The notes below the pieces were generated by a model. The model searched no databases and was not told the origin of the DNA. It was given only the letters and a program-made list of their open reading frames with translations. This document shows positions 1-64,000 of a stretch of DNA of 64,000 nt, piece after piece (positions within the stretch are counted from its first letter, which is position 1; every line of letters starts with the position of its first letter). The DNA comes from Teichococcus aestuarii (GTDB lineage: Bacteria; Pseudomonadota; Alphaproteobacteria; Acetobacterales; Acetobacteraceae): assembly GCF_003116135.1 (NCBI RefSeq), contig NZ_PDOA01000002.1, positions 372,001-436,000 of the forward strand. Direction: 5' to 3'. A program made the translations under genes and the position numbers.

Positions 1-983
<983 letters not shown>

Positions 984-988
984 GGTCC

Positions 989-1600
989 TCAGTTCCTCCT
1001 GGCGTGGGGCGGGCGGCCGGGTTCCTCGTCGGAGTCGTCCTCCGCCTCCCGGAACCGGGCGGCCTCGGCCGCGGTGGCAGCGATCAGTTCATCGGTCAGC
1101 ACCAGCTTGGCGCGGCGCATGTCGGCCCGGGGCAGCGCCACCTCGGCGCCATCCTCCAGCCGCAGCCGCACCACCGCCTCGTCCGCGCCAAGCGCGATGC
1201 CGCGGAAGCGGCGCCGACCCTCGAAGGGAATGCTCATCTCCACCGTCGCCACATGGCCGGCGAAGCGCTGCCAGTCCCTGGTGCGGGTCAGCGGGCGGTC
1301 GATGCCGGGCGAGGAAACCTCGAGGTTCCACTCGCCGGTGAAGGGGTCGTCCACGTCCAGCACGGCGCCGGCGGCATGGCTGATCGCCTCGCAGTCCCCC
1401 ACCCCGATCGGCCGGCCGTCCGTGCGGTCGGCCATGATCTGGACGGTGGGAGTCTGCTTGCCCTGGATCTGCACGCGCACGATCTCGTAGCCCATCGCCG
1501 ACAGCGTCGGCTGGATGGTGGCGGCAATGCGGGCCTCAAGGCCCTCATTCTGTGGCAGATCGTCTTCCAAAAAACAAAAAAGGCGGCCCGCTAAGGCCAC
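989..1600 (-). CDS. rimP: Ribosome maturation factor RimP
   Basis: RimP assists assembly of the 30S subunit. The protein has the RimP N-domain ([47 protein letters not shown]) and a C-terminal SH3-like domain with an acidic tail. The start is unresolved. The longest frame begins with GTG at 1600, but that codon lies in the first arm of an intrinsic-terminator hairpin. TTG at 1570, directly after the U-run, and CTG at 1558, preceded by GGAAG, are alternatives; there is no ATG before residue 36. The family normally begins only a few residues before LEARIA, which favours a start downstream of the hairpin. It is followed after 5 bases by nusA. Confidence 0.9.
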
Positions 1601-1601
1601 C
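1569..1601 (-). terminator. Intrinsic terminator/attenuator in the rimP-nusA leader
   Basis: Read on the minus strand, a 7-bp stem (GGUGGCC / GGCCGCC, with one U-G wobble, loop UUAGCG) is followed by U6-G-U6. This is a textbook intrinsic terminator. It lies between a good sigma70-type promoter (1635-1663) and the rimP coding region, so it would end transcription about 50-60 nt after the start. Such a position suggests attenuation of rimP-nusA rather than termination of the gene upstream at 1737, which is more than 130 bases away. Confidence 0.75.
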
Positions 1602-1634
1602 CCCCTGACTGTGCAGCGAAGATGTTCTGCGCCT

Positions 1635-1663
1635 CATATAATCCTGTGTGCCGGTAAATACAA
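1635..1663 (-). promoter_or_regulatory. Candidate sigma70 promoter for rimP-nusA
   Basis: On the minus strand TTGTAT (1658-1663) and TATATG (1635-1640) are separated by exactly 17 bases. The segment is clearly richer in A+T than its surroundings. Transcription would start near 1628 and meet the terminator hairpin at 1569-1601 almost at once. Confidence 0.55.
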
Positions 1664-1705
1664 GAAAACCCGCGCTTCGCCCGGCTTGCCCCGGCAAGGT
1701 CCGGG

Positions 1706-1730
1706 CCGGGGGCCGGGGGCCGGGGGCCGG
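1706..1730. repeat. Short tandem repeat CCGGGGG
   Basis: Three full copies and one partial copy of the 7-base unit CCGGGGG stand immediately downstream (minus strand) of the hypothetical gene ending at 1737. A GC-rich hairpin follows between about 1680 and 1705. Possibly part of a weak terminator; no other role is visible. Confidence 0.5.
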
Positions 1731-1736
1731 CGCCGG

Positions 1737-2249
1737 TCAGCCCTGCGGCAGCGCCCGCTCCAGCCGCGCCACATGCGTCACGCGGCAGAGACCGTGCGTG
1801 TGGACGGAGAGCACGGCGCCGGACAGGCGGTTGTCGTGCACCTGCGCCAGGCCAAAGCCATGCAGCCGCAGCAGCAGGAAATGGCCGGTCACCCGCACGA
1901 GGTAGAGGCCTTCCTCCAGCCCGCCGCGCCGCGCCAGGCCGATCAGGGTGGGGCGGCGGGAGAAGGGGAGGGCGGAGAGGGGAAGCGGCGTGCAGCGCAC
2001 CCGGGCCATGCCGAGCGCCGCCACCACGTCCCGCCAGTAGGCGGTGACGATCTCGCCCGTGGCCGGATAGTGCGGGGGAGAGGCGGCACGCAGCAGGGCG
2101 CAGGCCTCGGCGTAGCTGCACCCCGAGGCCAGGGCGACGGCCGCCGGCCCGCACCAGGGCAGATTCCCCCCCCGCTCGGCGGCCAGGGCCTCCGCGCCAC
2201 GACGGCCAGCTTCATGCTCGGGGTCGGGGGAAAGTTGCAGCATCACCAC
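1737..2249 (-). CDS. Hypothetical protein, papain/C39-like fold suspected
   Basis: 170 residues, no recognised name. Near residue 31 the motif NLPWCGPAAVALASG resembles the Cys-box of papain-like or C39-like peptidases (xxCGPAA). About 90 residues later comes VTGHFLLL, then VHDNRLSG, which could supply the His and Asp/Asn of a catalytic triad. No signal peptide or membrane segment is visible. The start ATG at 2249 is followed by a second in-frame ATG two codons on. It sits alone between trmB and the rimP promoter on the same strand. The enzymatic idea is inferred from three short motifs; it may be an inactive member or a domain of unknown function. Confidence 0.65.
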   Translation of the reverse strand: MVMLQLSPDPEHEAGRRGAEALAAERGGNLPWCGPAAVALASGCSYAEACALLRAASPPHYPATGEIVTAYWRDVVAALGMARVRCTPLPLSALPFSRRPTLIGLARRGGLEEGLYLVRVTGHFLLLRLHGFGLAQVHDNRLSGAVLSVHTHGLCRVTHVARLERALPQG

Positions 2250-2301
2250 CGCACGTTGTCGTGAGCGGTGAGGTCACGTCAATTCCCTTGTTCAGGGATA
2301 C

Positions 2302-2327
2302 AAAAAGAGCCGCGGCACCGTGGCGGC
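2302..2327 (-). terminator. Intrinsic terminator after trmB
   Basis: On the minus strand, about 20 bases after the trmB stop, GCCGC and GCGGC pair around a short loop and are followed by TCTTTTTG. A second small hairpin (CCCTGC/GCAGGG) lies just before it at about 2328-2341. Confidence 0.7.
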
Positions 2328-2345
2328 CCTGCAACGCAGGGTAGC

Positions 2346-3038
2346 TTAACCCTGGCGGCGCCACACCCAGTACATGGGCTGCCGGCCCTCGCGCAGCGCC
2401 TTGGCCTCGTAGCGCGTGCCGGGCCAGCCCTCGGGGCGGCTCAGCTCGAGCGAGACGCGGGTGAAGGCATCCTGCGCGCCCATCACCTCCACCACCCATT
2501 CTTGGTAGGTCGGGTCGTCGGTGGCGATGCGCCATTCGCCGCCCGGGCGGATGGCCCGCGCCAGCACGGGGATGATGCTGGGGTGGACGAAGCGGCGCTT
2601 GGCGTGGCGCGCCTTCGGCCAGGGGTCGGGGAACATCAGGAACAGGCGGGAGAGGCTGGCCTCGGGCAGGGTGCGCAGCAGGCGGCGCGCATCCTCCGTC
2701 CAGAGGCGCAGGTTGGGCGGCAGCGGCGCGGTGGCCTCCTGCTCCTCCGGCACCAGCCGCGTCAGCAGCGAGCAGATGCCGTTCTCGAACACCTCGGCCG
2801 CGATCAGCCCGGCCTGGGGGCTGGCCTCGATCTGCGCCAGCGCGTGCTCGCCGCCGCCGAAGCCCACCTCCAGCCACAGCTCCCGCGGGCGCATCGGGAA
2901 GGCCGCCAGCGGGTCGGCCGGGTCGAGGGCGAGGCGGGGCAGCGTGACGTCCATCAGGCGCTGCTGGCGCTGGCGCAGCGGGTGGCCGCGGCGGCGCCCG
3001 TAGAGCCGGTCGGGAACGGGGGGCGGCGCTTCGCTCAT
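2346..3038 (-). CDS. trmB: tRNA (guanine-N7-)-methyltransferase TrmB
   Basis: TrmB methylates N7 of G46 in the variable loop of many tRNAs, using S-adenosylmethionine. The 230-residue protein has the expected SAM-binding start (LWLEVGFGGGEHA), the acidic region around AEVFENG, and the family signature FPDPWPKARHAKRRFVHP followed by WRIATDD near the C-terminus. Length is normal for the family. It lies about 106 bases downstream of metK, whose product makes its co-substrate; that pairing is common in this lineage. A terminator follows. Confidence 0.95.
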   Translation of the reverse strand: MSEAPPPVPDRLYGRRRGHPLRQRQQRLMDVTLPRLALDPADPLAAFPMRPRELWLEVGFGGGEHALAQIEASPQAGLIAAEVFENGICSLLTRLVPEEQEATAPLPPNLRLWTEDARRLLRTLPEASLSRLFLMFPDPWPKARHAKRRFVHPSIIPVLARAIRPGGEWRIATDDPTYQEWVVEVMGAQDAFTRVSLELSRPEGWPGTRYEAKALREGRQPMYWVWRRQG

Positions 3039-3062
3039 GCTGGGGAAAACCGTGTGGATTCA

Positions 3063-3077
3063 GGGGAAAACTTCCCC
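3063..3077. repeat. Small inverted repeat between metK and trmB
   Basis: GGGGAA and TTCCCC flank a three-base loop. It lies 25 bases upstream of the trmB start on the minus strand, in the metK-trmB spacer. It may be a second hairpin behind metK or part of the trmB leader. Confidence 0.4.
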
Positions 3078-3107
3078 GGGACGGCGCCACGCGGAAGGCG
3101 GGCGCGG

Positions 3108-3132
3108 GCGGGAGGGGACCTGCCCCTCCCGC
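3108..3132 (-). terminator. Hairpin terminator candidate after metK
   Basis: A perfect 10-bp stem (GCGGGAGGGG / CCCCTCCCGC) with a 5-base loop begins 12 bases after the metK stop. No U-run follows, so it may be a weak terminator or an RNA 3'-end stabiliser. Confidence 0.5.
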
Positions 3133-3144
3133 CGCGAAGGCAGC

Positions 3145-4332
3145 TCAGCGGCCGAAGGCGCGCTTCAGCTCGGCGGCCAGGTCGGTCTTCTCCCAGGTGA
3201 AGGTGCCCTTCTCCGGGTCCGGCGTGCGGCCGAAATGGCCATAGGCCGAGGTCGGCGCATAGATGGCGCGGTTCAGGTGCAGGTGCTCGCGGATGCCGCG
3301 GGGGGAGAGGTTGACCATGTCGTTGACGACCTTGGCCAGCTTCACCTCGTCGACGTCGCGCCCCGTGCCGTGCAGGTCGAAATAGACCGAGAGCGGCTTG
3401 GCCACGCCGATGGCGTAGGAGACCTGGATGGTGCACTTCTCGGCCAGGCCGGCGGCGACCACGTTCTTGGCCAGGTAGCGGCAGGCATAGGCGGCCGAGC
3501 GGTCCACCTTGGTCGGGTCCTTGCCCGAGAAGGCGCCGCCGCCATGCGGCGCGGCACCGCCATAGGTGTCGACGATGATCTTGCGGCCCGTCAGGCCGCA
3601 ATCGCCGTCGGGGCCGCCGATGACGAAGGTGCCGGTCGGGTTCACGTAGAACTCGTCCTCCGGCACGCTCCAGCCCTCGGGCAGGCTGCTCACCACGATC
3701 GGGCGGACCAGATCGCGCACCTGCGCCTGGGTCATGCCCTCCTCGTGCTGGGTCGAGACCACCACCGAGGCGACGCCGACCGGCTTGCCGTCCACGTAGC
3801 GCAGCGTCACCTGGCTCTTGGCATCCGGCAGCAGGCCGCGCACCGACTTGTCGTTGGTGCGGCGGCGCTCGGCGATGCGGCGCAGGATCAGGTGCGCGTA
3901 GTAGAGCGGCGCCGGCATCAGGTCCGGCGTCTCGGTGCAGGCATAGCCGAACATGATGCCCTGGTCGCCGGCGCCCTCGTCCTTCTCGCCGGAGGCGTCG
4001 ACGCCCTGGGCGATGTGCGCGGACTGGGCGTGCAGGTGGCAGGCGATCTCGGCGTTCTTCCAGGAGAAGCCTTCCTGGTCGTAGCCGATGTCATGCACCG
4101 CCATGCGCGCGAGGTGCATCAGCAGCTCGGGCGTCACGCTCGCCGGGCCGCGCGTCTCGCCGGCCAGGATGATGCGGTTGGTGGTGACCAGCGTCTCGCA
4201 GGCCACGCGGGCATACGGGTCGGCTTCCAGGAAGGCGTCCAGCACCGTGTCGCTGATGCGGTCGGCAACCTTGTCGGGGTGGCCTTCGGAGACGGACTCC
4301 GAGGTGAACAGATATTCGCCCTTGTCGCGCAT
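3145..4332 (-). CDS. metK: S-adenosylmethionine synthetase
   Basis: Makes S-adenosylmethionine from methionine and ATP. The 395-residue protein has the family hallmarks: [13 protein letters not shown] at the N-terminus, the hexapeptide [22 protein letters not shown], and DLHGTG near the C-terminus. The frame is open further upstream, but the ATG at 4332 (MRDKGEY) places the conserved start correctly and has an AAGAGGAC-type ribosome site about 10 bases before it. The leader was checked for SAM-II and SAM/SAH riboswitch cores and neither was seen. A weak promoter (TTGACC at 4432-4437, 17 bases, GACACA) lies about 80 bases upstream. Confidence 0.96.
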
Positions 4333-4408
4333 GGCCTTATCGTCCTCTTGTCGCGATGGCGACCGGCTCGCCCCGGCCTGGCTATCCCCCGCGGAATCGC
4401 GGCGCGCG

Positions 4409-4437
4409 CTGTGTCGCAAGCGCCGCACGGGGGGTCA
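4409..4437 (-). promoter_or_regulatory. Weak candidate promoter for metK
   Basis: TTGACC (4432-4437) is a good -35 on the minus strand. With a 17-base spacer the -10 would be GACACA (4409-4414), which is poor. The position, between the dapB hairpin and metK, is right for a metK promoter. Confidence 0.35.
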
Positions 4438-4487
4438 AGGGAGGAAGGGGCATCGCAGTGCCGCGTTTCATCGCGGCGTCACGCGCA

Positions 4488-4503
4488 GGGGGCTGCCGCC
4501 CCC
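4488..4503 (-). terminator. Hairpin after dapB
   Basis: GGGGGC and GCCCCC form a 6-bp stem with a TGCC loop 15 bases after the dapB stop on the minus strand. No U-run follows. It would separate dapB from metK. Confidence 0.45.
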
Positions 4504-4517
4504 GCCGCGCGCTGCCT

Positions 4518-5258
4518 TCAGCCCATCCCGAGCACATGCTTCATGTCGTAGAGGCCGGCCGGCTGCCGCGCCGCCCACAGCGCCGCCCGCACCGCGCCGG
4601 TGGCATAGACGCGCCGGTCGAAGCTGCGGTGGGTGAGGGCGATGTGCTCGCTGCCGGCGGCGAAGAGCAGGGTGTGCTCGCCCACCACCTGCCCGCCGCG
4701 CAGCGCGGCGAAGCCGATCGGGCCGGTGGCGCGGGGGCCGGTATGCCCGTCCCGGCCACTCTCCATGCCGACCTCCTCCAGCGTCTTGCCGCGCCCGCGC
4801 GCCACGGCGCGGCCGAGGCCGATGGCGGTGCCGGAGGGGGCGTCCACCTTCTGCCGGTGGTGCATCTCGACGATCTCGGCGTCGTACTGCTCGGGCGGCA
4901 GGGCGGCGGCCATGCGCTCGGCCATGGCGAAGAGCAGCGCCACGCCGGGCGAGAAATTGGCGGCATAGACCACCGGCACGGACTCCGCCGCCGCGGCCAC
5001 CGCCGCCTCCTGCGCCGCCGAGAGGCCGGAGGAGCCGAGGATGAGCGGCTTGCCGTGCCGCGCCGCCAGCGCCGCATGCGTCTCGGCCGTGGCGGCGTTG
5101 GTGAAGTCGATCACCACCTGGCTCTGCGCGAAGAGCGCGCCGGCATCGTCGCCGCGCCCGGTGCCGCCGGCCAGGGTGGCGCCGGCGGCCGCCACCTCCT
5201 CGGTGAGAAGCGTGCCCATGCGGCCCGAGAGGCCGGCGATGCCGATGCGGAGCGTCAT
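4518..5258 (-). CDS. dapB: 4-hydroxy-tetrahydrodipicolinate reductase DapB
   Basis: Reduces the dapA product in the lysine/diaminopimelate pathway, using NAD(P)H. The 246-residue protein begins MTLRIGIAGLSGRMG (Rossmann glycine motif), has VVIDFTNAAT and the conserved segment EIVEMHHRQKVDAPSGTA that carries the catalytic His and Lys and the substrate-binding residues. The same frame stays open far upstream through dnaJ, but the start is set by ATG at 5258 immediately before the GxxGxxG motif. A 14-of-16 match to parS lies 2 bases upstream of the start codon. It follows dnaJ by 71 bases on the same strand. Confidence 0.95.
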   Translation of the reverse strand: MTLRIGIAGLSGRMGTLLTEEVAAAGATLAGGTGRGDDAGALFAQSQVVIDFTNAATAETHAALAARHGKPLILGSSGLSAAQEAAVAAAAESVPVVYAANFSPGVALLFAMAERMAAALPPEQYDAEIVEMHHRQKVDAPSGTAIGLGRAVARGRGKTLEEVGMESGRDGHTGPRATGPIGFAALRGGQVVGEHTLLFAAGSEHIALTHRSFDRRVYATGAVRAALWAARQPAGLYDMKHVLGMG

Positions 5259-5260
5259 GC

Positions 5261-5276
5261 TGTTTCCCGTGAAACG
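5261..5276. promoter_or_regulatory. Degenerate parS-like site
   Basis: TGTTTCCCGTGAAACG differs from the parS palindrome TGTTTCACGTGAAACA at two of 16 positions, one of them in the core. It is in the short dnaJ-dapB spacer, about 15 kb from the two perfect parS sites near parAB. It may be a weak ParB site, a decayed one, or chance. Confidence 0.4.
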
Positions 5277-5329
5277 GAGGGCGGGTGCCGGGGGAGGGGG
5301 TGCCTCCTCCGCCCGGCGCGGCGGCTGTT

Positions 5330-6493
5330 CTACCGCCCCAGCCCGTCCCAGAAATCCTTCACCTTGGCGAAGAAGCCTTCGCTCTCGGGCGAGGAATTGC
5401 CGTTCTGCCCCACCTCGCCCTCGAACTGCTCCAGCAGCTCGCGCTGGCGGGCGGTGAGGTTCTGCGGCGTCTCGACCGCCACCTGCACATACATGTCCCC
5501 CCGCGCCGCCGAGCGCAGCACGGAGAAGCCCTTGCCGCGCAGGCGGAACTGGTCGCCCGTCTGGGTGCCGGCGGGGATGGTGACGCGCGAGCGCCCGCCA
5601 TCGATGGTCGGCACCTCCACCGCGCCGCCCAGCGCCGCCTGCGTCATGCGCAGCGGCACCCGGACGAAGATGTTGGCGCCGTCGCGCTGGAACAGCGCGT
5701 GCGGGCGGACGGCGATGTCCACGTAGAGATCGCCCGCCGGGGCGCCGCGCAGCCCGGCCTCCCCCTCGCCCGAGAGGCGGATGCGCGTGCCGTCCTCCAC
5801 CCCGGCCGGGATGGTGACGTTCAGCGTCCGCTCGCGCTGCACGCGGCCGGCGCCCTGGCAGACCTTGCAGGGGTTCTTGATGACGCGCCCGGTGCCGCCG
5901 CAGGTGGGGCAGGTGCGCTCGATCAGGAAGAAGCCCTGCTGCGCCCGCACCTTGCCGGCGCCGGCACAGGTGGTGCAGGTCTGCTGCGCGCTGCTGGCCT
6001 TGCCCTCGGCGCCGGTGCCGTCGCAGGCGTCGCACTGCACGCTGGTGGGCACGCGGATGGTCGTGCGCGTGCCGGCGAAGGCCTCCTCCAGCGAGATGTC
6101 CACCGCGTGGCGCAGATCGGCGCCGCGGCCGGCCGCCGCGCCGCCGCCGCGCCGCCCGGCGCCGCCGCCGAACTGGCCGAACATCTCGGCGAAGATGTCC
6201 TCGAAGCCGCCGCCGCCGAACGGGTTGCCGCCGCCGAAGCCGCCGGCACCCGGCCCGCCGCCGCCGCCCTCGAAGGCGGCATGGCCGAAGCGGTCATAGG
6301 CGGCACGCTTCTCGGCGTCCTTCAGCACGTCATAGGCCTCGTTCACCTCCTTGAAGGAGGTCTCGGCGGCCTTGTCGCCCGGGTTGCGGTCCGGGTGATA
6401 TTTCATGGCGAGCTTGCGGTAAGCCTTCTTCAGCTCATCCTCGCCCGCGCCCCGGGCCACGCCCAGGGTCTCGTAGTAGTCCTTCTTGGCCAT
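5330..6493 (-). CDS. dnaJ: Chaperone protein DnaJ
   Basis: Co-chaperone that delivers clients to DnaK and stimulates its ATPase. The 387-residue protein has the J domain ([20 protein letters not shown], with HPD in YHPDRNPGD), a long Gly-rich region with an FGG-rich stretch, the zinc domain with four CxxCxGxG-type repeats ([36 protein letters not shown]) and the C-terminal client-binding domain. It lies 107 bases downstream of dnaK on the same strand, as in most alphaproteobacteria. ATG at 6493 is the obvious start ([11 protein letters not shown]). Confidence 0.97.
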
Positions 6494-6600
6494 GGTGCGG
6501 CCTGTCCCCCAAGCTCCGGAACGACGATGCGCCCGACCCCTTCGTCGGAGCCGGGCGCCCGTGGATTCAGCGCGGCTGATTCACCCTAGCGCTGGGCGCC

Positions 6601-8520
<1,920 letters not shown>

Positions 8521-8587
8521 CCGAGTTCTCCTTTGCGGCGGATGGGGGCGGCCCTGTCTCTGGCGCCGCGCCCATCCCCTGTTCTCA

Positions 8588-9241
8588 TCAGGCGGGGTGT
8601 TGGGGTGACCGCCCGGGCGGGAAAGCGGTGCCGGACGGTTGTGACTGCGATGTATTGAGCCGCGCCGCCCCGGACAAGGGCGACTCGCCCGGGCTGCGCA
8701 AAAAACGTGCAGCGGAGCAGAGCAGGTATTCCACCCGCTTGCCGTTGCGCGGGTCCGTCGCCTGGCCGACGGGGCGGAAGCCCAGCCGCCGGTGGAAGGC
8801 CATGCTCTGCGGGTTGGGCGGGTCGAGATTCACCTCGCAGCCCAGCGCCGCCACGCCCGGCAGGGCGGCCAGCGCGGCATAGAGCCGGCGGCCGAGGCCC
8901 TGGCCCTGCGCCGCCGCGTCCACCACCACGCGGTCGACATAGGCGGCCTCCGGGTGGCGGGCGCGCATCCAGGCGTGGTTGGGGCCGCGCTCCGGCGTCT
9001 CCGGCCCGAAGGCCAGGAGGAAGCCGAGCAGCCGCTCCCCCTCCCAGGCGGCCAGCGCCAGCAGGGCGCCGGCGCACTGGGCGGCGAAGGCCTCGGGCGT
9101 GAGGGCGTTCACCGCCGCGGCGTGCCGGTTGTTCAGGGCCAGCAGGGCAGGGTGCTCGGCCGCGGCGACGGGCCGCAGCGCCATGGCGCCCGGTCCACCG
9201 CTCATTCCGCCGCTTATTCCACCGCTTATTCCGCCGCTCAC
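8588..9241 (-). CDS. GNAT family N-acetyltransferase
   Basis: Predicted acetyl-CoA-dependent acyltransferase of unknown substrate. The acetyl-CoA binding region is clear: [23 protein letters not shown] (motif A, Q/RxxGxG/A), and [27 protein letters not shown] matches motif B. The start GTG at 9241 overlaps the grpE stop (GTGA), giving an N-terminus of three SGG(I/M) repeats encoded by a 12-base tandem repeat. ATG at 9184 (MALRPVAA) is the alternative start and fits the GNAT fold better. The C-terminal 35 residues after LLCSAARF look non-conserved and overlap a promoter candidate for dnaK. Its place inside the grpE-dnaK cluster is unusual. Confidence 0.8.
8649..8677 (-). promoter_or_regulatory. 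Candidate promoter for dnaK-dnaJ
   Basis: TTGTCC (8672-8677) and TACATC (8649-8654) are spaced by 17 bases on the minus strand, about 130 bases upstream of dnaK and inside the end of the GNAT frame. It reads better as a housekeeping promoter than as an alphaproteobacterial RpoH promoter. Confidence 0.35.
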
Positions 9242-9242
9242 G
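9195..9242. repeat. 12-base tandem repeat at the grpE/GNAT junction
   Basis: Almost four copies of the unit CCRCCGCTYATT (plus-strand reading) cover the GNAT start. On the minus strand they encode SGGI/SGGM repeats, and each unit carries a GCGGAAT segment. Copy number could vary by slippage without changing the frame, because 12 is a multiple of three. Confidence 0.8.
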
Positions 9243-9825
9243 CGGTTTCCGAGACGCCCTCGCCGGCCACCACCACCATGGCGGGCTTCAGCAGGCGGCC
9301 GTTCAGCGTCCAGGCCGGGGTCCAGGCCTGGATGACGGTGCCCACGGCCACGCCTTCCGGCGGCGGCTGCTGCGCCATCGCCTGGTGCAGCTCGGGGTCG
9401 AAGGGCTTGCCGGTGGCATCGTGCTTGGCCACGCCGTTGCGCTCCAGGATGGCGAGGAAGGCCCGCTCCACCCCTTCGAAGCCGCCGCGCAGCTTGGTCA
9501 GCAGCTCGGCCTCGTCCTCCCGGGGGGCGGGCAGCGCCTCCAGGCCGCGGCGGAGGTTGTCGGCGGCCTCCACCACGTCGCGGGCGAATTTCTGCACCGC
9601 ATAGGCGCGGGCATCCTCCACCTCGCGCTTGGTGCGGGCGCGCAGGTTCTGCATCTCCGCCTCGGAGCGCAGCCAGCGGTCCTTCACCTGCGCCAGCTCG
9701 GCCTCCAGCTCGGCGAGGCGCGCCATGGCGTCGGCGGGCTGGGCGGGGGTCTGCTGCTGTTCGGCGGCCGGCGTTTCCGCGGGCTGGGTCTGGTCGTTCA
9801 TCACAGGATCATTCTTTTCAGTCAT
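9238..9825 (-). CDS. grpE: Nucleotide exchange factor GrpE
   Basis: Releases ADP from DnaK. The 195-residue protein has a Gln/Pro/Ala-rich N-terminus, a long coiled coil (AMARLAELEAELAQVKDRWL) and the C-terminal beta domain with FDPELHQAM and GTVIQAWTPAWTLNGRLLKPAMVVV, as in the family. ATG at 9825 (MTEKND) is taken; an in-frame ATG lies eight codons on. Its stop overlaps the GNAT GTG start. An RpoH-like promoter stands 32 bases upstream. Confidence 0.95.
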   Translation of the reverse strand: MTEKNDPVMNDQTQPAETPAAEQQQTPAQPADAMARLAELEAELAQVKDRWLRSEAEMQNLRARTKREVEDARAYAVQKFARDVVEAADNLRRGLEALPAPREDEAELLTKLRGGFEGVERAFLAILERNGVAKHDATGKPFDPELHQAMAQQPPPEGVAVGTVIQAWTPAWTLNGRLLKPAMVVVAGEGVSETA

Positions 9826-9856
9826 GTCAGCGCCTGCAAGGCCATTTCAGGCCTCC

Positions 9857-9885
9857 AACTAGGGAAGCCGACCCGCCGGGACAAG
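9857..9885 (-). promoter_or_regulatory. Candidate heat-shock (RpoH) promoter of grpE
   Basis: On the minus strand CTTG (9882-9885), 18 bases, then CCTAGTT (9857-9863) matches the alphaproteobacterial sigma32 pattern CTTG-N17/18-CYTATNT at all but one position. It is correctly placed for grpE and the genes behind it. Confidence 0.5.
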
Positions 9886-9948
9886 GAACGGTTGCGGGAT
9901 GCCTGGCCCGGAGCTCCCGATTCCGCTCTCCTGTCATCCGCCTGCCTC

Positions 9949-9977
9949 TTGACCAAACCCCCTTCCGTGGCATTTCC
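9949..9977 (+). promoter_or_regulatory. Candidate hemH promoter
   Basis: TTGACC (9949-9954), 17 bases, ATTTCC (9972-9977). Transcription would start almost at the hemH ATG (9984), so if real the mRNA would be leaderless. The -10 is weak. Confidence 0.3.
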
Positions 9978-9983
9978 GGAACC

Positions 9984-11057
9984 ATGTCCGAACCCCACCG
10001 CCCCCGCGTCGCCATCATCCTCTTCAACCTCGGTGGGCCGGACGCGCCGGAAGCGGTCCGGCCCTTCCTGGAGAACCTGTTCACCGACCCCGCCATCCTG
10101 CGGGTGCCGGGCTTCATCCGGCCCTGGCTGGGGAAGTTCATCGCCGCGCGCCGCACCAAGGCGGCCAGCGAGAACTACGCCATCCTCGGTGGCAAGTCCC
10201 CGCTGCGCGAGCTGACGGAGGAGCAGGGCGCCGCGCTGGAGCGGGCCCTGGCGCCGGAGGTGGAGGCGCGCTGCTTCATCGCCATGCGCTACTGGCACCC
10301 CTTCGCCGAGGAGGCGGCGCGGGCGGTGAAGGCGTGGGGCGCGGAGGAGGCGGTGCTGCTGCCGCTCTACCCGCAATTCTCCACCACCACGACCGGCTCC
10401 TCCATGGAGGACTGGCAGGAAGCCTGCGCGAAGGTGGGGCTGGACCTGCCCACCAAGGCGCTGTGCTGCTTCCATTCGGACGAGGATTTCGCCCGCTCCA
10501 CCGCCGCCATGGTGCGCGCGGCCTACGATTCCGCCCGCGCCGAGCTGCCGGAGGGGGTGAGGCTGCGCCTGCTGTTCTCCGCCCACGGCCTGCCGGAGAG
10601 CATCGTCAAGCGCGGCGACCCCTACCAGTGGCAGGTGGAGCGCACGGTGGAGGCGGTGGTGCGCCAGCTCGGCATCGAGGGGCTGGACAGCGGCATCTGC
10701 TACCAGTCCCGCGTCACGCCGCAGAAATGGATCGGCCCCTCGCTGGAGACGGCGCTGGAGCACGCGGCGAAGGACAAGGTGGCGGTGCTGGTCAGCCCCA
10801 TCGCCTTCGTCTCGGAGCATTCCGAGACGCTGGTGGAGCTGGATGTCGAGTACAAGGAGCTGGCCCACAAGCTGCACCTGCCCGGCTATTTCCGCGTGCC
10901 GGCGCAGAACAGCGATGCCGGCTTCATCGATTCGCTGGCCGGGCTGGTGCGGCGGGTGCGCGGCGGCAACCGGGCGCTCTGCTCCTTCGCCGGCGCCCGG
11001 CAATGCCCCAAGGTGCACCGCGACTGCCCGCACGCCCGCGCCCGGGACGCCGCGTGA
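9984..11057 (+). CDS. hemH: Ferrochelatase
   Basis: Inserts Fe(II) into protoporphyrin IX in the last step of haem synthesis. The 357-residue protein has RVAIILFNLGGPDAPEAV at the N-terminus, PLYPQFSTTTTGS, LLFSAHGLPES (with the metal-binding His), CYQSRVTPQKWIGP and VLVSPIAFVSEHSETLVELD, all conserved in ferrochelatases. No ribosome site is obvious before ATG 9984, in keeping with a possibly leaderless transcript. The stop overlaps the next start (TGATG), and hemJ follows one gene later: a compact haem operon. Confidence 0.96.
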   Translation: MSEPHRPRVAIILFNLGGPDAPEAVRPFLENLFTDPAILRVPGFIRPWLGKFIAARRTKAASENYAILGGKSPLRELTEEQGAALERALAPEVEARCFIAMRYWHPFAEEAARAVKAWGAEEAVLLPLYPQFSTTTTGSSMEDWQEACAKVGLDLPTKALCCFHSDEDFARSTAAMVRAAYDSARAELPEGVRLRLLFSAHGLPESIVKRGDPYQWQVERTVEAVVRQLGIEGLDSGICYQSRVTPQKWIGPSLETALEHAAKDKVAVLVSPIAFVSEHSETLVELDVEYKELAHKLHLPGYFRVPAQNSDAGFIDSLAGLVRRVRGGNRALCSFAGARQCPKVHRDCPHARARDAA

Positions 11058-11719
11058 TGCGCGCCGCCGCCTCCCGGCCCGCCGCCATCCTGTTCGACTG
11101 CGATGGCGTGCTGGCCGACAGCGAGGCGCTGGCCGCCATGGTCGTGGCCGAGGAGCTGACGGAGCGCGGCTGGCCGGTCTCGCCCGAGGAATGCCAGCAC
11201 ATCTTCCTCGGCCGCGCCGTGCCGGACATGATGCCGATCATCGAGCAGCGCTTCGGCCCCGTGCCGGATGACTGGCCCGCCCGCATGTCCCGCCGCCTGA
11301 CCGAGCGGATGGCGCGCGACGTGGTGCCGGTGCCGGGCGCCAAGGCCGCCGTGGCGGCGCTGCGCGCGGCGGGGATGACGCTGGCCTGCGCCTCCAACTC
11401 CTCCCGCGCCGAGCTGTCGGCGAAGCTGGGGCGGCTCGACCTGGCGGCGGCCTTCGAGGGGCGCGTCTTCTCCTTCGAGGATGTGGACCGGCCGAAGCCC
11501 TACCCCGACATCTACCGCGCCGCCGCCCTCTCCTGCGGCGCCGCGCCGGAGGATTGCGTGGTGGTGGAGGACAGCCTGCCCGGCATCCGCGCCGGCCGCG
11601 CCGCCGGCTGCCGCGTGCTGGCGCTGGTGTGGGACATGCCGGAGGCGATGCTGCGCGCCCAGGGGGCCGAGCCCTTCCGCCACATGGACGAGCTGCCCGG
11701 CCTGCTGGGAGTCGGCTGA
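11057..11719 (+). CDS. HAD-superfamily phosphatase (phosphoglycolate/beta-PGM type)
   Basis: Predicted Mg-dependent phosphatase or phosphomutase of HAD subfamily IA, 220 residues. Motif I is LFDCDGVLADSE (nucleophile and acid Asp), motif II ACASNSSRAEL, motif III DRPKPYPDIY, motif IV EDSLPGIRAGRAAG. A four-helix cap lies between motifs I and II. It overlaps hemH at the 5' end and hemJ at the 3' end, so it is translated with the haem genes. Whether it has a haem-related role cannot be told; close relatives act on sugar phosphates or phosphoglycolate. Confidence 0.85.
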   Translation: MRAAASRPAAILFDCDGVLADSEALAAMVVAEELTERGWPVSPEECQHIFLGRAVPDMMPIIEQRFGPVPDDWPARMSRRLTERMARDVVPVPGAKAAVAALRAAGMTLACASNSSRAELSAKLGRLDLAAAFEGRVFSFEDVDRPKPYPDIYRAAALSCGAAPEDCVVVEDSLPGIRAGRAAGCRVLALVWDMPEAMLRAQGAEPFRHMDELPGLLGVG

Positions 11720-12171
11720 TGGACCTGGGCTTCCTCGCCGGCTGGTACCCCTGGACCAAGTCGCTGCACCTGCTCTCGGTCTTTGCCTGGATGGCGGGGC
11801 TGTTCTACCTGCCGCGGCTCTATGTCTATCACACCCCCGCCGAGCCCGGCTCGGCGCAGAGCGAGCTGTTCAAGGTGATGGAGCGCCGCCTGCTGCGCGG
11901 CATCATGAACCCGGCGATGATCTCGGCCTGGATCTTCGGCGTGACCCTGGTGCTGACGCCGGGGGTGGTGGACTGGTCGGCCGGGTGGTGGCACGGCAAG
12001 CTGGCCGGGCTGCTGGGCATGACCTGGTTCCATCACCACCTGGCCTATGCCCGGAAGGCGTTCGTCGCCGATGCCCGGCACCGCACCGAGCGCTACTGGC
12101 GCGCCATGAACGAGGTGCCGACGGTGCTGCTGATCCTCATCGTCATCATGGTGATCGTGAAGCCGTTCTGA
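11719..12171 (+). CDS. hemJ: Protoporphyrinogen IX oxidase HemJ
   Basis: Integral membrane enzyme that oxidises protoporphyrinogen IX to protoporphyrin IX, just before ferrochelatase. The 150-residue protein has four hydrophobic helices, the N-terminal WYPWTKSLHLLSVFAWMAGL with conserved His17, YLPRLYVYH, a GKLAG motif with conserved Lys94, and the HHLAY segment. Length is normal for the family (formerly UPF0093). ATG overlaps the stop of the HAD gene. Together with hemH it makes the terminal haem steps one operon. Confidence 0.93.
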   Translation: MDLGFLAGWYPWTKSLHLLSVFAWMAGLFYLPRLYVYHTPAEPGSAQSELFKVMERRLLRGIMNPAMISAWIFGVTLVLTPGVVDWSAGWWHGKLAGLLGMTWFHHHLAYARKAFVADARHRTERYWRAMNEVPTVLLILIVIMVIVKPF

Positions 12172-12244
12172 GGTACCGCCGAGGCGGCGCTGAAAATCGC
12201 CGCCGGCTGCCTTGAAAATCGCGCTGCGTGGTCTACTTTGCCCA

Positions 12245-12273
12245 TTGACGGAGTCCGGCGGGCGAACCTAGCC
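12245..12273 (+). promoter_or_regulatory. Candidate promoter for rho
   Basis: TTGACG (12245-12250), 17 bases, CTAGCC (12268-12273). Transcription from near 12280 would give an untranslated leader of about 180 bases before rho. A long leader is expected for rho genes, which are often autoregulated by attenuation. The rest of the 290-base hemJ-rho spacer shows no gene. Confidence 0.5.
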
Positions 12274-12461
12274 TTCGGCACTTCCCGTCAAGGGCGTTAA
12301 GCGCAGGGTTTCGCCTGTTCTGGCGCCGAGACTCCCTCCCTCCTTATCCGGGACATGGCCGGCCGCGTTCCTCATGCGGCCACGGCTCGCAGGCAGGCCG
12401 CGCTGCCCGCCCTCCGCAGATGTCCCGACTGCTCCCCGCCGGAACGGAATGCGTCCGACCC

Positions 12462-13736
<1,275 letters not shown>

Positions 13737-13850
13737 TTTTTCTGCAAGCTGCCGGTCAGGGCCGGGACGGGATTGCAATGCTGCGCCGGGACGCTCCGGC
13801 CCGGCGTCGCGGCCCGCGCCTCGGCTCCCCTGCGGCAGCCTGACAGAAAG

Positions 13851-13881
13851 GCCCGGGGGAATTCATTCCCCGGGCTTTTTT
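13851..13881 (+). terminator. Intrinsic terminator after rho
   Basis: A long palindrome (GCCCGGGG ... CCCCGGGC with central GAATTCATT) is followed by six T. The core GGGGAATTCATTCCCC is found again, inverted, at 33532-33547, and both copies are preceded by CTGACAGAAA, so it is also a dispersed repeat. Confidence 0.88.
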
Positions 13882-13967
13882 ATGACCTCTGCCCTTCGCG
13901 GACTGCGTGCCTCGCTTCTCCGCCCGTGGCGCTAGGGTGCGCCGGGCCGACAGAAGGGGATGGGCGG

Positions 13968-14726
13968 ATGCAGGGCAGGTCCTGGCAGGGTGTCTCGGTG
14001 GCGGAGTTGGAGCGGGCCTCGCACACGGCCGTGCCGGCGCTGCGCACGGCGTTCGACGGGCCGTTCCTGGTGCGGGCCTTCCTGGGCGGCACGGGGCGCG
14101 CCAACGCGGCCAGCGCCATCGACCCTTCGCAGGATGCCGGGCTTCCGGAGCGGCTGGAGCGTATCGCCGCCGCCTACCGGCGCGTCGGCATGACCCCGCG
14201 CTTCCGCTCCACGCCGCTCGACCCGCCCGGGCTGGAGGAGGCGCTGCTGGAACGCGGCTACCGCGAGGCCGATGCGTCGCTGGTGATGGCGGGGCCGCTG
14301 GCGGGCTTCGCCGCCGAGGACGCCGCGCTGGAGGTGCTGCCGGCACCGACCGAGGAGTGGCTCTCGGTCCTGGCCACGGCGGAATACCAGACGGAGAAGC
14401 GGCGGGCCGAGAAGCTGCAGGCGCCGGCGTTGATGATGGTGCCGGCCGCCTGGCTGCTGCTGCGCGTGGAAGGCCAGGCCGCCGCGGCGGGGCAGGTGGC
14501 GGCCGATGGGCGGCTGCTGGGCTTCTTCGACATCGCCACGGCGCCCGCCTTCCGCCGCCGGGGCATGGCACGCCGGCTGCTGGCCGCCGGCGCGGCCTGG
14601 GGGCAGGCGCAGGGCGCCACCACGGGCTGGCTGCAGGTCTCGGCCACCAACACCGCGGCGCGGGGCCTGTACGAGGCGCTGGGGATGCGGGAGATCTACC
14701 GCTACCGCTACTTCCTGCCCGGCTGA
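13968..14726 (+). CDS. GNAT family N-acetyltransferase
   Basis: 252 residues, unknown substrate. The C-terminal half is the GNAT domain: GRLLGFFDIATAPAFRRRG with RRRGMARRLLAAG for acetyl-CoA binding, then LQVSATNTAARGLYEALGM and the final YRYFLPG. The N-terminal half (SVAELERASHTAVPALRTAF) resembles the helical extension of FR47-like or RimI-like two-part acetyltransferases. ATG 13968 is preceded by GAAGGGGATGGG, a plausible ribosome site. It stands alone after the rho terminator and converges with qor. Confidence 0.8.
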   Translation: MQGRSWQGVSVAELERASHTAVPALRTAFDGPFLVRAFLGGTGRANAASAIDPSQDAGLPERLERIAAAYRRVGMTPRFRSTPLDPPGLEEALLERGYREADASLVMAGPLAGFAAEDAALEVLPAPTEEWLSVLATAEYQTEKRRAEKLQAPALMMVPAAWLLLRVEGQAAAAGQVAADGRLLGFFDIATAPAFRRRGMARRLLAAGAAWGQAQGATTGWLQVSATNTAARGLYEALGMREIYRYRYFLPG

Positions 14727-14763
14727 GCCGCAGGCCGGCCCGCCGGGGCCGGCGGGCTCTGCC

Positions 14764-15741
14764 TCAGGGGATGAACACCGTGCTGCCGGTGGTCCGGCGC
14801 CCTTCCAGGGCGCGGTGCGCCTCGGCCGCATCCTTCAGCGCGTAGGTCTGGTTGACCTCGATCTTCACCGCGCCGGACAGCACGACGGAGAACAGGTCGG
14901 TCGCCGTGGCCACCAGGTCGGCATGCTTGGCGGTGTAGGTGGCCAGCGTCGGGCGCGTCAGGAAGAGCGAGCCCTTGGCGGCGAGGATGCCGATATCGAC
15001 CGGCGGCACGGCGCCCGAGGCATTGCCGTAGGAGACCATCATGCCGAGCGGGGCGAGGCAGTCCAGCGAGGCCATGAAGGTGTCCTTGCCGACGCTGTCA
15101 TAGACCACGGGCAGCATGGCGCCGTTGGTGATCTCCTTCACCCGCGCGGGCAGGTCGTCCTGGCCGGAGATGAGCACGTGCTCGGCGCCGTGGGCGCGGG
15201 CGAGCTCGGCCTTCTCCGGCGTGGAGACGGTGCCGATGACGGTGCAGCCGAGCTGCTTCGCCCACTGGCACATGATCAGCCCGACGCCGCCGGCGGCGGC
15301 ATGCACCAGGATGGTCTCGCCCGCCTTCACGGGGTAGGTGCGGCGCAGCAGGTACTGGGCGGTCATGCCCTGCAGCATCATGCCGGCGGCGGTCTTGTCG
15401 TCGATGCCGTCGGGCAGCTTCACCAGGCGGTCCGCCTTGATGGTGCGGGCCTGGCAGTAGGCGCCGATGGGCGCCATGGCATAGGCCACGCGGTCCCCCA
15501 CCATGAGGCCGGAGACCTCGCTGCCCACCGCCTCGACCACCCCCGCCGCCTCCATGCCCAGCGTGGCGGGGAGGGAGGGGAGCTTGTAGAGGCCGGTGCG
15601 GAAATACACGTCGATGTAGTTCAGGCCCACCGCGCCGTGGCGGACCAGCACCTCGTCGGGCTTTGGCGCGGGGACGGGCACTTCCTCCCACACCATCTTC
15701 TCGGGGCCGCCATGTTCGTGGATGCGGATGGCATGGTTCAT
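14764..15741 (-). CDS. qor: NADPH:quinone oxidoreductase (zeta-crystallin type)
   Basis: Zinc-free medium-chain dehydrogenase that reduces quinones with NADPH. The 325-residue protein has the GroES-like N-domain (GLNYIDVYFRTGLYKLPSLP), no structural or catalytic zinc ligands, the Rossmann motif HAAAGGVGLIMCQWAKQLG, and the QOR segment YDSVGKDTF. Length equals that of E. coli Qor. Its 5' end overlaps the stop of ogt by 4 bases, so the two are co-translated. The exact substrate is inferred from the family. Confidence 0.88.
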   Translation of the reverse strand: MNHAIRIHEHGGPEKMVWEEVPVPAPKPDEVLVRHGAVGLNYIDVYFRTGLYKLPSLPATLGMEAAGVVEAVGSEVSGLMVGDRVAYAMAPIGAYCQARTIKADRLVKLPDGIDDKTAAGMMLQGMTAQYLLRRTYPVKAGETILVHAAAGGVGLIMCQWAKQLGCTVIGTVSTPEKAELARAHGAEHVLISGQDDLPARVKEITNGAMLPVVYDSVGKDTFMASLDCLAPLGMMVSYGNASGAVPPVDIGILAAKGSLFLTRPTLATYTAKHADLVATATDLFSVVLSGAVKIEVNQTYALKDAAEAHRALEGRRTTGSTVFIP

Positions 15742-16226
15742 AGGAGGGTTCCTTGCTGGCGCAGGCTGCGTCGTTCGAGGTCCAGGAGGTAGCGCTTGGT
15801 GGCGGGGCCTTCGCCGCCGGAGTAACCGCCCAGCGCGCCGTTGGCTCCGACCACGCGGTGGCAGGGGATGATGATGGGAATCGGGTTGGCGCCGTTGGCC
15901 TGCCCGACCGCCCGCGCCACGGAGCCGAGGCCGGCGGCCAGGGCGGCGTAGCTGCGCGTCTCGCCGGGCGGGATCTCAGCCAGGGCGGCCCAGACCCTCC
16001 GCTGGAAGGCGCTGCCATGCGGGGCCAGGGGAAGGTCGAAGACCATCCGCTGACCGTCGAAATAGTCCTGGAGCTGGTCGCGCGCGGCGAGGAGGACGGG
16101 GGTTTCCGTCTGGTCCCGGCCACGGCCCCAGTCGAGCGCCACGATCGCCCCATCCTCCTCGGACAGGGTGAGCGCGCCGAGGGGGGAGAGGAGTGAGAGC
16201 TGCGGCATGCGGGTACGATTCGACAC
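15738..16226 (-). CDS. ogt: Methylated-DNA--protein-cysteine methyltransferase
   Basis: Repairs O6-methylguanine by transferring the methyl group to its own cysteine. The 162-residue protein has the helix-turn-helix segment around FQRRVWAALAEIPPGETRSYAALAA and the active-site motif IIIPCHRVVGANGALGGYSGG with acceptor Cys122. An Arg finger region is present (SVARAVGQANGANP). ATG 16226 is used; an ATG six codons on is equally possible. It is the first gene of a two-gene unit with qor. Confidence 0.92.
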   Translation of the reverse strand: MSNRTRMPQLSLLSPLGALTLSEEDGAIVALDWGRGRDQTETPVLLAARDQLQDYFDGQRMVFDLPLAPHGSAFQRRVWAALAEIPPGETRSYAALAAGLGSVARAVGQANGANPIPIIIPCHRVVGANGALGGYSGGEGPATKRYLLDLERRSLRQQGTLL

Positions 16227-16368
16227 GCGTGGGCGGCAGCGTCAAGGGCTGGCTGCACCCGCGCGGCGCCACCGTGACCGGCCCCTTGGCCGACCCCGCC
16301 CGGGCTGCCTAAATGGGCCGGGCGGCGGGGCTTTCTCCCCGGCCGGCAGGCTTCAGGGAATCGCGCCG

Positions 16369-16722
16369 ATGAACGACCTTTCCGATCCGCCCCCCTATTT
16401 CCAGGCGCATGTCTTCGTCTGCTGCAACCGGCGCCCGGATGGGCACCGCCGCGGCTCCTGCGCCGCGCGCGGCAGCGAGAAGCTGAAGGACTACATGAAG
16501 GCCCGCGCCAAGGAGCTTGGCATCCCCGGCATCCGGGTGAACCAGGCCGGGTGCCTCGACCGCTGCGAATTCGGCCCCGCTATCGTCATCTACCCCGAGG
16601 GCGTCTGGTACAAGGCCGAGACCACGGCCGACATCGACGAGATCCTGGCGGCGCATCTGGTCGAGGGCGGCCGCGCCCGCCGCCTGATGCTGATCGAGAA
16701 GGACGTGGTCGCCAAAGGCTGA
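16369..16722 (+). CDS. Thioredoxin-like [2Fe-2S] ferredoxin
   Basis: Small iron-sulfur protein of 117 residues. The conserved cysteines of the thioredoxin-like [2Fe-2S] family are visible: Cys18/Cys19 in HVFVCCNRRPDG, Cys31 in GSCAARG, and Cys62 and Cys66 in AGCLDRCEFGP, followed by VIYPEGVWY. Members near cobalamin or respiratory genes act in electron transfer, but nothing here indicates a partner. It stands alone between divergent ogt and mnmE. ATG 16369 fits the family start; the frame is open upstream. Confidence 0.88.
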   Translation: MNDLSDPPPYFQAHVFVCCNRRPDGHRRGSCAARGSEKLKDYMKARAKELGIPGIRVNQAGCLDRCEFGPAIVIYPEGVWYKAETTADIDEILAAHLVEGGRARRLMLIEKDVVAKG

Positions 16723-16762
16723 CCGCGGGGCCCGGGGCGGCCGTCGCCGCCCCGGCGGAGGT

Positions 16763-16783
16763 CCAGGGGGCGGCGCCCCCTGG
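16763..16783 (+). terminator. Perfect GC palindrome before mnmE
   Basis: CCAGGGGGCG/CGCCCCCTGG forms a 10-bp stem about one base. It lies 40 bases after the ferredoxin stop and 25 bases before mnmE. No T-run follows. It may end the ferredoxin transcript or be a dispersed intergenic palindrome of the kind common in GC-rich proteobacteria. Confidence 0.5.
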
Positions 16784-16808
16784 CCGCGCTTGAAAGATAT
16801 CTGCACCC

Positions 16809-18125
16809 ATGTCCTTCGACACCATCTTCGCCCTGGCGTCCGGCGGCGGCCGCGCGGCCGTCTCGCTGCTGCGCCTCTCCGGCCCCGGCAGCGGCGCCGT
16901 CCTCGACCGGATCGCCGGTGGCCGCCCCGCGCCGCGCCTGGCCAGCCTGCGCCGCCTGCGCCACCCCGAGAGCGCCGAGCTGCTGGACGAGGCGCTGGTG
17001 CTCTGGTTCCCCGGCCCGCGTTCCTACACGGGCGAGGATGCGGCGGAGCTGCACCTGCATGGCGGCCGCGCCGTGCTGGAGGGGGTGACGGCGGCGCTTC
17101 TGGCCTGCGGCGCACGCCCCGCCGAGCCGGGCGAGTTCACCCGCCGCGCCTTCCTCAACGGCCGCATGGACCTGACGGAAGCGGAAGGCATCGCCGACCT
17201 GATTGCCGCCGAGACCGCGGCGCAGCGGCGGCAGGCGCTGCGGCAGGCGGGGGGCGCCCTGGCCGTGCGTTACGCCGGCTGGGCAGAGCGGCTGACGCGG
17301 CTGCTGGCGCACCAGGAGGCGGCCATCGAGTTCGCCGAGGATGGGCTGCCGAACACGCTGGAGGCGGAGGTGCGGCGGGAAGGCGCGGCGCTGGCCGCCG
17401 AGATCGGCGCGCATCTGGCGGATGGCGGACGCGGCGAGCGGCTGCGGGAAGGGCTGTGGGGCGCCATCGTCGGCGCGCCGAATGCCGGGAAGTCCTCGCT
17501 GCTGAACGCGCTGGCGGGGCGGGAGGCGGCCATCGTCTCGGCCCGTGCGGGCACCACGCGGGACATCGTGGAGGTGCGGCTGGAGCTGGGTGGCGTGCCG
17601 GTCTGGCTGGCCGACACCGCCGGGCTGCGCGAGACGCCGGACGAGATCGAGGCTGAGGGGGTGCGCCGCGCCCGGCGGCGGGCGGAGGAGGCGGACCTGC
17701 TGATCGCCGTCTTTGCCGCCGACCAGCCGCCCGATGCGGAGACGCTGGCGCTGCTGGCCCCCGGCACGCTGGTGGTGGCCAACAAGACCGATCTGGCGCC
17801 GGCGCCGGCCGCGATCGGCGGCCAAGCGCCCATCGCCCTCTCGGCGCGGGACGGGGAGGGGCTGGCGGCCTTGCGGGCGGCGCTGGAGGCGGTGGCGGCC
17901 GAGCGGGCCGGGCTTTCCGAGGAAGCCAGCCTGACCCGGCCGCGCCACCGCGCCGCGCTGGGCGAGGCGGCGGCCTGGATCGAGGAGGCCATCCGCGCCC
18001 CCTTGCCGGAACTGGCGGCCGAGGCGCTGCGCGCCGCGCTGCGCGCGCTCGGACGGCTGACCGGACGGGTGGGGGTGGAGGCGGTGCTGGACGTGGTGTT
18101 CGGGGATTTCTGCATCGGCAAGTGA
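16809..18125 (+). CDS. mnmE: tRNA modification GTPase MnmE
   Basis: With MnmG it installs the carboxymethylaminomethyl group on U34 of certain tRNAs. The 438-residue protein has the folate-binding N-domain (GEFTRRAFLNGRMDLTEAEG), a G domain with P-loop GAPNAGKS (222-229), DTAG (269-272) and NKTD (325-328), and the C-terminal CIGK motif with the essential Cys. ATG 16809 agrees with the family. mnmG follows 71 bases later, then rsmG and parAB, the conserved order near many origins. Confidence 0.97.
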   Translation: MSFDTIFALASGGGRAAVSLLRLSGPGSGAVLDRIAGGRPAPRLASLRRLRHPESAELLDEALVLWFPGPRSYTGEDAAELHLHGGRAVLEGVTAALLACGARPAEPGEFTRRAFLNGRMDLTEAEGIADLIAAETAAQRRQALRQAGGALAVRYAGWAERLTRLLAHQEAAIEFAEDGLPNTLEAEVRREGAALAAEIGAHLADGGRGERLREGLWGAIVGAPNAGKSSLLNALAGREAAIVSARAGTTRDIVEVRLELGGVPVWLADTAGLRETPDEIEAEGVRRARRRAEEADLLIAVFAADQPPDAETLALLAPGTLVVANKTDLAPAPAAIGGQAPIALSARDGEGLAALRAALEAVAAERAGLSEEASLTRPRHRAALGEAAAWIEEAIRAPLPELAAEALRAALRALGRLTGRVGVEAVLDVVFGDFCIGK

Positions 18126-18196
18126 GGCTGCCGGCCGCGCAGCTTTTTGCAGCCGCCTCGCCCGGCGCCGGCCACTTCCTGCTATAGGGTGCCGCC

Positions 18197-20068
18197 ATGC
18201 GCGAGAATTCCTTCGATGTGGTGGTGGTGGGCGGCGGCCATGCCGGCACCGAGGCCGCCGCGGCCGCCGCCCGCTGCGGCGCCCGCACGCTGCTGCTGAC
18301 CCACAAGCTTGAGACCCTGGGCGAGATGTCCTGCAACCCCGCCATCGGCGGGGTGGGGAAGGGACACCTGGTGCGCGAGGTGGATGCGCTGGACGGGCTG
18401 ATCGGCCGTGCCGCCGATGCCGCCGGCATCCACTTCAAGCTGCTCAACCGCAGCAAGGGGCCGGCGGTGCGTGGGCCGCGCGCCCAGGCGGACCGGGCGC
18501 TCTACCGCCGGGCCATCCAGGCGCTGCTGGCGGCGCAGCCGGGCCTGACCATCCGCGCCGTGGCGGCGGAAGGGATGGAGCGTGATGCCGCCGGGCGCGT
18601 CGTGGCGGTGCTGACCGCCGATGGCGCGCGCATCGCCTGCGGCGCGCTGGTCATCACCGCCGGCACCTTCCTGCGCGGGGAGATCCACATCGGCGAGACG
18701 CGCATCCCGGCGGGGCGGGTGGGGGATGCCCCCTCGGTCGGGCTGGCGGTGGCGCTGGAGGCGCTGGGCCTGCCGATGCGCCGGCTGAAGACCGGCACGC
18801 CGCCACGGCTGGACGGCCGCAGCATCGACTGGGCAGGCCTCGAGATGCAGCCGGGCGATGCCGAGCCGGAGCCGCTTTCCTGGATGACGGAGCGCATCGG
18901 CAACCCGCAGGTGGAATGCGGCATCACCGCCACCACGCCGATGGGTCATGCGCTGATCCGCGCCAACCTGCACCGGGCGCCGATCCATTCCGGGCAGATC
19001 CAGGGGGTGGGGCCGCGCTACTGCCCCTCGATCGAGGACAAGGTGGTGCGCTTCGCCGAGCGGGAGCGGCACCAGATCTTCCTGGAGCCGGAGGGGCTGG
19101 ACGACCCGACCATCTACCCGAACGGCATCTCCACCAGCCTGCCCGAGGATGTGCAGCGCGTCTTCCTGGCCACCATCCCCGGGCTGGAGAAGGCGGTGGT
19201 GCTGCGCCCGGGCTATGCCATCGAGTACGACCATGTGGATCCGCGCGCCCTGCGCCCGACGCTGGAACTGCGCGACGTGCCAGGGCTGTTCCTGGCGGGG
19301 CAGATCAACGGCACCACCGGCTATGAGGAGGCGGCGGCGCAGGGGCTGCTAGCCGGCCTCAACGCGGCGGCGCTGGCGGGCGGCATGGCGGAGGAGCGGG
19401 TGCTGGCCCGCACCGAGGCCTATCTTGGCGTGATGGTGGACGACCTCGTGCTGCAGGGCGTCAGCGAGCCCTACCGGATGCTGACGGCGCGCTCCGAGCA
19501 CCGGCTGGCGCTGCGGGCCGACAATGCCGGGCTGCGCCTGACCGCCAAGGGCATCGGCTGGGGCGTGGTGGGGCCGGAGCGCGCCGCCCGCTTCCGCGCC
19601 TTCGAGGCGGCGGTGGCCGAGGCCCTGGCGCGGGCCCGGACCGAGGGCGGCAGCCCGGCGGCGCTGAAGGCGGCCGGCATCGCCATCAACCAGGATGGCC
19701 GTTGGCGCAGCCTGCTGGAGGTGCTGGCCCTGCCGGAGGTCGCGGCCGGGGCGGTGGATGCGGTCTTCCCCTGGCTGCGGGACCTTCCGCCGGGCGTGCG
19801 GGCCCAGGTGGAGGCAGAGGCGCTCTACGCCCCCTACCTGCAGCGCCAAGCCGCCGAGCTGCGGCTGCTGGAGAAGGAGGAGCGCACCGCCATCCCGCGC
19901 GGCATGGATTTCTCCGCTATTCCCGGCCTCTCCAATGAGATGCGTCAGCGGCTGATCGTGGCGCAGCCCGCCACGCTGGGCGGCGCCGGGCGTGTGGCCG
20001 GCATCACCCCTGCGGCGCTCGCGGCGCTTGCCGTGCATCTGCGCCGCCAGACGGAGCGTTTCACGTGA
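18197..20068 (+). CDS. mnmG: tRNA uridine 5-carboxymethylaminomethyl modification enzyme MnmG
   Basis: FAD enzyme partner of MnmE. The 623-residue protein has the FAD motif [14 protein letters not shown] at the N-terminus, [20 protein letters not shown], the signature [34 protein letters not shown] and the C-terminal helical domain ([10 protein letters not shown]-type region, here [12 protein letters not shown]). An extended -10-like TGCTATAG lies at 18180-18187, very close to the ATG. The last codons and the TGA stop (20066-20068) lie inside a perfect parS site, and the next gene starts within it as well. Confidence 0.97.
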
Positions 20069-20072
20069 AACA
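20057..20072. promoter_or_regulatory. parS: parS centromere site 1
   Basis: The 14-base core GTTTCACGTGAAAC is a perfect parS palindrome. It contains the mnmG stop codon and the rsmG GTG start codon. ParB nucleates here and spreads; the parAB genes begin about 600 bases downstream. Confidence 0.92.
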
Positions 20073-20688
20073 GGATCTGCACGACACTCTGCCCCCTCCG
20101 GCCGTTTCACGTGAAACAGAGGCGCGGCTGGAGCGCTTCCTGGCGCTGCTGCTGCGCTGGAATGCCCGCATCAACCTGGTGGCCAGCCAGGACCCGGCCG
20201 TGCTGCGCCAGCGGCATATCCAGGATTCTCTCCAACTCCTGCCGCTGCTGCCGGAGGGGGAAGGGCCGATGGCCGATCTCGGCTCCGGCGGTGGCTTCCC
20301 CGGGCTGGTCCTGGCCATGGCCGTGCGCCGCCCGGTGCATCTGGTGGAGTCCGACCGCCGCAAGGCCGCCTTCCTCCAGGCCGCCGCCGCCGAGCTGGGG
20401 CTGGCGCATGTCACGGTCCATGCCGCCCGCATCGAGGCGGTGCGCCTGCCGCCCCTCGCCGTGCTGACCGCCCGCGCCCTGGCGCCGCTGGAGAAGATGC
20501 TGCCCTGGGCCCAGGCCCTGCTGGCGCCCGATGGCGTCGCCGTGTTCCCGAAAGGGCAGGGAGCCGAGGCGGAAATCGAGGCCGCCACCGGGGCGGGCTG
20601 GACAATGGCCCTGCAGCGGTTCAAGAGCAGCACCGACCCGAACGCCACCATCCTTCGCATGTCTGGAATCCACCGTGCCGGCGAATAA
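20065..20688 (+). CDS. rsmG: 16S rRNA (guanine-N7)-methyltransferase RsmG
   Basis: Methylates N7 of G527 in 16S rRNA with SAM. The 207-residue protein has [17 protein letters not shown], the SAM motif [17 protein letters not shown], and [23 protein letters not shown], and ends in the family's [14 protein letters not shown] and FPKGQ region. The GTG start at 20065 overlaps the mnmG stop (GTGA) within parS site 1. Codons 14-18 (VSRET) are encoded by parS site 2, so the N-terminus of the protein is partly dictated by the centromere. parA begins 14 bases before its stop. Confidence 0.95.
20103..20118. promoter_or_regulatory. parS: parS centromere site 2
   Basis: A second perfect GTTTCACGTGAAAC core, 46 bases from the first and in the same phase of about 4.4 helical turns. 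It lies inside the rsmG coding sequence. Confidence 0.92.
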
Positions 20689-21481
20689 AACCCTCCGCCG
20701 CATCGCACTCGCCAACCAGAAGGGCGGGGTGGGCAAGACCACCACCGCCATCAACCTCGCCACCGCGCTCGCCACCAAGAAGCGCGTGCTGGTCATCGAC
20801 CTGGACCCGCAGGGCAACGCCTCCACCGGCCTCGGCATGCAGCGGGGCGAGCGCGGCCAGGGCAGCTATGCCCTGCTCGTCGGCCAGAAGCCGCTGGCCG
20901 AGCTGATGCGCCCCACCAAGGTGCCCGATCTCTTCCTGCTGCCCGCCGACAACGACCTCGCGGGTGCCGAGATCGAGCTGGTGGGCATGGACCAGCGCGA
21001 GCACCGCCTGCGCCTGGCGCTGGAGGCCGGCGCCGACACGCTGCGCGACTTCGACTTCATCCTGATCGACTGCCCGCCCTCGCTCGGCCTGCTGACGCTG
21101 AACGCGCTGGTGGCGGTGGAATCCGTGATGATCCCGCTGCAGACGGAGTTCTTCGCGCTGGAGGGCGTCTCGCAGATCACCCGCACCATCGACCGGGTGA
21201 AGCGCGTGCTGAACCCGGCCCTGTCGCTGGATGGCATCGTGCTGACGATGTTCGACCGCCGCAACAATCTCTCCGAGCTGGTGGCGGCCGATGTCCGCGC
21301 CTTCTTCCGCGAGCGCGTGTTCGAGACCGTCATCCCGCGCAACATCCGGGTCAGCGAGGCGCCCTCGCACGGGTTGCCGGTGCTGCTCTACGACCCGCGC
21401 TCCACCGGGGCGCAGGCTTACATCCAGCTGGCCGCGGAGCTGCTGCGGCGTGAACGGGCGAGGGGGAACAAGGCCGCATGA
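20675..21481 (+). CDS. parA: Chromosome partitioning ATPase ParA
   Basis: Walker-type ATPase that moves ParB-parS complexes. The 268-residue protein has the deviant Walker A NQKGGVGKTTTAINLA, LVIDLDPQGNASTGLG (A' motif), and DFILIDCPPSLGLLTLNAL (Walker B). GTG 20675 is the start closest to the family N-terminus ([17 protein letters not shown]); it overlaps the rsmG 3' end by 14 bases. parB starts 4 bases before its stop. Confidence 0.96.
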   Translation: MPANKTLRRIALANQKGGVGKTTTAINLATALATKKRVLVIDLDPQGNASTGLGMQRGERGQGSYALLVGQKPLAELMRPTKVPDLFLLPADNDLAGAEIELVGMDQREHRLRLALEAGADTLRDFDFILIDCPPSLGLLTLNALVAVESVMIPLQTEFFALEGVSQITRTIDRVKRVLNPALSLDGIVLTMFDRRNNLSELVAADVRAFFRERVFETVIPRNIRVSEAPSHGLPVLLYDPRSTGAQAYIQLAAELLRRERARGNKAA

Positions 21482-22341
21482 GTGGACGCAAGCCGCCCCG
21501 GCTGGGCATGGGGCTCTCCGCCCTGCTGGGCGATCAGAACGCCGCCACCCCCGCCTCGCCGGGCGCCAGCATTCCGCGCACCCTGCCGGTGGAGGCGATG
21601 GAGCCCGGCCCCTTCCAGCCGCGCGGGCCGATCGACCAGTCCGGCCTCGCCGAGCTGGCGGCCTCGATCCGCGAGCATGGCGTGCTGCAGCCCATCCTGG
21701 TGCGGCCGAAGCCGGGGCAGCCGGGGCATTACCAGATCATCGGCGGCGAGCGCCGCTGGCGCGCCGCCCAGCTGGCGCAGCGGCACGAGGTGCCGGTCTT
21801 CGTCCATGAGCTGGACGACCGCATGGCGCTGGCCGCCGCGCTGGTCGAGAACCTGCAACGCCAGGACCTGAACGCGCTGGAGGAGGCGCAGGGCTACCAG
21901 CGCCTCTCCGACGAGTTCGGCCTGACGCAGGACGCGCTGGGCCAGGCCGTCGGCAAGAGCCGCAGCCATGTGGCCAACACGCTGCGCCTGCTGGCCCTGC
22001 CGCCCAAGGTGCGGGAGATGCTAGCCCGTGGCAGCCTCTCCGCCGGCCATGCCCGCGCCCTGCTGACGGCGCCGGACCCGGTGAAGCTGGCCGAGCTGGT
22101 CGTCACCCGCGGCCTGAACGTGCGGCAGACCGAGGCGCTCGCCGCATCTGCCGAGAAGCTGAAGCCGGGCCCCGGTCCCATCTCCGCCGACGCCGACACC
22201 AAGGCGCTGGAGCGCGACCTGATGACCCGGCTGGGCCTCAAGATCGCCATCCAGCACGGCAAGAAGGGCGGCAAGGTGACCATCGCCTATCGCGATCTCG
22301 ACCAGCTGGACGGGATCGTGCGGCTGCTCTCGCCGCAGTAG
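21478..22341 (+). CDS. parB: Chromosome partitioning protein ParB
   Basis: CTP-dependent DNA clamp that binds parS. The 287-residue protein has an N-terminal ParA-interaction stretch (RLGMGLSALLG), the nuclease-like CTP-binding domain with GPFQPRGPID, ELAASIREHGVLQPI and GERRWRAAQLA, the helix-turn-helix (LTQDALGQAVGKSRSHVANT) that reads parS, and a C-terminal dimer domain. ATG overlaps the parA stop (ATGA). Its cognate sites lie about 1.4 kb upstream. Confidence 0.96.
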   Translation: MSGRKPPRLGMGLSALLGDQNAATPASPGASIPRTLPVEAMEPGPFQPRGPIDQSGLAELAASIREHGVLQPILVRPKPGQPGHYQIIGGERRWRAAQLAQRHEVPVFVHELDDRMALAAALVENLQRQDLNALEEAQGYQRLSDEFGLTQDALGQAVGKSRSHVANTLRLLALPPKVREMLARGSLSAGHARALLTAPDPVKLAELVVTRGLNVRQTEALAASAEKLKPGPGPISADADTKALERDLMTRLGLKIAIQHGKKGGKVTIAYRDLDQLDGIVRLLSPQ

Positions 22342-22346
22342 CGGCC

Positions 22347-23384
22347 TCAGCCGCGCCGGCGCAGCGCCAGGGCCTGCCGGGCCAGGGCCAGGATCGCCTG
22401 CTGCGCCACCACACGGTCCGGGATCGGGCGGGCGGCGGAGCCGGACTTGCCGCGCTTCTCCGCCTCCAGCAGGGCGGTGCCGGCGGACTCCAGCTGGGCC
22501 GGGGACCAGAGACGCAAGGCGCGCTCGAAGGCCGGCTTCAGGCGGAAGAAAACGGGCGGGCGCAGCCCCTCCATCGCGGCATTGGCCTGCTGCCCGCCGG
22601 CCATGGCCAGCGAGGCCAGGTGCAGCCGCTGCACATGCCGCAGCGCCGCCCGCAGCACCATGATCGGGCTGGCGCCCTCGGAGAAGGCGGCCTCCAGCGC
22701 GCGGTCCGCCACCGGAATGTCGCCCGCCGTGGCGGCCACCAGCGCCTCGTCCAGATCCAGGGTGGAGCCTTCGCCGGCGCAGGCCAGCACATCCTCCTCC
22801 GAGAGGCGGCCGCCCTGGCCGGCATAGAGCGCCAGCTTCTCCACCTCGCGCCGCAGCAGCATACGGTCCTCGCCCAGGCGGGAGGCCAGCCAGTCCAGCG
22901 CCGCCGGCTCGGCCGAGACGCCCTGCTCCTGCAACAGCCGCGCGATGCTGCCGGCCAGCTCCGCGCCGCGCTCGCGGTAGCAGGGAATGACGGCGGCGCT
23001 GCCCATCGGCTCCAGCAGCGCGCGCAGCTTGGCGCGGGCGGTCAGCTCGCCCGCCTCCAGCACCAGCAGCGCCTCGCCGGGGCCCACCAGCGCCTCCTTC
23101 ACCGCACCGGCCAGCGCATCCGTGGCGTCGCGCACCCGCACCAGGCGGCGCCCGCCGGTCATCGCCAGCGCTGCCATCTCGCCCGCCAGCGCCCCGGGCC
23201 GCGCCGCGGCCTCGCGCGCCAGCTCCGCCAGCCGGAACGGATCGTTGCCGCCCACCACACGGGCCACCAGCGCCTCGGCGCGCTCCTGGATCAGCCCCGC
23301 ATCGTCCCCGTGCAGCAGGACCGCGCGCGTGGCGCCCGGATCGGCGAGGAAGGCTGCGACGCGACGCGGATCGAGCTTGGCCAT
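22347..23384 (-). CDS. holA: DNA polymerase III subunit delta HolA
   Basis: Clamp-loader subunit that opens the beta clamp. The 345-residue protein begins MAKLDPRRVAAFLADPG with the family's LLHGDDAGLIQERAEALV, has RLVRVRDATDALAG and the C-terminal collar region. The frame is open upstream, but ATG 23384 matches normal family length. It converges with parB with only 5 bases between stops and no terminator visible there. lptE and leuS lie upstream on the same strand, an arrangement conserved in alphaproteobacteria. Confidence 0.9.
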   Translation of the reverse strand: MAKLDPRRVAAFLADPGATRAVLLHGDDAGLIQERAEALVARVVGGNDPFRLAELAREAAARPGALAGEMAALAMTGGRRLVRVRDATDALAGAVKEALVGPGEALLVLEAGELTARAKLRALLEPMGSAAVIPCYRERGAELAGSIARLLQEQGVSAEPAALDWLASRLGEDRMLLRREVEKLALYAGQGGRLSEEDVLACAGEGSTLDLDEALVAATAGDIPVADRALEAAFSEGASPIMVLRAALRHVQRLHLASLAMAGGQQANAAMEGLRPPVFFRLKPAFERALRLWSPAQLESAGTALLEAEKRGKSGSAARPIPDRVVAQQAILALARQALALRRRG

Positions 23385-23445
23385 CGGCTCCCCAGCCGCG
23401 CGTGCCCCGGGCACCGCGCGAAAACGGATGGAAACAGGAAGATGA

Positions 23446-23469
23446 GCCGGGAAAGATCCTTTCCCCGGC
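23446..23469 (-). terminator. Hairpin between lptE and holA
   Basis: GCCGGG-AAAG pairs with CTTTCCCCGGC (one bulged base) around a three-base loop, 10 bases after the lptE stop. On the minus strand TCATCTTCCTG follows, a weak T-rich tail. It may reduce read-through into holA. Confidence 0.4.
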
Positions 23470-23478
23470 CGTGCCGCC

Positions 23479-24057
23479 TCAGCCGGCGCGCCCCGCCCGC
23501 AGCTGGACGGAGAGCCGCAGCACGATGTCGTCCGCGAGCTGTTCCACCAGCCGCCGGATCGTGGCGTCGCGCGAGGCATCGGCGGCGAAGAACTGGTTGT
23601 CGGGGATGTTGAAGGAGTCGAAGGCCCGCTCCGTCCCCTGCGCCAGCGTGGCCGGCGGCGGCCCCTGCGAGACCAGCAGCCAGCTCGCCGTGGCATTGTA
23701 GCGCAGCCGGGTGGGCGTGCCGTCGCGCCGGAAGCCTTCCGGCTCGGCGCCGAACTGCAGCCCGACGCGCAGCTCCTGCGTGGGCGCGGCCTGCCCGGCG
23801 CCGCCCAGGCGCTCCTGCAGGGCGCGGCGCAGCATCTGGCCGCTGCGCTCCGGGATCAGCGCCACCTGGGTGGAGGCGAGGACCTGCCGCACCGCCGGGT
23901 CGGACGCCGCCGCCTGCCCCTGCGGCCCATAGACGGGGCTGAAGCCGCAGCCCGCCAGGGAGAGCGCCCCGGCGGCGCAGAACGCCGCCAGCGCCCGCCT
24001 GGAAGGCTTCGTGGCCCTGGTGTCAGACGACGAAGTTGACGATGCGGCCCGGGACAT
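23479..24057 (-). CDS. lptE: LPS-assembly lipoprotein LptE
   Basis: Partner of LptD in placing lipopolysaccharide in the outer membrane. The 192-residue protein has a lipoprotein signal ending [13 protein letters not shown] (lipobox LAGC) preceded by [10 protein letters not shown], then EVRVGLQFG-like and [22 protein letters not shown] segments typical of alphaproteobacterial LptE. The only reasonable start, ATG 24057, lies inside leuS, giving a 35-base overlap with the leuS 3' end. It sits between leuS and holA as in relatives. Confidence 0.85.
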
Positions 24058-26605
24058 GGATGCGCTTCCTGATGGGGCGCCCCGCAATGGCGCGTTGGAC
24101 ATTCTCCTCCGCCTCCGCCAGGGCGAAGACGGTGGCCTCGTCGGTGCCGACGGGCACCTCGATGGTGGCGCGCAGCTTGCCCAGCACCTGCACCGCCAGC
24201 GTCAGGCTGTCGGCGCGGGTCAGCGCCTCCTCGGCCTCCAGCCAGGGCAGGTTGGCCACCAGCCCGGCGCCGGGGCGGAGCATGGACCACAGCTCCTCGG
24301 CCAGATGCGGCATCATCGGGCTGACCAGCCGCGCCACGGCCTCCAGCGCCTCGCGCCGGGCCGCGCCATCCTCCGCCGCGCCCTGCTCGATGGCGTTGGC
24401 GAACTCATGGATGCGCGCCACGGCGACGTTGAAGGAGAAGCTCTCCAGCGCCTCCGTCACCGCCTGGATGGTGCGGTGGGTGGCACGGCGCAGCGCGCGG
24501 GCGGCGCCCTCGGCGGGCACGGCGCCCGGCGGCGGCAGCCCGTCCGCCGCGTTGTTCACCAGCCGCCACAGCCGCTGGGTGAAGCGCGAGGCGCCCGAGA
24601 CGCCGGATTCGGTCCACTCCATGTCCCGGTCCGGCGGGTTGTCGGAGAGGATGAACCAGCGCGCCGTGTCCGCGCCGTAATGGTCGATGATGGCGCCGGG
24701 ATCGATCGTGTTGCGCTTCGACTTCGACATCTTGTCGTTGCGCGAGACGGTGACGGCGAGGCCCGTGGCCTTGTCCGTGGCGCTGCCATCGGCTGCCACG
24801 TCCACCTCGTCCGGCGCCAGCCAGCGGCCATCCTGCGCCTTGTAGGAGGCGTGCTGCACCATGCCCTGGGTGAACAGCCCGGCGAAGGGCTCCGGCGTGC
24901 CGAGCTGCCCCATGCCGTGCAGCGCACGGGTGAAGAAGCGCGAGTAGAGCAGGTGCAGGATGGCGTGCTCGATGCCGCCGATATACTGGTCCACCGGCAG
25001 CCAGCCATTGGCGGCCTCGGCCACCAGCGGCGTGGCGGCCTTCGGCGCCGTGAAGCGGGCGAAATACCAGGACGAATCGACGAAGGTGTCGAAGGTGTCG
25101 GTCTCGCGCCGCGCCGCCGCGCCGCATTGCGGGCAGGCGACGTGCTTCCACGCCGGGTGGTGGTCCAGCGGGTTGCCGGGCTTCGAGAAATCCACATCCT
25201 CCGGCAGCGTCACCGGCAGCTGGTCCGCCGGCACCGGCACGGTGCCGCAGGCCTCGCAATGGATCACCGGGATCGGGCAGCCCCAGTAGCGCTGGCGGGA
25301 GACGCCCCAGTCGCGCAGGCGCCAGTTCACCACGCCGGTGCCGGCGCCCTTGGCCTCCAGCGCGTCGATCGCGGCGCGCTTGCCCTCGGCGGTGCCGAGC
25401 CCGTCCAGGAAGCCGGAATTGTAGAGGGTGCCTTCATCCGTGTAGGCGGTCCTGCCGATGGCGAAGCTGGCAGGGTCCTCGCCGGGCGGCAGGATGACCG
25501 GCGGCACCGGCAGGCCATACTTGCGGGCGAAATCGAGGTCGCGCTGGTCCCCGGAGGGGCAGCCGAAGATGGCGCCCGTGCCGTATTCCATCAGCACGAA
25601 ATTGGCGATCCACACCGGGAAGGTGGCGCCCTCGATGAAAGGGTGCGCGACGCGCAGCCCGGTGTCGATGCCGCGCTTCTCCGCCTGCTCGATGGCGGCC
25701 TCGGAGGTGCCCAGCGCGCGCACCTCGGCGATGAAGGCGGCGATCTCGGGGTTGGCCTCGGCGGCGGCGGCGGCCAGCGGGTGCTCGGCGGCGACGGCCA
25801 GGAAGCTCATGCCGAACAGCGTGTCCGGCCGGGTGGTGAACACCTCGACGCTCTCATGCCCGGCCACCGGGGTGGCGAGCGGGAAGCGCACGCGCGCGCC
25901 CTCGCTGCGGCCGATCCAGTTGGCCTGCATCAGCTTCACGCGCTCGGGCCAGCGGTCCAGCGTCTCCAGCGCGGCGAGCAGTTCCGGCGCGTACTTGGTG
26001 ATGGAGAAGAACCACTGGGAAAGCTTCTTCTTCTCCACCGGCGCGCCCGAGCGCCAGCCGCGGCCGTCGATCACCTGCTCATTGGCCAGCACGGTGTGGT
26101 CCACCGGGTCCCAGTTGACCCAGCTTTCCTTGCGCTCCACCAGCCCGGCCTGGAGGAAGTCCAGGAACAGCTTCTGCTGCTGGCCGTAGTAGCTCGGGTC
26201 GCAGGTGGCGAACTCGCGGTCCCATTCCAGCGAGAGGCCCATGCGCTTCAGCTCGGCGCGCATGGTGGCGATGTTCTGGTAGGTCCAGGCGGCGGGGTGC
26301 ACGCCGCGCTCGCGCGCCGCGTTCTCGGCCGGCAGGCCGAAGGCGTCCCAGCCCATCGGGTGCAGCACCTGGTGCCCGCGCGCCCGCTTGTAGCGCGCCA
26401 CCACATCGCCCAGCGTGTAGTTCCGCACATGCCCCATGTGGATCTTGCCGGAGGGGTAGGGAAACATCTCCAGCACGTAGTATTTCGGCCGGCTGCCATC
26501 GGGCACATCCGGCACCTTGAAGCAGTCCTGGGCATCCCAGGCCTGTTGCCAGCGCGGCTCGGCACTGGCGAAGTCGTAGCGGGCGGGCGTGGCTGCGTCG
26601 TTCAT
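24023..26605 (-). CDS. leuS: Leucyl-tRNA synthetase
   Basis: Charges tRNA-Leu with leucine. The 860-residue protein has the class I HIGH motif ([11 protein letters not shown]), the editing domain with [26 protein letters not shown] and its conserved Asp, the leucine-specific region ([13 protein letters not shown]), and [11 protein letters not shown] 26605 ([12 protein letters not shown]) is chosen over a longer open frame because it matches the family start. It leads the leuS-lptE-holA unit; a DUF3576 gene lies upstream. Confidence 0.97.
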
Positions 26606-26764
26606 GGGACCAGGCGATCGATATTCCGGGGGGAAGGGATACGGTCTTGGCGCCGCCATGGGAAGAGCGGCCGGGCCGGAAGCCGTGCGGATCGCCGGGG
26701 CCGGACATGACAATGGCGCGCCGGGGGGCGCGCCATCGGGTCGCTCAGGCTGTGCGCGGCGCGT

Positions 26765-27328
26765 TCAGCGCGCCGCGGTCTGGCTGCGCAGCTCGCGGGC
26801 GCGGGCCAGGACCTGGTTCTCCATGTCGGTGTTGGTGCTGGGGGCCACGGGGGCATCGACCCAGGTGCCGTTGCGCTGCTCCTGCCGGAACACCGAGATG
26901 CGCACCCCGTCCGAGCGGAGCTGGCGGCCGAGGATATAGGCGGTGGCGCGGAAGCGCTCGCCCGGCGTGGCCGGCGGCGAGTACCAGTCGGTGATGATGA
27001 CGCCGCCGAACGGGTCCGCCGAGGAGAGCGGCAGGAAGGAGAGGGTGTCGAGCGTGGCGCGCCACAGATAGGCGTTCACGCCCAGCGCGCCGGATTCGCT
27101 GGCGCCGCCGCCGCGGCCGGAGCGGTCCGTGCCCATGATGAGCAGGCCGTCCTGCTCGCCGCTCAGCCGGCCCTGCACGCGGGCGCGGCGCGAGTCGTTG
27201 TTGTATTCGTCGTTCTCGACGACGCGACCGCTGCTGCAAGCCGCCAATGCCAGGAGCATCAGGGGCGCTGCGGCCAGGGGGCGAAGGTTCAGTGCGGCTC
27301 GGGCACGGTGCTTCAGCATGGCGGTCAC
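26765..27328 (-). CDS. DUF3576 lipoprotein
   Basis: 187 residues. A lipoprotein signal is evident (LAAAPLMLLALAACSSG, lipobox LAAC). The mature part is conserved in the DUF3576 family: VNAYLWRATLDTLSFLPLSS, ADPFGGVIITDWYSPP, ERFRATAYILGRQLRSDGV. The function of the family is unknown; it is usually beside leuS-lptE, as here, suggesting an envelope role. The start may be ATG 27328 or ATG 27319. Confidence 0.88.
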   Translation of the reverse strand: MTAMLKHRARAALNLRPLAAAPLMLLALAACSSGRVVENDEYNNDSRRARVQGRLSGEQDGLLIMGTDRSGRGGGASESGALGVNAYLWRATLDTLSFLPLSSADPFGGVIITDWYSPPATPGERFRATAYILGRQLRSDGVRISVFRQEQRNGTWVDAPVAPSTNTDMENQVLARARELRSQTAAR

Positions 27329-27360
27329 TTACGTCTGAGGGCCTGCGCTAGGCAAGCGGT

Positions 27361-27394
27361 AAAAAAAGAAGGGCGGCAGGTTGCCCTGCCGCCC
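27361..27394 (-). terminator. Intrinsic terminator after the porin gene
   Basis: A perfect 10-bp stem (GGGCGGCAGG / CCTGCCGCCC) with loop GCAA is followed on the minus strand by TTCTTTTTTT. It lies 26 bases after the porin stop. Confidence 0.93.
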
Positions 27395-27419
27395 TCCCTT
27401 TTCCAATCCCCGAGGGGGA

Positions 27420-28721
27420 TCAGAAGGCGAAGCGGAAGCCGGTCAGGAAGACCTGGCCGTCGACCGAGTTGTTCGCGGTGCCGCGGCCGCCGGTGGCGAA
27501 GTTCACGCCGGCTTCCTCGATCTTGTAGGTCGTGTACTCGGCGATGTACTCGATGCCGGGCGAGATGCGGTAGGTGCCGCCGACGCTCAGGCCCTTGTCG
27601 GTACGGCCGCCGGTGTTGGCGAGGCCAGCCGTGTTCACGCTCTGCGCGCCAGCCGAGCGGGTCTCGCCGTACTGAGCGCCGACCGTGATCTGGCCCAGCG
27701 TGTAGGAGGCGCCGACGTTGAAGGCCTCGTAGCGGCGGTCGTCGTTGACCAGCTTCAGGCGCGGCGTGGCGAAGCCGAGGCCGGCGTCACCGAACAGGTA
27801 CTGACCGCCGACCAGGAAGCCATAGGCCGACAGCTGCAGGCCGAGGGCGCCCACATTGATGCGGTCGACGCCGAAGCCGTTGGTGTTCTTCACCGCGTCG
27901 GCGCCGATGTAGGCGGCCGAGGCGCCGAGGCCCACGCCAGCGAAGCTGCCGCGATAGCGCAGGGCGGCCACGACCTCGTTGCGGCGGCGCGCCGTGGAGG
28001 AGCCGAAGGTCTCGATGGAGGCCAGGCGGTCACACGAGGCGTTGCCGGTGGTGCAGCCGGACAGCGGGCCCTCGCCGGTGTTGAAGGCGAAGCTGGCGCC
28101 GAAGTCGAAGCCGGCGAACTGCGGCGACATGTAGATGATCTTGGTGTTGTCGCCGGCGTCGGAAGGCTGGCTCAGCGCCGGGGAGTTGCCGGACAGGCTG
28201 TCGTAGAAGTCGCCGTCCAGGCCGCCGGTCGCGAAGTTCGCGATCTGGCCGACGCTCATCAGGCCCCAGACGTTGTCTTCGTCACCCATGCGCAGCTGGC
28301 CGAAGCTGCCGGCCACGTAGCCCCACACCTCGTCGAGGTCGAGCGAGGTCTTGCTGTTGGTGCCGGAGGTCGCCTGGCGGACGCTGTCGTTCTGGATCTC
28401 GACGGCCACACCGTAACGCAGGCCATTGGCGGCCTTGCCGTTGGCGACGATGTGGATCTCGGTCTCTTCCTGGAAGTCGGACTTGCCCTGGTTGAAGCCC
28501 GTCCGGCCGGCGCCGGTGCCGGTGCCGTTGTTCAGGTAATCCTGATCGGTGTTCGAGTAGTAGAACCGGAAGAAGCCGCCCAGGCGGACTTCCAGGTCAC
28601 GATGCGAGGTCATCGCCGGGCCGGCAGCCCGGAACGGGTCGGCACCCTGCGCCATCGCGCCGGTCGAGGCCATGACGACGGCGCCAACCACGGCGGTCGT
28701 GCCCAGCAGAATCTTGCGCAT
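27420..28721 (-). CDS. Outer-membrane porin
   Basis: Trimeric general porin, 433 residues. A signal peptide (MRKILLGTTAVVGAVVMAS, cleavage after AMA) leads to a beta-barrel with alternating hydrophobic residues (DLEVRLGGFFRFYY; GQLRMGDEDNVWGLM) and a C-terminal Phe after LTGFRFAF, the usual outer-membrane insertion signal. Similar proteins are abundant in Acetobacteraceae and Rhodospirillales. A strong ribosome site GAGGAGGA stands 6 bases before ATG 28721. Codon use is highly uniform, in keeping with high expression. Confidence 0.93.
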   Translation of the reverse strand: MRKILLGTTAVVGAVVMASTGAMAQGADPFRAAGPAMTSHRDLEVRLGGFFRFYYSNTDQDYLNNGTGTGAGRTGFNQGKSDFQEETEIHIVANGKAANGLRYGVAVEIQNDSVRQATSGTNSKTSLDLDEVWGYVAGSFGQLRMGDEDNVWGLMSVGQIANFATGGLDGDFYDSLSGNSPALSQPSDAGDNTKIIYMSPQFAGFDFGASFAFNTGEGPLSGCTTGNASCDRLASIETFGSSTARRRNEVVAALRYRGSFAGVGLGASAAYIGADAVKNTNGFGVDRINVGALGLQLSAYGFLVGGQYLFGDAGLGFATPRLKLVNDDRRYEAFNVGASYTLGQITVGAQYGETRSAGAQSVNTAGLANTGGRTDKGLSVGGTYRISPGIEYIAEYTTYKIEEAGVNFATGGRGTANNSVDGQVFLTGFRFAF

Positions 28722-28788
28722 CCCAAATCCTCCTCACGCGCCAGGCGGTGCCCGGCTGGTCCCGCGGCCCCCTGTCCCCCTCGACAGG

Positions 28789-28812
28789 AGTCCGCCATAG
28801 GCAGGGCGGACT
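28789..28812. repeat. Inverted repeat upstream of the porin gene
   Basis: AGTCCGCC and GGCGGACT are perfect 8-base arms around an 8-base loop; a third GGCGGACT lies at about 28825. Placed 70 bases before the porin start and 25 bases after the thiE-like stop, it could be an operator, the 5' leader of the porin mRNA or a terminator without U-run. Confidence 0.45.
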
Positions 28813-28837
28813 GTCAGGCCTCGGGGCGGACTATGGT

Positions 28838-29488
28838 TCAGCCCGATCCGGGCCGGCAATGCTCCGCTTGCAGCCTCCGCGACTTCCTTGAAACACTGTG
28901 TCCCGGATGCAACAGGGCCGTGATGGCGGCCAATCCACAGGCTCCGGGCGGGGTGCGGGGGGCGGTTGTGGCCGTGATGCCACCCAGCGCCATGGCCGGC
29001 CGCCCGGCCCGCCGCGCCAGCGCGGCCCAGCGCCAGACCCCGAGGCAGGGCGCGCCCGGATGGCTGGGCGTGGCGAAGAGCGGCGAGAGGAACAGGAGGT
29101 CGGCGCCCTGCCGGCGTGCCCGCGCGAGGCCCGGCGTGCCATGCGCGGCCGCCGAGAGCAGCGCCCAGGGCGCGCCGGCCCGCCGCGCCAGCCGGAAGGC
29201 GGCCATGCCCGGCGGCGGGGCGCGGTCCGGCAGGTGCAGGCCGGCGCGCAGGCGCAGCGCCGCGCGCGGCGTGCCGCCCAGCAGCAGCACGCCGCGCCGC
29301 TGCCGTAGCAACCTTGCCAGCCCCGGGAGCAGGGCCGACTCGACCCCGCGCGCCACCACGCCGCTGCCGCGCGGCAGCGCCGCCGCCGCCGCGCGCGGGT
29401 CTGGCAGGCGGGCCGGGTCGCTGAACAGCCAGAGCCGGGGCAGCCGGCCACGTCCCTCGGCCCGCGCCGGCTTGAGCCGCGCCGCCAC
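28838..29488 (-). CDS. ThiE/TenI-like thiamine phosphate synthase
   Basis: Probably couples the thiazole and pyrimidine halves of thiamine, or is a TenI-like relative. About 216 residues. Family features: LPRLWLFSDPARLPDP at the start, AFRLARRAGAPWALLSAAAH, QGADLLFLSPLFATPSHPG (phosphate and Mg loop) and MALGGITATTAP. No ATG is available; GTG 29488 or GTG 29506 are the likely starts. The last 25 residues look unconserved. It is divergent from the yggS homologue with only 20-odd bases between starts. The subfamily, and hence the reaction, is less certain than the fold. Confidence 0.7.
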   Translation of the reverse strand: MAARLKPARAEGRGRLPRLWLFSDPARLPDPRAAAAALPRGSGVVARGVESALLPGLARLLRQRRGVLLLGGTPRAALRLRAGLHLPDRAPPPGMAAFRLARRAGAPWALLSAAAHGTPGLARARRQGADLLFLSPLFATPSHPGAPCLGVWRWAALARRAGRPAMALGGITATTAPRTPPGACGLAAITALLHPGHSVSRKSRRLQAEHCRPGSG

Positions 29489-29509
29489 CGCTCCTAGGCT
29501 TCGCACACC

Positions 29510-30181
29510 ATGTCCTCCATCTCCGACAATCTGAAGCGCATCCAGGACCGCATCGCCAGCGCCTGCGCCGGCTGCGGCCGCGACCCGGCCTCCGTGACGC
29601 TGGTGGCGGTGTCGAAGTTCCATCCGGCCGAGTCGGTGGCGGAAGCCCTGGCCGCCGGCCAGGCCACCTTCGGCGAGAACCGCGTGCAGGAGGCGGCGGG
29701 CAAGTTCCCCGCCCTGCGGCCGGGGCATCCCGGCCTCAGGCTGCACATCATCGGCGCGCTGCAGACCAACAAGGCGCGCGACGCGGTGCGCGTGGCCGAT
29801 GTCATCGAGAGCCTGGACCGGCCCAGGCTGGCCCAGGCCCTGGCCGAGGCGATGGCGCGCGAGCAGCGCCGCCCCGGCCTGCTGGTGCAGGTGAACACCG
29901 GGCGGGAGCCGCAGAAGGCCGGCATCGCGCCGGAGGCGCTGGAGGATTTCCTCGGCCTCTGCCGGGAGACGCACGGCCTGCCGGTGGAGGGGCTGATGTG
30001 CATCCCCCCCGCCGATGAGGACCCGGCCCCGCACTTCGCCCTGCTGGCCGCGGCGGCGGCGCGACTCGGCCTCCGCACCCTGTCCATGGGCATGAGCGGG
30101 GATTTCGAGGCGGCCATCGCGCACGGCGCCACCCATGTGCGGGTGGGCACGGCCATCTTCGGCCACCGCCCGGCGATGTGA
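29510..30181 (+). CDS. YggS/PROSC family PLP-binding protein
   Basis: Pyridoxal-phosphate homeostasis protein, 223 residues, single alanine-racemase-like barrel. The PLP lysine lies in VTLVAVSKFHPAESV, followed by FGENRVQEAAGKFPAL, HIIGALQTNKARDAV, LLVQVNTGREPQKAGI, LSMGMSGDFEAAI and HVRVGTAIFG, all signatures of the family. ATG 29510 is certain by alignment of the first helix (ISDNLKRIQDRIASA). The family binds PLP and is not known to catalyse a reaction. Confidence 0.93.
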   Translation: MSSISDNLKRIQDRIASACAGCGRDPASVTLVAVSKFHPAESVAEALAAGQATFGENRVQEAAGKFPALRPGHPGLRLHIIGALQTNKARDAVRVADVIESLDRPRLAQALAEAMAREQRRPGLLVQVNTGREPQKAGIAPEALEDFLGLCRETHGLPVEGLMCIPPADEDPAPHFALLAAAAARLGLRTLSMGMSGDFEAAIAHGATHVRVGTAIFGHRPAM

Positions 30182-30253
30182 GGGGCCGGGCGCGGCGTCT
30201 TGGCGGCGGCGGCGGGTGGACATAGCCTGCCGCCTCCACAAGAAGCACCGGAA

Positions 30254-30565
30254 ATGTCCCCCATGATCCATGTCATCGCCATCATCACCGCCAAGCCCGG
30301 CCAGCGCGAGGCGGTGCTGGCGGAGTTCCGCGCCAACATCCCCGCCGTGCTGGCCGAGGATGGCTGCATCGAGTACGGCCCGGCCATCGACGCGCCCAAC
30401 TCCCCCGCCAGCTTCGGCGAGGACAGCTTCGTGGTGGTGGAGAAGTGGGCCAGCCCCGAGGCGCTGAAGGCGCATGCCCGCTCGCCCCACATGCTGGCCT
30501 ATGGCGAGCGGACGAAGGAGATGGTGGCCGGCCGCGTCATCCATGTCCTGAACCCCGCCGCCTGA
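30254..30565 (+). CDS. YgiN-type antibiotic biosynthesis monooxygenase domain protein
   Basis: 103 residues with the ABM ferredoxin-like fold: IHVIAIITAKPGQREAVLAE, EDGCIEYGPAID, FVVVEKWASPEALKAHARSPHM. Relatives oxidise quinols or other small aromatics, or are dimeric stress proteins without proven activity. The start is ATG 30254 or ATG 30263. It follows the yggS homologue by 72 bases on the same strand and converges with the nitroreductase gene. Confidence 0.83.
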   Translation: MSPMIHVIAIITAKPGQREAVLAEFRANIPAVLAEDGCIEYGPAIDAPNSPASFGEDSFVVVEKWASPEALKAHARSPHMLAYGERTKEMVAGRVIHVLNPAA

Positions 30566-30602
30566 GGCTGTCCCGCCTCAGGCTGTGCCTCTGGGGGCGC
30601 GC

Positions 30603-31427
30603 TCAGCGCAGCGGGAAGCCCAGCGCCCGCAGCGCGCCCTTCAGCCCGTCCCGCCCGTGCAGCGCGCGGGTGCTTCCCAGCCGGGCCAGCACGCGCTCCG
30701 TCCAACGATAGGCGGACATCTCGTTCCGGGCGCTGAAGGCCCCGAGCGCCGAGTCGTAGGCGGCGCGATGGGCTTCCTCGCCGCAGCTGTCATAGCGCTC
30801 GTGGTGCAGGATGGCGGGCTGCGGCAGGCGGGGCTTCACCTCGGCCGGCTGCGCCGGGTCGGCATGGCCCACGCACAGGCCGAACACCCCCACGGCGCCG
30901 GGCGGCAGGTCCAGCTCCGCCGCCACCGCCCGCACGTCGTTCCGCAGCGCACCAATATATACGGTGGACAGGCCGAGCGACTCGGCGGCCACCGTCGCGT
31001 TCTGCGCCGCCAGCCCGGCATCGAGCGCCGCTACCAGGAAGGTCTCCAGGTAGGGCAGGCCCTCCAGCGTCCGGCCTTCCGCCTCGGCCAGCCGCGCCGT
31101 GCGGGAAAGGTCGGCGATCCACACCAGGAAGAGCGGGCACTGCTCGATATGCTTCTGGCCGTTGGCCACGGCGGCGAGGCGCGCCTTGCGGGCCGGGTCG
31201 GTCACCGCCACCACCGACCAGGTCTGCAGGTTGGAGGAGGTGGCGGCCGATTGCGCGGCGGCCACCAGCGTCTCCAGCGTGCCCTCCGGCAGCGGGTCCG
31301 GCCGGTAGGCGCGGACGGAGCGGTGGGCCAGCAGCGCGTCGATCACCGGGCTCCAGGGGCCGGCGGCGGGGATGTGGCCGTCGCCATAGCGGGCGGCGAG
31401 GGCGGCTTGGTTGGGGGTGTCGGTCAT
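30603..31427 (-). CDS. NfsA/FRP-type NADPH-dependent nitroreductase
   Basis: Predicted FMN flavoprotein reducing nitroaromatics, quinones or flavin. 274 residues: VIDALLAHRSVRAYRPDPLP (FMN phosphate site), AAQSAATSSNLQTWSVVAVTD, LVWIADLSRTARLAE, AAQNATVAAESLGLSTVYIGA and FGLCVGHAD. ATG 31427 fits the family; the frame is open upstream. It is divergent from a luciferase-like monooxygenase gene (31582), with a 154-base spacer; a flavin-reductase role for that partner is possible but not shown. Confidence 0.88.
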   Translation of the reverse strand: MTDTPNQAALAARYGDGHIPAAGPWSPVIDALLAHRSVRAYRPDPLPEGTLETLVAAAQSAATSSNLQTWSVVAVTDPARKARLAAVANGQKHIEQCPLFLVWIADLSRTARLAEAEGRTLEGLPYLETFLVAALDAGLAAQNATVAAESLGLSTVYIGALRNDVRAVAAELDLPPGAVGVFGLCVGHADPAQPAEVKPRLPQPAILHHERYDSCGEEAHRAAYDSALGAFSARNEMSAYRWTERVLARLGSTRALHGRDGLKGALRALGFPLR

Positions 31428-31581
31428 CCGTGTCTCCGAGTCGGTTCGGCGAAGCTCAGCGGATGCGGAAGGCGGGCGCCAGCCCGGGGCAGCGGCCGGG
31501 AACAAATGGCCTGTCGCATCGGAGACGAAAATCTCTCATAGTGGACATCCGCCAGAAGCCGCAGATCCCCGGGAGCCGTCC

Positions 31582-32925
31582 ATGCCGCGTGAACTCCGCC
31601 TCAATGCCTTCGACATGGCCTGCATCGGCCATATCCAGCAGGGGATGTGGACGCATCCACGCGACACCAGCCTGCACTACAACCGGCTGGACCACTGGAT
31701 GGATCTGGCCCGCACCCTGGAGCGCGGCCTGTTCGACGGGCTGTTCCTGGCCGATGTGCTGGGCATCTACGACGTGTATGGCGGCAGCCCGGAGGCGGCG
31801 CTGCGCGGCGCGGTGCAGGTGCCGCTGCTCGACCCGGCGATGCTGGTGCCGGCCATGGCAGCGGCCACCACCCATCTCGGCTTCGGCATCACCTGCAACC
31901 TGGCCTATGAGCAGCCCTTCCTCTTCGCCCGCCGGATGTCCACGCTGGACCACCTGACGCAGGGGCGGATCGGCTGGAACATCGTCACCGGCTACCTGGA
32001 CAGCGCCGCCCGCGCCATGGGCTTCGACCGGCAGATGGCGCATGACGACCGCTACGACCTGGCCGACGAATACATGGAGGTCGTCTACAAGCTCTGGGAA
32101 GGCAGCTGGGACCAGGACGCGGTGCGCGCCGACCGCGGGGCCGGCCTCTACGCCGAGCCCTCGAGGGTACGGCCGATCCGCCACCAGGGGCGGCAGTTCC
32201 AGATGGAGGCGATCCATCTCTGCGAGCCCTCGGCCCAGCGCACGCCGGTGCTCTACCAGGCCGGCGCCTCGGACCGCGGCCGGCGCTTCGCCGCCACCCA
32301 TGCGGAATGCGTCTTCGTCAATGGCGGCAAGCCGGAGCCGGTGGCGGCGCTGGTGGCCGACCTCCGCGCCCGCGCGGGCGGGCGGGCGCTGAAGGTGTTC
32401 GCCGGCGCCACCGTCATCGCCGGCCGCACCGAGGCCGAGGCGCGCGACCTGCTGGAGGAATATCGCCGCCACGCCAGCGTGGAGGGGGCGCTCGCCCATG
32501 CCTCCGCCTCGCTCGGCATCGACTTCGCGAAATACGGCATGGACGAGCCGATCGAGGCGGGCCCCACCCAGGCCATCCAGTCCAATGTCACGGCGATGAA
32601 GCAGGCGGCGGGGCCGGTCTTCACCAAGCGGAAGCTGATCGACCAGTTCGTGCTGGGCAGCCGGCAGCCACCCATCGTCGGCAGCGCGGCGCAGGTGGCG
32701 GAGCGGCTGATCGGCTGGGCCGAGGCCGCCGATGTGGACGGCTTCAACCTCTCCCGCACCGTGCTGCCGGAAGGGCTGGAGCAGTTCGTGGCGCTGGTGG
32801 TGCCGGAGCTGCAGGCGCGCGGCGCCTTCAAGACCGCCTATGCCCCCGGCACCTACCGGGAGAAGCTGTTCGGCGCCGGGCCGCTGCTGGCGGCACCGCA
32901 CCCGGCGGCGGCGCTGCGCGGCTGA
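31582..32925 (+). CDS. Luciferase-like FMN-dependent monooxygenase (NtaA/SnaA/DszA type)
   Basis: 447 residues, TIM-barrel flavin monooxygenase that uses externally reduced FMN. Family landmarks: RLNAFDMACIGHIQQGMWTH, GLFDGLFLADVLGIYDVY, DHLTQGRIGWNIVTGYLDSA, YMEVVYKLWEGSW, PVLYQAGASDRGRRFAATHA and a C-terminal VDGFNLSRTVLPEGL. Relatives attack nitrilotriacetate, dibenzothiophene sulfone or pristinamycin. The substrate is unknown. The neighbouring nitroreductase could supply FMNH2. ATG 31582 is clear by homology. Confidence 0.9.
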   Translation: MPRELRLNAFDMACIGHIQQGMWTHPRDTSLHYNRLDHWMDLARTLERGLFDGLFLADVLGIYDVYGGSPEAALRGAVQVPLLDPAMLVPAMAAATTHLGFGITCNLAYEQPFLFARRMSTLDHLTQGRIGWNIVTGYLDSAARAMGFDRQMAHDDRYDLADEYMEVVYKLWEGSWDQDAVRADRGAGLYAEPSRVRPIRHQGRQFQMEAIHLCEPSAQRTPVLYQAGASDRGRRFAATHAECVFVNGGKPEPVAALVADLRARAGGRALKVFAGATVIAGRTEAEARDLLEEYRRHASVEGALAHASASLGIDFAKYGMDEPIEAGPTQAIQSNVTAMKQAAGPVFTKRKLIDQFVLGSRQPPIVGSAAQVAERLIGWAEAADVDGFNLSRTVLPEGLEQFVALVVPELQARGAFKTAYAPGTYREKLFGAGPLLAAPHPAAALRG

Positions 32926-32938
32926 GGGCGCGGCCGGC

Positions 32939-33508
32939 TCACCGCCGCAGCAGCACCACCACGTAGCGGCAGGGCAGGGGCCCGGGGTTCTCGTAGCGGC
33001 AGGCATCGGGCGGGCCGAAGCGCAGGCAATCCCCCGGGTGCAGCACATGCAGGCTGCGCCCCTGGGTGAAGTGCAGCACGCCCTCCAGCAGCAGCAATTG
33101 CTGGTCCTGGATGAAGGCGAAGGCGGCGGCGGGGTAGTCCACCGCCTGGCCGGGCGGCAGCTCGCCCCAGATCAGTTCCAGCGGCGTGGGCGGGCCGGCG
33201 GTGGGGGTCAGGGCGCGGCGGATGAAGCCGGTTTCCGGGTCCTGCCAGACCGGCTGCGCCTCGGCCCGCGCCAGCAGCCCGGCGCCCTGCTCGGCGCGGG
33301 CCAGGAGCTGCGAGAGGCTGAGGCCGAAGGCGCCGGAAAGGCGGCCCAGCAGCGCCGCCGTCGGGCTCACCTCGTCGCGCTCGATCTTGCTGATCATCGC
33401 CTTGGAGACGCCGGAACGCTCCGCCAGCTCGGCCAGCGACCAGCCGCGCGCCTCCCGCTCGGTCTTCAGGCGCTGGGCGAGCTGGGAGGAGCTTTCATGC
33501 AGGGGCAT
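32939..33508 (-). CDS. XRE-family regulator with cupin sensor domain
   Basis: 189 residues. The helix-turn-helix (residues about 10-65) reads LAQRLKTEREARGWSLAELA and AERSGVSKAMISKIERDEVS; the cupin (about 105-188) includes LPPGQAVDYP, FIQDQQLLLLEGVLHFTQG and VLHPGDCLRFG. Such proteins usually control a nearby catabolic or transport operon in response to a small ligand. It follows the hydantoinase B gene by 58 bases on the same strand, with a palindrome in between that could be its operator or the operon's terminator. Confidence 0.9.
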   Translation of the reverse strand: MPLHESSSQLAQRLKTEREARGWSLAELAERSGVSKAMISKIERDEVSPTAALLGRLSGAFGLSLSQLLARAEQGAGLLARAEAQPVWQDPETGFIRRALTPTAGPPTPLELIWGELPPGQAVDYPAAAFAFIQDQQLLLLEGVLHFTQGRSLHVLHPGDCLRFGPPDACRYENPGPLPCRYVVVLLRR

Positions 33509-33529
33509 GCCGGGAGGGTAGCAGCAAGG

Positions 33530-33549
33530 CCGGGGAATGAATTCCCCGG
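33530..33549. terminator. Palindrome shared with the rho terminator
   Basis: CCGGGGAATG/AATTCCCCGG, perfect apart from the centre. On the plus strand it is followed by ACCCCTTCTTTTTT. It lies between hyuB and the regulator gene. Core and flank (CTGACAGAAA on the minus strand) match the element behind rho, so this is probably a dispersed terminator-like repeat. Confidence 0.6.
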
Positions 33550-33566
33550 ACCCCTTCTTTTTTCTG

Positions 33567-35339
33567 TCAGTTCGCGGCGCGCAGGGTGGCGGTGGCGGCC
33601 TCGTCCACCACGCCGCCCGCGATCGCCACGCCGTAGTCGCGGCGCGCGGTCTCCACCGAGACCAGGCCGTCCAGCACATCCTCCAGCACCCGCGCGGGGT
33701 CGCGCTTCAGCGGGTCGCCATAGCCGCCACCGGCGGGGCCGTAACAGATAAAAGTGTCGCTGGCCTTCACGGCGCGGTGCGGCACCTTGGAGGGCAGCGA
33801 GTCCTCCGTGCCGTCCGGGTGGCGCAGGGTCAGGCGCGCGGTGACGCCGGGGGCGCCGCCGAGGAAGCCCCAGGGGCGGTGCGCATGGCCCTCGCCCTCC
33901 ACCGAGGTGCCGGCATCGGTGAGGAAAGCGATCTCGCGCACCGAGCCGAGGCCACCGCGCCACTCGCCGGCACCCGCCTCGTCCTCGCGCAGCTCGTAGC
34001 GCAGCACGCGCAGCGGCAGGTGGGTCTCGATGTCCTCGATCGGGTTGTTGCGGGTGTTGGCGTAGAGCGTGTCCACCGCGTCCATCCCGTCCTGGCCGGG
34101 GCGGCCGCCATAGGCGCCCTCGAAGATCTCCATGTGCACCCAGTGGCCTTCCTCCTTCAACCCGGAGAAGGCGATGACCTTGAGGTTGCCGATGCCGGCC
34201 GAGACCTGCCCCGGCACCGCCTGCGCCAGCGCCTTCATCACCGTGTCGGCCAGCTGGTTGCCGGGGCAGAAGCGGGCGATGGTGGGCGCCGGGAAGCGCG
34301 GATTGGCCAGGCACCCCTTCGGCGCCACGATGCGGATGGGGCGCGTGAGGCCCTCGTTCACCGGCACATGGCCATGCACCGCCGTGTCCAGCAGCACGGA
34401 GCGGACGGTGAGCCACACCGCCACGTCCACCGTGCCGTGGAAGGGCATGTTGATCGGCCGGTCATCCACCTGCGGCGCGGTGCCGGTGAGGTCCACCACC
34501 AGCTCGTCGCCCTGCCGCGTGACGGTGGCGACGAGGGGCAGGTTGCTGCGCGCCGGGTCGTCCAGGTAGCCGTCGATGACGGTCTCGGCCCGGAAGCTGC
34601 CCTCGGGCAGCGCGGCGATGGCGCGGCGCATCAACTGCTCCGCCTGGTCCAGCATGGCGGCGCAGGCGGCGCGGAAGCCTTCCAGCCCGTGCCGCGCCAC
34701 CAGCGCCGCCATGCGCTCGGCGCCGATGCGGCTGGCTGCCACCTGCGCCTCCATGTCGCCCACCACCAGCTCCGGCGCGCGGAGGTTGTCGCGCAGGATC
34801 TGCCACACCGCGTCGTTCCGCACGCCGCCCGCATAGACCTTGATGGCCTTGAACTGCAGCCCTTCCGCATAGGCGTCGATCGCCTCGACGATGCCGCAGG
34901 AGCCGGGCGTCTGCGCGCCGATGTCGAGATGGTGCGCGGTGGTGGCGCTGAAGCCCACCAGATGCTCCGCGCCCGACTGATCCACGTGAAACACCGGCAC
35001 GATGAAGGCCACGTCCGGCCCGTGGCTGGCGCCGCCATAGGGGTCGTTGTGCATGATCACGTCGCCCGGGCGCAGCCGGTCGCCGCGCCTGGCCAGCGTC
35101 GCCAGCACCGCCTTCACATAGCCGGGGATGGGGCCGGATTGCAGCGGCGTGGACTGCGCCGATTCCGCCAGCCCCTGGCCGGTGGCGTCCGTCAGCGCCG
35201 CGCCGAAATCCTCCGATTCGCGGATGATGGAGGAATAGGCCATGCGCATCAGCTTGTAGCCCACCTCCACCGCGATGGTCTCCAGCGCGCCCTGCACGAC
35301 GCTGACGGTGACGGGATCGATGCGGCTCGTCTCGGTCAT
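33567..35339 (-). CDS. hyuB: Hydantoinase B/oxoprolinase family protein
   Basis: 590 residues, the B subunit of an ATP-dependent hydantoinase, oxoprolinase or acetone-carboxylase-type enzyme. It begins DPVTVSVVQGALETIAVEVG with YSSIIRESEDFGAAL, then RPGDVIMHNDPYGGASHGPD and the metal-rich ATTAHHLDIGAQTPGSCGI, later EIFEGAYGGRPGQDGMD and GPAGGGYGDPL. All are standard. It begins 16 bases after hyuA, so both are one operon. The substrate (hydantoin, oxoproline, other lactam) cannot be read from sequence. Confidence 0.9.
   Translation of the reverse strand: MTETSRIDPVTVSVVQGALETIAVEVGYKLMRMAYSSIIRESEDFGAALTDATGQGLAESAQSTPLQSGPIPGYVKAVLATLARRGDRLRPGDVIMHNDPYGGASHGPDVAFIVPVFHVDQSGAEHLVGFSATTAHHLDIGAQTPGSCGIVEAIDAYAEGLQFKAIKVYAGGVRNDAVWQILRDNLRAPELVVGDMEAQVAASRIGAERMAALVARHGLEGFRAACAAMLDQAEQLMRRAIAALPEGSFRAETVIDGYLDDPARSNLPLVATVTRQGDELVVDLTGTAPQVDDRPINMPFHGTVDVAVWLTVRSVLLDTAVHGHVPVNEGLTRPIRIVAPKGCLANPRFPAPTIARFCPGNQLADTVMKALAQAVPGQVSAGIGNLKVIAFSGLKEEGHWVHMEIFEGAYGGRPGQDGMDAVDTLYANTRNNPIEDIETHLPLRVLRYELREDEAGAGEWRGGLGSVREIAFLTDAGTSVEGEGHAHRPWGFLGGAPGVTARLTLRHPDGTEDSLPSKVPHRAVKASDTFICYGPAGGGYGDPLKRDPARVLEDVLDGLVSVETARRDYGVAIAGGVVDEAATATLRAAN
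34978..34993. promoter_or_regulatory. Degenerate parS-like site in hyuB
   Basis: TGATCCACGTGAAACA matches the 16-base parS palindrome at 14 positions, with one half-site intact. It is within coding sequence about 15 kb from the perfect parS pair, so chance or weak ParB binding are both possible. Confidence 0.3.
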
Positions 35340-35355
35340 GGCGTTGCGTCCCGCG

Positions 35356-37416
35356 TCAGAGGGTGATCAGGAGGTTGCCGCCGGCCTCGGCGGTCAGGGT
35401 GCAGCCGGGCGGCACCACCGTGGTGCTGTCCGTCTGCAGCACGATGGCCGGGCCGGGGATGGGCTGGCCCACCGGCAGCGCCTCGCGCCGCAGGAAGGGA
35501 GTGTCGTGCGCCTCCGGCGCGGTGGGGGTGCCGAAGACGACGCGCCCGGTCCTCACCGTGGCCTCCGCCAGCGAGCCGCCCGCGCGCGGCGGCGGCGCGC
35601 CGAGATGCGGGCGCGGAATGGCGCCGGTCAGCCGCAGGTTGACGATCTCCACCGGCCGCTCGGGGAAGGCGTGGCCGTATTCCGCCTTGTGCTGGGCGTG
35701 GAAGCGCCCGAACAGCGCCGTGGCGTCCGCCGCCTCTCCGGCGGGGAAGGGCACGCGCAGCTCGTAGCCCTGGCCGGCGTAGCGGAGATCGGCGGCGCGG
35801 GTGAAGCGGGCGGTCTCCACCGGCAGGGCGTCCGCGGCGAAGCGGGCGGTGATCTGCGCCTCCATCGCGGCGAAGTCGTCGGCGATGCGCGCCGGGTCCA
35901 GCGCGGTGGAGAGCTGGAAGCAGGTGCGCACCGCATCGGCGCTGAGGTCGGTGGTCAGCAGCCCCATGGCGGAGGTGATGCCGGGGTGCGGCGGCACCAG
36001 AACCTCGCGCCCCTCCAGCATCCGCGCCACCTCCACCGCCTGCAGCGGGCCGGCGCCGCCGAAGGCCACCAGCGCGTAGCCGCGCGGATCGATGCCCTTC
36101 TGCACGGTGCGGCTGCGGATGGCGTTGGCCATGTTGGCGTTGACGATGGTGAGGATGCCGAGCGCCGCGCCCTCCATCGTCAGCCCCAGCTCCGCGGCGA
36201 AGGTGCCGACGACGCGGCGCGCGGCCTCGGCATCCAGCGCCATCGCGCCCCCCAGGAAGTTCTCCGGGTCCAGCCTTCCGAGCACGATGTTGGCGTCCGT
36301 CACGGTGGGGCGCTGGCCGCCGCGGCCATAGCCCGCCGGCCCCGGCTGCGCCCCCGCCGATTGCGGCCCGACGCGGAAGGCGCCCCCCGCATCCCGCCGC
36401 GCGATGGAGCCGCCGCCGGCGCCGATGGTGTGGATGTCGATCATCGGCACCAGCAGCGGGAAGCCGGCGATCCAGGTGTCGCGCGCCGAGGCCTCGCCGA
36501 ATGTTCCATCCGAGACGATGGCGATGTCGGCCGAGGTGCCGCCGATGTCGAAGGTGATGAGGTCGCGCCGGCCGGAAAGCGCCCCCGCCCAGGCGCCGCC
36601 CAGCACGCCGGCGGCGGGGCCGGAGAGCATGGTCAGCACCGGCTGCTCCGCCACCATGGCCACCGAGGCGACGCCGCCGGTGGAGCCCATCACCTGCAGG
36701 TCGCCCGAGACGCCCGCCTCCTTCAGCCGGGTGGCGAGGCGGGAGACATAGTCGCGCACCTTCGGCCCGACGAAGGCGTTCATCGCCGCCGTGGTGAAGC
36801 GCTCGAACTCGCGGAACTGCGGCGCCACCTCGGCCGAGGTGGTGACGAAGGCCTCCGGGTATTCCTCGGCCACGATGGCCCTGGCGCGCAGCTCGTGCGC
36901 CGGGTTGAGGTAGGAGAACAGGAAGCAGATGGCGATGGCCTCGACGCCCTCGGCCTTCAGCGCGCGGGCGGCGGCGCGCACCTCGTCCTCGTCCAGCGGG
37001 GTCAGCACGTCGCCGGTGGGCGGCACCAGCCGCTCCGTCACGCCGATGCGGTGGCGGCGCTTCACCAGCGGGCGGGACTGCCACGGGATCTGCTGCTGGA
37101 TGGAATAGTGCTCCGGCCGCTGGTGCCGGCCGATATGCAGCACGTCCCGGTAGCCGCGCGTGGTGATCAGCCCGGTGAGCGCGCCGCGGTGCTCCAGCAC
37201 GGCGTTGGTGGCGATGGTGGTGCCGTGCAGCACCTGGTCCACCGCGCCGGGCGCGATGCCCGCCCGCGCGCACAGCTCCACCACGCCCTGGGTGACGCCG
37301 ATCGACGGGTCGGCATTGGTGCTGGACACCTTGTGGATGACGCTGCGGCCGGTTTCCGTGTCCGCGAGCACGAGATCCGTGAAGGTTCCGCCGACATCGA
37401 CGCCGATCAAGCGCAT
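35356..37416 (-). CDS. hyuA: Hydantoinase A/oxoprolinase family protein
   Basis: 686 residues, the ATP-binding subunit with an actin-like fold: MRLIGVDVGGTFTDLVLAD (phosphate 1), VLHGTTIATNAVLEH, RLVPPTGDVLTPLDE, GSTGGVASVAMVAEQPVLTM, LSGPAAGVLGGAWA, ITFDIGGTSADIAIV (phosphate 2) and IDIHTIGAGGGSIAR. ATG 37416 is chosen because GGGGGAGAC stands 7 bases upstream; ATG 37434 is in frame but lacks such a site. First gene of the hyuA-hyuB unit. Confidence 0.91.
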   Translation of the reverse strand: MRLIGVDVGGTFTDLVLADTETGRSVIHKVSSTNADPSIGVTQGVVELCARAGIAPGAVDQVLHGTTIATNAVLEHRGALTGLITTRGYRDVLHIGRHQRPEHYSIQQQIPWQSRPLVKRRHRIGVTERLVPPTGDVLTPLDEDEVRAAARALKAEGVEAIAICFLFSYLNPAHELRARAIVAEEYPEAFVTTSAEVAPQFREFERFTTAAMNAFVGPKVRDYVSRLATRLKEAGVSGDLQVMGSTGGVASVAMVAEQPVLTMLSGPAAGVLGGAWAGALSGRRDLITFDIGGTSADIAIVSDGTFGEASARDTWIAGFPLLVPMIDIHTIGAGGGSIARRDAGGAFRVGPQSAGAQPGPAGYGRGGQRPTVTDANIVLGRLDPENFLGGAMALDAEAARRVVGTFAAELGLTMEGAALGILTIVNANMANAIRSRTVQKGIDPRGYALVAFGGAGPLQAVEVARMLEGREVLVPPHPGITSAMGLLTTDLSADAVRTCFQLSTALDPARIADDFAAMEAQITARFAADALPVETARFTRAADLRYAGQGYELRVPFPAGEAADATALFGRFHAQHKAEYGHAFPERPVEIVNLRLTGAIPRPHLGAPPPRAGGSLAEATVRTGRVVFGTPTAPEAHDTPFLRREALPVGQPIPGPAIVLQTDSTTVVPPGCTLTAEAGGNLLITL

Positions 37417-37541
37417 GGAGTCTCCCCCGTCCATTGTTCGCGGTGCCTGCTGGCAAGCCTTGTGCCAGGAGGCTGGACGCGGCGTGGCGCGGCGGCAAGG
37501 GGGAGGAGGCGGCGCCGCGCTGGCCAGGAATCAGTCAATGC

Positions 37542-38264
37542 TCAGGCGATTGCCTCCGCCTGGTGCGCCGCCGCCATCGCGCCCAGCGAAGGAAAGCGGA
37601 ACTCGTAGCCCGCGCCGGAGGGCGGCGGCATGGTGGCGCCCCAGCCATCCCGGTCGTGCCGCCGGTCGATCCAGGCGGAGGCGAGGCCCATGCGCTTGGC
37701 CGGGGCATGGTCGTGGAACAGGCTCTGCGCCGTGTGCAGGATCTCGGCCTTGCCGATGCCCTGCGCCGCCAGCGTCTCCAGCATGTGCTCGAAGTTGCGC
37801 AGGCTGGGCTTGTAGCTGCCGATGTCCTGCGCGGTGAAGACGGCGTCGAATTCCACGCCGAGCCGCCTGCGGCTGCCGGCGAAGCCGGCGCGGTCCACGT
37901 TGGAGAGGATCACCAGCCTGTAGTGCCGCTTGAGGTAGGCCAGCGCCTCGGCCGAGTCGGGGAAGGCGGGCCAGTCCGGCACCGAGGCGCCGAAGCGCGC
38001 ATGCACCGCGTCGCTCACCTCCACGCCCCACTCGTCGGCGAGGTTGCGGTGCACCTCGGTCAGCAGCTCGGCATAGGGCATGGCCGGCGTCTCGGCCTGC
38101 TGGGTGGATTCGTGGCGGGCGAAGGCTTCCAGCACCTCGTCGCGCGGCAGGTCGAGCCCGCCCTTCTGCAACAGGGGCTGCAGCGCCTCGTGGATGCCGC
38201 TTTCCCAGTCGATCAACGTGCCGTAGCAGTCGAAGGTCAGCACACGGAAATCATGCAGGCGCAT
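37542..38264 (-). CDS. Haloacid dehalogenase type II-like HAD protein
   Basis: 240 residues, HAD superfamily. Motif I VLTFDCYGTLIDWESG, motif II LVILSNVDRAGFAG, motif III DIGSYKPSLRNFEHML, and the closing FHDHAPAKRMGLASAWIDRR, as in the type II haloacid dehalogenase branch. The FDCYGT form of motif I is that of L-2-haloacid dehalogenases, but the family is broad and many members are phosphatases. It precedes the hyuA-hyuB operon by 125 bases on the same strand and may be transcribed with it. ATG 38264 fits the family. Confidence 0.86.
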   Translation of the reverse strand: MRLHDFRVLTFDCYGTLIDWESGIHEALQPLLQKGGLDLPRDEVLEAFARHESTQQAETPAMPYAELLTEVHRNLADEWGVEVSDAVHARFGASVPDWPAFPDSAEALAYLKRHYRLVILSNVDRAGFAGSRRRLGVEFDAVFTAQDIGSYKPSLRNFEHMLETLAAQGIGKAEILHTAQSLFHDHAPAKRMGLASAWIDRRHDRDGWGATMPPPSGAGYEFRFPSLGAMAAAHQAEAIA

Positions 38265-38403
38265 CGCGTCTCTCCGGAAGCCGATCGGGCATACGGTGCC
38301 ATGCCGGAGCCTCCGGGGAAAAGCGCGGAATGCATCCGCCGGCTGGGCGCGGGCGGGGGGCGGGGCCATATTGAGGCCCCTCCCGCGCGATCCAGGGCGA
38401 GCC

Positions 38404-41010
38404 ATGACCAGCACCGACCAGCCTTCCCCCCCGCCCACCATCCGCCGCGAGGACTACCGGCCGCCCGCCTTCCTGGTGGAGCAGGTGGATCTGCACATCG
38501 CCCTGCACCCCACCGCCACGCGGGTGCGCGCCCGGCTGGCGCTGCGCCGCAACCCGGCGGCCCCCGCCACGCCGGCGCTGGAGCTGGATGGCGAGGCGCT
38601 GACCCTGCTCTCCGCCGCGCTGGACGGCGCGCCGCTCGCCGCGGACCGGCTGCACCACCTGCCCGGCGGCGGCCTGCGCATCGACGGCATGCCGGACAGC
38701 GCCGTGCTGGAGACCGAGGTGGAGATCTCGCCCGAGGCCAACAGCGAGCTCTCCGGCCTGTATCTCTCGGGCGGCAACTACTTCACCCAGTGCGAGGCGG
38801 AGGGCTTCCGCCGCATCACCTACTTCCCGGACCGGCCGGACGTGATGGCGCGCTACACCACCACGCTGGAGGCCGACCGCGCCACCTGCCCGGTGCTGCT
38901 CTCCAACGGCAACCCGGATGGCGCGGGCGAACTGCCCGATGGCCGCCACTGGGCGCGCTGGTCCGATCCGCACCCCAAGCCCTCCTACCTCTTCGCCGTG
39001 GTGGCGGGCGATCTGGTGGCGGTGCGGGACCGCTTCACCACCCGCTCCGGCCGCGCGGTGGCGCTGGCCATCTATGTCCGCCGGGGCGACGAGGATGCCT
39101 GCGGCCACGCCATGGATTCGCTGAAACGCTCGATGGCCTGGGACGAGGCGACCTACGGCCTCGAATACGACCTCGACGTGTTCAACATCGCCGCCGTGTC
39201 GGACTTCAACATGGGGGCGATGGAGAACAAGGGCCTCAACGTCTTCAACACCAAGTACATCCTGGCCCGGCCCGAGACGGCGACGGACGCGGATTACGAG
39301 GGCATCGAGACCGTCGTCGCGCACGAGTACTTCCACAACTGGACGGGCAACCGCGTCACCTGCCGCGACTGGTTCCAGCTCTCCCTGAAGGAGGGGCTGA
39401 CCGTGTTCCGCGACCAGCATTTCTCCGCCGACCAGGGTTCGGCGGCGGTGAAGCGGCTGGCCGATGTGCGCCGCCTGCGGAGCGCCCAGTTCCCCGAGGA
39501 TGCGGGGCCGATGGCGCATCCGGTGCGCCCCGATTCCTATGTGGAGATCAACAACTTCTACACCGCCACCGTCTACCAGAAGGGCGCCGAGGTGGTGCGC
39601 ATGATGCGCGCCCTGATCGGCGAGGCGAATTTCCGCCGCGGCATGGACCTCTACATCGCCCGCCACGACAACCAGGCGGTGACGATCGAGGATTTCGTCC
39701 GTGCCATGCAGGATGCCTCGGGGGTCGATCTCTCGCGCTTCAGCCGCTGGTACGCCCAGGCCGGCACGCCGGAGCTGCGGGTGTGGGAGGCGTTCGAGGC
39801 AGGCCGCTACACGCTCACCCTCTCCCAATCCACCCCGCCCACGCCGGGCCAGCCCGACAAGCAGCCGGTGCCGATCCCGGTGGCGATGGGGCTGATCGGC
39901 CCGGACGGCGCCGCGCTGGCCGAGCCCCAAATGCTGCTGCTGGAGGAAACCGAACAGACATACGTGTTCGAGGGGCTGCCGGCGAAGCCGGTGCCCTCGC
40001 TGCTGCGCGGCTTCTCGGCGCCGGTGAAGCTCTCCGGCCTGACGCTGGAGCAGCTCGGCTTCCTCGCCGCGCATGACACGGATGCCTTCGTCCGCTGGGA
40101 ATCGTCGCAGCAATACGCCACGGCCGCCATGCTGGAGATGGTGGCGGCGCTGCGCAGCCAGAAGCCCCTCGAACTTCCCGAGGGCCTCGCCGCCATCACC
40201 GCCGCGCTGCTGGACCGCGCGATGGAGGACCCCGCCTTTGCCGCCGAGGCGCTGGCGCTTCCCTCGGAGGAGTTCATCGCCGACCAGATGGCGGTGGCCG
40301 ATCCGGAGGCGATCCATGCCGTGCGGCACTTCCTGCGCGGCGCGCTCGGCCGTCGCTTCGCCGCGCGCTTCGCCGCGCTGCACGGGGATCTCGCGGAGTC
40401 CGGCCCCTACCGGATCGACGGCGCCGCCATCGGCCGCCGCGCGCTGCGCAACGCCGCGCTCGCCTATCTGGGCGCGGCGGGGGAGACGGCGCGGGCCGAG
40501 GCGCAGTTTGCCGCCGCCACCAACATGACCGACTCGCTGGCCGCGCTGCGCGTGCTGGCCGATTCCGATAGCCCGGCGCGGGAGGCGGCGCTGGCCGCCT
40601 TCCACGCCCGCTGGAAGGATGAGCCGCTGGTGCTGGACAAGTGGTTCATGATCCAGGCCATGTCGCCCCGCACCGGCGCGGCGGCGGCCGAGGCGCTCTC
40701 GCATCACCCGGATTTCGACCTGCGCAATCCCAACCGGGTGCGCGCGCTGGTCGGCGCCTTCGCCGCCGGCAACCCGGCGGCGTTCCACGCGGCCTCCGGC
40801 GAGGGCTACCGCTTCCTGGCCGACATGGTCATCGCGCTCGATGCGGTGAACACCCAGGTGGCGGCGCGGATGGTCTCGCCGCTCGGGCCGTGGAAGCGGC
40901 AGGATGCGGCGCGCGGCGCGATGATGCGGGCCGCGCTGGAGCGCATCGCCGCGCGGCCCGGGCTGAGCAAGGGCACCTACGAGAAGGTCTCGAAGAGCCT
41001 CGCCGCCTGA
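38404..41010 (+). CDS. pepN: Aminopeptidase N (M1 family)
   Basis: Zinc aminopeptidase of broad specificity, 868 residues, E. coli PepN type. GAMEN is at 271-275, the zinc site HEYFHNWTGN at 307-316 with the third ligand in LKEGLTVFRDQHF. The N-terminal beta domain (YFTQCEAEGFRRITYFPDRPD), the Ig-like domain and the C-terminal helical domain with LDKWFMIQA are all present. The frame is open 36 codons upstream, but ATG 38404 fits family length. It stands alone on the plus strand. Confidence 0.96.
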   Translation: MTSTDQPSPPPTIRREDYRPPAFLVEQVDLHIALHPTATRVRARLALRRNPAAPATPALELDGEALTLLSAALDGAPLAADRLHHLPGGGLRIDGMPDSAVLETEVEISPEANSELSGLYLSGGNYFTQCEAEGFRRITYFPDRPDVMARYTTTLEADRATCPVLLSNGNPDGAGELPDGRHWARWSDPHPKPSYLFAVVAGDLVAVRDRFTTRSGRAVALAIYVRRGDEDACGHAMDSLKRSMAWDEATYGLEYDLDVFNIAAVSDFNMGAMENKGLNVFNTKYILARPETATDADYEGIETVVAHEYFHNWTGNRVTCRDWFQLSLKEGLTVFRDQHFSADQGSAAVKRLADVRRLRSAQFPEDAGPMAHPVRPDSYVEINNFYTATVYQKGAEVVRMMRALIGEANFRRGMDLYIARHDNQAVTIEDFVRAMQDASGVDLSRFSRWYAQAGTPELRVWEAFEAGRYTLTLSQSTPPTPGQPDKQPVPIPVAMGLIGPDGAALAEPQMLLLEETEQTYVFEGLPAKPVPSLLRGFSAPVKLSGLTLEQLGFLAAHDTDAFVRWESSQQYATAAMLEMVAALRSQKPLELPEGLAAITAALLDRAMEDPAFAAEALALPSEEFIADQMAVADPEAIHAVRHFLRGALGRRFAARFAALHGDLAESGPYRIDGAAIGRRALRNAALAYLGAAGETARAEAQFAAATNMTDSLAALRVLADSDSPAREAALAAFHARWKDEPLVLDKWFMIQAMSPRTGAAAAEALSHHPDFDLRNPNRVRALVGAFAAGNPAAFHAASGEGYRFLADMVIALDAVNTQVAARMVSPLGPWKRQDAARGAMMRAALERIAARPGLSKGTYEKVSKSLAA

Positions 41011-41032
41011 GCCGCCCGATGCCCGCCGGGCC

Positions 41033-41798
41033 TCAGGCCTGGCGGGGCTGGCCGTTGGAGGCGGAAAGCCCGCCATCCACCGGAAGGTTCACGCCGGTGA
41101 CGAAGCGCGCATCCTCGCTGGCGAGGAAGGCGATGACATCGGCGACATCCGCCGGCTCGCCGGGGCGGCCGAGCGGGATGCGCTCGCGGAACTTGGCCAC
41201 CAGCGCCTCGTCCTCCGCCATGTCCCGGGTCATGTCGGTGAGGGTGAAGCTCGGGTTCACCGCGTTCACCCGCACGCCCTTCTCGCCCAGCTCCATGGCC
41301 AGCGAGCGCGTCAGGTTGGTCACCGCGCCCTTGGCGGCGTTGTAGGCGCTCATGTTCCAGTCCCCCCCCGGTGCCGGAGACGGAGGAGACGTTGACGATG
41401 CTGCCCTTCGCCTCCAGCAGATGCGGCAGGGCGGCGCGGGTGCAGAAATAGACGCCGTCCAGGTCGGTCGCCATCAGGCGGCGCCAAGCCTCCGGCTCCA
41501 GCTCCAGCAACGGGCCGGTGACGACGGTGCCGGCATTGTTCACCAGCACGTCGAGCCGCCCGAAGCGCGCCAGCGTGGCGGCGACCAGCGCCTCCGCCTG
41601 TGCCCGCTCCGACACGTCGGCCACCTGCACCAGTGTCCGCTCCGCGTCCAGATCCGCGGCCACGCGCCGCAGCTTCGCCTCCGTGCGGCCGCAGAGGACG
41701 ACCATCGCGCCCTCCGCCGCGAAGCGCCGCGCCGTGCCCTCGCCGATGCCCGAGCCCGCGCCCGTCACCACCACCACCTTGCCCGCGAAGCGCTGCAT
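41033..41798 (-). pseudogene. Short-chain dehydrogenase, frameshifted at a G8 run
   Basis: NAD(P)-dependent SDR split into two frames. The first part (from ATG 41798: FAGKVVVVTGAGSGIGEGTA, LDVLVNNAGTVV, SIVNVSSVSGTGG) ends at a run of eight G (plus-strand C at 41362-41369). The second part (MSAYNAAKGAVTNLTRSLAM, with the catalytic YxxxK, to VTGVNLPVDGGLSAS) continues in another frame. Removing one G restores an uninterrupted 254-residue classical SDR (...GTGGDWNMSAYNAAKG...). It may be a sequencing error, a true lesion or a phase-variable site. All catalytic residues are intact across the two parts. Confidence 0.85.
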
Positions 41799-41860
41799 CT
41801 CTGCCTGTCCCTGCCGTCCAGGGCCAGAACACGGGGGCGGGGCCACGGTTCCCCGCCCGC

Positions 41861-42988
41861 TCAGTCCCGCGCCGCGTCCTGCGCCGCGAACCAGGCCGCC
41901 ACCGCCTTGTTCTGCTCCGGCGTGAGCCGGCCGGCGATGGTCTGCATCAGCGCCCGGTACGGCCCGCCGCCGCGCGTGCCGGCCTGCCATTGCACGAGCT
42001 GGTTCTCCAGGTAGCTGGCGTGCTGCCCGTGCAGCGCGGGGTAGGAGGGGTTGCGCGCCAGCGCCGCGCCGCCGTGGCAGGAGAGGCAGGCCGGCACGCC
42101 CTCGGCCGGGATGCCCTGGCGGGCGATGCGCTCGCCCTCCGCCAGCAGCGCCGGCTCCGCGGGGGCCGCCACCGGCGGGCGGGGCTGGCGCGCATAGTGG
42201 CCGGCGATCTCGCCCAGCACCGCGTCATCGGCGCGGGCCGCGGGCGGCTGCATCATGCCGCTGTGCCGCGTGCCGTGCGAGAAGGCCAGCAGCGTCTCGC
42301 GCAGATAGGCCTCGCTCTGGCCGGCGAGGATGGGGAAGGCGTCGTTGTCCCGCCCGCGCCCGTCCATGCCGTGGCAGCGGGCGCAATCGGCCAGCGCCTC
42401 CTGCATCGGCGGCGCGGGGCCGCCGGTGTTGATGGCGTCGATGCCGATGAGGCCGGAGCTGGGCTGGCGCGCGCCGCCGGGGCCGAAGGCGAGGCGGCGG
42501 TATTCCTCCGGCGTCATTTCCGGCAGCGCCTCCAGGAAGGCGACCATGGCCCAGATCTCGTCATGCCGCTCGATGGCCACCCAGGCGGGCATGCCGCTGT
42601 AGCGCACCCCGTGCTGGACGATGCGGAACAGCTCCTCCGGCGTCCATTCGTCGAAGCGGCGGGTGAATTCCGGCGGTGGCGGCAGCGAGGCCTGCACGAT
42701 GGGGTTCTGCCGCTCCCCCGGCGCGCCGTGGCAGGGGGCGCAGCCGGTGGCGTAGTGGCCGGCGCCGCGGTCGAGCAGGGCGGAGCGGGAAAGGTCCGGC
42801 GCCTCCAGCGCCAGGGCGCGGGTGCGGACGGAGTTGCGCATCACCCAGTGCAGGAACCACTCCGTGGCGGCCCAGTGGCCGCCGGAGGCGCCGACATAGA
42901 TGACGCCCGACCAGCCGACCAGCAGCCCGCCCAGCGCGAGCGCGGCCAGCCCCAGCCCGACGCGGCGGAGGGTGAGGCGGAGGATCAT
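41861..42988 (-). CDS. Membrane-anchored tri-haem cytochrome c
   Basis: 375 residues. One N-terminal membrane helix (LGLAALALGGLLVGWSGVIY) anchors three cytochrome c domains with CxxCH sites CAPCH (83-87), CARCH (202-206) and CLSCH (301-305). Conserved Met ligands are likely in SGMPAWV and HSGMM. Last gene of the oxidase operon; its start overlaps the ctaG stop (ATGA). It probably hands electrons to the terminal oxidase, perhaps from a bc1 complex or an alcohol/aldehyde dehydrogenase. The exact donor is not visible. Confidence 0.9.
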   Translation of the reverse strand: MILRLTLRRVGLGLAALALGGLLVGWSGVIYVGASGGHWAATEWFLHWVMRNSVRTRALALEAPDLSRSALLDRGAGHYATGCAPCHGAPGERQNPIVQASLPPPPEFTRRFDEWTPEELFRIVQHGVRYSGMPAWVAIERHDEIWAMVAFLEALPEMTPEEYRRLAFGPGGARQPSSGLIGIDAINTGGPAPPMQEALADCARCHGMDGRGRDNDAFPILAGQSEAYLRETLLAFSHGTRHSGMMQPPAARADDAVLGEIAGHYARQPRPPVAAPAEPALLAEGERIARQGIPAEGVPACLSCHGGAALARNPSYPALHGQHASYLENQLVQWQAGTRGGGPYRALMQTIAGRLTPEQNKAVAAWFAAQDAARD

Positions 42989-43665
42989 CGGGCGGGCTCC
43001 TGGGGGCTGGTTCCTGGCGGGGCGGGATTGGGCGGGGCGGCTTCGGGGTCGCGCAGCAGGCGGGCGGCGAGCCAGAGGCCGCCGGCGAGATAGGCGCCGC
43101 CGCCCACCAGCAGCATCACCACGCCGCCGATCGACTGGTCCTCCAGCGGCGTCAGGCCAAGGCAGGCGGCATGGGCGTAGAGCGGGCGCGGCGCGAGGGC
43201 GATCAGCGCGCCGAGCAGCGTCATGTGCATGGAGGTGAGCAGCAGGCCGACGACGCCCGCCGCCTGGCGCGGCCGCCGGTCCGCCTCGCCGGCGCCGAGG
43301 CAGGAGAGCCAGACCAGCAGCGAGACGGCGAGGAAGCTGCCCTGCTCCAGCGCCATCACGCCGGAGGATTCGCGCGCCGCGTGGTGCGGCCCCGGCATGT
43401 GCCAGCCCCAGATGGTGACGAATTCCAGCCCCGAGGCCGCCACGGGCCACCAGAGGTTTGGCCCGAGAAGCCGGGGAAAGCGCCGTGCCGGGTCCCACCG
43501 CCCGCCGCCGAGGGCGATGGCGAGCAGCGGCGCGGCCACCGCCACCACGCCCATATGCATCACCATGTGGCCGGTGAAGGAGCGTTCCAGCAGCACCAGC
43601 AGCGGCCCGCCCCAGACCAGCGCCAGAACCAGCAGCGCCAGCGGCAAGGCCACCCCGGCGGCCAT
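42985..43665 (-). CDS. ctaG: Cytochrome c oxidase assembly factor CtaG (Caa3_CtaG type)
   Basis: 226 residues, polytopic, with about six hydrophobic helices. Signature positions include SFTGHMVMHMGVVAVAAPLL and LWWPVAASGLEFVTIWGWH, then a His-rich PGPHHAARE and LLLTSMHMTLLGALI, matching the Caa3_CtaG family that helps build caa3-type oxidases. ATG 43665 overlaps the stop of the upstream membrane protein (TGATG), and its own stop overlaps the cytochrome gene. Confidence 0.88.
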   Translation of the reverse strand: MAAGVALPLALLVLALVWGGPLLVLLERSFTGHMVMHMGVVAVAAPLLAIALGGGRWDPARRFPRLLGPNLWWPVAASGLEFVTIWGWHMPGPHHAARESSGVMALEQGSFLAVSLLVWLSCLGAGEADRRPRQAAGVVGLLLTSMHMTLLGALIALAPRPLYAHAACLGLTPLEDQSIGGVVMLLVGGGAYLAGGLWLAARLLRDPEAAPPNPAPPGTSPQEPAR

Positions 43666-44042
43666 CAGCGGCAATCCGCGATGGTGATCGCCGGCATGGC
43701 GACGAAGATGACGCTGACGAAGCTCAGCGCGCAGAGCAGCAGCGTGGCGTAGCCGAGGAAGTGCTGGCGGTCCTCGTCCGTGGCCTGGTCGTGCGGCGGG
43801 TCGTCCGTGCCGAAGCCCCAGTGGCGGCGCGCCTGCTGCCCGGCCACCAGGATCAGCCCCAGCGCCGGGATGGTGATGCCGAGGATCACCCAGCGCAGCG
43901 TGGTGAGATCGACCCACGGCCCGCCGCCCTTGGCGCAGGCGATGGCGGCGGCGACGTAGCAGAGCAGGAAGTGGATGGCCCAGATGGCGGGCGGCGCCAG
44001 CAGGGTCCAGAGATTGGCGTGGCGCCGGTTGTGGATCAGCAT
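43665..44042 (-). CDS. Small membrane protein of the oxidase operon
   Basis: 125 residues with three hydrophobic helices (WTLLAPPAIWAIHFLLCYVA; LRWVILGITIPALGLILVAG; LGYATLLLCALSFVSVIFVA). The name of the family is not recognised. Its tight position between the fused oxidase subunit and ctaG (13-base gap upstream, overlap downstream) points to a structural or assembly role in the oxidase, perhaps as a small extra subunit. ATG 44042 is preceded by a purine-rich GGGAGGGG. Confidence 0.8.
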   Translation of the reverse strand: MLIHNRRHANLWTLLAPPAIWAIHFLLCYVAAAIACAKGGGPWVDLTTLRWVILGITIPALGLILVAGQQARRHWGFGTDDPPHDQATDEDRQHFLGYATLLLCALSFVSVIFVAMPAITIADCR

Positions 44043-44055
44043 GGCGGCCCCTCCC

Positions 44056-46596
44056 TCACGCCAGCAGCGGGAAGAGGGCGACGGTGGCGAGCGTCACCAC
44101 CGCGGTGATGGCGGCGAAGTGCCAGTAGAGGACGACATTGTGGATATCGATGTCGTGCTCCCGCGTCAGCTTGCCGGCGAGGCTGCGGGCCAGGGCGTAG
44201 AGCGTCATGATGACGCCGACCGCCAAGTGCAGCGCCGCCCAGCCCAGCAGCACCCAGACGGCGGCGGGGTAGGCGTGGGTGGTGGGCTCCAGCCCGTTCG
44301 CCCAGGGGCCCATCAGCATGGCGCCGCCGCTGGCCAGGGCCAGCAGCACCGCCGCCAGCAGCCCGAGGCGCAGCCCGCCCGCCTGGCCCGCCGTGTTGCG
44401 CGCCCGCGCCCAGAGCATGGCGCCCCAGGCGCCGAGGGCGGCGAGCAGCGCCACGCCCGGCCAGAGCAGGCCGGGGCCCATCGGCAGCCCGGCGGCATCC
44501 AGCGGCGGGAAGACGGGGTGGATGGTCCAGAAGTAGAAGTAGCTGAACACCAGGCTGGCGAAGGCCGTCATGTCGCCGGTCATGGTGATGAACATCGCCC
44601 ACCAGCCGACCGACCGGATGCCGGAGGCGTAGAGCGGCAGCCTCACGCCGCGGCCGATATCCTTCTCGTGCTTCTCCGGCACCATCGCCGTGCCGCGCCA
44701 CAGCCAGGCCAGGATGGAGAGGATGGCGGCGACGCCGAAGGCCAGCCCGGTCCAGTAGAGGTGGAAGGTGGTGAGGATGAACACCGCCCCCGTCAGCACC
44801 GCCGCGATCATCGGCATGAAGCTGTTGCCCGGCACGCGCAGGCACTGGATCGGCCGCGCGTCGAGCACGGAGGTGACGAGGGTCTCGCGCTTTCCTTCCT
44901 CGGCATCGGGGAGGTATTCGCGGCCCTCGTCCACGCGGCGGGGCAGCTCCGGGTCGTCCCAGAGCGGGTAGCGGGAGGCGATGGCGGGAACGCTGCGCAC
45001 GCCGTAATCGGGGCCGGGGATGGGGTTCAGCCATTCCAGCGTGCCGGCGCCCCAGGGGTTGCGCGGCGAATCCGCGCGGCGGCGGATGCCCCAGATGGCG
45101 TCCCAGGTGAACAGCAGCACGCCGGCCGCGAACAGCACCGCGCCGGCCGAGGAGATCAGGTTCAGCCAGTCCCAGCCGATGCCGCCCGGATAGGTGAACA
45201 CGCGGCGCGGCATGCCGCGCAGCCCGGTGAAGTGCATGGGGAAGAAGGCGATGTTGAAGCCCAGGAACATCAGCCAGAACACGAGGCGGCCGATGCGGTC
45301 CGAGAGCTTCCGCGCCATGATCAGCGGGTAGTAGTAATAGGCGCCGGCGAAGAGCGGCAGCACCATGCCGCCGATCAGCACGTAGTGCAGGTGCGCCACG
45401 ACGAAGTAGCTGTCATGCGCCTGCCAGTCGAAGGGGGCGATGGCCACCATCACCCCCGTCAGCCCGCCGAAGACGAAGATGGCGAGCGCCCCGGCGGCGA
45501 ACAGCATCGGCGTGGAGCGGGTCATCTTCCCCGCCAGCATGGTGGCGACGAAGACGAAGATCTGCACGCCCGTCGGGATCGCCACCGCCTCGGAGGCCGC
45601 CGAGAAGAAGCCGAGCGAGATGGCGGGCAGGCCGGTGGTGAACATGTGGTGCACCCACAGCCCGAAGCTGAGGAAGCCGGTGCCCACGGCGGCCAGCACG
45701 ATCCAGGAATAGCCGATGATCGGGCGCCGCGCGAAGGTCGGCACGATCATCGCCAGCAGCGCGATCGAGGGCAGGAAGACGATGTAGACCTCCGGGTGGC
45801 CGAAGATCCAGAACAGGTGCTGCCACAGCACCGGGTCGCCGCCGCGGCTGGCGTCAAAGAACGGCCAGCCGGCCAGCCGCTCCAGCTCGAACAGGATGTC
45901 GCCGGCGATCAGCGGCGGGAAGGCGAACAGGATCATGCCGCCGACGATCAGCACGTACCAGCAGTAGAGCGGCATGGTGTTGATGCGCATGCCCGGCGGG
46001 CGGCACTTCAGCACGCCCACGATCAGCTCCACCGCGGCGGCGATCGAGGCCACCTCGATGAAGGAGAGGCCGAGCAGCCAGATGTCGGCGCCGATGCCGG
46101 TGAGCTTCGGGTCGGTGGTCAGCGGCGGGTACATGAACCAGCCGGCATCGGGCGCCGCGTTGAAGAAGATCGAGCCCATGACGAAGACGCCGCCGATCAG
46201 GAAGCACCAGTAGCCATAGGCGGAGAGGCGCGGGAAGGGCAGGTCCCGCGCCGCCAGCATGGTGGGCAGCAGCAGGATCGCCACCGCCTCGAAGATCGGC
46301 ACCGCGAACAGGAACATCATCGCCGTGCCGTGCAGCGTGAAGGCCTGGTTGTAGAGGCTGGCGGAGATGAGGTCGTTGTCCGGCACGGCGAGTTGCGCCC
46401 GCACCAGCAGCGCCAGCGCGCCGGCGAACAGGAAGAACAGGAAGGAGGTGGCGGTGTACCACAGCCCCACCTCGGTGTTGTTCACCGCCGACCAGTAGCG
46501 CCAGCCGGAGGGCGTCTCCCAGGTCTTCTCGAGCCGTGCCTCCTGGGCCTTCCGGCGGGCGGCGTCCTCGCTGTCCGGCATCGTCGCCTCGCTCAT
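44056..46596 (-). CDS. ctaD: Cytochrome c oxidase, fused subunits I and III
   Basis: 846 residues. Residues about 1-590 are a haem-copper oxidase subunit I: LHGTAMMFLFAVPIFEA, LFWIFGHPEVYIVFLPS (CuB His-Tyr segment), LWVHHMFTTG and FVVAHLHYVLIGG. Residues about 640-846 are subunit III (GVRLPLYASGIRSVGWWAMF, SYFYFWTIHP, HAYPAAVWVLLGWAALHLAV, NVVLYWHFAAIT). Such I-III fusions occur in caa3/SoxM-type oxidases. ATG 46596 overlaps the subunit II stop. It is the catalytic core: reduces O2 to water and pumps protons. Confidence 0.94.
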   Translation of the reverse strand: MSEATMPDSEDAARRKAQEARLEKTWETPSGWRYWSAVNNTEVGLWYTATSFLFFLFAGALALLVRAQLAVPDNDLISASLYNQAFTLHGTAMMFLFAVPIFEAVAILLLPTMLAARDLPFPRLSAYGYWCFLIGGVFVMGSIFFNAAPDAGWFMYPPLTTDPKLTGIGADIWLLGLSFIEVASIAAAVELIVGVLKCRPPGMRINTMPLYCWYVLIVGGMILFAFPPLIAGDILFELERLAGWPFFDASRGGDPVLWQHLFWIFGHPEVYIVFLPSIALLAMIVPTFARRPIIGYSWIVLAAVGTGFLSFGLWVHHMFTTGLPAISLGFFSAASEAVAIPTGVQIFVFVATMLAGKMTRSTPMLFAAGALAIFVFGGLTGVMVAIAPFDWQAHDSYFVVAHLHYVLIGGMVLPLFAGAYYYYPLIMARKLSDRIGRLVFWLMFLGFNIAFFPMHFTGLRGMPRRVFTYPGGIGWDWLNLISSAGAVLFAAGVLLFTWDAIWGIRRRADSPRNPWGAGTLEWLNPIPGPDYGVRSVPAIASRYPLWDDPELPRRVDEGREYLPDAEEGKRETLVTSVLDARPIQCLRVPGNSFMPMIAAVLTGAVFILTTFHLYWTGLAFGVAAILSILAWLWRGTAMVPEKHEKDIGRGVRLPLYASGIRSVGWWAMFITMTGDMTAFASLVFSYFYFWTIHPVFPPLDAAGLPMGPGLLWPGVALLAALGAWGAMLWARARNTAGQAGGLRLGLLAAVLLALASGGAMLMGPWANGLEPTTHAYPAAVWVLLGWAALHLAVGVIMTLYALARSLAGKLTREHDIDIHNVVLYWHFAAITAVVTLATVALFPLLA

Positions 46597-47582
46597 CGCA
46601 GCGTTCCCAGCCAGGCCGCGATCGCGGCGATCTCGGTCTCCGGCAGCGTGCCGTAGGCGGGCATGCGGGCGGAGGGCTTGATCTGGTCGACCCGGGCGAT
46701 GAAGGCGGCGCGGTTCTCCGCGCTGTTCTCCAGGATGCCGGCGCCGATCGTGGGGCGGCTGGCCAGGTGCGTCAGGTCCGGCCCGATGTCGCCGCGCGCC
46801 GCCGTGCCGCGCACGCTGTGGCAGGCGCCGCAGCCATTCGCCAGGAAGGCGGCCTCGCCCGCCTGCGCCGCCGGCTCCACGGCGGCGGCCGGCGCCGCCT
46901 CGCGCGCCAGCCAGGCCTCGAACTCGGCCGGCTCCACCACCCGCACGGTGAAGGCCATCAGCGCGTGGGAGGCGCCGCAGAGCTCGGCGCAGGCGCCGCG
47001 GAACTCGCCCGTGCGCGTCGGCTCCAGCACCAGGCGGTTGGTGCGGCCGGGGATCATGTCCATCTTGCCGCCCAGCGCCGGCACCCAGAAGGAGTGGATG
47101 ACGTCGCGCGTCGAGAGGCTGAACTCGACGCGCTGGCCCACCGGCAGCACCAGCGCGTTGGCGCTCTCCACCGGGGCGCCGCCGGGCGGATGGTAGCGCA
47201 CCCGCCACCAGAACTGCTCGCCCTCCACATGCACCCGCAGCGGGCCGCCGGGGGCGCGGAGCTCCGGCATCAGCCGCAGGCCGTAGAACAGCAGCACCGC
47301 CAGCAGCAGCGTCGGCACCACCGCCCCCGCCCAGACGATGAGGCGGCTGGCGCCCTGCTGGCTCCAGGGCTGCCCGCGCCGTCGGGCGGCATAGGAGGCG
47401 AGGCCCAGCACCAGCACCCAGATGACGCCACTGGCGATCAGCATGGCCCAGAACAGCCGCGCCACCTGCTCCGCCTCGAAGCCGGCGGGGTCGAGCGCCG
47501 ACTGCACGCCGCCGCACCCGGTCAGCAGCCCTGCCAGCGGCATGGCGCGCATGGCGCGGCCCGTCACGGTGCGTTGTTCCAT
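46593..47582 (-). CDS. ctaC: Cytochrome c oxidase subunit II with fused haem c domain
   Basis: 329 residues. A lipoprotein-type signal (LAGLLTGCGG, Cys23) precedes two membrane helices. The CuA cupredoxin domain has TRDVIHSFWVPALGGKMD and CAELCGASHALM (Cys198, Cys202, His206, Met209). A cytochrome c domain follows with CGACH (251-255), making this a caa3-type subunit II that takes electrons through its own haem. First gene of the five-gene operon; ATG 47582 is preceded by GGGGG. No clear promoter was found in the 143 bases upstream, so read-through from the capsule genes is possible. Confidence 0.94.
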   Translation of the reverse strand: MEQRTVTGRAMRAMPLAGLLTGCGGVQSALDPAGFEAEQVARLFWAMLIASGVIWVLVLGLASYAARRRGQPWSQQGASRLIVWAGAVVPTLLLAVLLFYGLRLMPELRAPGGPLRVHVEGEQFWWRVRYHPPGGAPVESANALVLPVGQRVEFSLSTRDVIHSFWVPALGGKMDMIPGRTNRLVLEPTRTGEFRGACAELCGASHALMAFTVRVVEPAEFEAWLAREAAPAAAVEPAAQAGEAAFLANGCGACHSVRGTAARGDIGPDLTHLASRPTIGAGILENSAENRAAFIARVDQIKPSARMPAYGTLPETEIAAIAAWLGTLR

Positions 47583-47725
47583 TGGCCCCCTGCGGGCTCG
47601 CCGCCCACCCTGTCGTGCGCCGCCGTTGCGGCACACCTCTCCAGACCGCGCAACGCATCGCGGGCGGGGCGGTTTCCGGCTGCGGCTTGGCCTTCCGCGC
47701 GGCGCCAGCGCCGGCCGGGGCGGCT

Positions 47726-49012
47726 TCAGCGGGGTGCGGCGGTGCCGGGGAAGCCGGCCTCGGCCGGGTACATCAGCTCGGGCACGGCGATGTTGAGCTG
47801 GCCGTGATGCAGCCGGTGCACCGCCGCGCGCACCGCCACATCCAGCCCCGGCCGGTTGTAGTAGACGCCGCGTATGTGCAGCTGATGCGCGATGCAGCGC
47901 AGGAAGCCCTCGCGCAGCGCCGGGTCGGGCGGGGTCGCTTCCGTCCAGAAGCGGTCCAGCGGGCCGGAGAAGACCAGGCCGGGAATGCGGTAGAGCGCCT
48001 CGCCCAGCGCGAAGGTCGGGGTGTGGTCGATGATGGAGCGCAGCCCCACCGTGCTGTTGACGGTGACGGTGCCCTGCACCTGCTCGACGATGGCGCCCAG
48101 ATTGCCGCCCCCCAGATAGTGCATCCGCGCCGAGACCCCCGCCGCCTCGGCGATGCGGCGGGTGCGCCGCTTCCAGTTCTTCAGCCCCGGGTCGAGCGGA
48201 TGCACCTTCACCAGCAGATGCGCGTCGGCGGGCGCATGGGCGGCGAAGCTCTCCGCCACCTCGCGCAGCGCCGTGTCCAGGTCGGGATAGCGGGAATAGG
48301 CGCGGATGGAGAAGTCGCTCTCCATCTGCATCGCCATCAGGAAGAGCGGGCCGGTGCCGGAGAGGCGCTGCAGGATGGCGTCCGCCCGGCGGTTGTCCCG
48401 CCCGCGCTGCAGCAGCCGCAGCCCGACGCCCATGTAGTACAGCGCCGGGTGCTGCAGCAGGTGCGTGCGGTAGTGGGGGAAGGGCCAGGGCAGGGCGCTG
48501 CTCAGATGGTAGAGCATGTCCCACCGTGCCTGGCGGGCGAAGCTGTCCTTGTTGCGCACGATCAGGTCGGGCGGCGGCAGGCTGGCGCCGGTGCGCAGGA
48601 TGGTTTCCGGGTCGCGGGTGAACAGACTGGCCGCGTTCATGCCGTCCCGCTCGAGCACGATCCAGTCGGGGCGGATGTAGCCGAAATCGGTGGTGGCGAC
48701 GTGGATGCCGCGCGCATGCGCGGCGGCGATGGCGGCCTTGTGATAGCTCCGCTGCTCGCCCAGCAGCACCAGGTCGGTGACGCCGTGGCGGTCGAGGAAG
48801 GCTTCGACGAAGGCCGGCCATTCCTCGGCCCGGCCGCGGAAATCCACCGCGCCCGGGCCGCGCCAGAACAGCCTGTCGCCGAGGTTCAGGTTGATCCGGT
48901 GCACGGCATGTCCCAGCGCCCGCAGCCCGGCGCCAACCTCGTCGAAGAACGGCGTGATCGGTCCCTGCAGGAAGAGGAAGCATCGTGAAGCCGGATCGGC
49001 GGGGCTGCTCAT
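47726..49012 (-). CDS. KpsS/RkpJ-like capsule polysaccharide biosynthesis protein
   Basis: 428 residues, soluble, of the Capsule_synth family: RCFLFLQGPITPFFDEVGAG, VTDLVLLGEQRSYHKAAIAA, LLVKVHPLDPGLKNWKRR, VTVNSTVGLRSIIDHTPTFA and ALYRIPGLVFSGPLDRFW. KpsS and KpsC add the beta-Kdo linker to the phospholipid anchor of group 2 capsules; RkpJ is the rhizobial relative. It is the last gene of a minus-strand row that includes a PKS and an oxoamine synthase. ATG 49012 (MSSPADPASR) fits; the frame is open further upstream. Confidence 0.87.
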   Translation of the reverse strand: MSSPADPASRCFLFLQGPITPFFDEVGAGLRALGHAVHRINLNLGDRLFWRGPGAVDFRGRAEEWPAFVEAFLDRHGVTDLVLLGEQRSYHKAAIAAAHARGIHVATTDFGYIRPDWIVLERDGMNAASLFTRDPETILRTGASLPPPDLIVRNKDSFARQARWDMLYHLSSALPWPFPHYRTHLLQHPALYYMGVGLRLLQRGRDNRRADAILQRLSGTGPLFLMAMQMESDFSIRAYSRYPDLDTALREVAESFAAHAPADAHLLVKVHPLDPGLKNWKRRTRRIAEAAGVSARMHYLGGGNLGAIVEQVQGTVTVNSTVGLRSIIDHTPTFALGEALYRIPGLVFSGPLDRFWTEATPPDPALREGFLRCIAHQLHIRGVYYNRPGLDVAVRAAVHRLHHGQLNIAVPELMYPAEAGFPGTAAPR

Positions 49013-49109
49013 CGGCGGCGGCGGGTTCTCGTCTGCGGCGGTCGGAGGGGCGGGGCTTCCGGCCCGCCGCGCGGAATGAAGGGCAGGGCCGCCATGGGCA
49101 TGGCGCGCG

Positions 49110-49958
49110 CTACCCGACAGGCGCGGCCAGGGCCGCATGCAGGTCCTCCCAGCCGACGGTCCGCTGGCCCTGCCACGCCATCTCCCGCAATGCCCCGGCC
49201 GATGGAAATGGGCAATAGGGCGCGCCAGGCTGTGACAGGTCCTGCGGCCGGCCCGCCGGCGGCGCGGCGGCGGCCTCCAGCGCCGCCAGCAGCGGCCCGA
49301 GCAGCGCGGCGCCGGCCTCGTGCAGCAGCCGGGCCGCGGTGCTGGCGGTGACGCCCGGCGGCAGCGCCATCGCCTGCTGCGCCAGGATGGCGCCGGCATC
49401 GATGCGCGGCACCATGCGGTGCACCGTCACGCCGAAGGCGGGCGGCGTCTCCCGCATCGCCCAGAGGGTGGGCACCGGGCCGCGGTGGCGCGGCAGCAGC
49501 GAGGGATGCACGTTGATGCCCCCCAGCGGCGCCAGGGCCAGGATTTCGGCGCGCAGGATCTGGTCGAAGTGGAAGGACAGGATCAGGTCCGGCCGGGCCG
49601 CGCGCAGCGCGGCGGCCATGGCGGGGCCGTTGACGTCCTCCACCGCCAGGAGCGGGATGCCCCGCCGCCGCGCGAAGCCGCTCAGCGCGCCACGGCCCAG
49701 GGCCCGGCGCAGCCCGCCCAGCGCCTGCGGCAGGCCGTAATTGACCAGCAGGTAGGGCAGCAGGCGGGGGCCGGAGCGGCGCCAATGGGCGCGCATCTGC
49801 CCGGGCATGCCGCCGGCGGCGGCGCGGTAGGGCAGGGAGCGGCCGATCAGCACGATCCGCTCCGCCTGCTGCTCCGCCAGCCGCAGCACCGCCGCGGCGC
49901 TGAGCGCGCTCTCCAGGGTCAGCAGGGCGATGCGCATGCCGCCCGCCCGAGCCCCCAT
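49110..49958 (-). CDS. Formyltransferase-domain protein
   Basis: 282 residues with the formyl-transferase N-domain: MRIALLTLESALSAAAVLR, PDLILSFHFDQILRAEILA, GGINVHPSLLPRHRGPVPTL (the NxHxSLLPxxRG signature) and RIDAGAILAQQAM (the conserved Asp). Methionyl-tRNA formyltransferase is unlikely because the usual C-domain is absent; sugar-amine N-formyltransferases are the closest functional class. ATG 49958 follows AGGAGG by 4 bases; ATG 49937 (MRIALL) matches the fold start better. In context it may N-formylate an amino sugar or the oxoamine product. That is inference. Confidence 0.82.
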   Translation of the reverse strand: MGARAGGMRIALLTLESALSAAAVLRLAEQQAERIVLIGRSLPYRAAAGGMPGQMRAHWRRSGPRLLPYLLVNYGLPQALGGLRRALGRGALSGFARRRGIPLLAVEDVNGPAMAAALRAARPDLILSFHFDQILRAEILALAPLGGINVHPSLLPRHRGPVPTLWAMRETPPAFGVTVHRMVPRIDAGAILAQQAMALPPGVTASTAARLLHEAGAALLGPLLAALEAAAAPPAGRPQDLSQPGAPYCPFPSAGALREMAWQGQRTVGWEDLHAALAAPVG

Positions 49959-49963
49959 CCGGC

Positions 49964-49996
49964 CTCCTGCCCGATCTCCTGCCCGATCTCCTGCCG
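49964..49996. repeat. 12-base tandem repeat carrying Shine-Dalgarno motifs
   Basis: Nearly three copies of CTCCTGCCCGAT (plus strand). On the minus strand each unit reads ATCGGGCAGGAG, so three AGGAG motifs stand in a row just upstream of the formyltransferase start, the last extended to AGGAGG. Confidence 0.8.
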
Positions 49997-50007
49997 GCCG
50001 GGGCGCC

Positions 50008-51342
50008 TCACGCGCCGAGGCCGGGCAGGCTCTCGACGCGGCCGATGCCGGAGACGGCCTGGCTCAGCGCCTCGGCCGCCTGGTCGAGATCCGCCGCGCT
50101 GTGCTCGGAGGAGATGAAGAAGCGCAGCCGCGCGGATTGCTCCGGCACGGCGGGGAAGGTGACGGTCTGCACCGCCACGCCGCGCTCCAGCAGCGCCGCC
50201 GCCACCTTCGCCGTGCGCACCGAGGAGCCGAGGATGACCGGCAGCACGGCGCCGCCCTGGCTGGTGCCGGTGTCGAAGCCGCGCGCGCGCAGCCGCTCCC
50301 GCAGGCCGAGGCCATTGGCCTGCAGCCGTGCCACCCGCTCCGGCTCGGCGCGCAGGATGCGCAGCGATTCCAGCGCGGCGGCGGCCAGCGCCGGCGGCAG
50401 CGCCACGGAATAGACGAAGCCCGGCGCGGTGTGGCGCATCCAGTCGATCAGGTCGGCCCGCGCGGCGATGTAGCCGCCGCAGGCGGAGAGCGTCTTGGAG
50501 AGCGTGCCCATCCAGATGTCGACGCCGGCGGGATCGACGCCCTGCGCCTCGGCGATGCCCTGGCCGGTGGCGCCCAGCACGCCGAGGGAATGCGCCTCGT
50601 CCACCATCAGCCAGGCATCGTGGCGGCGGGCGATCTCGATGCAGCGGGCGAGGTCGGGGCTGTCGCCATCCATGCTGTAGTGGCCCTCCACCAGCAGCAG
50701 GGCGCGGGCCGCCTTGCCCGCGCCGCGCCGGGCCGCCGCCAGCTCCCGCTCCGCCGCGCCCAGATCGTTGTGCGCGAAGGGGATGCGCCGGGCGCCGGAG
50801 AGGCGGACGCCCTCGGTGCAGGAATTGTGGATGGCCGCGTCGTGCACCACGATGTCGCGCGGGCTCATGAGGTGGCCGATGGTGGTGACGTTGGTGGCGT
50901 GGCCGGAGACGAAGGTGAGCGCCGCCTCGGTGCCGTGCAGCGCCGCCAGCGCGCGCTCCAGCTCGCGGTGCAGCTCCCGCTCCCCCGAGAGGATGCGCGA
51001 GCCGGAGGGCGAGACGCCGTAGCGGTCCACCGCCGCCTTGGCCGCCGCCAGCACGCGCGGGTCGCCGTTCAGGCCGAGGTAGTTGTAGCTGGTGAAGTTG
51101 ACGACCGCGCGCCCCTGGATGCGGCTGTGCGCGCCGGCCAGCCCGTCATGCGCCTGGAACAGCGGGCTCGGCATGTCGAGCGATTGCAGCGCGGTCTTCA
51201 GCAGGCCGAAATCGCGCATGCCGGGCAGGGTGGTGAAGTCGCGCGCGCTGCCCGCGTCGGGCGCCGGCGCCTCGCCGCTGCGCCGCTTGGAGAGCCGCGC
51301 CAGCAGCGCCATCCGCGCCGTGGCGCTGAGCCCGCCGCTCAT
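50008..51342 (-). CDS. Alpha-oxoamine synthase (AONS/KBL/SPT-like, RkpG/WcbT type)
   Basis: PLP enzyme, 444 residues, that condenses an acyl thioester with an amino acid and loses CO2. Landmarks: VNFTSYNYLGLNGDPRVL, YGVSPSGSRILSGERELH, FVSGHATNVTTIG, VEGHYSMDGD, MVDEAHSLGVLGATGQG (248-260) and the PLP lysine in GTLSKTLSACGGY (Lys283). It has a 60-residue N-terminal extension compared with BioF. It follows a PKS that lacks a thioesterase, so it probably releases the polyketide/fatty chain as a 2-amino ketone. RkpG of rhizobia and WcbT of Burkholderia are the nearest described analogues. The amino acid used is unknown. Confidence 0.86.
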   Translation of the reverse strand: MSGGLSATARMALLARLSKRRSGEAPAPDAGSARDFTTLPGMRDFGLLKTALQSLDMPSPLFQAHDGLAGAHSRIQGRAVVNFTSYNYLGLNGDPRVLAAAKAAVDRYGVSPSGSRILSGERELHRELERALAALHGTEAALTFVSGHATNVTTIGHLMSPRDIVVHDAAIHNSCTEGVRLSGARRIPFAHNDLGAAERELAAARRGAGKAARALLLVEGHYSMDGDSPDLARCIEIARRHDAWLMVDEAHSLGVLGATGQGIAEAQGVDPAGVDIWMGTLSKTLSACGGYIAARADLIDWMRHTAPGFVYSVALPPALAAAALESLRILRAEPERVARLQANGLGLRERLRARGFDTGTSQGGAVLPVILGSSVRTAKVAAALLERGVAVQTVTFPAVPEQSARLRFFISSEHSAADLDQAAEALSQAVSGIGRVESLPGLGA

Positions 51343-51507
51343 GCGCCCGCCCCGCGGGCGGGGTGGATCGGAGAGAGGGTCATGCGTGCTGCGTGTCCAT
51401 GGGCCATGGTCCGGGCCGTTCGTGGGCGCTGCCCCCGGCCCGTGCCGGCGGGGCGGCGTGCGGGGAGGATAGCCGGTCCGGGGCGGGTCCGCACCCGCCC
51501 CGGGCCA

Positions 51508-54500
51508 TCACGAAGTCGCTTCGGCCGGGTGCCCGGCCGGGCCGGCGCTGGGCTCGAACTGCTCCACCAGCTCGGCGATCGCCTCCTCGGCGCGGCCGCC
51601 GGCCAGGCCCTCAGCCAGCTTGCGGGTCAGCAGGTCGATGGTCAGATCCTCGCTCACCGAGGCCAGCGGCACCTGCATTCCCAGCCGCCGCTCCAGCGCG
51701 CCGCGCAGCTCGAGGCCGCCCAGGCTGTCGAGCCCGAGGCCGGCCACGGGCGCGTCGAGCGGCACCGCCTCGGGCGGCAGGCGCAGGATGCGCGCCACCT
51801 CCTCCTGCACCACCTGGCGCAGCAGGGCGCGCGCCTCCTCCGGCGGCAGGGCGAGCAGATGGGCCTGCAGCCCGGCTGCCTCCAGGCTGGTCTCGGCGCG
51901 GCCGCGCACCTCGGAGAAGAGCGGCTCCTCCAGGATCGGCAGCGCCATGCGCGCCTCCCGCCAGGCGACATGCGCCAGCCCCAGCACCGGCGCGCCGCTC
52001 TCCAGCAGCGCCGGCAGGGCGGAGAGCGCCTCGGCCGCCGCCATCGGCGCCACGCCCAGGCGGCGGGCCAGGGTCCCGGCGGTGGCGGCGTTGCCGGCGA
52101 GGATGCCGGCATCGGCGATCGGGCCCCAGGCCACCGCCAGCGCCGGCAGCTCCTCGGCATGGCGGCGCCGCGCCAGCGCCTCCAGCGCCATGTTGGCGGC
52201 GACGTAGTTGGCCTGGCCCGGATTGCCCATCGCCGTGGTGGCGGAGGAGAACAGCAGGAACAGCGAGACCGGGTCCCGCCGTGTCAGCCGGTCGAGATTC
52301 CCGGCGATGGCGAGCTTCGGCGCCAGCACGGCGGCGAAGCGGCGGGCGTCGAGCGCAATGGCGGCGGCGTCGTCGAAGGCGGCGGCGGCGTGCACCACCC
52401 CCGCCAGCGGCGGCCCCTCGGCGCGGATGGCGGCGAGCGCGCCCTCCAGCGCCGCGGCATCCGTGGCGTCGGCCGCGTGCACGGTGGCGCGGGCGCCCAG
52501 CGCCGCCAGCGCCGTCACCGCCGCCTCCGCCCCCGGCGTGGTGCCGCCGCGGCGCGAGAGCAGGGCGAGGTGCCGCGCGCCGCGCGCCGCCAGCCACTTG
52601 GCGCATTCGAAGCCGAAGCCCTGCACGCCGCCCACCACCAGGATGGTGCCCTCGGGCGGCACCCAGGCGGGGCGGGGCGGGGTGCGCGGCATGGCGGGCG
52701 GCACCAGCACCAGCTTGCCGATGTGGCTGCTGGCCTGCAGCGCGCGGAAGGCGGCCTCCACCTCGGTAGCCTGGCGCGCCGCGTGCGGCAGCGGGTGCAG
52801 CAGCCCGTCGGCGAAGCGCTGGGCGATGTCGGTGAGCAGGCGGCGCGCCAGTATGGGCCGCGCCTTCGGCAGCTGGTCCACATCCACGCCGAAATAGGTG
52901 AGGTTGTGGCGGTAGGGGCGCAGCCCGACGCGGCGGTTCTCGAAGAAGTCCCGCTTGCCCAGCTCGACGAAGCGGCCGAAGGGCTTCACCAGCCCGAGGC
53001 TGCGCTCCATCGCCTCGCCGGCGAGCGAGTTCAGCACCACGTCCACCCCCTCCGGCCAGGCGGCGCGGAGCTGGTCGGCGAAGCCGGGGTCGCGGCTGTC
53101 CAGCACCAGCTCGGCGCCGGCGGCGCGCAGCAGGGCGCGCTTGGCCGGCGTGCCGGCGGTGGCGGCGATGCGCGCCCCCGCCGCCTGCGCCACCTGCAGC
53201 GCGGCCAGCCCCACCGCGCCGGCGCCGCCATGGATCAGCACCGTCTCGCCGGCCTCCAGGCGGGCGCAGTTCTCCAGCGCGTAGATGGCGGTGAGGAAGG
53301 CCACCGGCACGGTGGCGGCGGCGGCGAAATCCAGCCCCGGCGGCACGCGCGTCACCGCCTCGGCGCGGGTGCGCACGCGGCTGGCCAGCGCCGCGGGGGC
53401 GAAGCCGAACACCGCCTCGCCCGGGCGGAAGGCGACGTCCGGCCCGGCCTGCTCCACCACGCCGGCCATCTCCATGCCCAGCGTCGGGCCGGCGAAGCCG
53501 AGCAGCAGCGCCTCCTCCGGCAGCAGCCCCTGCGCCCACATCAGGTCGCGGAAGTTCAGCCCGGCGGCCTCGACGCGCACCACCACCTCGCCCGGGCCGG
53601 GCGGCGGCAGGTCGAGCGGCTCCCATTCCAGCGTGCCGAGCTGGCCGGGCTGGCGGATGGCCAGCCGCGCCGGGCCCTGCGGCGCGGCGGCGGCGGGCTT
53701 CGCGCCGGGGCGCAGGCGCGGCGCCAGGCGCGCGGCCGGGGTCAGGTGCAGCTCCGGCTCCGCGCCGGCGCCCAGCAGCTCGGGCAGCAGGCGGGCGGCG
53801 GCCTCCTGCGGCGCCAGCGCGGCATCCAGCCCGATGCGGCGCGGCCGCAGCTCCGGCATCTCGTTGGCCAGCACCCGGGCCAGGCCGTGCAGCGCGGCGG
53901 CCTCCGGCATGTGCAGCGCGTCGGCGGTCAGCAGGGTGAAGGCCCGGGCGCGGCCGCGCGCCGCCTCGGCCAGGGCGGTGACCTGCGCCAGCGTGGCCGC
54001 CAGCGCCTCCGCCCCGGGGGCGGCCAGCACCACCGCGTGAATGCCGGACAGGGTGCGCGGCGGCTGCCGCGCGGCCCCGGCCAGCGGCAGGGCGGTGACG
54101 CCGGCGCCGGCCCCGGCCAGGGCGGCCGCCAGGGCCTCGGCCAGCGGCGCGCTGGCCTTGTCATGGTGCAGCTGCAGGGCGATGGCGGGCGGCGGCAGGG
54201 AAGGCGCCCCACCCTCGCCGGCCGCCGGCTGTGCCGCGCGGGCGCCGATCAGCAGCGCCGGCCAGGGCGCCGAGCCGAGCGGCGCGATCCAGGCGCGCTC
54301 CACATCCGGGGCGGCGCAGGCGGCTTCCCAGCCGGCGGCGTCGGGCAGCGGGGGCGCGCCATGGTCCCACCAGCCCGCATCCTGGCCGCAGGTGAAGGTC
54401 CAGGCGCGGCCGGGCAGCGGCTCGGCCAGCAGCAGGGCGCCGCCGCCGGCCAGCAGGCCGCCCAGCGTGCCGAGCAGGGCGGTGCCGCGCCGCGCGCGGG

Positions 54501-57500
54501 CGGCGGCGGCAAGCCCCACCACGAGGTCCGCGCCCAGCCCGGCCGGGGCGGGGGCGCCCGGCTCCCAGGCCTCAAAGCCGAAGACGATGTTGCCGGCATG
54601 CGGCGGGATGGCGGCGGCGCGGGCATCGCCCGGCGCGCCGGTGGCGGTGTAGCGCACCGGCCGGCCGCTGGCGCCCAGCACGGCCAGCAGCCGCCGCGTC
54701 AGCGGCCCGCCATTGGCGCCCAGCTCCAGCACCCGCAGCGGCCGCCCCGGCGGCCAGCCGGCGACGAAGCGCCCCACCGCCTGGGCCAGCACGGCGGCCA
54801 GCCGCTCGAAGCCCAGCGCATCGGGCGGCGGCAGGCTCTCGGGCTGCGATTCGCCGGAGAGCGCCTGCGGCAGGCGCTCGGCCGCCAGGGCCAGCCAGCC
54901 CAGCTCATGCGCCAGCGCCGGGCTCTCGGCCAGCACGGCGCGCCAGATGTCGCCGGCTTCCGGCAGGTCCTCCGGCGGCGGCAGCAGCCAGCCCTTGGGG
55001 CCCGGCTCGGCCAGCCCGTCCTCGGCCAGGGCGCGCAGCAGCGACAGCGCGTAGGGCGAGAGGCCGGCCGCCGGCAGCAGCCCCGACACCCCGGCGCGGG
55101 CACGCAGCGCCGCCTGGGCGCTGGACACCACATGGCCCTCCAGCAGCAGCGCCGTCTCGCTCAGGTCGTGCTCGGCATCCTCGGCCAGGGCGGCGCGCAG
55201 GGCGGCGTCCAGGTCGACCGACGGGGCGGGGCCGGGCGCCGCCTCCAGCGCCTGCGGCTCGATGCGGAACACCGCCTCCGCCACGGTGGGGCGTGGGGCG
55301 AGGCGGATGGACTGCATCCAGCCCTCCTCCAGCTGCGCCACGACCTGCCCGTTGCCGTCGCGCAGCCGGGCCGCGTACTGGCCGGAGCGGCTGCCGCGGT
55401 GCAGCAGCGCCAGCTCGGCGCTGACCGGCACGGGCGCGCCGCGCCGCAGCAGCAGCCGGCCGAAGCGCACCGGCACCACGGCGGTGCCCTCCTCCTCCCG
55501 CTGGCCGGGGGCGAACAGCGCCACCAGCCCGTGCAGCGCCGCGTCCAGCCGCACCGGGTGCAGCAGCCAGCCGGCCGAGTCGGGCGGCGCCGCCGCGGGC
55601 AGGACGAGGCGCACCCCGGCCTGCCGGCCATCGGCGGACAGGGTGGCTTCCGCCGCCGCCTGGAAGGCGGGGCCGTAATCCAGCTGCAGGCGGCGGGCGA
55701 TGGCGAGGATCTCCCCGCCCTCCAGGCGCGGCCCTTCCAGCGTGGGGGGCGGGGCGGCGTCCAGCGCCGCCGGGGTAGCGGCGGCCGCCTGGCCGCGCGC
55801 GTGCAGGGTCCAGCCCTCGCCGGTCAGGCGCGGCCGGCTCTCGATCTGGAACAGGCCGTTCTCCGGCTCCAGCACGAAGCGCAGCTCGCGCGCCGAATCG
55901 GCGGAGAGCGGCAGGGCGCGCAGGATCTGCACGTCGCGCAGCTCCAGCACCGGCGCCTCCGGGAAGTGCTGGGCGGCGGCGGCGAGCGCCATCTCCAGCA
56001 TGGCGGCGGCGGGCAGCACCGGCTCGCCGCCCAGCCGGTGGTCGGCCAGCCAGGGTTCCTGCGCCGTGTCCAGCAGGCGCGACCAGCGCCCCGCCTCGTT
56101 GCCCTGGCGGAAGCCGAGCAGCGGGTGCTCGGCCACCGGGTCGGTCAGCCGCACGGTCTCCTGCGTGGCGGCGAACCAGTGGCGCTGCCGCTCGAAGGGC
56201 GTGAAGGGCAGGCCGCGCCGCGCCGCCGGGCCCTGCCAGGCGGGGCCGCCGCGCGGGTCGGCGCCCAGTGCCAGGGCGCGGTCGGCCAGCGCCGGGAAGG
56301 GGTCGCCCGGCGGGTCGCGGCGGCTGAGGCTGGCCAGCACCGGCGCCTCCGCCTCGGCGGCGCGCAGGCTCTCGCGCAGATAGGATTGCAGCACCGGGTT
56401 GGGGCCGATCTCCAGGAACAGCCGGGCGCCGGCATCCACCGCCGCCTGCACAGCCGCCTGGAAGCGCACCGGGGCGCGCAGGTTCTGCCACCAGTACTCG
56501 GCGTCCAGCGCCGCGCCCGGCAGCTTGGTGCCGGTGACGGAGGAGAGGAAGCCGATCCGCCCCGCGCCCGGGGCCTCCTGGGGGGCGAAGCCTTCCAGCT
56601 CGGCCAGCAGCGCCTCGCGCACCGGGTCCATGGCGGCGGAGTGGAAGGCGTAGTCGAGATCGAGCCGCACGGCGGCCAGGCGCTGCGCCTTGGCGGCCGC
56701 CACCAGCGCGTCGATCGCCGCCTCCGGCCCGGCCACGGTGATGGCGTCCGGCGCGTTGTAGGCGGCGATCTCGGGGCGCCAGCCGGATTCGTCGGGCGGG
56801 CAGGCGGCCAGCAGCGGCGCCGCCGCCTCGGCTCCGGCGCCGATCGCCGCCATGCGGCCCTGGCCGCGCCGGCTGTGCTGGGCGCGGGAGCGCGCCACCA
56901 CCAGCCGCGCCGCCTGCGCCATGGTGAGGATGCCGGCCGCCTGCGCCGCCGCCACCTCGCCCACCGAATGGCCCAGCACGTAGTCCGGCCGGATGCCCTG
57001 CGCGGCCAGCGCCGCCAGGATGCCGTGCTGCACCAGAAAGAGCAGCGGCTGCGCGCGGTCGGTGCCCGCGAGGTCGTCGGCGGTGGCGCCCGCCGCCAGC
57101 AGCGCGGCGCCGGACCAGCCGGTGAGCGGCGCCAGCACCGCGTCCGCCGCCGCGACGGCGGCGCGGAAGGCGGCGTTGTGCGCCATCGCCTCCCGCGCCA
57201 TGCCGGCGAACTGCGCGCCATTGCCGGAGAAGACGAAGGCGATGTGCCCGCCCGCGCCGCGCTTGGCGACGCCATGCGTCACCCCCTCCGGCCGGGCGCC
57301 GGCGAGCCAGCCCTCCAGCCCGGCGCGCAGGGCCGCGGCATCCTCGCCGCGCAGCGCCAGGCGGTGGCCGTGCAGGTCGCGGTGGCGGCCGAGGCCGCGG
57401 CGGAGCGGCAGGGTGTCCGTGCCGTCCTCCAGCCGGTCCCGCCAGCGGGTGGCCAGTGTCTTCAGCGCGGCGGCGGAGCGGGCGCTCAGCACCAGCGGCG

Positions 57501-58875
57501 GCGCCGGCCCGACGTCAGCAGGTTGGGCGGCGTCAGGCTGGCTGGTGGCAGGCTGGCTGGTGGCAGGCTGGGGAGGGGCGGCCCCCAGCAGCACCGAGGC
57601 GTTGGTGCCGCCGAAGCCGAAGCTGTTGACGCCGGCCACCGCGCCCGGCGGCAGCGCCTCCAGCGCGGTGGGGACGCGCAGGTTCAGCCCGGCGAAGTCG
57701 ATGTTCGGGTTGGGCGTGCTGAAATGCAGGTTGGGCGGCACCGCGCCCCGCTCCAGCACCAGCATGGCCTTGAGCAGGCCGGCGATGCCCGAGGCCGGCT
57801 CCAGATGGCCGATATTGGTCTTCACCGAGCCGATGGCCAACGGCGTGGCGCGGCCCTGCGCCAGCGCGGTGCCGATGGCCCAGGTCTCGGCCGGGTCGCC
57901 GGCCTGGGTGCCGGTGCCATGCGCCTCGAAATAGGCGATGTCGTCCCGCGCCACGCCGGCCTCGGCCAGCACGCGCTGCAGCAGCGCTGCCTGCGCCTCG
58001 CGGTTGGGCAGGGAGAGGCCGATGGTGCGGCCGGCGGCGTTGGTGCCGGCGGCCAGGATGACGCCGCGGATGGCATCGCCCGCCGCCAGCGCCGCCGAGA
58101 GCGGCTTCAGCACCACGAGGCCGGCGCCCTCGCCGCGCACATAGCCGTCCGCCGCCGCGTCGAAGGCCTGGCAGCGGCCGCGCGCCGAGAGCATGCCGGC
58201 GCGCGAGAAGCCGACGAAGGCGAAGGGCGAGAGCAGCATCTGCACGCCCCCCACCAGCGCCGCCTCCACCCGCCCCGCGCGCAGCGCCGCCACCGCGGCC
58301 TCCAGCGCCACCAGCGAGGAGGAGCAGGCGGTGTCCACCGTCTGGCCGGGGCCGCGCAGGTCGAACACGTTGGTCAGGCGGTTGGCCAGGATCGACAGCG
58401 TGTTGCCGGTCATGAAGTAGCGGTCGGCGCCGGGGGAATCGCCCAGGCGCAGCTCGGCATAGTCGGTCGAGGAGCCGCCGACCCAGACGCCCACGGCGCG
58501 GCCGGCGAGCTGGCTGGCCGGCCAGCCCGCATCCTCCAGCGCCTCGGCCGCCACCTCCAGCAGCAGGCGCTGCTGCGGGTCCATCTCGGCGGCCTCGCGC
58601 GGGGAGAGGCCGAAGGCGGGGGCGTCGAAGCCGGAGATGTCGCCCAGATGCGCGGCGGCGAAGCTGTAGGAACGGCCCGGCTCGCCCTTGCGCGGGTGGT
58701 GGAAGGCGGCCTGGGTGAAGCGGTCCGGCGGCAGGGTGCCGACGCAGTCGCGCCCGGCGGCCATCATGTCCCAGAAGCCATCCAGATCCTTGGCACCCGG
58801 CAGCCGGCAGGCGGCGCCGATGATGGCGACCGGTTCAGCGGCGCGCATGGCGGATGGAGTCGGTCCTTGAGTCAT
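51508..58875 (-). CDS. Reducing type I polyketide synthase (RkpA/WcbR-like)
   Basis: 2455 residues, one complete module. KS about 14-430: DTACSSS with Cys184, EAHGTGT with His319, KTNIGH with His357. AT about 545-850: GHSVGE with Ser637 and YAFHS, a form near malonyl-type. DH about 915-1190: HRLGGEPVLP with His946 and HPVRLDAALHG with Asp1111. A methyltransferase-like region about 1210-1560 keeps only a vague SAM motif (VLELGANGG, 1382-1390). ER about 1740-2050: IHGGAGAVGLAAL. KR about 2077-2260: GGVQGFG and NYVAAN with Tyr2224. ACP: GLDSLGGLEL with Ser2384. No thioesterase. It can fully reduce each added unit, like a fatty acid synthase. ATG 58875; ATG 58848 is an alternative. Confidence 0.93.
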   Translation of the reverse strand: MTQGPTPSAMRAAEPVAIIGAACRLPGAKDLDGFWDMMAAGRDCVGTLPPDRFTQAAFHHPRKGEPGRSYSFAAAHLGDISGFDAPAFGLSPREAAEMDPQQRLLLEVAAEALEDAGWPASQLAGRAVGVWVGGSSTDYAELRLGDSPGADRYFMTGNTLSILANRLTNVFDLRGPGQTVDTACSSSLVALEAAVAALRAGRVEAALVGGVQMLLSPFAFVGFSRAGMLSARGRCQAFDAAADGYVRGEGAGLVVLKPLSAALAAGDAIRGVILAAGTNAAGRTIGLSLPNREAQAALLQRVLAEAGVARDDIAYFEAHGTGTQAGDPAETWAIGTALAQGRATPLAIGSVKTNIGHLEPASGIAGLLKAMLVLERGAVPPNLHFSTPNPNIDFAGLNLRVPTALEALPPGAVAGVNSFGFGGTNASVLLGAAPPQPATSQPATSQPDAAQPADVGPAPPLVLSARSAAALKTLATRWRDRLEDGTDTLPLRRGLGRHRDLHGHRLALRGEDAAALRAGLEGWLAGARPEGVTHGVAKRGAGGHIAFVFSGNGAQFAGMAREAMAHNAAFRAAVAAADAVLAPLTGWSGAALLAAGATADDLAGTDRAQPLLFLVQHGILAALAAQGIRPDYVLGHSVGEVAAAQAAGILTMAQAARLVVARSRAQHSRRGQGRMAAIGAGAEAAAPLLAACPPDESGWRPEIAAYNAPDAITVAGPEAAIDALVAAAKAQRLAAVRLDLDYAFHSAAMDPVREALLAELEGFAPQEAPGAGRIGFLSSVTGTKLPGAALDAEYWWQNLRAPVRFQAAVQAAVDAGARLFLEIGPNPVLQSYLRESLRAAEAEAPVLASLSRRDPPGDPFPALADRALALGADPRGGPAWQGPAARRGLPFTPFERQRHWFAATQETVRLTDPVAEHPLLGFRQGNEAGRWSRLLDTAQEPWLADHRLGGEPVLPAAAMLEMALAAAAQHFPEAPVLELRDVQILRALPLSADSARELRFVLEPENGLFQIESRPRLTGEGWTLHARGQAAAATPAALDAAPPPTLEGPRLEGGEILAIARRLQLDYGPAFQAAAEATLSADGRQAGVRLVLPAAAPPDSAGWLLHPVRLDAALHGLVALFAPGQREEEGTAVVPVRFGRLLLRRGAPVPVSAELALLHRGSRSGQYAARLRDGNGQVVAQLEEGWMQSIRLAPRPTVAEAVFRIEPQALEAAPGPAPSVDLDAALRAALAEDAEHDLSETALLLEGHVVSSAQAALRARAGVSGLLPAAGLSPYALSLLRALAEDGLAEPGPKGWLLPPPEDLPEAGDIWRAVLAESPALAHELGWLALAAERLPQALSGESQPESLPPPDALGFERLAAVLAQAVGRFVAGWPPGRPLRVLELGANGGPLTRRLLAVLGASGRPVRYTATGAPGDARAAAIPPHAGNIVFGFEAWEPGAPAPAGLGADLVVGLAAAARARRGTALLGTLGGLLAGGGALLLAEPLPGRAWTFTCGQDAGWWDHGAPPLPDAAGWEAACAAPDVERAWIAPLGSAPWPALLIGARAAQPAAGEGGAPSLPPPAIALQLHHDKASAPLAEALAAALAGAGAGVTALPLAGAARQPPRTLSGIHAVVLAAPGAEALAATLAQVTALAEAARGRARAFTLLTADALHMPEAAALHGLARVLANEMPELRPRRIGLDAALAPQEAAARLLPELLGAGAEPELHLTPAARLAPRLRPGAKPAAAAPQGPARLAIRQPGQLGTLEWEPLDLPPPGPGEVVVRVEAAGLNFRDLMWAQGLLPEEALLLGFAGPTLGMEMAGVVEQAGPDVAFRPGEAVFGFAPAALASRVRTRAEAVTRVPPGLDFAAAATVPVAFLTAIYALENCARLEAGETVLIHGGAGAVGLAALQVAQAAGARIAATAGTPAKRALLRAAGAELVLDSRDPGFADQLRAAWPEGVDVVLNSLAGEAMERSLGLVKPFGRFVELGKRDFFENRRVGLRPYRHNLTYFGVDVDQLPKARPILARRLLTDIAQRFADGLLHPLPHAARQATEVEAAFRALQASSHIGKLVLVPPAMPRTPPRPAWVPPEGTILVVGGVQGFGFECAKWLAARGARHLALLSRRGGTTPGAEAAVTALAALGARATVHAADATDAAALEGALAAIRAEGPPLAGVVHAAAAFDDAAAIALDARRFAAVLAPKLAIAGNLDRLTRRDPVSLFLLFSSATTAMGNPGQANYVAANMALEALARRRHAEELPALAVAWGPIADAGILAGNAATAGTLARRLGVAPMAAAEALSALPALLESGAPVLGLAHVAWREARMALPILEEPLFSEVRGRAETSLEAAGLQAHLLALPPEEARALLRQVVQEEVARILRLPPEAVPLDAPVAGLGLDSLGGLELRGALERRLGMQVPLASVSEDLTIDLLTRKLAEGLAGGRAEEAIAELVEQFEPSAGPAGHPAEATS

Positions 58876-58990
58876 TCCATATGCTCTGCGGCCGGCAGGA
58901 GAGGCCGCGCAAGAGAAGCGTCAGGGAAAAAGCCGAGGATGAAGCCAGCCAGCTTGCCGGGCGCGGACGAAGCCCCGTCCGGCAGGACTG

Positions 58991-60337
58991 TCATGACATG
59001 GCCGCATCCCGCGCGGCAACGCCGCCGGCCATGCCGCGCCAGCTGTTCGCGGCCTCGGCGCGCCCTGGCAGCCGCTTCTGCAGCCCTGTCATCCGCCAGG
59101 CGGGGTCGGTGACCTGCCAGAGCAGGTCGTCCACCTGCCCGAAATGCTCGGCCCAGCTCGGGGTCTGCCAGCCTTCCATGCGGCGCAGCTGCGCCTCGCG
59201 CGACTGGCTGCCGGGGGTGGCGTAGTCGATCACGGCATTGCGCCAGGCGCTGCCATCCAGCGGGTCGAGGTAGTCCGGCACGGCGCCGCCCACCTCGCGC
59301 AGCGCCGGCAGGTCGGAGCAGATGACCGGCAGCCGCACCGCCAGCGCCTCGGCCAGCGGCAGGCCATAGCCCTCGGCGAAGGAGGGGAAGAGCAGGGCGC
59401 GCGCGCCCTGCAGCAGCTCGGCCACCATGCGGTCCGGCAGCTGGCCCACCTCCTGCACCAGCCCCTTCAGCACGGTGCAGCGCTCCAGGATGTCGACGAC
59501 GTTCTCGTTCTCCCAGCCGCGCTTGCCGATGACCAGCAGCCGCGGCGTGGCGGCGCCGTGCCGGCGCGCCAGCTCCCGCCACAGATGCAGCAGCAGCAGG
59601 TGGTTCTTGCGCGGCTCGATGGTGCCGAGGGTGATGAAGTAGGGGTCGATCGGCGTGCCGTGCGACGGCGTGGACTGGGTGTCGATGCCGAGCGGCGCCA
59701 CCACCACGGGCGGCGGCGCGGCGCGCCCGGACAGATAGGGCGACAGCGCCTCGGCGGTGGCGACGGAATTGACGATCACGCCATCCGCCAGGGCGGCGGT
59801 GGTGTTGATGCGGCGCAGATGCTTCTCCGCCTGGCCGGGGCGTGCGTATTCCGGATGGGTGACGGGGATCAGGTCGTGGATCAGCGGCACGAAGGCGCAG
59901 CCGGCGCGGCGCATCGCCTCGATCGGCCCGCTGCGGTCCAGCGCCTGGTGGGAGACGAGCAGGAAGGCCAGCCGGCGCGTGCCGTTCATCAGCCGCGCGA
60001 GGTCGGAGCGGCCGAGGCCGAGCAGCAGCCGCCCCCGCCCCAGCCCGCCGATGCGCGCCGCGGTGCGGAAGGCCGGGCCATTGGCCAGCCCGCTGCTCCA
60101 GGCCTCGGTGAGGGCGGCGACGAGATCGGCCACCAGGCGGCGGGGCAGCATGGCGAAGCCGCCCTGCAACTCCTGCCCCACGAAGCTGCAGGAATCCGGC
60201 GGCGCCGCCAGCCAGCGCCGCGCATAGGCGAGTTCGACGCGATCAATGCCCGACGGGGTGCGCTTGCGGCCGCAGCTGAGCAGCCGGGAGACATCCAGAA
60301 TCACGTGCAGGCCGTCGGCGCGCGAGTCAAAGGGCAT
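58991..60337 (-). CDS. Glycosyltransferase family 1/GT4-type
   Basis: 448 residues, GT-B fold. The donor-binding C-domain shows FITLGTIEPRKNHLLLLHLW, LLVIGKRGWENEN, LPDRMVAELLQGARALLFPS and SFAEGYGLPLAEALAV (the E-x7-E motif). The N-domain begins VILDVSRLLSCGRKRTPSGIDRVEL, a form seen in mannosyl-type transferases of surface-polysaccharide loci. First gene of the capsule-like row, 115 bases before the PKS. The sugar donor cannot be deduced. ATG 60337 fits. Confidence 0.88.
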   Translation of the reverse strand: MPFDSRADGLHVILDVSRLLSCGRKRTPSGIDRVELAYARRWLAAPPDSCSFVGQELQGGFAMLPRRLVADLVAALTEAWSSGLANGPAFRTAARIGGLGRGRLLLGLGRSDLARLMNGTRRLAFLLVSHQALDRSGPIEAMRRAGCAFVPLIHDLIPVTHPEYARPGQAEKHLRRINTTAALADGVIVNSVATAEALSPYLSGRAAPPPVVVAPLGIDTQSTPSHGTPIDPYFITLGTIEPRKNHLLLLHLWRELARRHGAATPRLLVIGKRGWENENVVDILERCTVLKGLVQEVGQLPDRMVAELLQGARALLFPSFAEGYGLPLAEALAVRLPVICSDLPALREVGGAVPDYLDPLDGSAWRNAVIDYATPGSQSREAQLRRMEGWQTPSWAEHFGQVDDLLWQVTDPAWRMTGLQKRLPGRAEAANSWRGMAGGVAARDAAMS

Positions 60338-60584
60338 CGTCGATCCCCAGAAGGGCGGCGGGCTCGGCGCACCGCCCTAGTTGGTAAGCAGTAATGACTT
60401 ATGCTGCGACCGCGAAGAAAAGTAACTCACGAAAAAGTGGGTTTCCCCTGATTTTCCGGTTTCGCGTCATGCGAGTAGCGAAAGCTTGGCAGCGTCGGCT
60501 TTCGCCTTCCGGTAGTAATAGCGGCGCTTACGGGTTGTGTCGCGTCGAAAATGATCGGGCGATTGATCGTTATTGGTTTATTCG
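60338..60584. other. A+T-richer spacer upstream of the capsule-like genes
   Basis: A 247-base gene-free stretch with visibly lower GC than all around it, and the longest A/T-rich run in the window. It must contain the promoter for the minus-strand glycosyltransferase-PKS row, but no convincing -35/-10 pair could be assigned. A direct repeat of GATCG about 12 bases apart is at 60554-60569. The neighbouring dehydrogenase end (60585-60610) shares the low GC. Confidence 0.6.
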
Positions 60585-61592
60585 TCAGTCGGCCTCCGGC
60601 ATTATCACATTGTTGTGCCTTCCTTCCAGTAGAACATCGCGCATCGTCTCAGCGCTTTTGATGCGGATGTCCGCGAAGGCGTGGGGGGTGTGGAAGGCGC
60701 TGTGGGGCGTGACGATCAACCGGCCCGTGAGCCAGGGCTCGCGCGCACGGTAGGCTGCTAGCAGGGCCGGAATGGGCGCAACCGGCGGTTCCTGTGGCAG
60801 CACGTCCAGTCCGGCGCCGGCGATGTGGCCGTCGCGCAGGCAGGCGGCCAGCCCGTCGACGTCGAGGATCGGCCCGCGCGCCGTGTTCACCACCACGGCG
60901 CCGGGGCGCAGAAGGCGCAGCGCCGCCTCGTCCAGCAGGCCGCGCGTGGTGCGGGTCAGCGGCGCGTGGATCGAGAGCGTGTCGGTCTGCGCCAGCAATT
61001 CCTCCAGGCTGCGGGCGCGGGCGATGCCGAGCGCGCGGTCCACGCCGTTCGGCAGGTAGGGGTCGAAGAACACCACGCGGAAGCCGAAGGCCTTCGCCCG
61101 CAGCGCCACCGCCGTGCCGATGCGCCCGAGGCCCAGGATGCCGAAGGTCTGCTCCGAGGCGCGCTGGACCAGCGGGCTGTCGAGGTAGCGCCACTCGGCC
61201 GGCGGGTCGGCGCGCTGCAGGTCGTGGTGCAGCGCGATGCCGCGCCGCAGCGTCAGCGCCAGGGCCACGGCGTGGTCGGCCACCTCGGTGGTGCCGTAGT
61301 CGGGCACGTTGCACACCGTCACGCCGCGCGCGGCGAGCGCCGGGCGGTCCAGCCGGTCGTAGCCCACGCCCATGCGCACCACCACCTTCAGCTTCGGGAA
61401 GCGGTGCAACTGGCTGCCCGGCAGCCAGTGGCGGAAGATGAACAGCCCGTCCGCCTCGGCGCAGAGCGCATCCGGCAGCTCCTCCACCCCGCCCGGCCCG
61501 CCGCCACGGATGACCCGCACCCCGGGGCCCAGGATCTCCTCCTCCAGCGTGGTGTCGGGGTACAGGCCTTCCGGTTCCAGAACGGTCAGCAT
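60585..61592 (-). CDS. CtBP-like D-2-hydroxyacid dehydrogenase
   Basis: NAD-dependent D-isomer 2-hydroxyacid dehydrogenase, 335 residues. MGVGYDRLDRPALAARGVTV and VPDYGTTEVADHAVAL resemble eukaryotic CtBP and bacterial phosphoglycerate dehydrogenase-like proteins; the NAD motif is GILGLGRIGTAVALRAKAFG, and NTARGPILDVDGLAACL, AGLDVLPQEPP and TPHSAFHTPHA carry the catalytic Arg, Glu and His. GGAGGAGAG stands 8 bases before ATG 61592. Substrate unknown. It is transcribed toward the capsule row but separated by the low-GC spacer. Confidence 0.9.
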   Translation of the reverse strand: MLTVLEPEGLYPDTTLEEEILGPGVRVIRGGGPGGVEELPDALCAEADGLFIFRHWLPGSQLHRFPKLKVVVRMGVGYDRLDRPALAARGVTVCNVPDYGTTEVADHAVALALTLRRGIALHHDLQRADPPAEWRYLDSPLVQRASEQTFGILGLGRIGTAVALRAKAFGFRVVFFDPYLPNGVDRALGIARARSLEELLAQTDTLSIHAPLTRTTRGLLDEAALRLLRPGAVVVNTARGPILDVDGLAACLRDGHIAGAGLDVLPQEPPVAPIPALLAAYRAREPWLTGRLIVTPHSAFHTPHAFADIRIKSAETMRDVLLEGRHNNVIMPEAD

Positions 61593-61700
61593 GGGTGTGC
61601 TCTCCTCCAGGTTGAGTTTGTTGCGCGGAGGATGCGGGGGCCACCTTGGGCGCGCAAGCCACCCCGCCTATCCTGCGCCCGGCAAGGCAGGGAGGCAGGC

Positions 61701-62453
61701 ATGACGGTGGAGCGGAGAATCTTGGTCACGGGCGCGTCGAGCGGCATCGGCGCCGCCACGGCGCGGGCGCTCGCCGGGCCGGGCGTGGCGCTGGCCGTGC
61801 ACGCCCGCAACAACCGCGCGGGGGCGGAGCGCGTGGCGGCGGAGGCCCGCGCGCGCGGCGCCGAGGCCACCGTGCTGCTGGCCGACCTGGCCGCGCCGGA
61901 CGCCCCCGCGCGGCTGGTGGCCGAGGCCGCCGCCGCCCTGGGCGGGCTGGACGTGCTGGTCTCCAACGCCGGCTTCGCCGACCGCACGCCGGTGGCGCAG
62001 CTCACGGACGAGGCCTTCGCCCGCAGCCAGGACACCATCCTGACGGCGCTGTTCCGCCTGGCGCGCGCCGCGGGGCCGCTGCTGGCGGCGGGGCGGGCGC
62101 CGCGGCTGGTCGCCGTCTCCTCCTTCGTGGCGCACAATTTCCGCACCGACAGCGCGGTGTTCCCCGCCTCCGCCACGGCCAAGGCGGGGGTGGAGGCGCT
62201 GGTGAAGGCGCTGGCGCTGGAATGGGCGCCGGCGGTCACCGTCAACGCCGTGGCGCCAGGCTACACGCAGAAGGACTCCGGCGCGCATGCGGCGCTGGAC
62301 GCGAAGGCGTGGGAGGCGGTGGTCGCCCGCATCCCGCTGCGTCGCCTGGGCCTGCCGCAGGACGTGGCGGAGGCGATCGCCTTTCTCGCCTCGGAGCGGG
62401 CCGGCTACATCACCGGGCAGGTGCTGCATGTCGATGGCGGGGTGGTGGTGTAG
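61701..62453 (+). CDS. SDR-family oxidoreductase with atypical active site
   Basis: 250 residues. Classical SDR layout: ILVTGASSGIGAATARAL, LDVLVSNAGFAD, LVAVSSFVAHNF, VTVNAVAPGYTQKD, ITGQVLHVDGGVVV. At the YxxxK position the sequence is SATAK, so the catalytic Tyr is replaced by Ser while Lys is kept. The cofactor site is intact. It may be inactive, use another residue, or have a shifted role. ATG 61701 follows GGGAGGCAGGC. Divergent from the dehydrogenase gene, convergent with the Bug protein gene. Confidence 0.87.
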   Translation: MTVERRILVTGASSGIGAATARALAGPGVALAVHARNNRAGAERVAAEARARGAEATVLLADLAAPDAPARLVAEAAAALGGLDVLVSNAGFADRTPVAQLTDEAFARSQDTILTALFRLARAAGPLLAAGRAPRLVAVSSFVAHNFRTDSAVFPASATAKAGVEALVKALALEWAPAVTVNAVAPGYTQKDSGAHAALDAKAWEAVVARIPLRRLGLPQDVAEAIAFLASERAGYITGQVLHVDGGVVV

Positions 62454-62477
62454 CCGCCCCGCCATGGCCGGGGAGGC

Positions 62478-63461
62478 TCACTCCACGCGGATGTTCGCCT
62501 CCCGCACCAGCGTCGCCATGCTCTGCCGCCCCTCGCGCACGAAGCGGGCGAAGTCGGCCGGGCTGCTGCCCACCGGCACGGCGGCGAGCTGGGCGAGGCG
62601 CGCCTGCACCTCCGGCTCGGCCAGCGATTCGGCCAGCACGGCGTGCAGACGGGTGGCGATGGCCTCCGGCAGCCCGGCGGGGCCGAACAGCGCCGCCCAT
62701 TCGGAGAGGGTGAGGCCGAGCAGCCCGGCCTCGGCGAAGGTGGGCACCTCCGGCTGCACCGAGACGCGCCGCTCCGCCGCCACGGCCAGGAAGCGCGCCC
62801 GGCCGGAGGCCACCACCGGCGCGGCCGAGAGGGCGGTGATGAACACCGCGTCCAGATTGCCGCCGGCGATGTCGCGCGCCGCGTCGGCGCCGCCGCGATA
62901 GGGCACGTGCTGCACCTCGATGCCGGCCAGCCGGCCGAGCTGCACCACCGCCAGGTGCCCCGCCGTGGCATTGCCCTGGGTGCCGATGTTGAGCTGGCCG
63001 GGGCGCGACTTCGCCAGGGCGATGAAGCCCGCCAGATCCTGCGCCGGGCTGTCCGCGCGCACCGCCAGCACCTGCGGAAAGGTGGTGACCAACGAGACGG
63101 GGGTGAAGGCGGTGGCGTAGTCGAAGGGCAGGCCCTTCAGCAGCGCGGGGTTCACGAGGTGGGAGGAGGCGTCCCACAGCAGCATGTGCCCGTCGGGCGC
63201 CGCCTGCGCCACCACGCCGCCGCCGACGCTGCCGCCCGCGCCGGTGCGGTTCTCCACCACGATGGTCTGGCCCAGGCGCTCGCCCATGCGGGGGGCGATG
63301 GTGCGCGCCGCGCTGTCCGCCGCGCCGCCGGCGGCGAAGGGGACGATGAGGCGGATGGGCCGGCTGGGCCAGGCGGGCTGGGACCGCGCGGCGCCGGGCC
63401 GCAGGGCGGGCAGCAGCAGGGCGGGGGCGGCGAGCAGGGCGCGGCGCGGCGCGAGCGGCAT
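62478..63461 (-). CDS. Bug/TctC-type solute-binding protein
   Basis: Periplasmic binding protein of the tripartite tricarboxylate transporter family, 327 residues. Signal peptide: RRALLAAPALLLPAL, ending near GAARSQP. The mature start WPSRPIRLIVPFAAGGAADS and later VVENRTGAGGSVGGG, GTQGNATAGHLA, VQHVPYRGGADAARDIAGG are typical. No TctA or TctB membrane gene is nearby, as is common for Bug proteins, which are often orphans in betaproteobacteria and Acetobacteraceae. Ligand unknown. ATG 63461. Confidence 0.92.
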   Translation of the reverse strand: MPLAPRRALLAAPALLLPALRPGAARSQPAWPSRPIRLIVPFAAGGAADSAARTIAPRMGERLGQTIVVENRTGAGGSVGGGVVAQAAPDGHMLLWDASSHLVNPALLKGLPFDYATAFTPVSLVTTFPQVLAVRADSPAQDLAGFIALAKSRPGQLNIGTQGNATAGHLAVVQLGRLAGIEVQHVPYRGGADAARDIAGGNLDAVFITALSAAPVVASGRARFLAVAAERRVSVQPEVPTFAEAGLLGLTLSEWAALFGPAGLPEAIATRLHAVLAESLAEPEVQARLAQLAAVPVGSSPADFARFVREGRQSMATLVREANIRVE

Positions 63462-63542
63462 GGGGGCTTCCTCCGGCGTGATGGTTGCGCCGAAGCTAGC
63501 GCGGCGCCGCCGGGCGCGGGAAGCCGGAAGGCCGCAAACGAA

Positions 63543-63571
63543 ACGGGCCGCTCAGTGGCTGAGCGGCCCGT
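63543..63571 (-). terminator. Intrinsic terminator after tRNA-Ala copy 1
   Basis: A perfect 13-bp stem (ACGGGCCGCTCAG / CTGAGCGGCCCGT) with a 3-base loop, followed on the minus strand by TTCGTTTG. It begins 7 bases after the tRNA 3' end. Confidence 0.88.
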
Positions 63572-63578
63572 TCGGAAC

Positions 63579-63654
<76 letters not shown>

Positions 63655-63671
63655 ACAGGAAGCGAGGCGGC

Positions 63672-63700
63672 GATATAGCGGCGGTGCGGGCGCCGTGCAA
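63672..63700 (-). promoter_or_regulatory. Promoter of tRNA-Ala copy 1
   Basis: TTGCAC (63695-63700), 17 bases, TATATC (63672-63677) on the minus strand. The tRNA begins 18 bases after the -10. Confidence 0.65.
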
Positions 63701-63749
63701 GCGGCCTTGCGGCGGGCTCTTGAAGGGCGGTTCAGAGGCCGGAAATGCA

Positions 63750-63777
63750 ACAGGCCGCCCGTTGCCGGGCGGCCTGT
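63750..63777 (-). terminator. Hairpin after tRNA-Ala copy 2
   Basis: An 11-bp perfect stem (ACAGGCCGCCC / GGGCGGCCTGT), followed on the minus strand by TGCATTTCC. It begins 5 bases after the tRNA. The T-run is weak. Confidence 0.75.
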
Positions 63778-63782
63778 GGAAC

Positions 63783-63858
<76 letters not shown>

Positions 63859-63875
63859 TCAGGGAAGTGGCGGGG

Positions 63876-63903
63876 GTATAACGAGCGCGCCTGGGCCACG
63901 CAA
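63876..63903 (-). promoter_or_regulatory. Promoter of tRNA-Ala copy 2
   Basis: TTGCGT (63898-63903), 16 bases, TTATAC (63876-63881) on the minus strand, 18 bases before the tRNA. The remaining bases to 64000 show no gene. Confidence 0.6.
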
Positions 63904-64000
63904 GCGGGGGAGGCGGGATTTTTTCGCCGCATCCGCGCCACCCCTCCGTGCACGTGCGGCACGCCACCGCGCGCCCCTTTCGCAGCCGCGTCATGGCCGG

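Follow-up and report, generated by a model that had tools for sequence, protein, structure and literature searches.

A Teichococcus aestuarii locus joining a polyketide synthase, an oxoamine synthase and a formyltransferase, and its possible role in making an N-formylated capsule lipid

The capsule of Escherichia coli is anchored by (lyso)phosphatidylglycerol, and in capsule loci of the rhizobial and Burkholderia type the nature of the lipid has, to our knowledge, been a standing question since the rkp genes were described. Which lipid such loci make, and what a formyltransferase would do to it, is the question raised by a locus of Teichococcus aestuarii at positions 47726–60337 of a 64,000-nucleotide stretch of contig NZ_PDOA01000002.1 (hereafter, the window). 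A preliminary description placed here genes for a reducing polyketide synthase (PKS), an α-oxoamine synthase (AOS), a formyltransferase (FT), a KpsS-like protein and a glycosyltransferase, and all five were found there on the minus strand with Pfam support. We consider it rather probable that the locus makes a lipid carrying an ABC-exported, Kdo-linked capsule, and that the FT puts a formyl group on the sphingoid amine, which in sister loci would receive an acyl chain.

Gene content of the locus

The first operon gene encodes a GT4-type glycosyltransferase of 448 aa (58991–60337, minus strand; Glycos_transf_1, 4.4e-15), and the A+T-richer gap 5′ of it (60338–60584) is probably the promoter region. 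It is followed on the minus strand by the PKS (51508–58875), the AOS (50008–51342), the FT (49110–49937, with a longer ORF beginning at 49958) and a KpsS-like Kdo-transferase-family protein of 428 aa (47726–49012; PF05159 Capsule_synth, 2e-67, or 1.2e-67 in a search of its own genome). This order was seen repeatedly across FT loci, with the GT4 gene preceding the PKS wherever one stretch covered both. Among the best 80 of 231 named FT loci, many of whose stretches end at contig ends, 16 possess GT4, PKS, AOS and KpsS, another 22 possess PKS, AOS and KpsS, and 13 lack AOS, PKS and KpsS in the stretch around the FT, one of these having KpsC; within the family, the full set occurs in 11 of 25 FT loci. 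A 4-bp overlap joins the PKS and AOS genes in 31 of 57 loci. AOS and FT are same-strand neighbours in 46 loci (some genomes counted twice) and overlap in 15 of them, while a gene of a short-chain dehydrogenase/reductase (SDR) cluster lies immediately 5′ of the FT in 37 loci, all from Methylobacteriaceae but for one Beijerinckiaceae MAG, and overlaps it in 25.

The PKS is a monomodular, reducing type I enzyme of 2455 aa with Pfam domains in the order KS-AT-DH-ER-KR-ACP and no thioesterase. Every motif sought for KS, AT (GHSVGE/YAFH), DH, ER, KR and ACP is present in the protein, and the exact strings recur in 25 to 39 of 39 relatives, depending on the motif. Between DH and ER lie ~540 aa without a Pfam match (residues 1190–1760 matched no family at 0.01). 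An apparent degenerate motif made this linker a candidate C-methyltransferase domain, which the Pfam search did not bear out, and thus no methyl branch is claimed.

The AOS (444 aa; Aminotran_1_2, 1.3e-51) is of the RkpG/WcbT/SgaB kind and is a probable serine palmitoyltransferase-like releasing enzyme. Its residues H172, D248, H251 and K283 are invariant across 20 aligned rows, and the nearest solved structure is that of a serine palmitoyltransferase (3a2b, 6e-68). The choice of amino acid rests on PfSgaB of Pseudomonas fluorescens, because the bioF model of NCBIfam (336 bits) outscores those of serine palmitoyltransferase (292 bits), all under their cut-offs, and because the AOS is just 35% identical to the serine palmitoyltransferase-like enzyme of a ceramide locus. 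PfSgaB is a serine palmitoyltransferase with a near-exclusive preference for L-serine over L-alanine and glycine (PMC12134224), and by analogy the AOS most likely condenses its acyl chain with L-serine as well.

The FT (275 aa; Formyl_trans_N, 8.7e-21) has the features of folate-dependent N-formyltransferases, namely the PF00551 core and N142, H144 and D180, invariant in alignments of 21 and 30 rows, which we take to be the Asn-His-Asp triad of these enzymes. Its best structural relatives are enzymes acting on amino sugars or Met-tRNA, the top PDB match being the ArnA formyltransferase (4.5e-26). Like the ArnA domain and sugar N-formyltransferases, it combines this core and triad with 10-formyl-tetrahydrofolate as the likely donor; unlike them, it is linked to lipid genes and has ~45 extra residues before the aligned core (residue 90 aligns with ArnA residue 43).

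Relation to known PKS-AOS and ceramide systems

A likeness to the rkp/wcb core had been proposed for these genes. The window has the class feature of PKS-AOS (rkp/wcb/sga) loci, a thioesterase-free monomodular reducing PKS beside an RkpG/WcbT/SgaB-type AOS (the likeness to SgaB being by description), and its AOS is 47% identical to that of Sinorhizobium meliloti pSymB and 53% identical to one from a Pseudomonas plasmid. On pSymB of S. meliloti strain Ak57, a PKS-sized gene is similarly followed by an AOS (4-bp overlap), an SDR and then a capsule protein of the KpsS kind, but the SDR and a PF00884 protein stand between the AOS and the capsule protein, where the window has the FT. These genes are presumably rkpA, G, H, I and J of the rkp-1 region, names that are absent from the record. 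Loci of the wcb type in Burkholderiaceae (a name used in PMC3908369) share the PKS and AOS pair, and some have capsule-type genes nearby. They differ from the window in an LpxC-family protein between PKS and AOS (three of three loci scanned), in a small GNAT after the AOS (one scanned locus) and in the scarcity of the strong FT, found in just one of 24 AOS genomes.

The preliminary description also regarded this core as incompletely described, a view overtaken by work from 2025 in which the PfSgaAB PKS-AOS pair of P. fluorescens was shown to make sphinganines (PMC12134224). In the PfSgaAB(C) cluster of strain MYb115, an iterative reducing PKS likewise adjoins an AOS, the chain is released by decarboxylative condensation, as proposed here, and there is a proposed KDSR-like SDR (PMC12134224). 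Unlike that cluster, the operon in the window includes an FT and KpsS, and the main text of PMC12134224 contains neither "formyl" nor "capsul". Clusters of the swf type from sponge symbionts, once grouped with wcb and rkp, also encode a monomodular KS-AT-DH-ER-KR-ACP PKS, but their partners are a reductase-sulfotransferase protein (SwfB) and a radical SAM protein, and PMC3908369, where it describes swf, gives no AOS or FT. Membership in swf is ruled out by these different neighbours, SwfB being absent, and by the window PKS itself, in which DPQQR and the HGTGT at residue 319 are intact, unlike the altered HATGT of SwfA.

The pathway proposed here further resembles the canonical bacterial ceramide pathway (Spt, AcpR, CerR, CerS/bCerS) in its serine-type AOS, ketone reduction and N-modification of the amine. 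It differs in that a PKS with its own ACP supplies the chain, N-formyl is proposed in place of N-acyl, and the genes are linked to those for capsule; a stand-alone AcpR and an epimerase-type CerR beside spt are absent from the window operon and present in one other locus (L289).

Exchange of the formyltransferase for a ceramide-synthase-related GNAT

The FT was initially allowed to be a chance neighbour, and this is ruled out by its co-occurrence with the AOS and its exchange in place. Across 150 sampled Acetobacteraceae genomes, the AOS is present in 25 of 26 with a strong FT, the exception being a genome without a clear AOS (G012), and in 12 relatives where the FT is unlinked to locus genes, the AOS lies elsewhere in the genome in 11. 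All three FT genomes among 289 of the class, including the window's own, also have an AOS; in one (G426), a weaker FT (2.6e-41) adjoins SDR and glycosyltransferase-like genes, with the AOS on a different contig. Thresholds (FT, 1e-49; AOS, 1e-100; slot GNAT, 1e-120) were chosen after the score lists were seen, and Fisher values were computed without regard to kinship. The FT score gap is wide (169 to 56 bits), with the 19 weaker of 45 genomes left out. The FT is dispensable to the wider PKS-AOS system: it is absent from 19 of 44 AOS genomes of Acetobacteraceae and 23 of 24 of the Pararobbsia family, and a profile search of 18 further alphaproteobacterial AOS genomes lacking it returned no strong FT.

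In eight Acetobacteraceae loci without the FT, a GNAT of 373–404 aa instead occupies the slot between AOS and KpsS, and two further loci have the AOS-GNAT pair. The 44 AOS genomes of the family comprise 25 with the FT, 11 with a close GNAT, none with both and eight with neither; the slot GNAT was seen in no stretch among the FT loci then examined, and the window's genome gave no match to it at E values of 1e-30 or 1e-20. A narrow gap separates the GNAT scores (413.6 to 361.4 bits), so the calls were checked by position, and the close GNAT adjoins the AOS in 10 of 11 genomes, lying elsewhere in G011. Weaker GNATs occur in four of 26 FT genomes and five of the eight "neither" genomes. Exchange in place is seen with a locus of the same genus (L203), which aligns with the window at ~80–85% on either side, the FT being the sole exchanged gene.

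The AOS tree requires seven to eight state changes, which are changes in genome state and not in the slot alone, since four FT rows (three in a second tree) come from genomes with the FT away from the AOS. A single clade for GNAT-linked AOS was rejected (p = 1.65e-59). The AU test did not reject a sister pairing of the window with L036 that leaves L203 outside (p = 0.43), so the swap in this genus could run in either direction.

Judged by sequence, the GNAT in this slot is a relative of CerS from the canonical ceramide pathway and of the wider bacterial ceramide-synthase family (CC_1154/YghO). Its full length is homologous to the GNAT of a ceramide-type locus (34–39%) and to E. coli K-12 YghO (31–36%; hhalign probability 100); its profile gave no significant match to the PDB. 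The products of yghO and CC_1154 have been described as acyl-CoA N-acyltransferases of dihydroceramide synthesis (PMC9386255). The FT slot thus alternates with a relative of ceramide-synthase N-acyltransferases, which favours a lipid amine over an amino sugar, the two targets left side by side in the preliminary description.

Proposed lipid and competing explanations

Gene content and slot exchange, both directly observed, lead us to infer a lipid and its role as an anchor. The PKS would iterate malonyl units into a saturated acyl chain kept on its own ACP, and the AOS would free it by decarboxylative condensation, most likely with L-serine, to give 3-keto-sphinganine. An SDR beside kpsC on another contig would reduce the ketone, and the FT would then formylate the 2-amine, with 10-formyl-tetrahydrofolate as donor, to yield an N-formyl sphingoid lipid, or "C1 ceramide", in which a formyl cap replaces the second fatty chain; at this step, sister loci would use the GNAT. 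The GT4 protein may add a head-group sugar, and attachment of phosphoglycerol may fall to an LTA-synthase-like PF00884 protein in other lineages; no PF00884 match was found in the window and the other stretches of this genome examined. KpsS and KpsC would subsequently attach the Kdo linker, with export by KpsMT, a KpsE-like protein and a Poly_export protein. This route, from PKS chain to formylated capsule lipid, was in outline that of the preliminary description; it fits the gene content, co-occurrence and swap, and is partly supported as a whole.

Alongside KpsS in the window, the genome has kpsC, kpsM, kpsT and Poly_export genes, and a KpsE-like gene named by position, without a Pfam match. 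KpsC, the export genes and the probable reductase lie on contig C10, outside the window. This SDR (~11.6–12.4 kb of stretch L058), unlinked to the window locus, shares 59% identity with the L045 SDR that adjoins KpsC and only 29% with the SDR of S. meliloti. Because of the former match, it was preferred as the missing reductase to an SDR at 61701–62453, which was set aside.

A wider reading is offered tentatively, as conceivable but short of probable: that an N-formyl sphingoid base is the capsule membrane anchor in many Acetobacteraceae and Methylobacterium, that N-formylation and N-acylation have been repeatedly swapped at one slot, and that rkp/wcb loci broadly make sphingolipid substitutes for the glycerolipid anchor of E. 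coli, with PF00884 (RkpI-like) proteins adding phosphoglycerol. A search of open full texts found no paper on an N-formylated sphingolipid pathway, and, if correct, the proposal would add such a pathway together with a novel type of capsule anchor. The tie of rkp/wcb loci to PKS-AOS sphinganines, together with the FT/GNAT alternation, opens the lipid question to a direct test by mass spectrometry.

ArnA and the dTDP/GDP amino-sugar formyltransferases formylate amino-sugar nucleotides, and the FT could do likewise for a capsule repeat or linker, its adjacency reflecting only that all of these are capsule genes. The top PDB match to ArnA, with sugar N-formyltransferases among the others, the loci with KpsS or KpsC, and the glycosyltransferase-like neighbours in G426 all suit this explanation. 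We nevertheless judge it unlikely, as the FT comes after an AOS or SDR, accompanies the AOS even when unlinked, and yields its slot in sister loci to a relative of the ceramide-synthase acyltransferases, and no sugar aminotransferase was found in the subset of locus neighbours scanned with Pfam. It is quite improbable that the AOS takes alanine, glycine or another amino acid, yielding a 1-deoxy- or nor-sphingoid aminoketone whose self-condensation the formyl cap prevents, with the head group joined elsewhere. The breadth of the AOS family, the first rank of bioF and the AOS/FT overlaps, which suggest that the FT acts right after the AOS, would be compatible with this, but the L-serine preference reported for PfSgaB (PMC12134224), the closest solved structure and the recurring SDR partner speak for serine.

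A sphingoid anchor for the capsule must also be weighed against a free secondary-metabolite sphingolipid, with KpsS as a fellow traveller. The PfSgaAB products of P. fluorescens, sphinganines and phosphoglycerol sphingolipids described in the main text of PMC12134224 without mention of capsule, offer a precedent. This seems very improbable here, given that KpsS is the next gene and is retained across FT/GNAT swaps, and that the rhizobial rkp-1 region is said both to make and to modify a specific lipid carrier used in secreting the K antigen (PMC4881576). In L045, moreover, relatives of KpsC, KpsM, KpsT and Poly_export directly border the PKS module.

The formyltransferase operon

The five genes that the preliminary description placed at 47726-60337 are confirmed there on the minus strand, reading in the order glycosyltransferase (GT4), reducing type I polyketide synthase (PKS), alpha-oxoamine synthase (AOS), folate-type formyltransferase (FT) and KpsS, a capsule protein of the Kdo-transferase family. 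The window belongs to contig C30 of a 5.2 Mb genome (G000), where the operon's upstream neighbor, a D-2-hydroxyacid dehydrogenase gene, and its downstream neighbors, cytochrome oxidase genes, are taken as unrelated to it. Two tandem tRNA-Ala(ggc) genes (63579-63654 and 63783-63858, minus strand) probably account for the repeated ORF peptides at that place.

The window PKS possesses KS, AT, DH, ER, KR and ACP domains but lacks a thioesterase (Pfam), and approximately 540 residues between DH and ER matched no Pfam family. Every motif sought was present, including GHSVGE and YAFH in the AT, which suggest a malonyl preference. The exact motif strings were found in 25 (KS Cys) to 39 of 39 relatives, so some relatives vary.

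The chemistry of the PKS-AOS core became known in 2025. According to PMC12134224, the PfSgaAB pair of Pseudomonas fluorescens yields sphinganines of C24-C28 and, most probably, phosphoglycerol sphingolipids, with PfSgaB condensing L-serine with acyl-CoA. By analogy the window AOS would use L-serine, although NCBIfam models rate bioF above SPT, every model being below cut-off. The enzyme is 47% identical to the AOS of Sinorhizobium meliloti pSymB and 53% identical to that of a Pseudomonas plasmid, whose neighboring genes carry the annotations phytanoyl-CoA dioxygenase, capsular polysaccharide proteins, GNAT, "LTA synthase family" and short-chain dehydrogenase/reductase (SDR). PhyH-family dioxygenases occur in several PKS-AOS capsule loci (L084, 5772-6872; L228, 10648-11556; L364, 11213-12256) and could possibly hydroxylate the sphingoid chain. 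On Planktothrix agardhii plasmid NZ_LR882937.1, an AOS stretch (30539-31645) 43% identical to the window AOS falls under a feature whose annotation reads type I polyketide synthase, and the two are perhaps fused.

Co-occurrence of FT and AOS

In a family sample of 150 genomes, the window's own included, strong FT (E at most 1e-49; 19 genomes with weaker matches dropped) was found in 26 and AOS (E at most 1e-100) in 44. AOS was present in 25 of the 26 strong-FT genomes (Fisher 1.6e-15, kinship ignored), which speaks against the possibility, raised in the preliminary description, that the FT lies beside these genes by chance; the one strong-FT genome without AOS, G012, is 86% complete. Among 289 genomes of the class, AOS was found in 13 and FT in three, all three with AOS; these include the window's own and G426, which has a weaker FT on a different contig from its AOS.

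Among the best 80 of 231 FT relatives, 67 loci have AOS, PKS or KpsS within the fetched stretch. One of the 13 without them (L129) has KpsC and SDR beside FT, and the remaining 12 are metagenome-assembled relatives sharing a gene (cluster 16) that is histidinol-dehydrogenase-like in the one member scanned. AOS was found elsewhere in the genome in 11 of these 12 relatives, the exception being locus L072 (genome G435). Over the retrieved loci, some genomes being represented twice, AOS stands next to FT in 46, with overlap in 15; the place before FT is instead taken by an SDR-cluster gene in 37 loci (25 overlapping), which come from Methylobacteriaceae and a single Beijerinckiaceae MAG. In L068 (Pseudoroseomonas aerophila), AOS and FT are separated by roughly 4 kb (3431-7348) containing other genes, one TctC-like. 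In L054 (genome G076), PKS and AOS matches at about 9.5-16.4 kb are split into pieces beside FT, apparently through decay of the locus or sequencing frameshifts.

FT is a lineage-specific option. In 150 genomes of the Pararobbsia family, strong FT was found in one of 24 AOS genomes (365 bits), the other 23 reaching at most 111.8 bits. Eighteen other alphaproteobacterial genomes with AOS yielded no strong FT. Three scanned Pararobbsia-family loci have an LpxC-family gene between PKS and AOS (L343, 8203-9120; L352, 8191-9084; L358, 8453-9349), and L343 also has a small GNAT after AOS (10510-11184); these genes are perhaps another means of editing the lipid amine.

Exchange of FT with a GNAT and the probable target of formylation

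Among AOS-positive Acetobacteraceae without FT, eight loci (L203-L208, L212, L213) have a 373-404 aa GNAT-like protein between AOS and KpsS, and two more (L210, L211) have it after AOS without KpsS. A tblastn search with these GNATs gave no match in the FT loci covered at that stage. The 44 AOS genomes of the family comprise 25 with FT, 11 with a close GNAT (E at most 1e-120), none with both and eight with neither. The window and L203, a same-genus GNAT locus, align at ~80-85% in two blocks, one running from the upstream dehydrogenase through AOS to position 50018, the other from position 48981, within KpsS, across the oxidase genes. The exceptions are short intergenic gaps and a terminal 91-base piece at 76%; FT is the sole gene exchanged. 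FT and GNAT states need eight changes on an AOS tree of 55 rows (40 labeled) and seven on one of 49 rows (38 labeled), with FT located elsewhere in the genome for four and three rows, respectively. Together with rejection of a single clade of GNAT-linked AOS (p 1.65e-59), this indicates that the exchange occurred more than once.

The slot GNATs of L203 and of L227, from another family, are 34% and 39% identical, respectively, over their lengths to the GNAT of L289, where the order is epimerase-type dehydrogenase, ACP, serine-palmitoyltransferase-like enzyme, LptF, LptG, GNAT and fatty-acid hydroxylase. This layout resembles the Caulobacter ceramide region, in which CC_1154, needed for dihydroceramide, is the proposed N-acyltransferase CerS (PMC11324152). 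Genome G306 carries both kinds (L227 and L289). Moreover, the slot GNATs share 31-36% identity with YghO of E. coli K-12 (profile-comparison probability 100), labeled a putative regulator in its record, and PMC9386255 lists yghO (E. coli BL21) and CC_1154 among acyl-CoA N-acyltransferases for dihydroceramide synthesis.

Since FT alternates with a ceramide-synthase-related GNAT beside an oxoamine synthase, it would most simply modify the same amine. The route proposed in the preliminary description appears largely right, and of its two formylation targets, the lipid amine or an amino sugar, the exchange favors the lipid amine. Against this, FT relatives with known structures act on sugars or Met-tRNA. 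The window FT has the N-H-D triad and ~45 more residues than ArnA ahead of the aligned core; it shares 86% identity with the FT of Pseudoroseomonas rhizosphaerae YW11, which places the host in the Acetobacteraceae as a Pseudoroseomonas-like organism. A more distant GNAT also occurs in four of the 26 FT genomes, and the one in G021 adjoins an AMP-binding gene and an SPT-like AOS; FT and the ceramide pathway can therefore coexist in one organism. A search of open-licence full texts returned neither a formyl variant, nor repeated FT exchange with a ceramide-synthase-related gene, nor a sphingolipid capsule anchor, which is no proof of absence.

Capsule genes and a possible sphingoid anchor

Contig C10 of G000 holds kpsC with an adjoining SDR, kpsM, kpsT and a Poly_export gene, and in L045 a PKS module, SDR, kpsC and export genes share one stretch. 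In S. meliloti, the gene ahead of the capsule protein belongs to PF00884, the Pfam family of the LTA-synthase-like protein of the Pseudomonas plasmid. Such proteins recur in PKS-AOS capsule loci (L363, S. meliloti pSymB, 12505-13851; L364, 14967-16496; L103, 4073-5563) and could add phosphoglycerol, mimicking lysophosphatidylglycerol. KpsS and KpsC build capsules on phosphatidylglycerol, according to PMC11041684, which suggests that a sphingoid lipid may stand in for phosphatidylglycerol as capsule anchor. No PF00884 match was found in the window and the parts of G000 examined; in the window operon, the head group would possibly be supplied by GT4.
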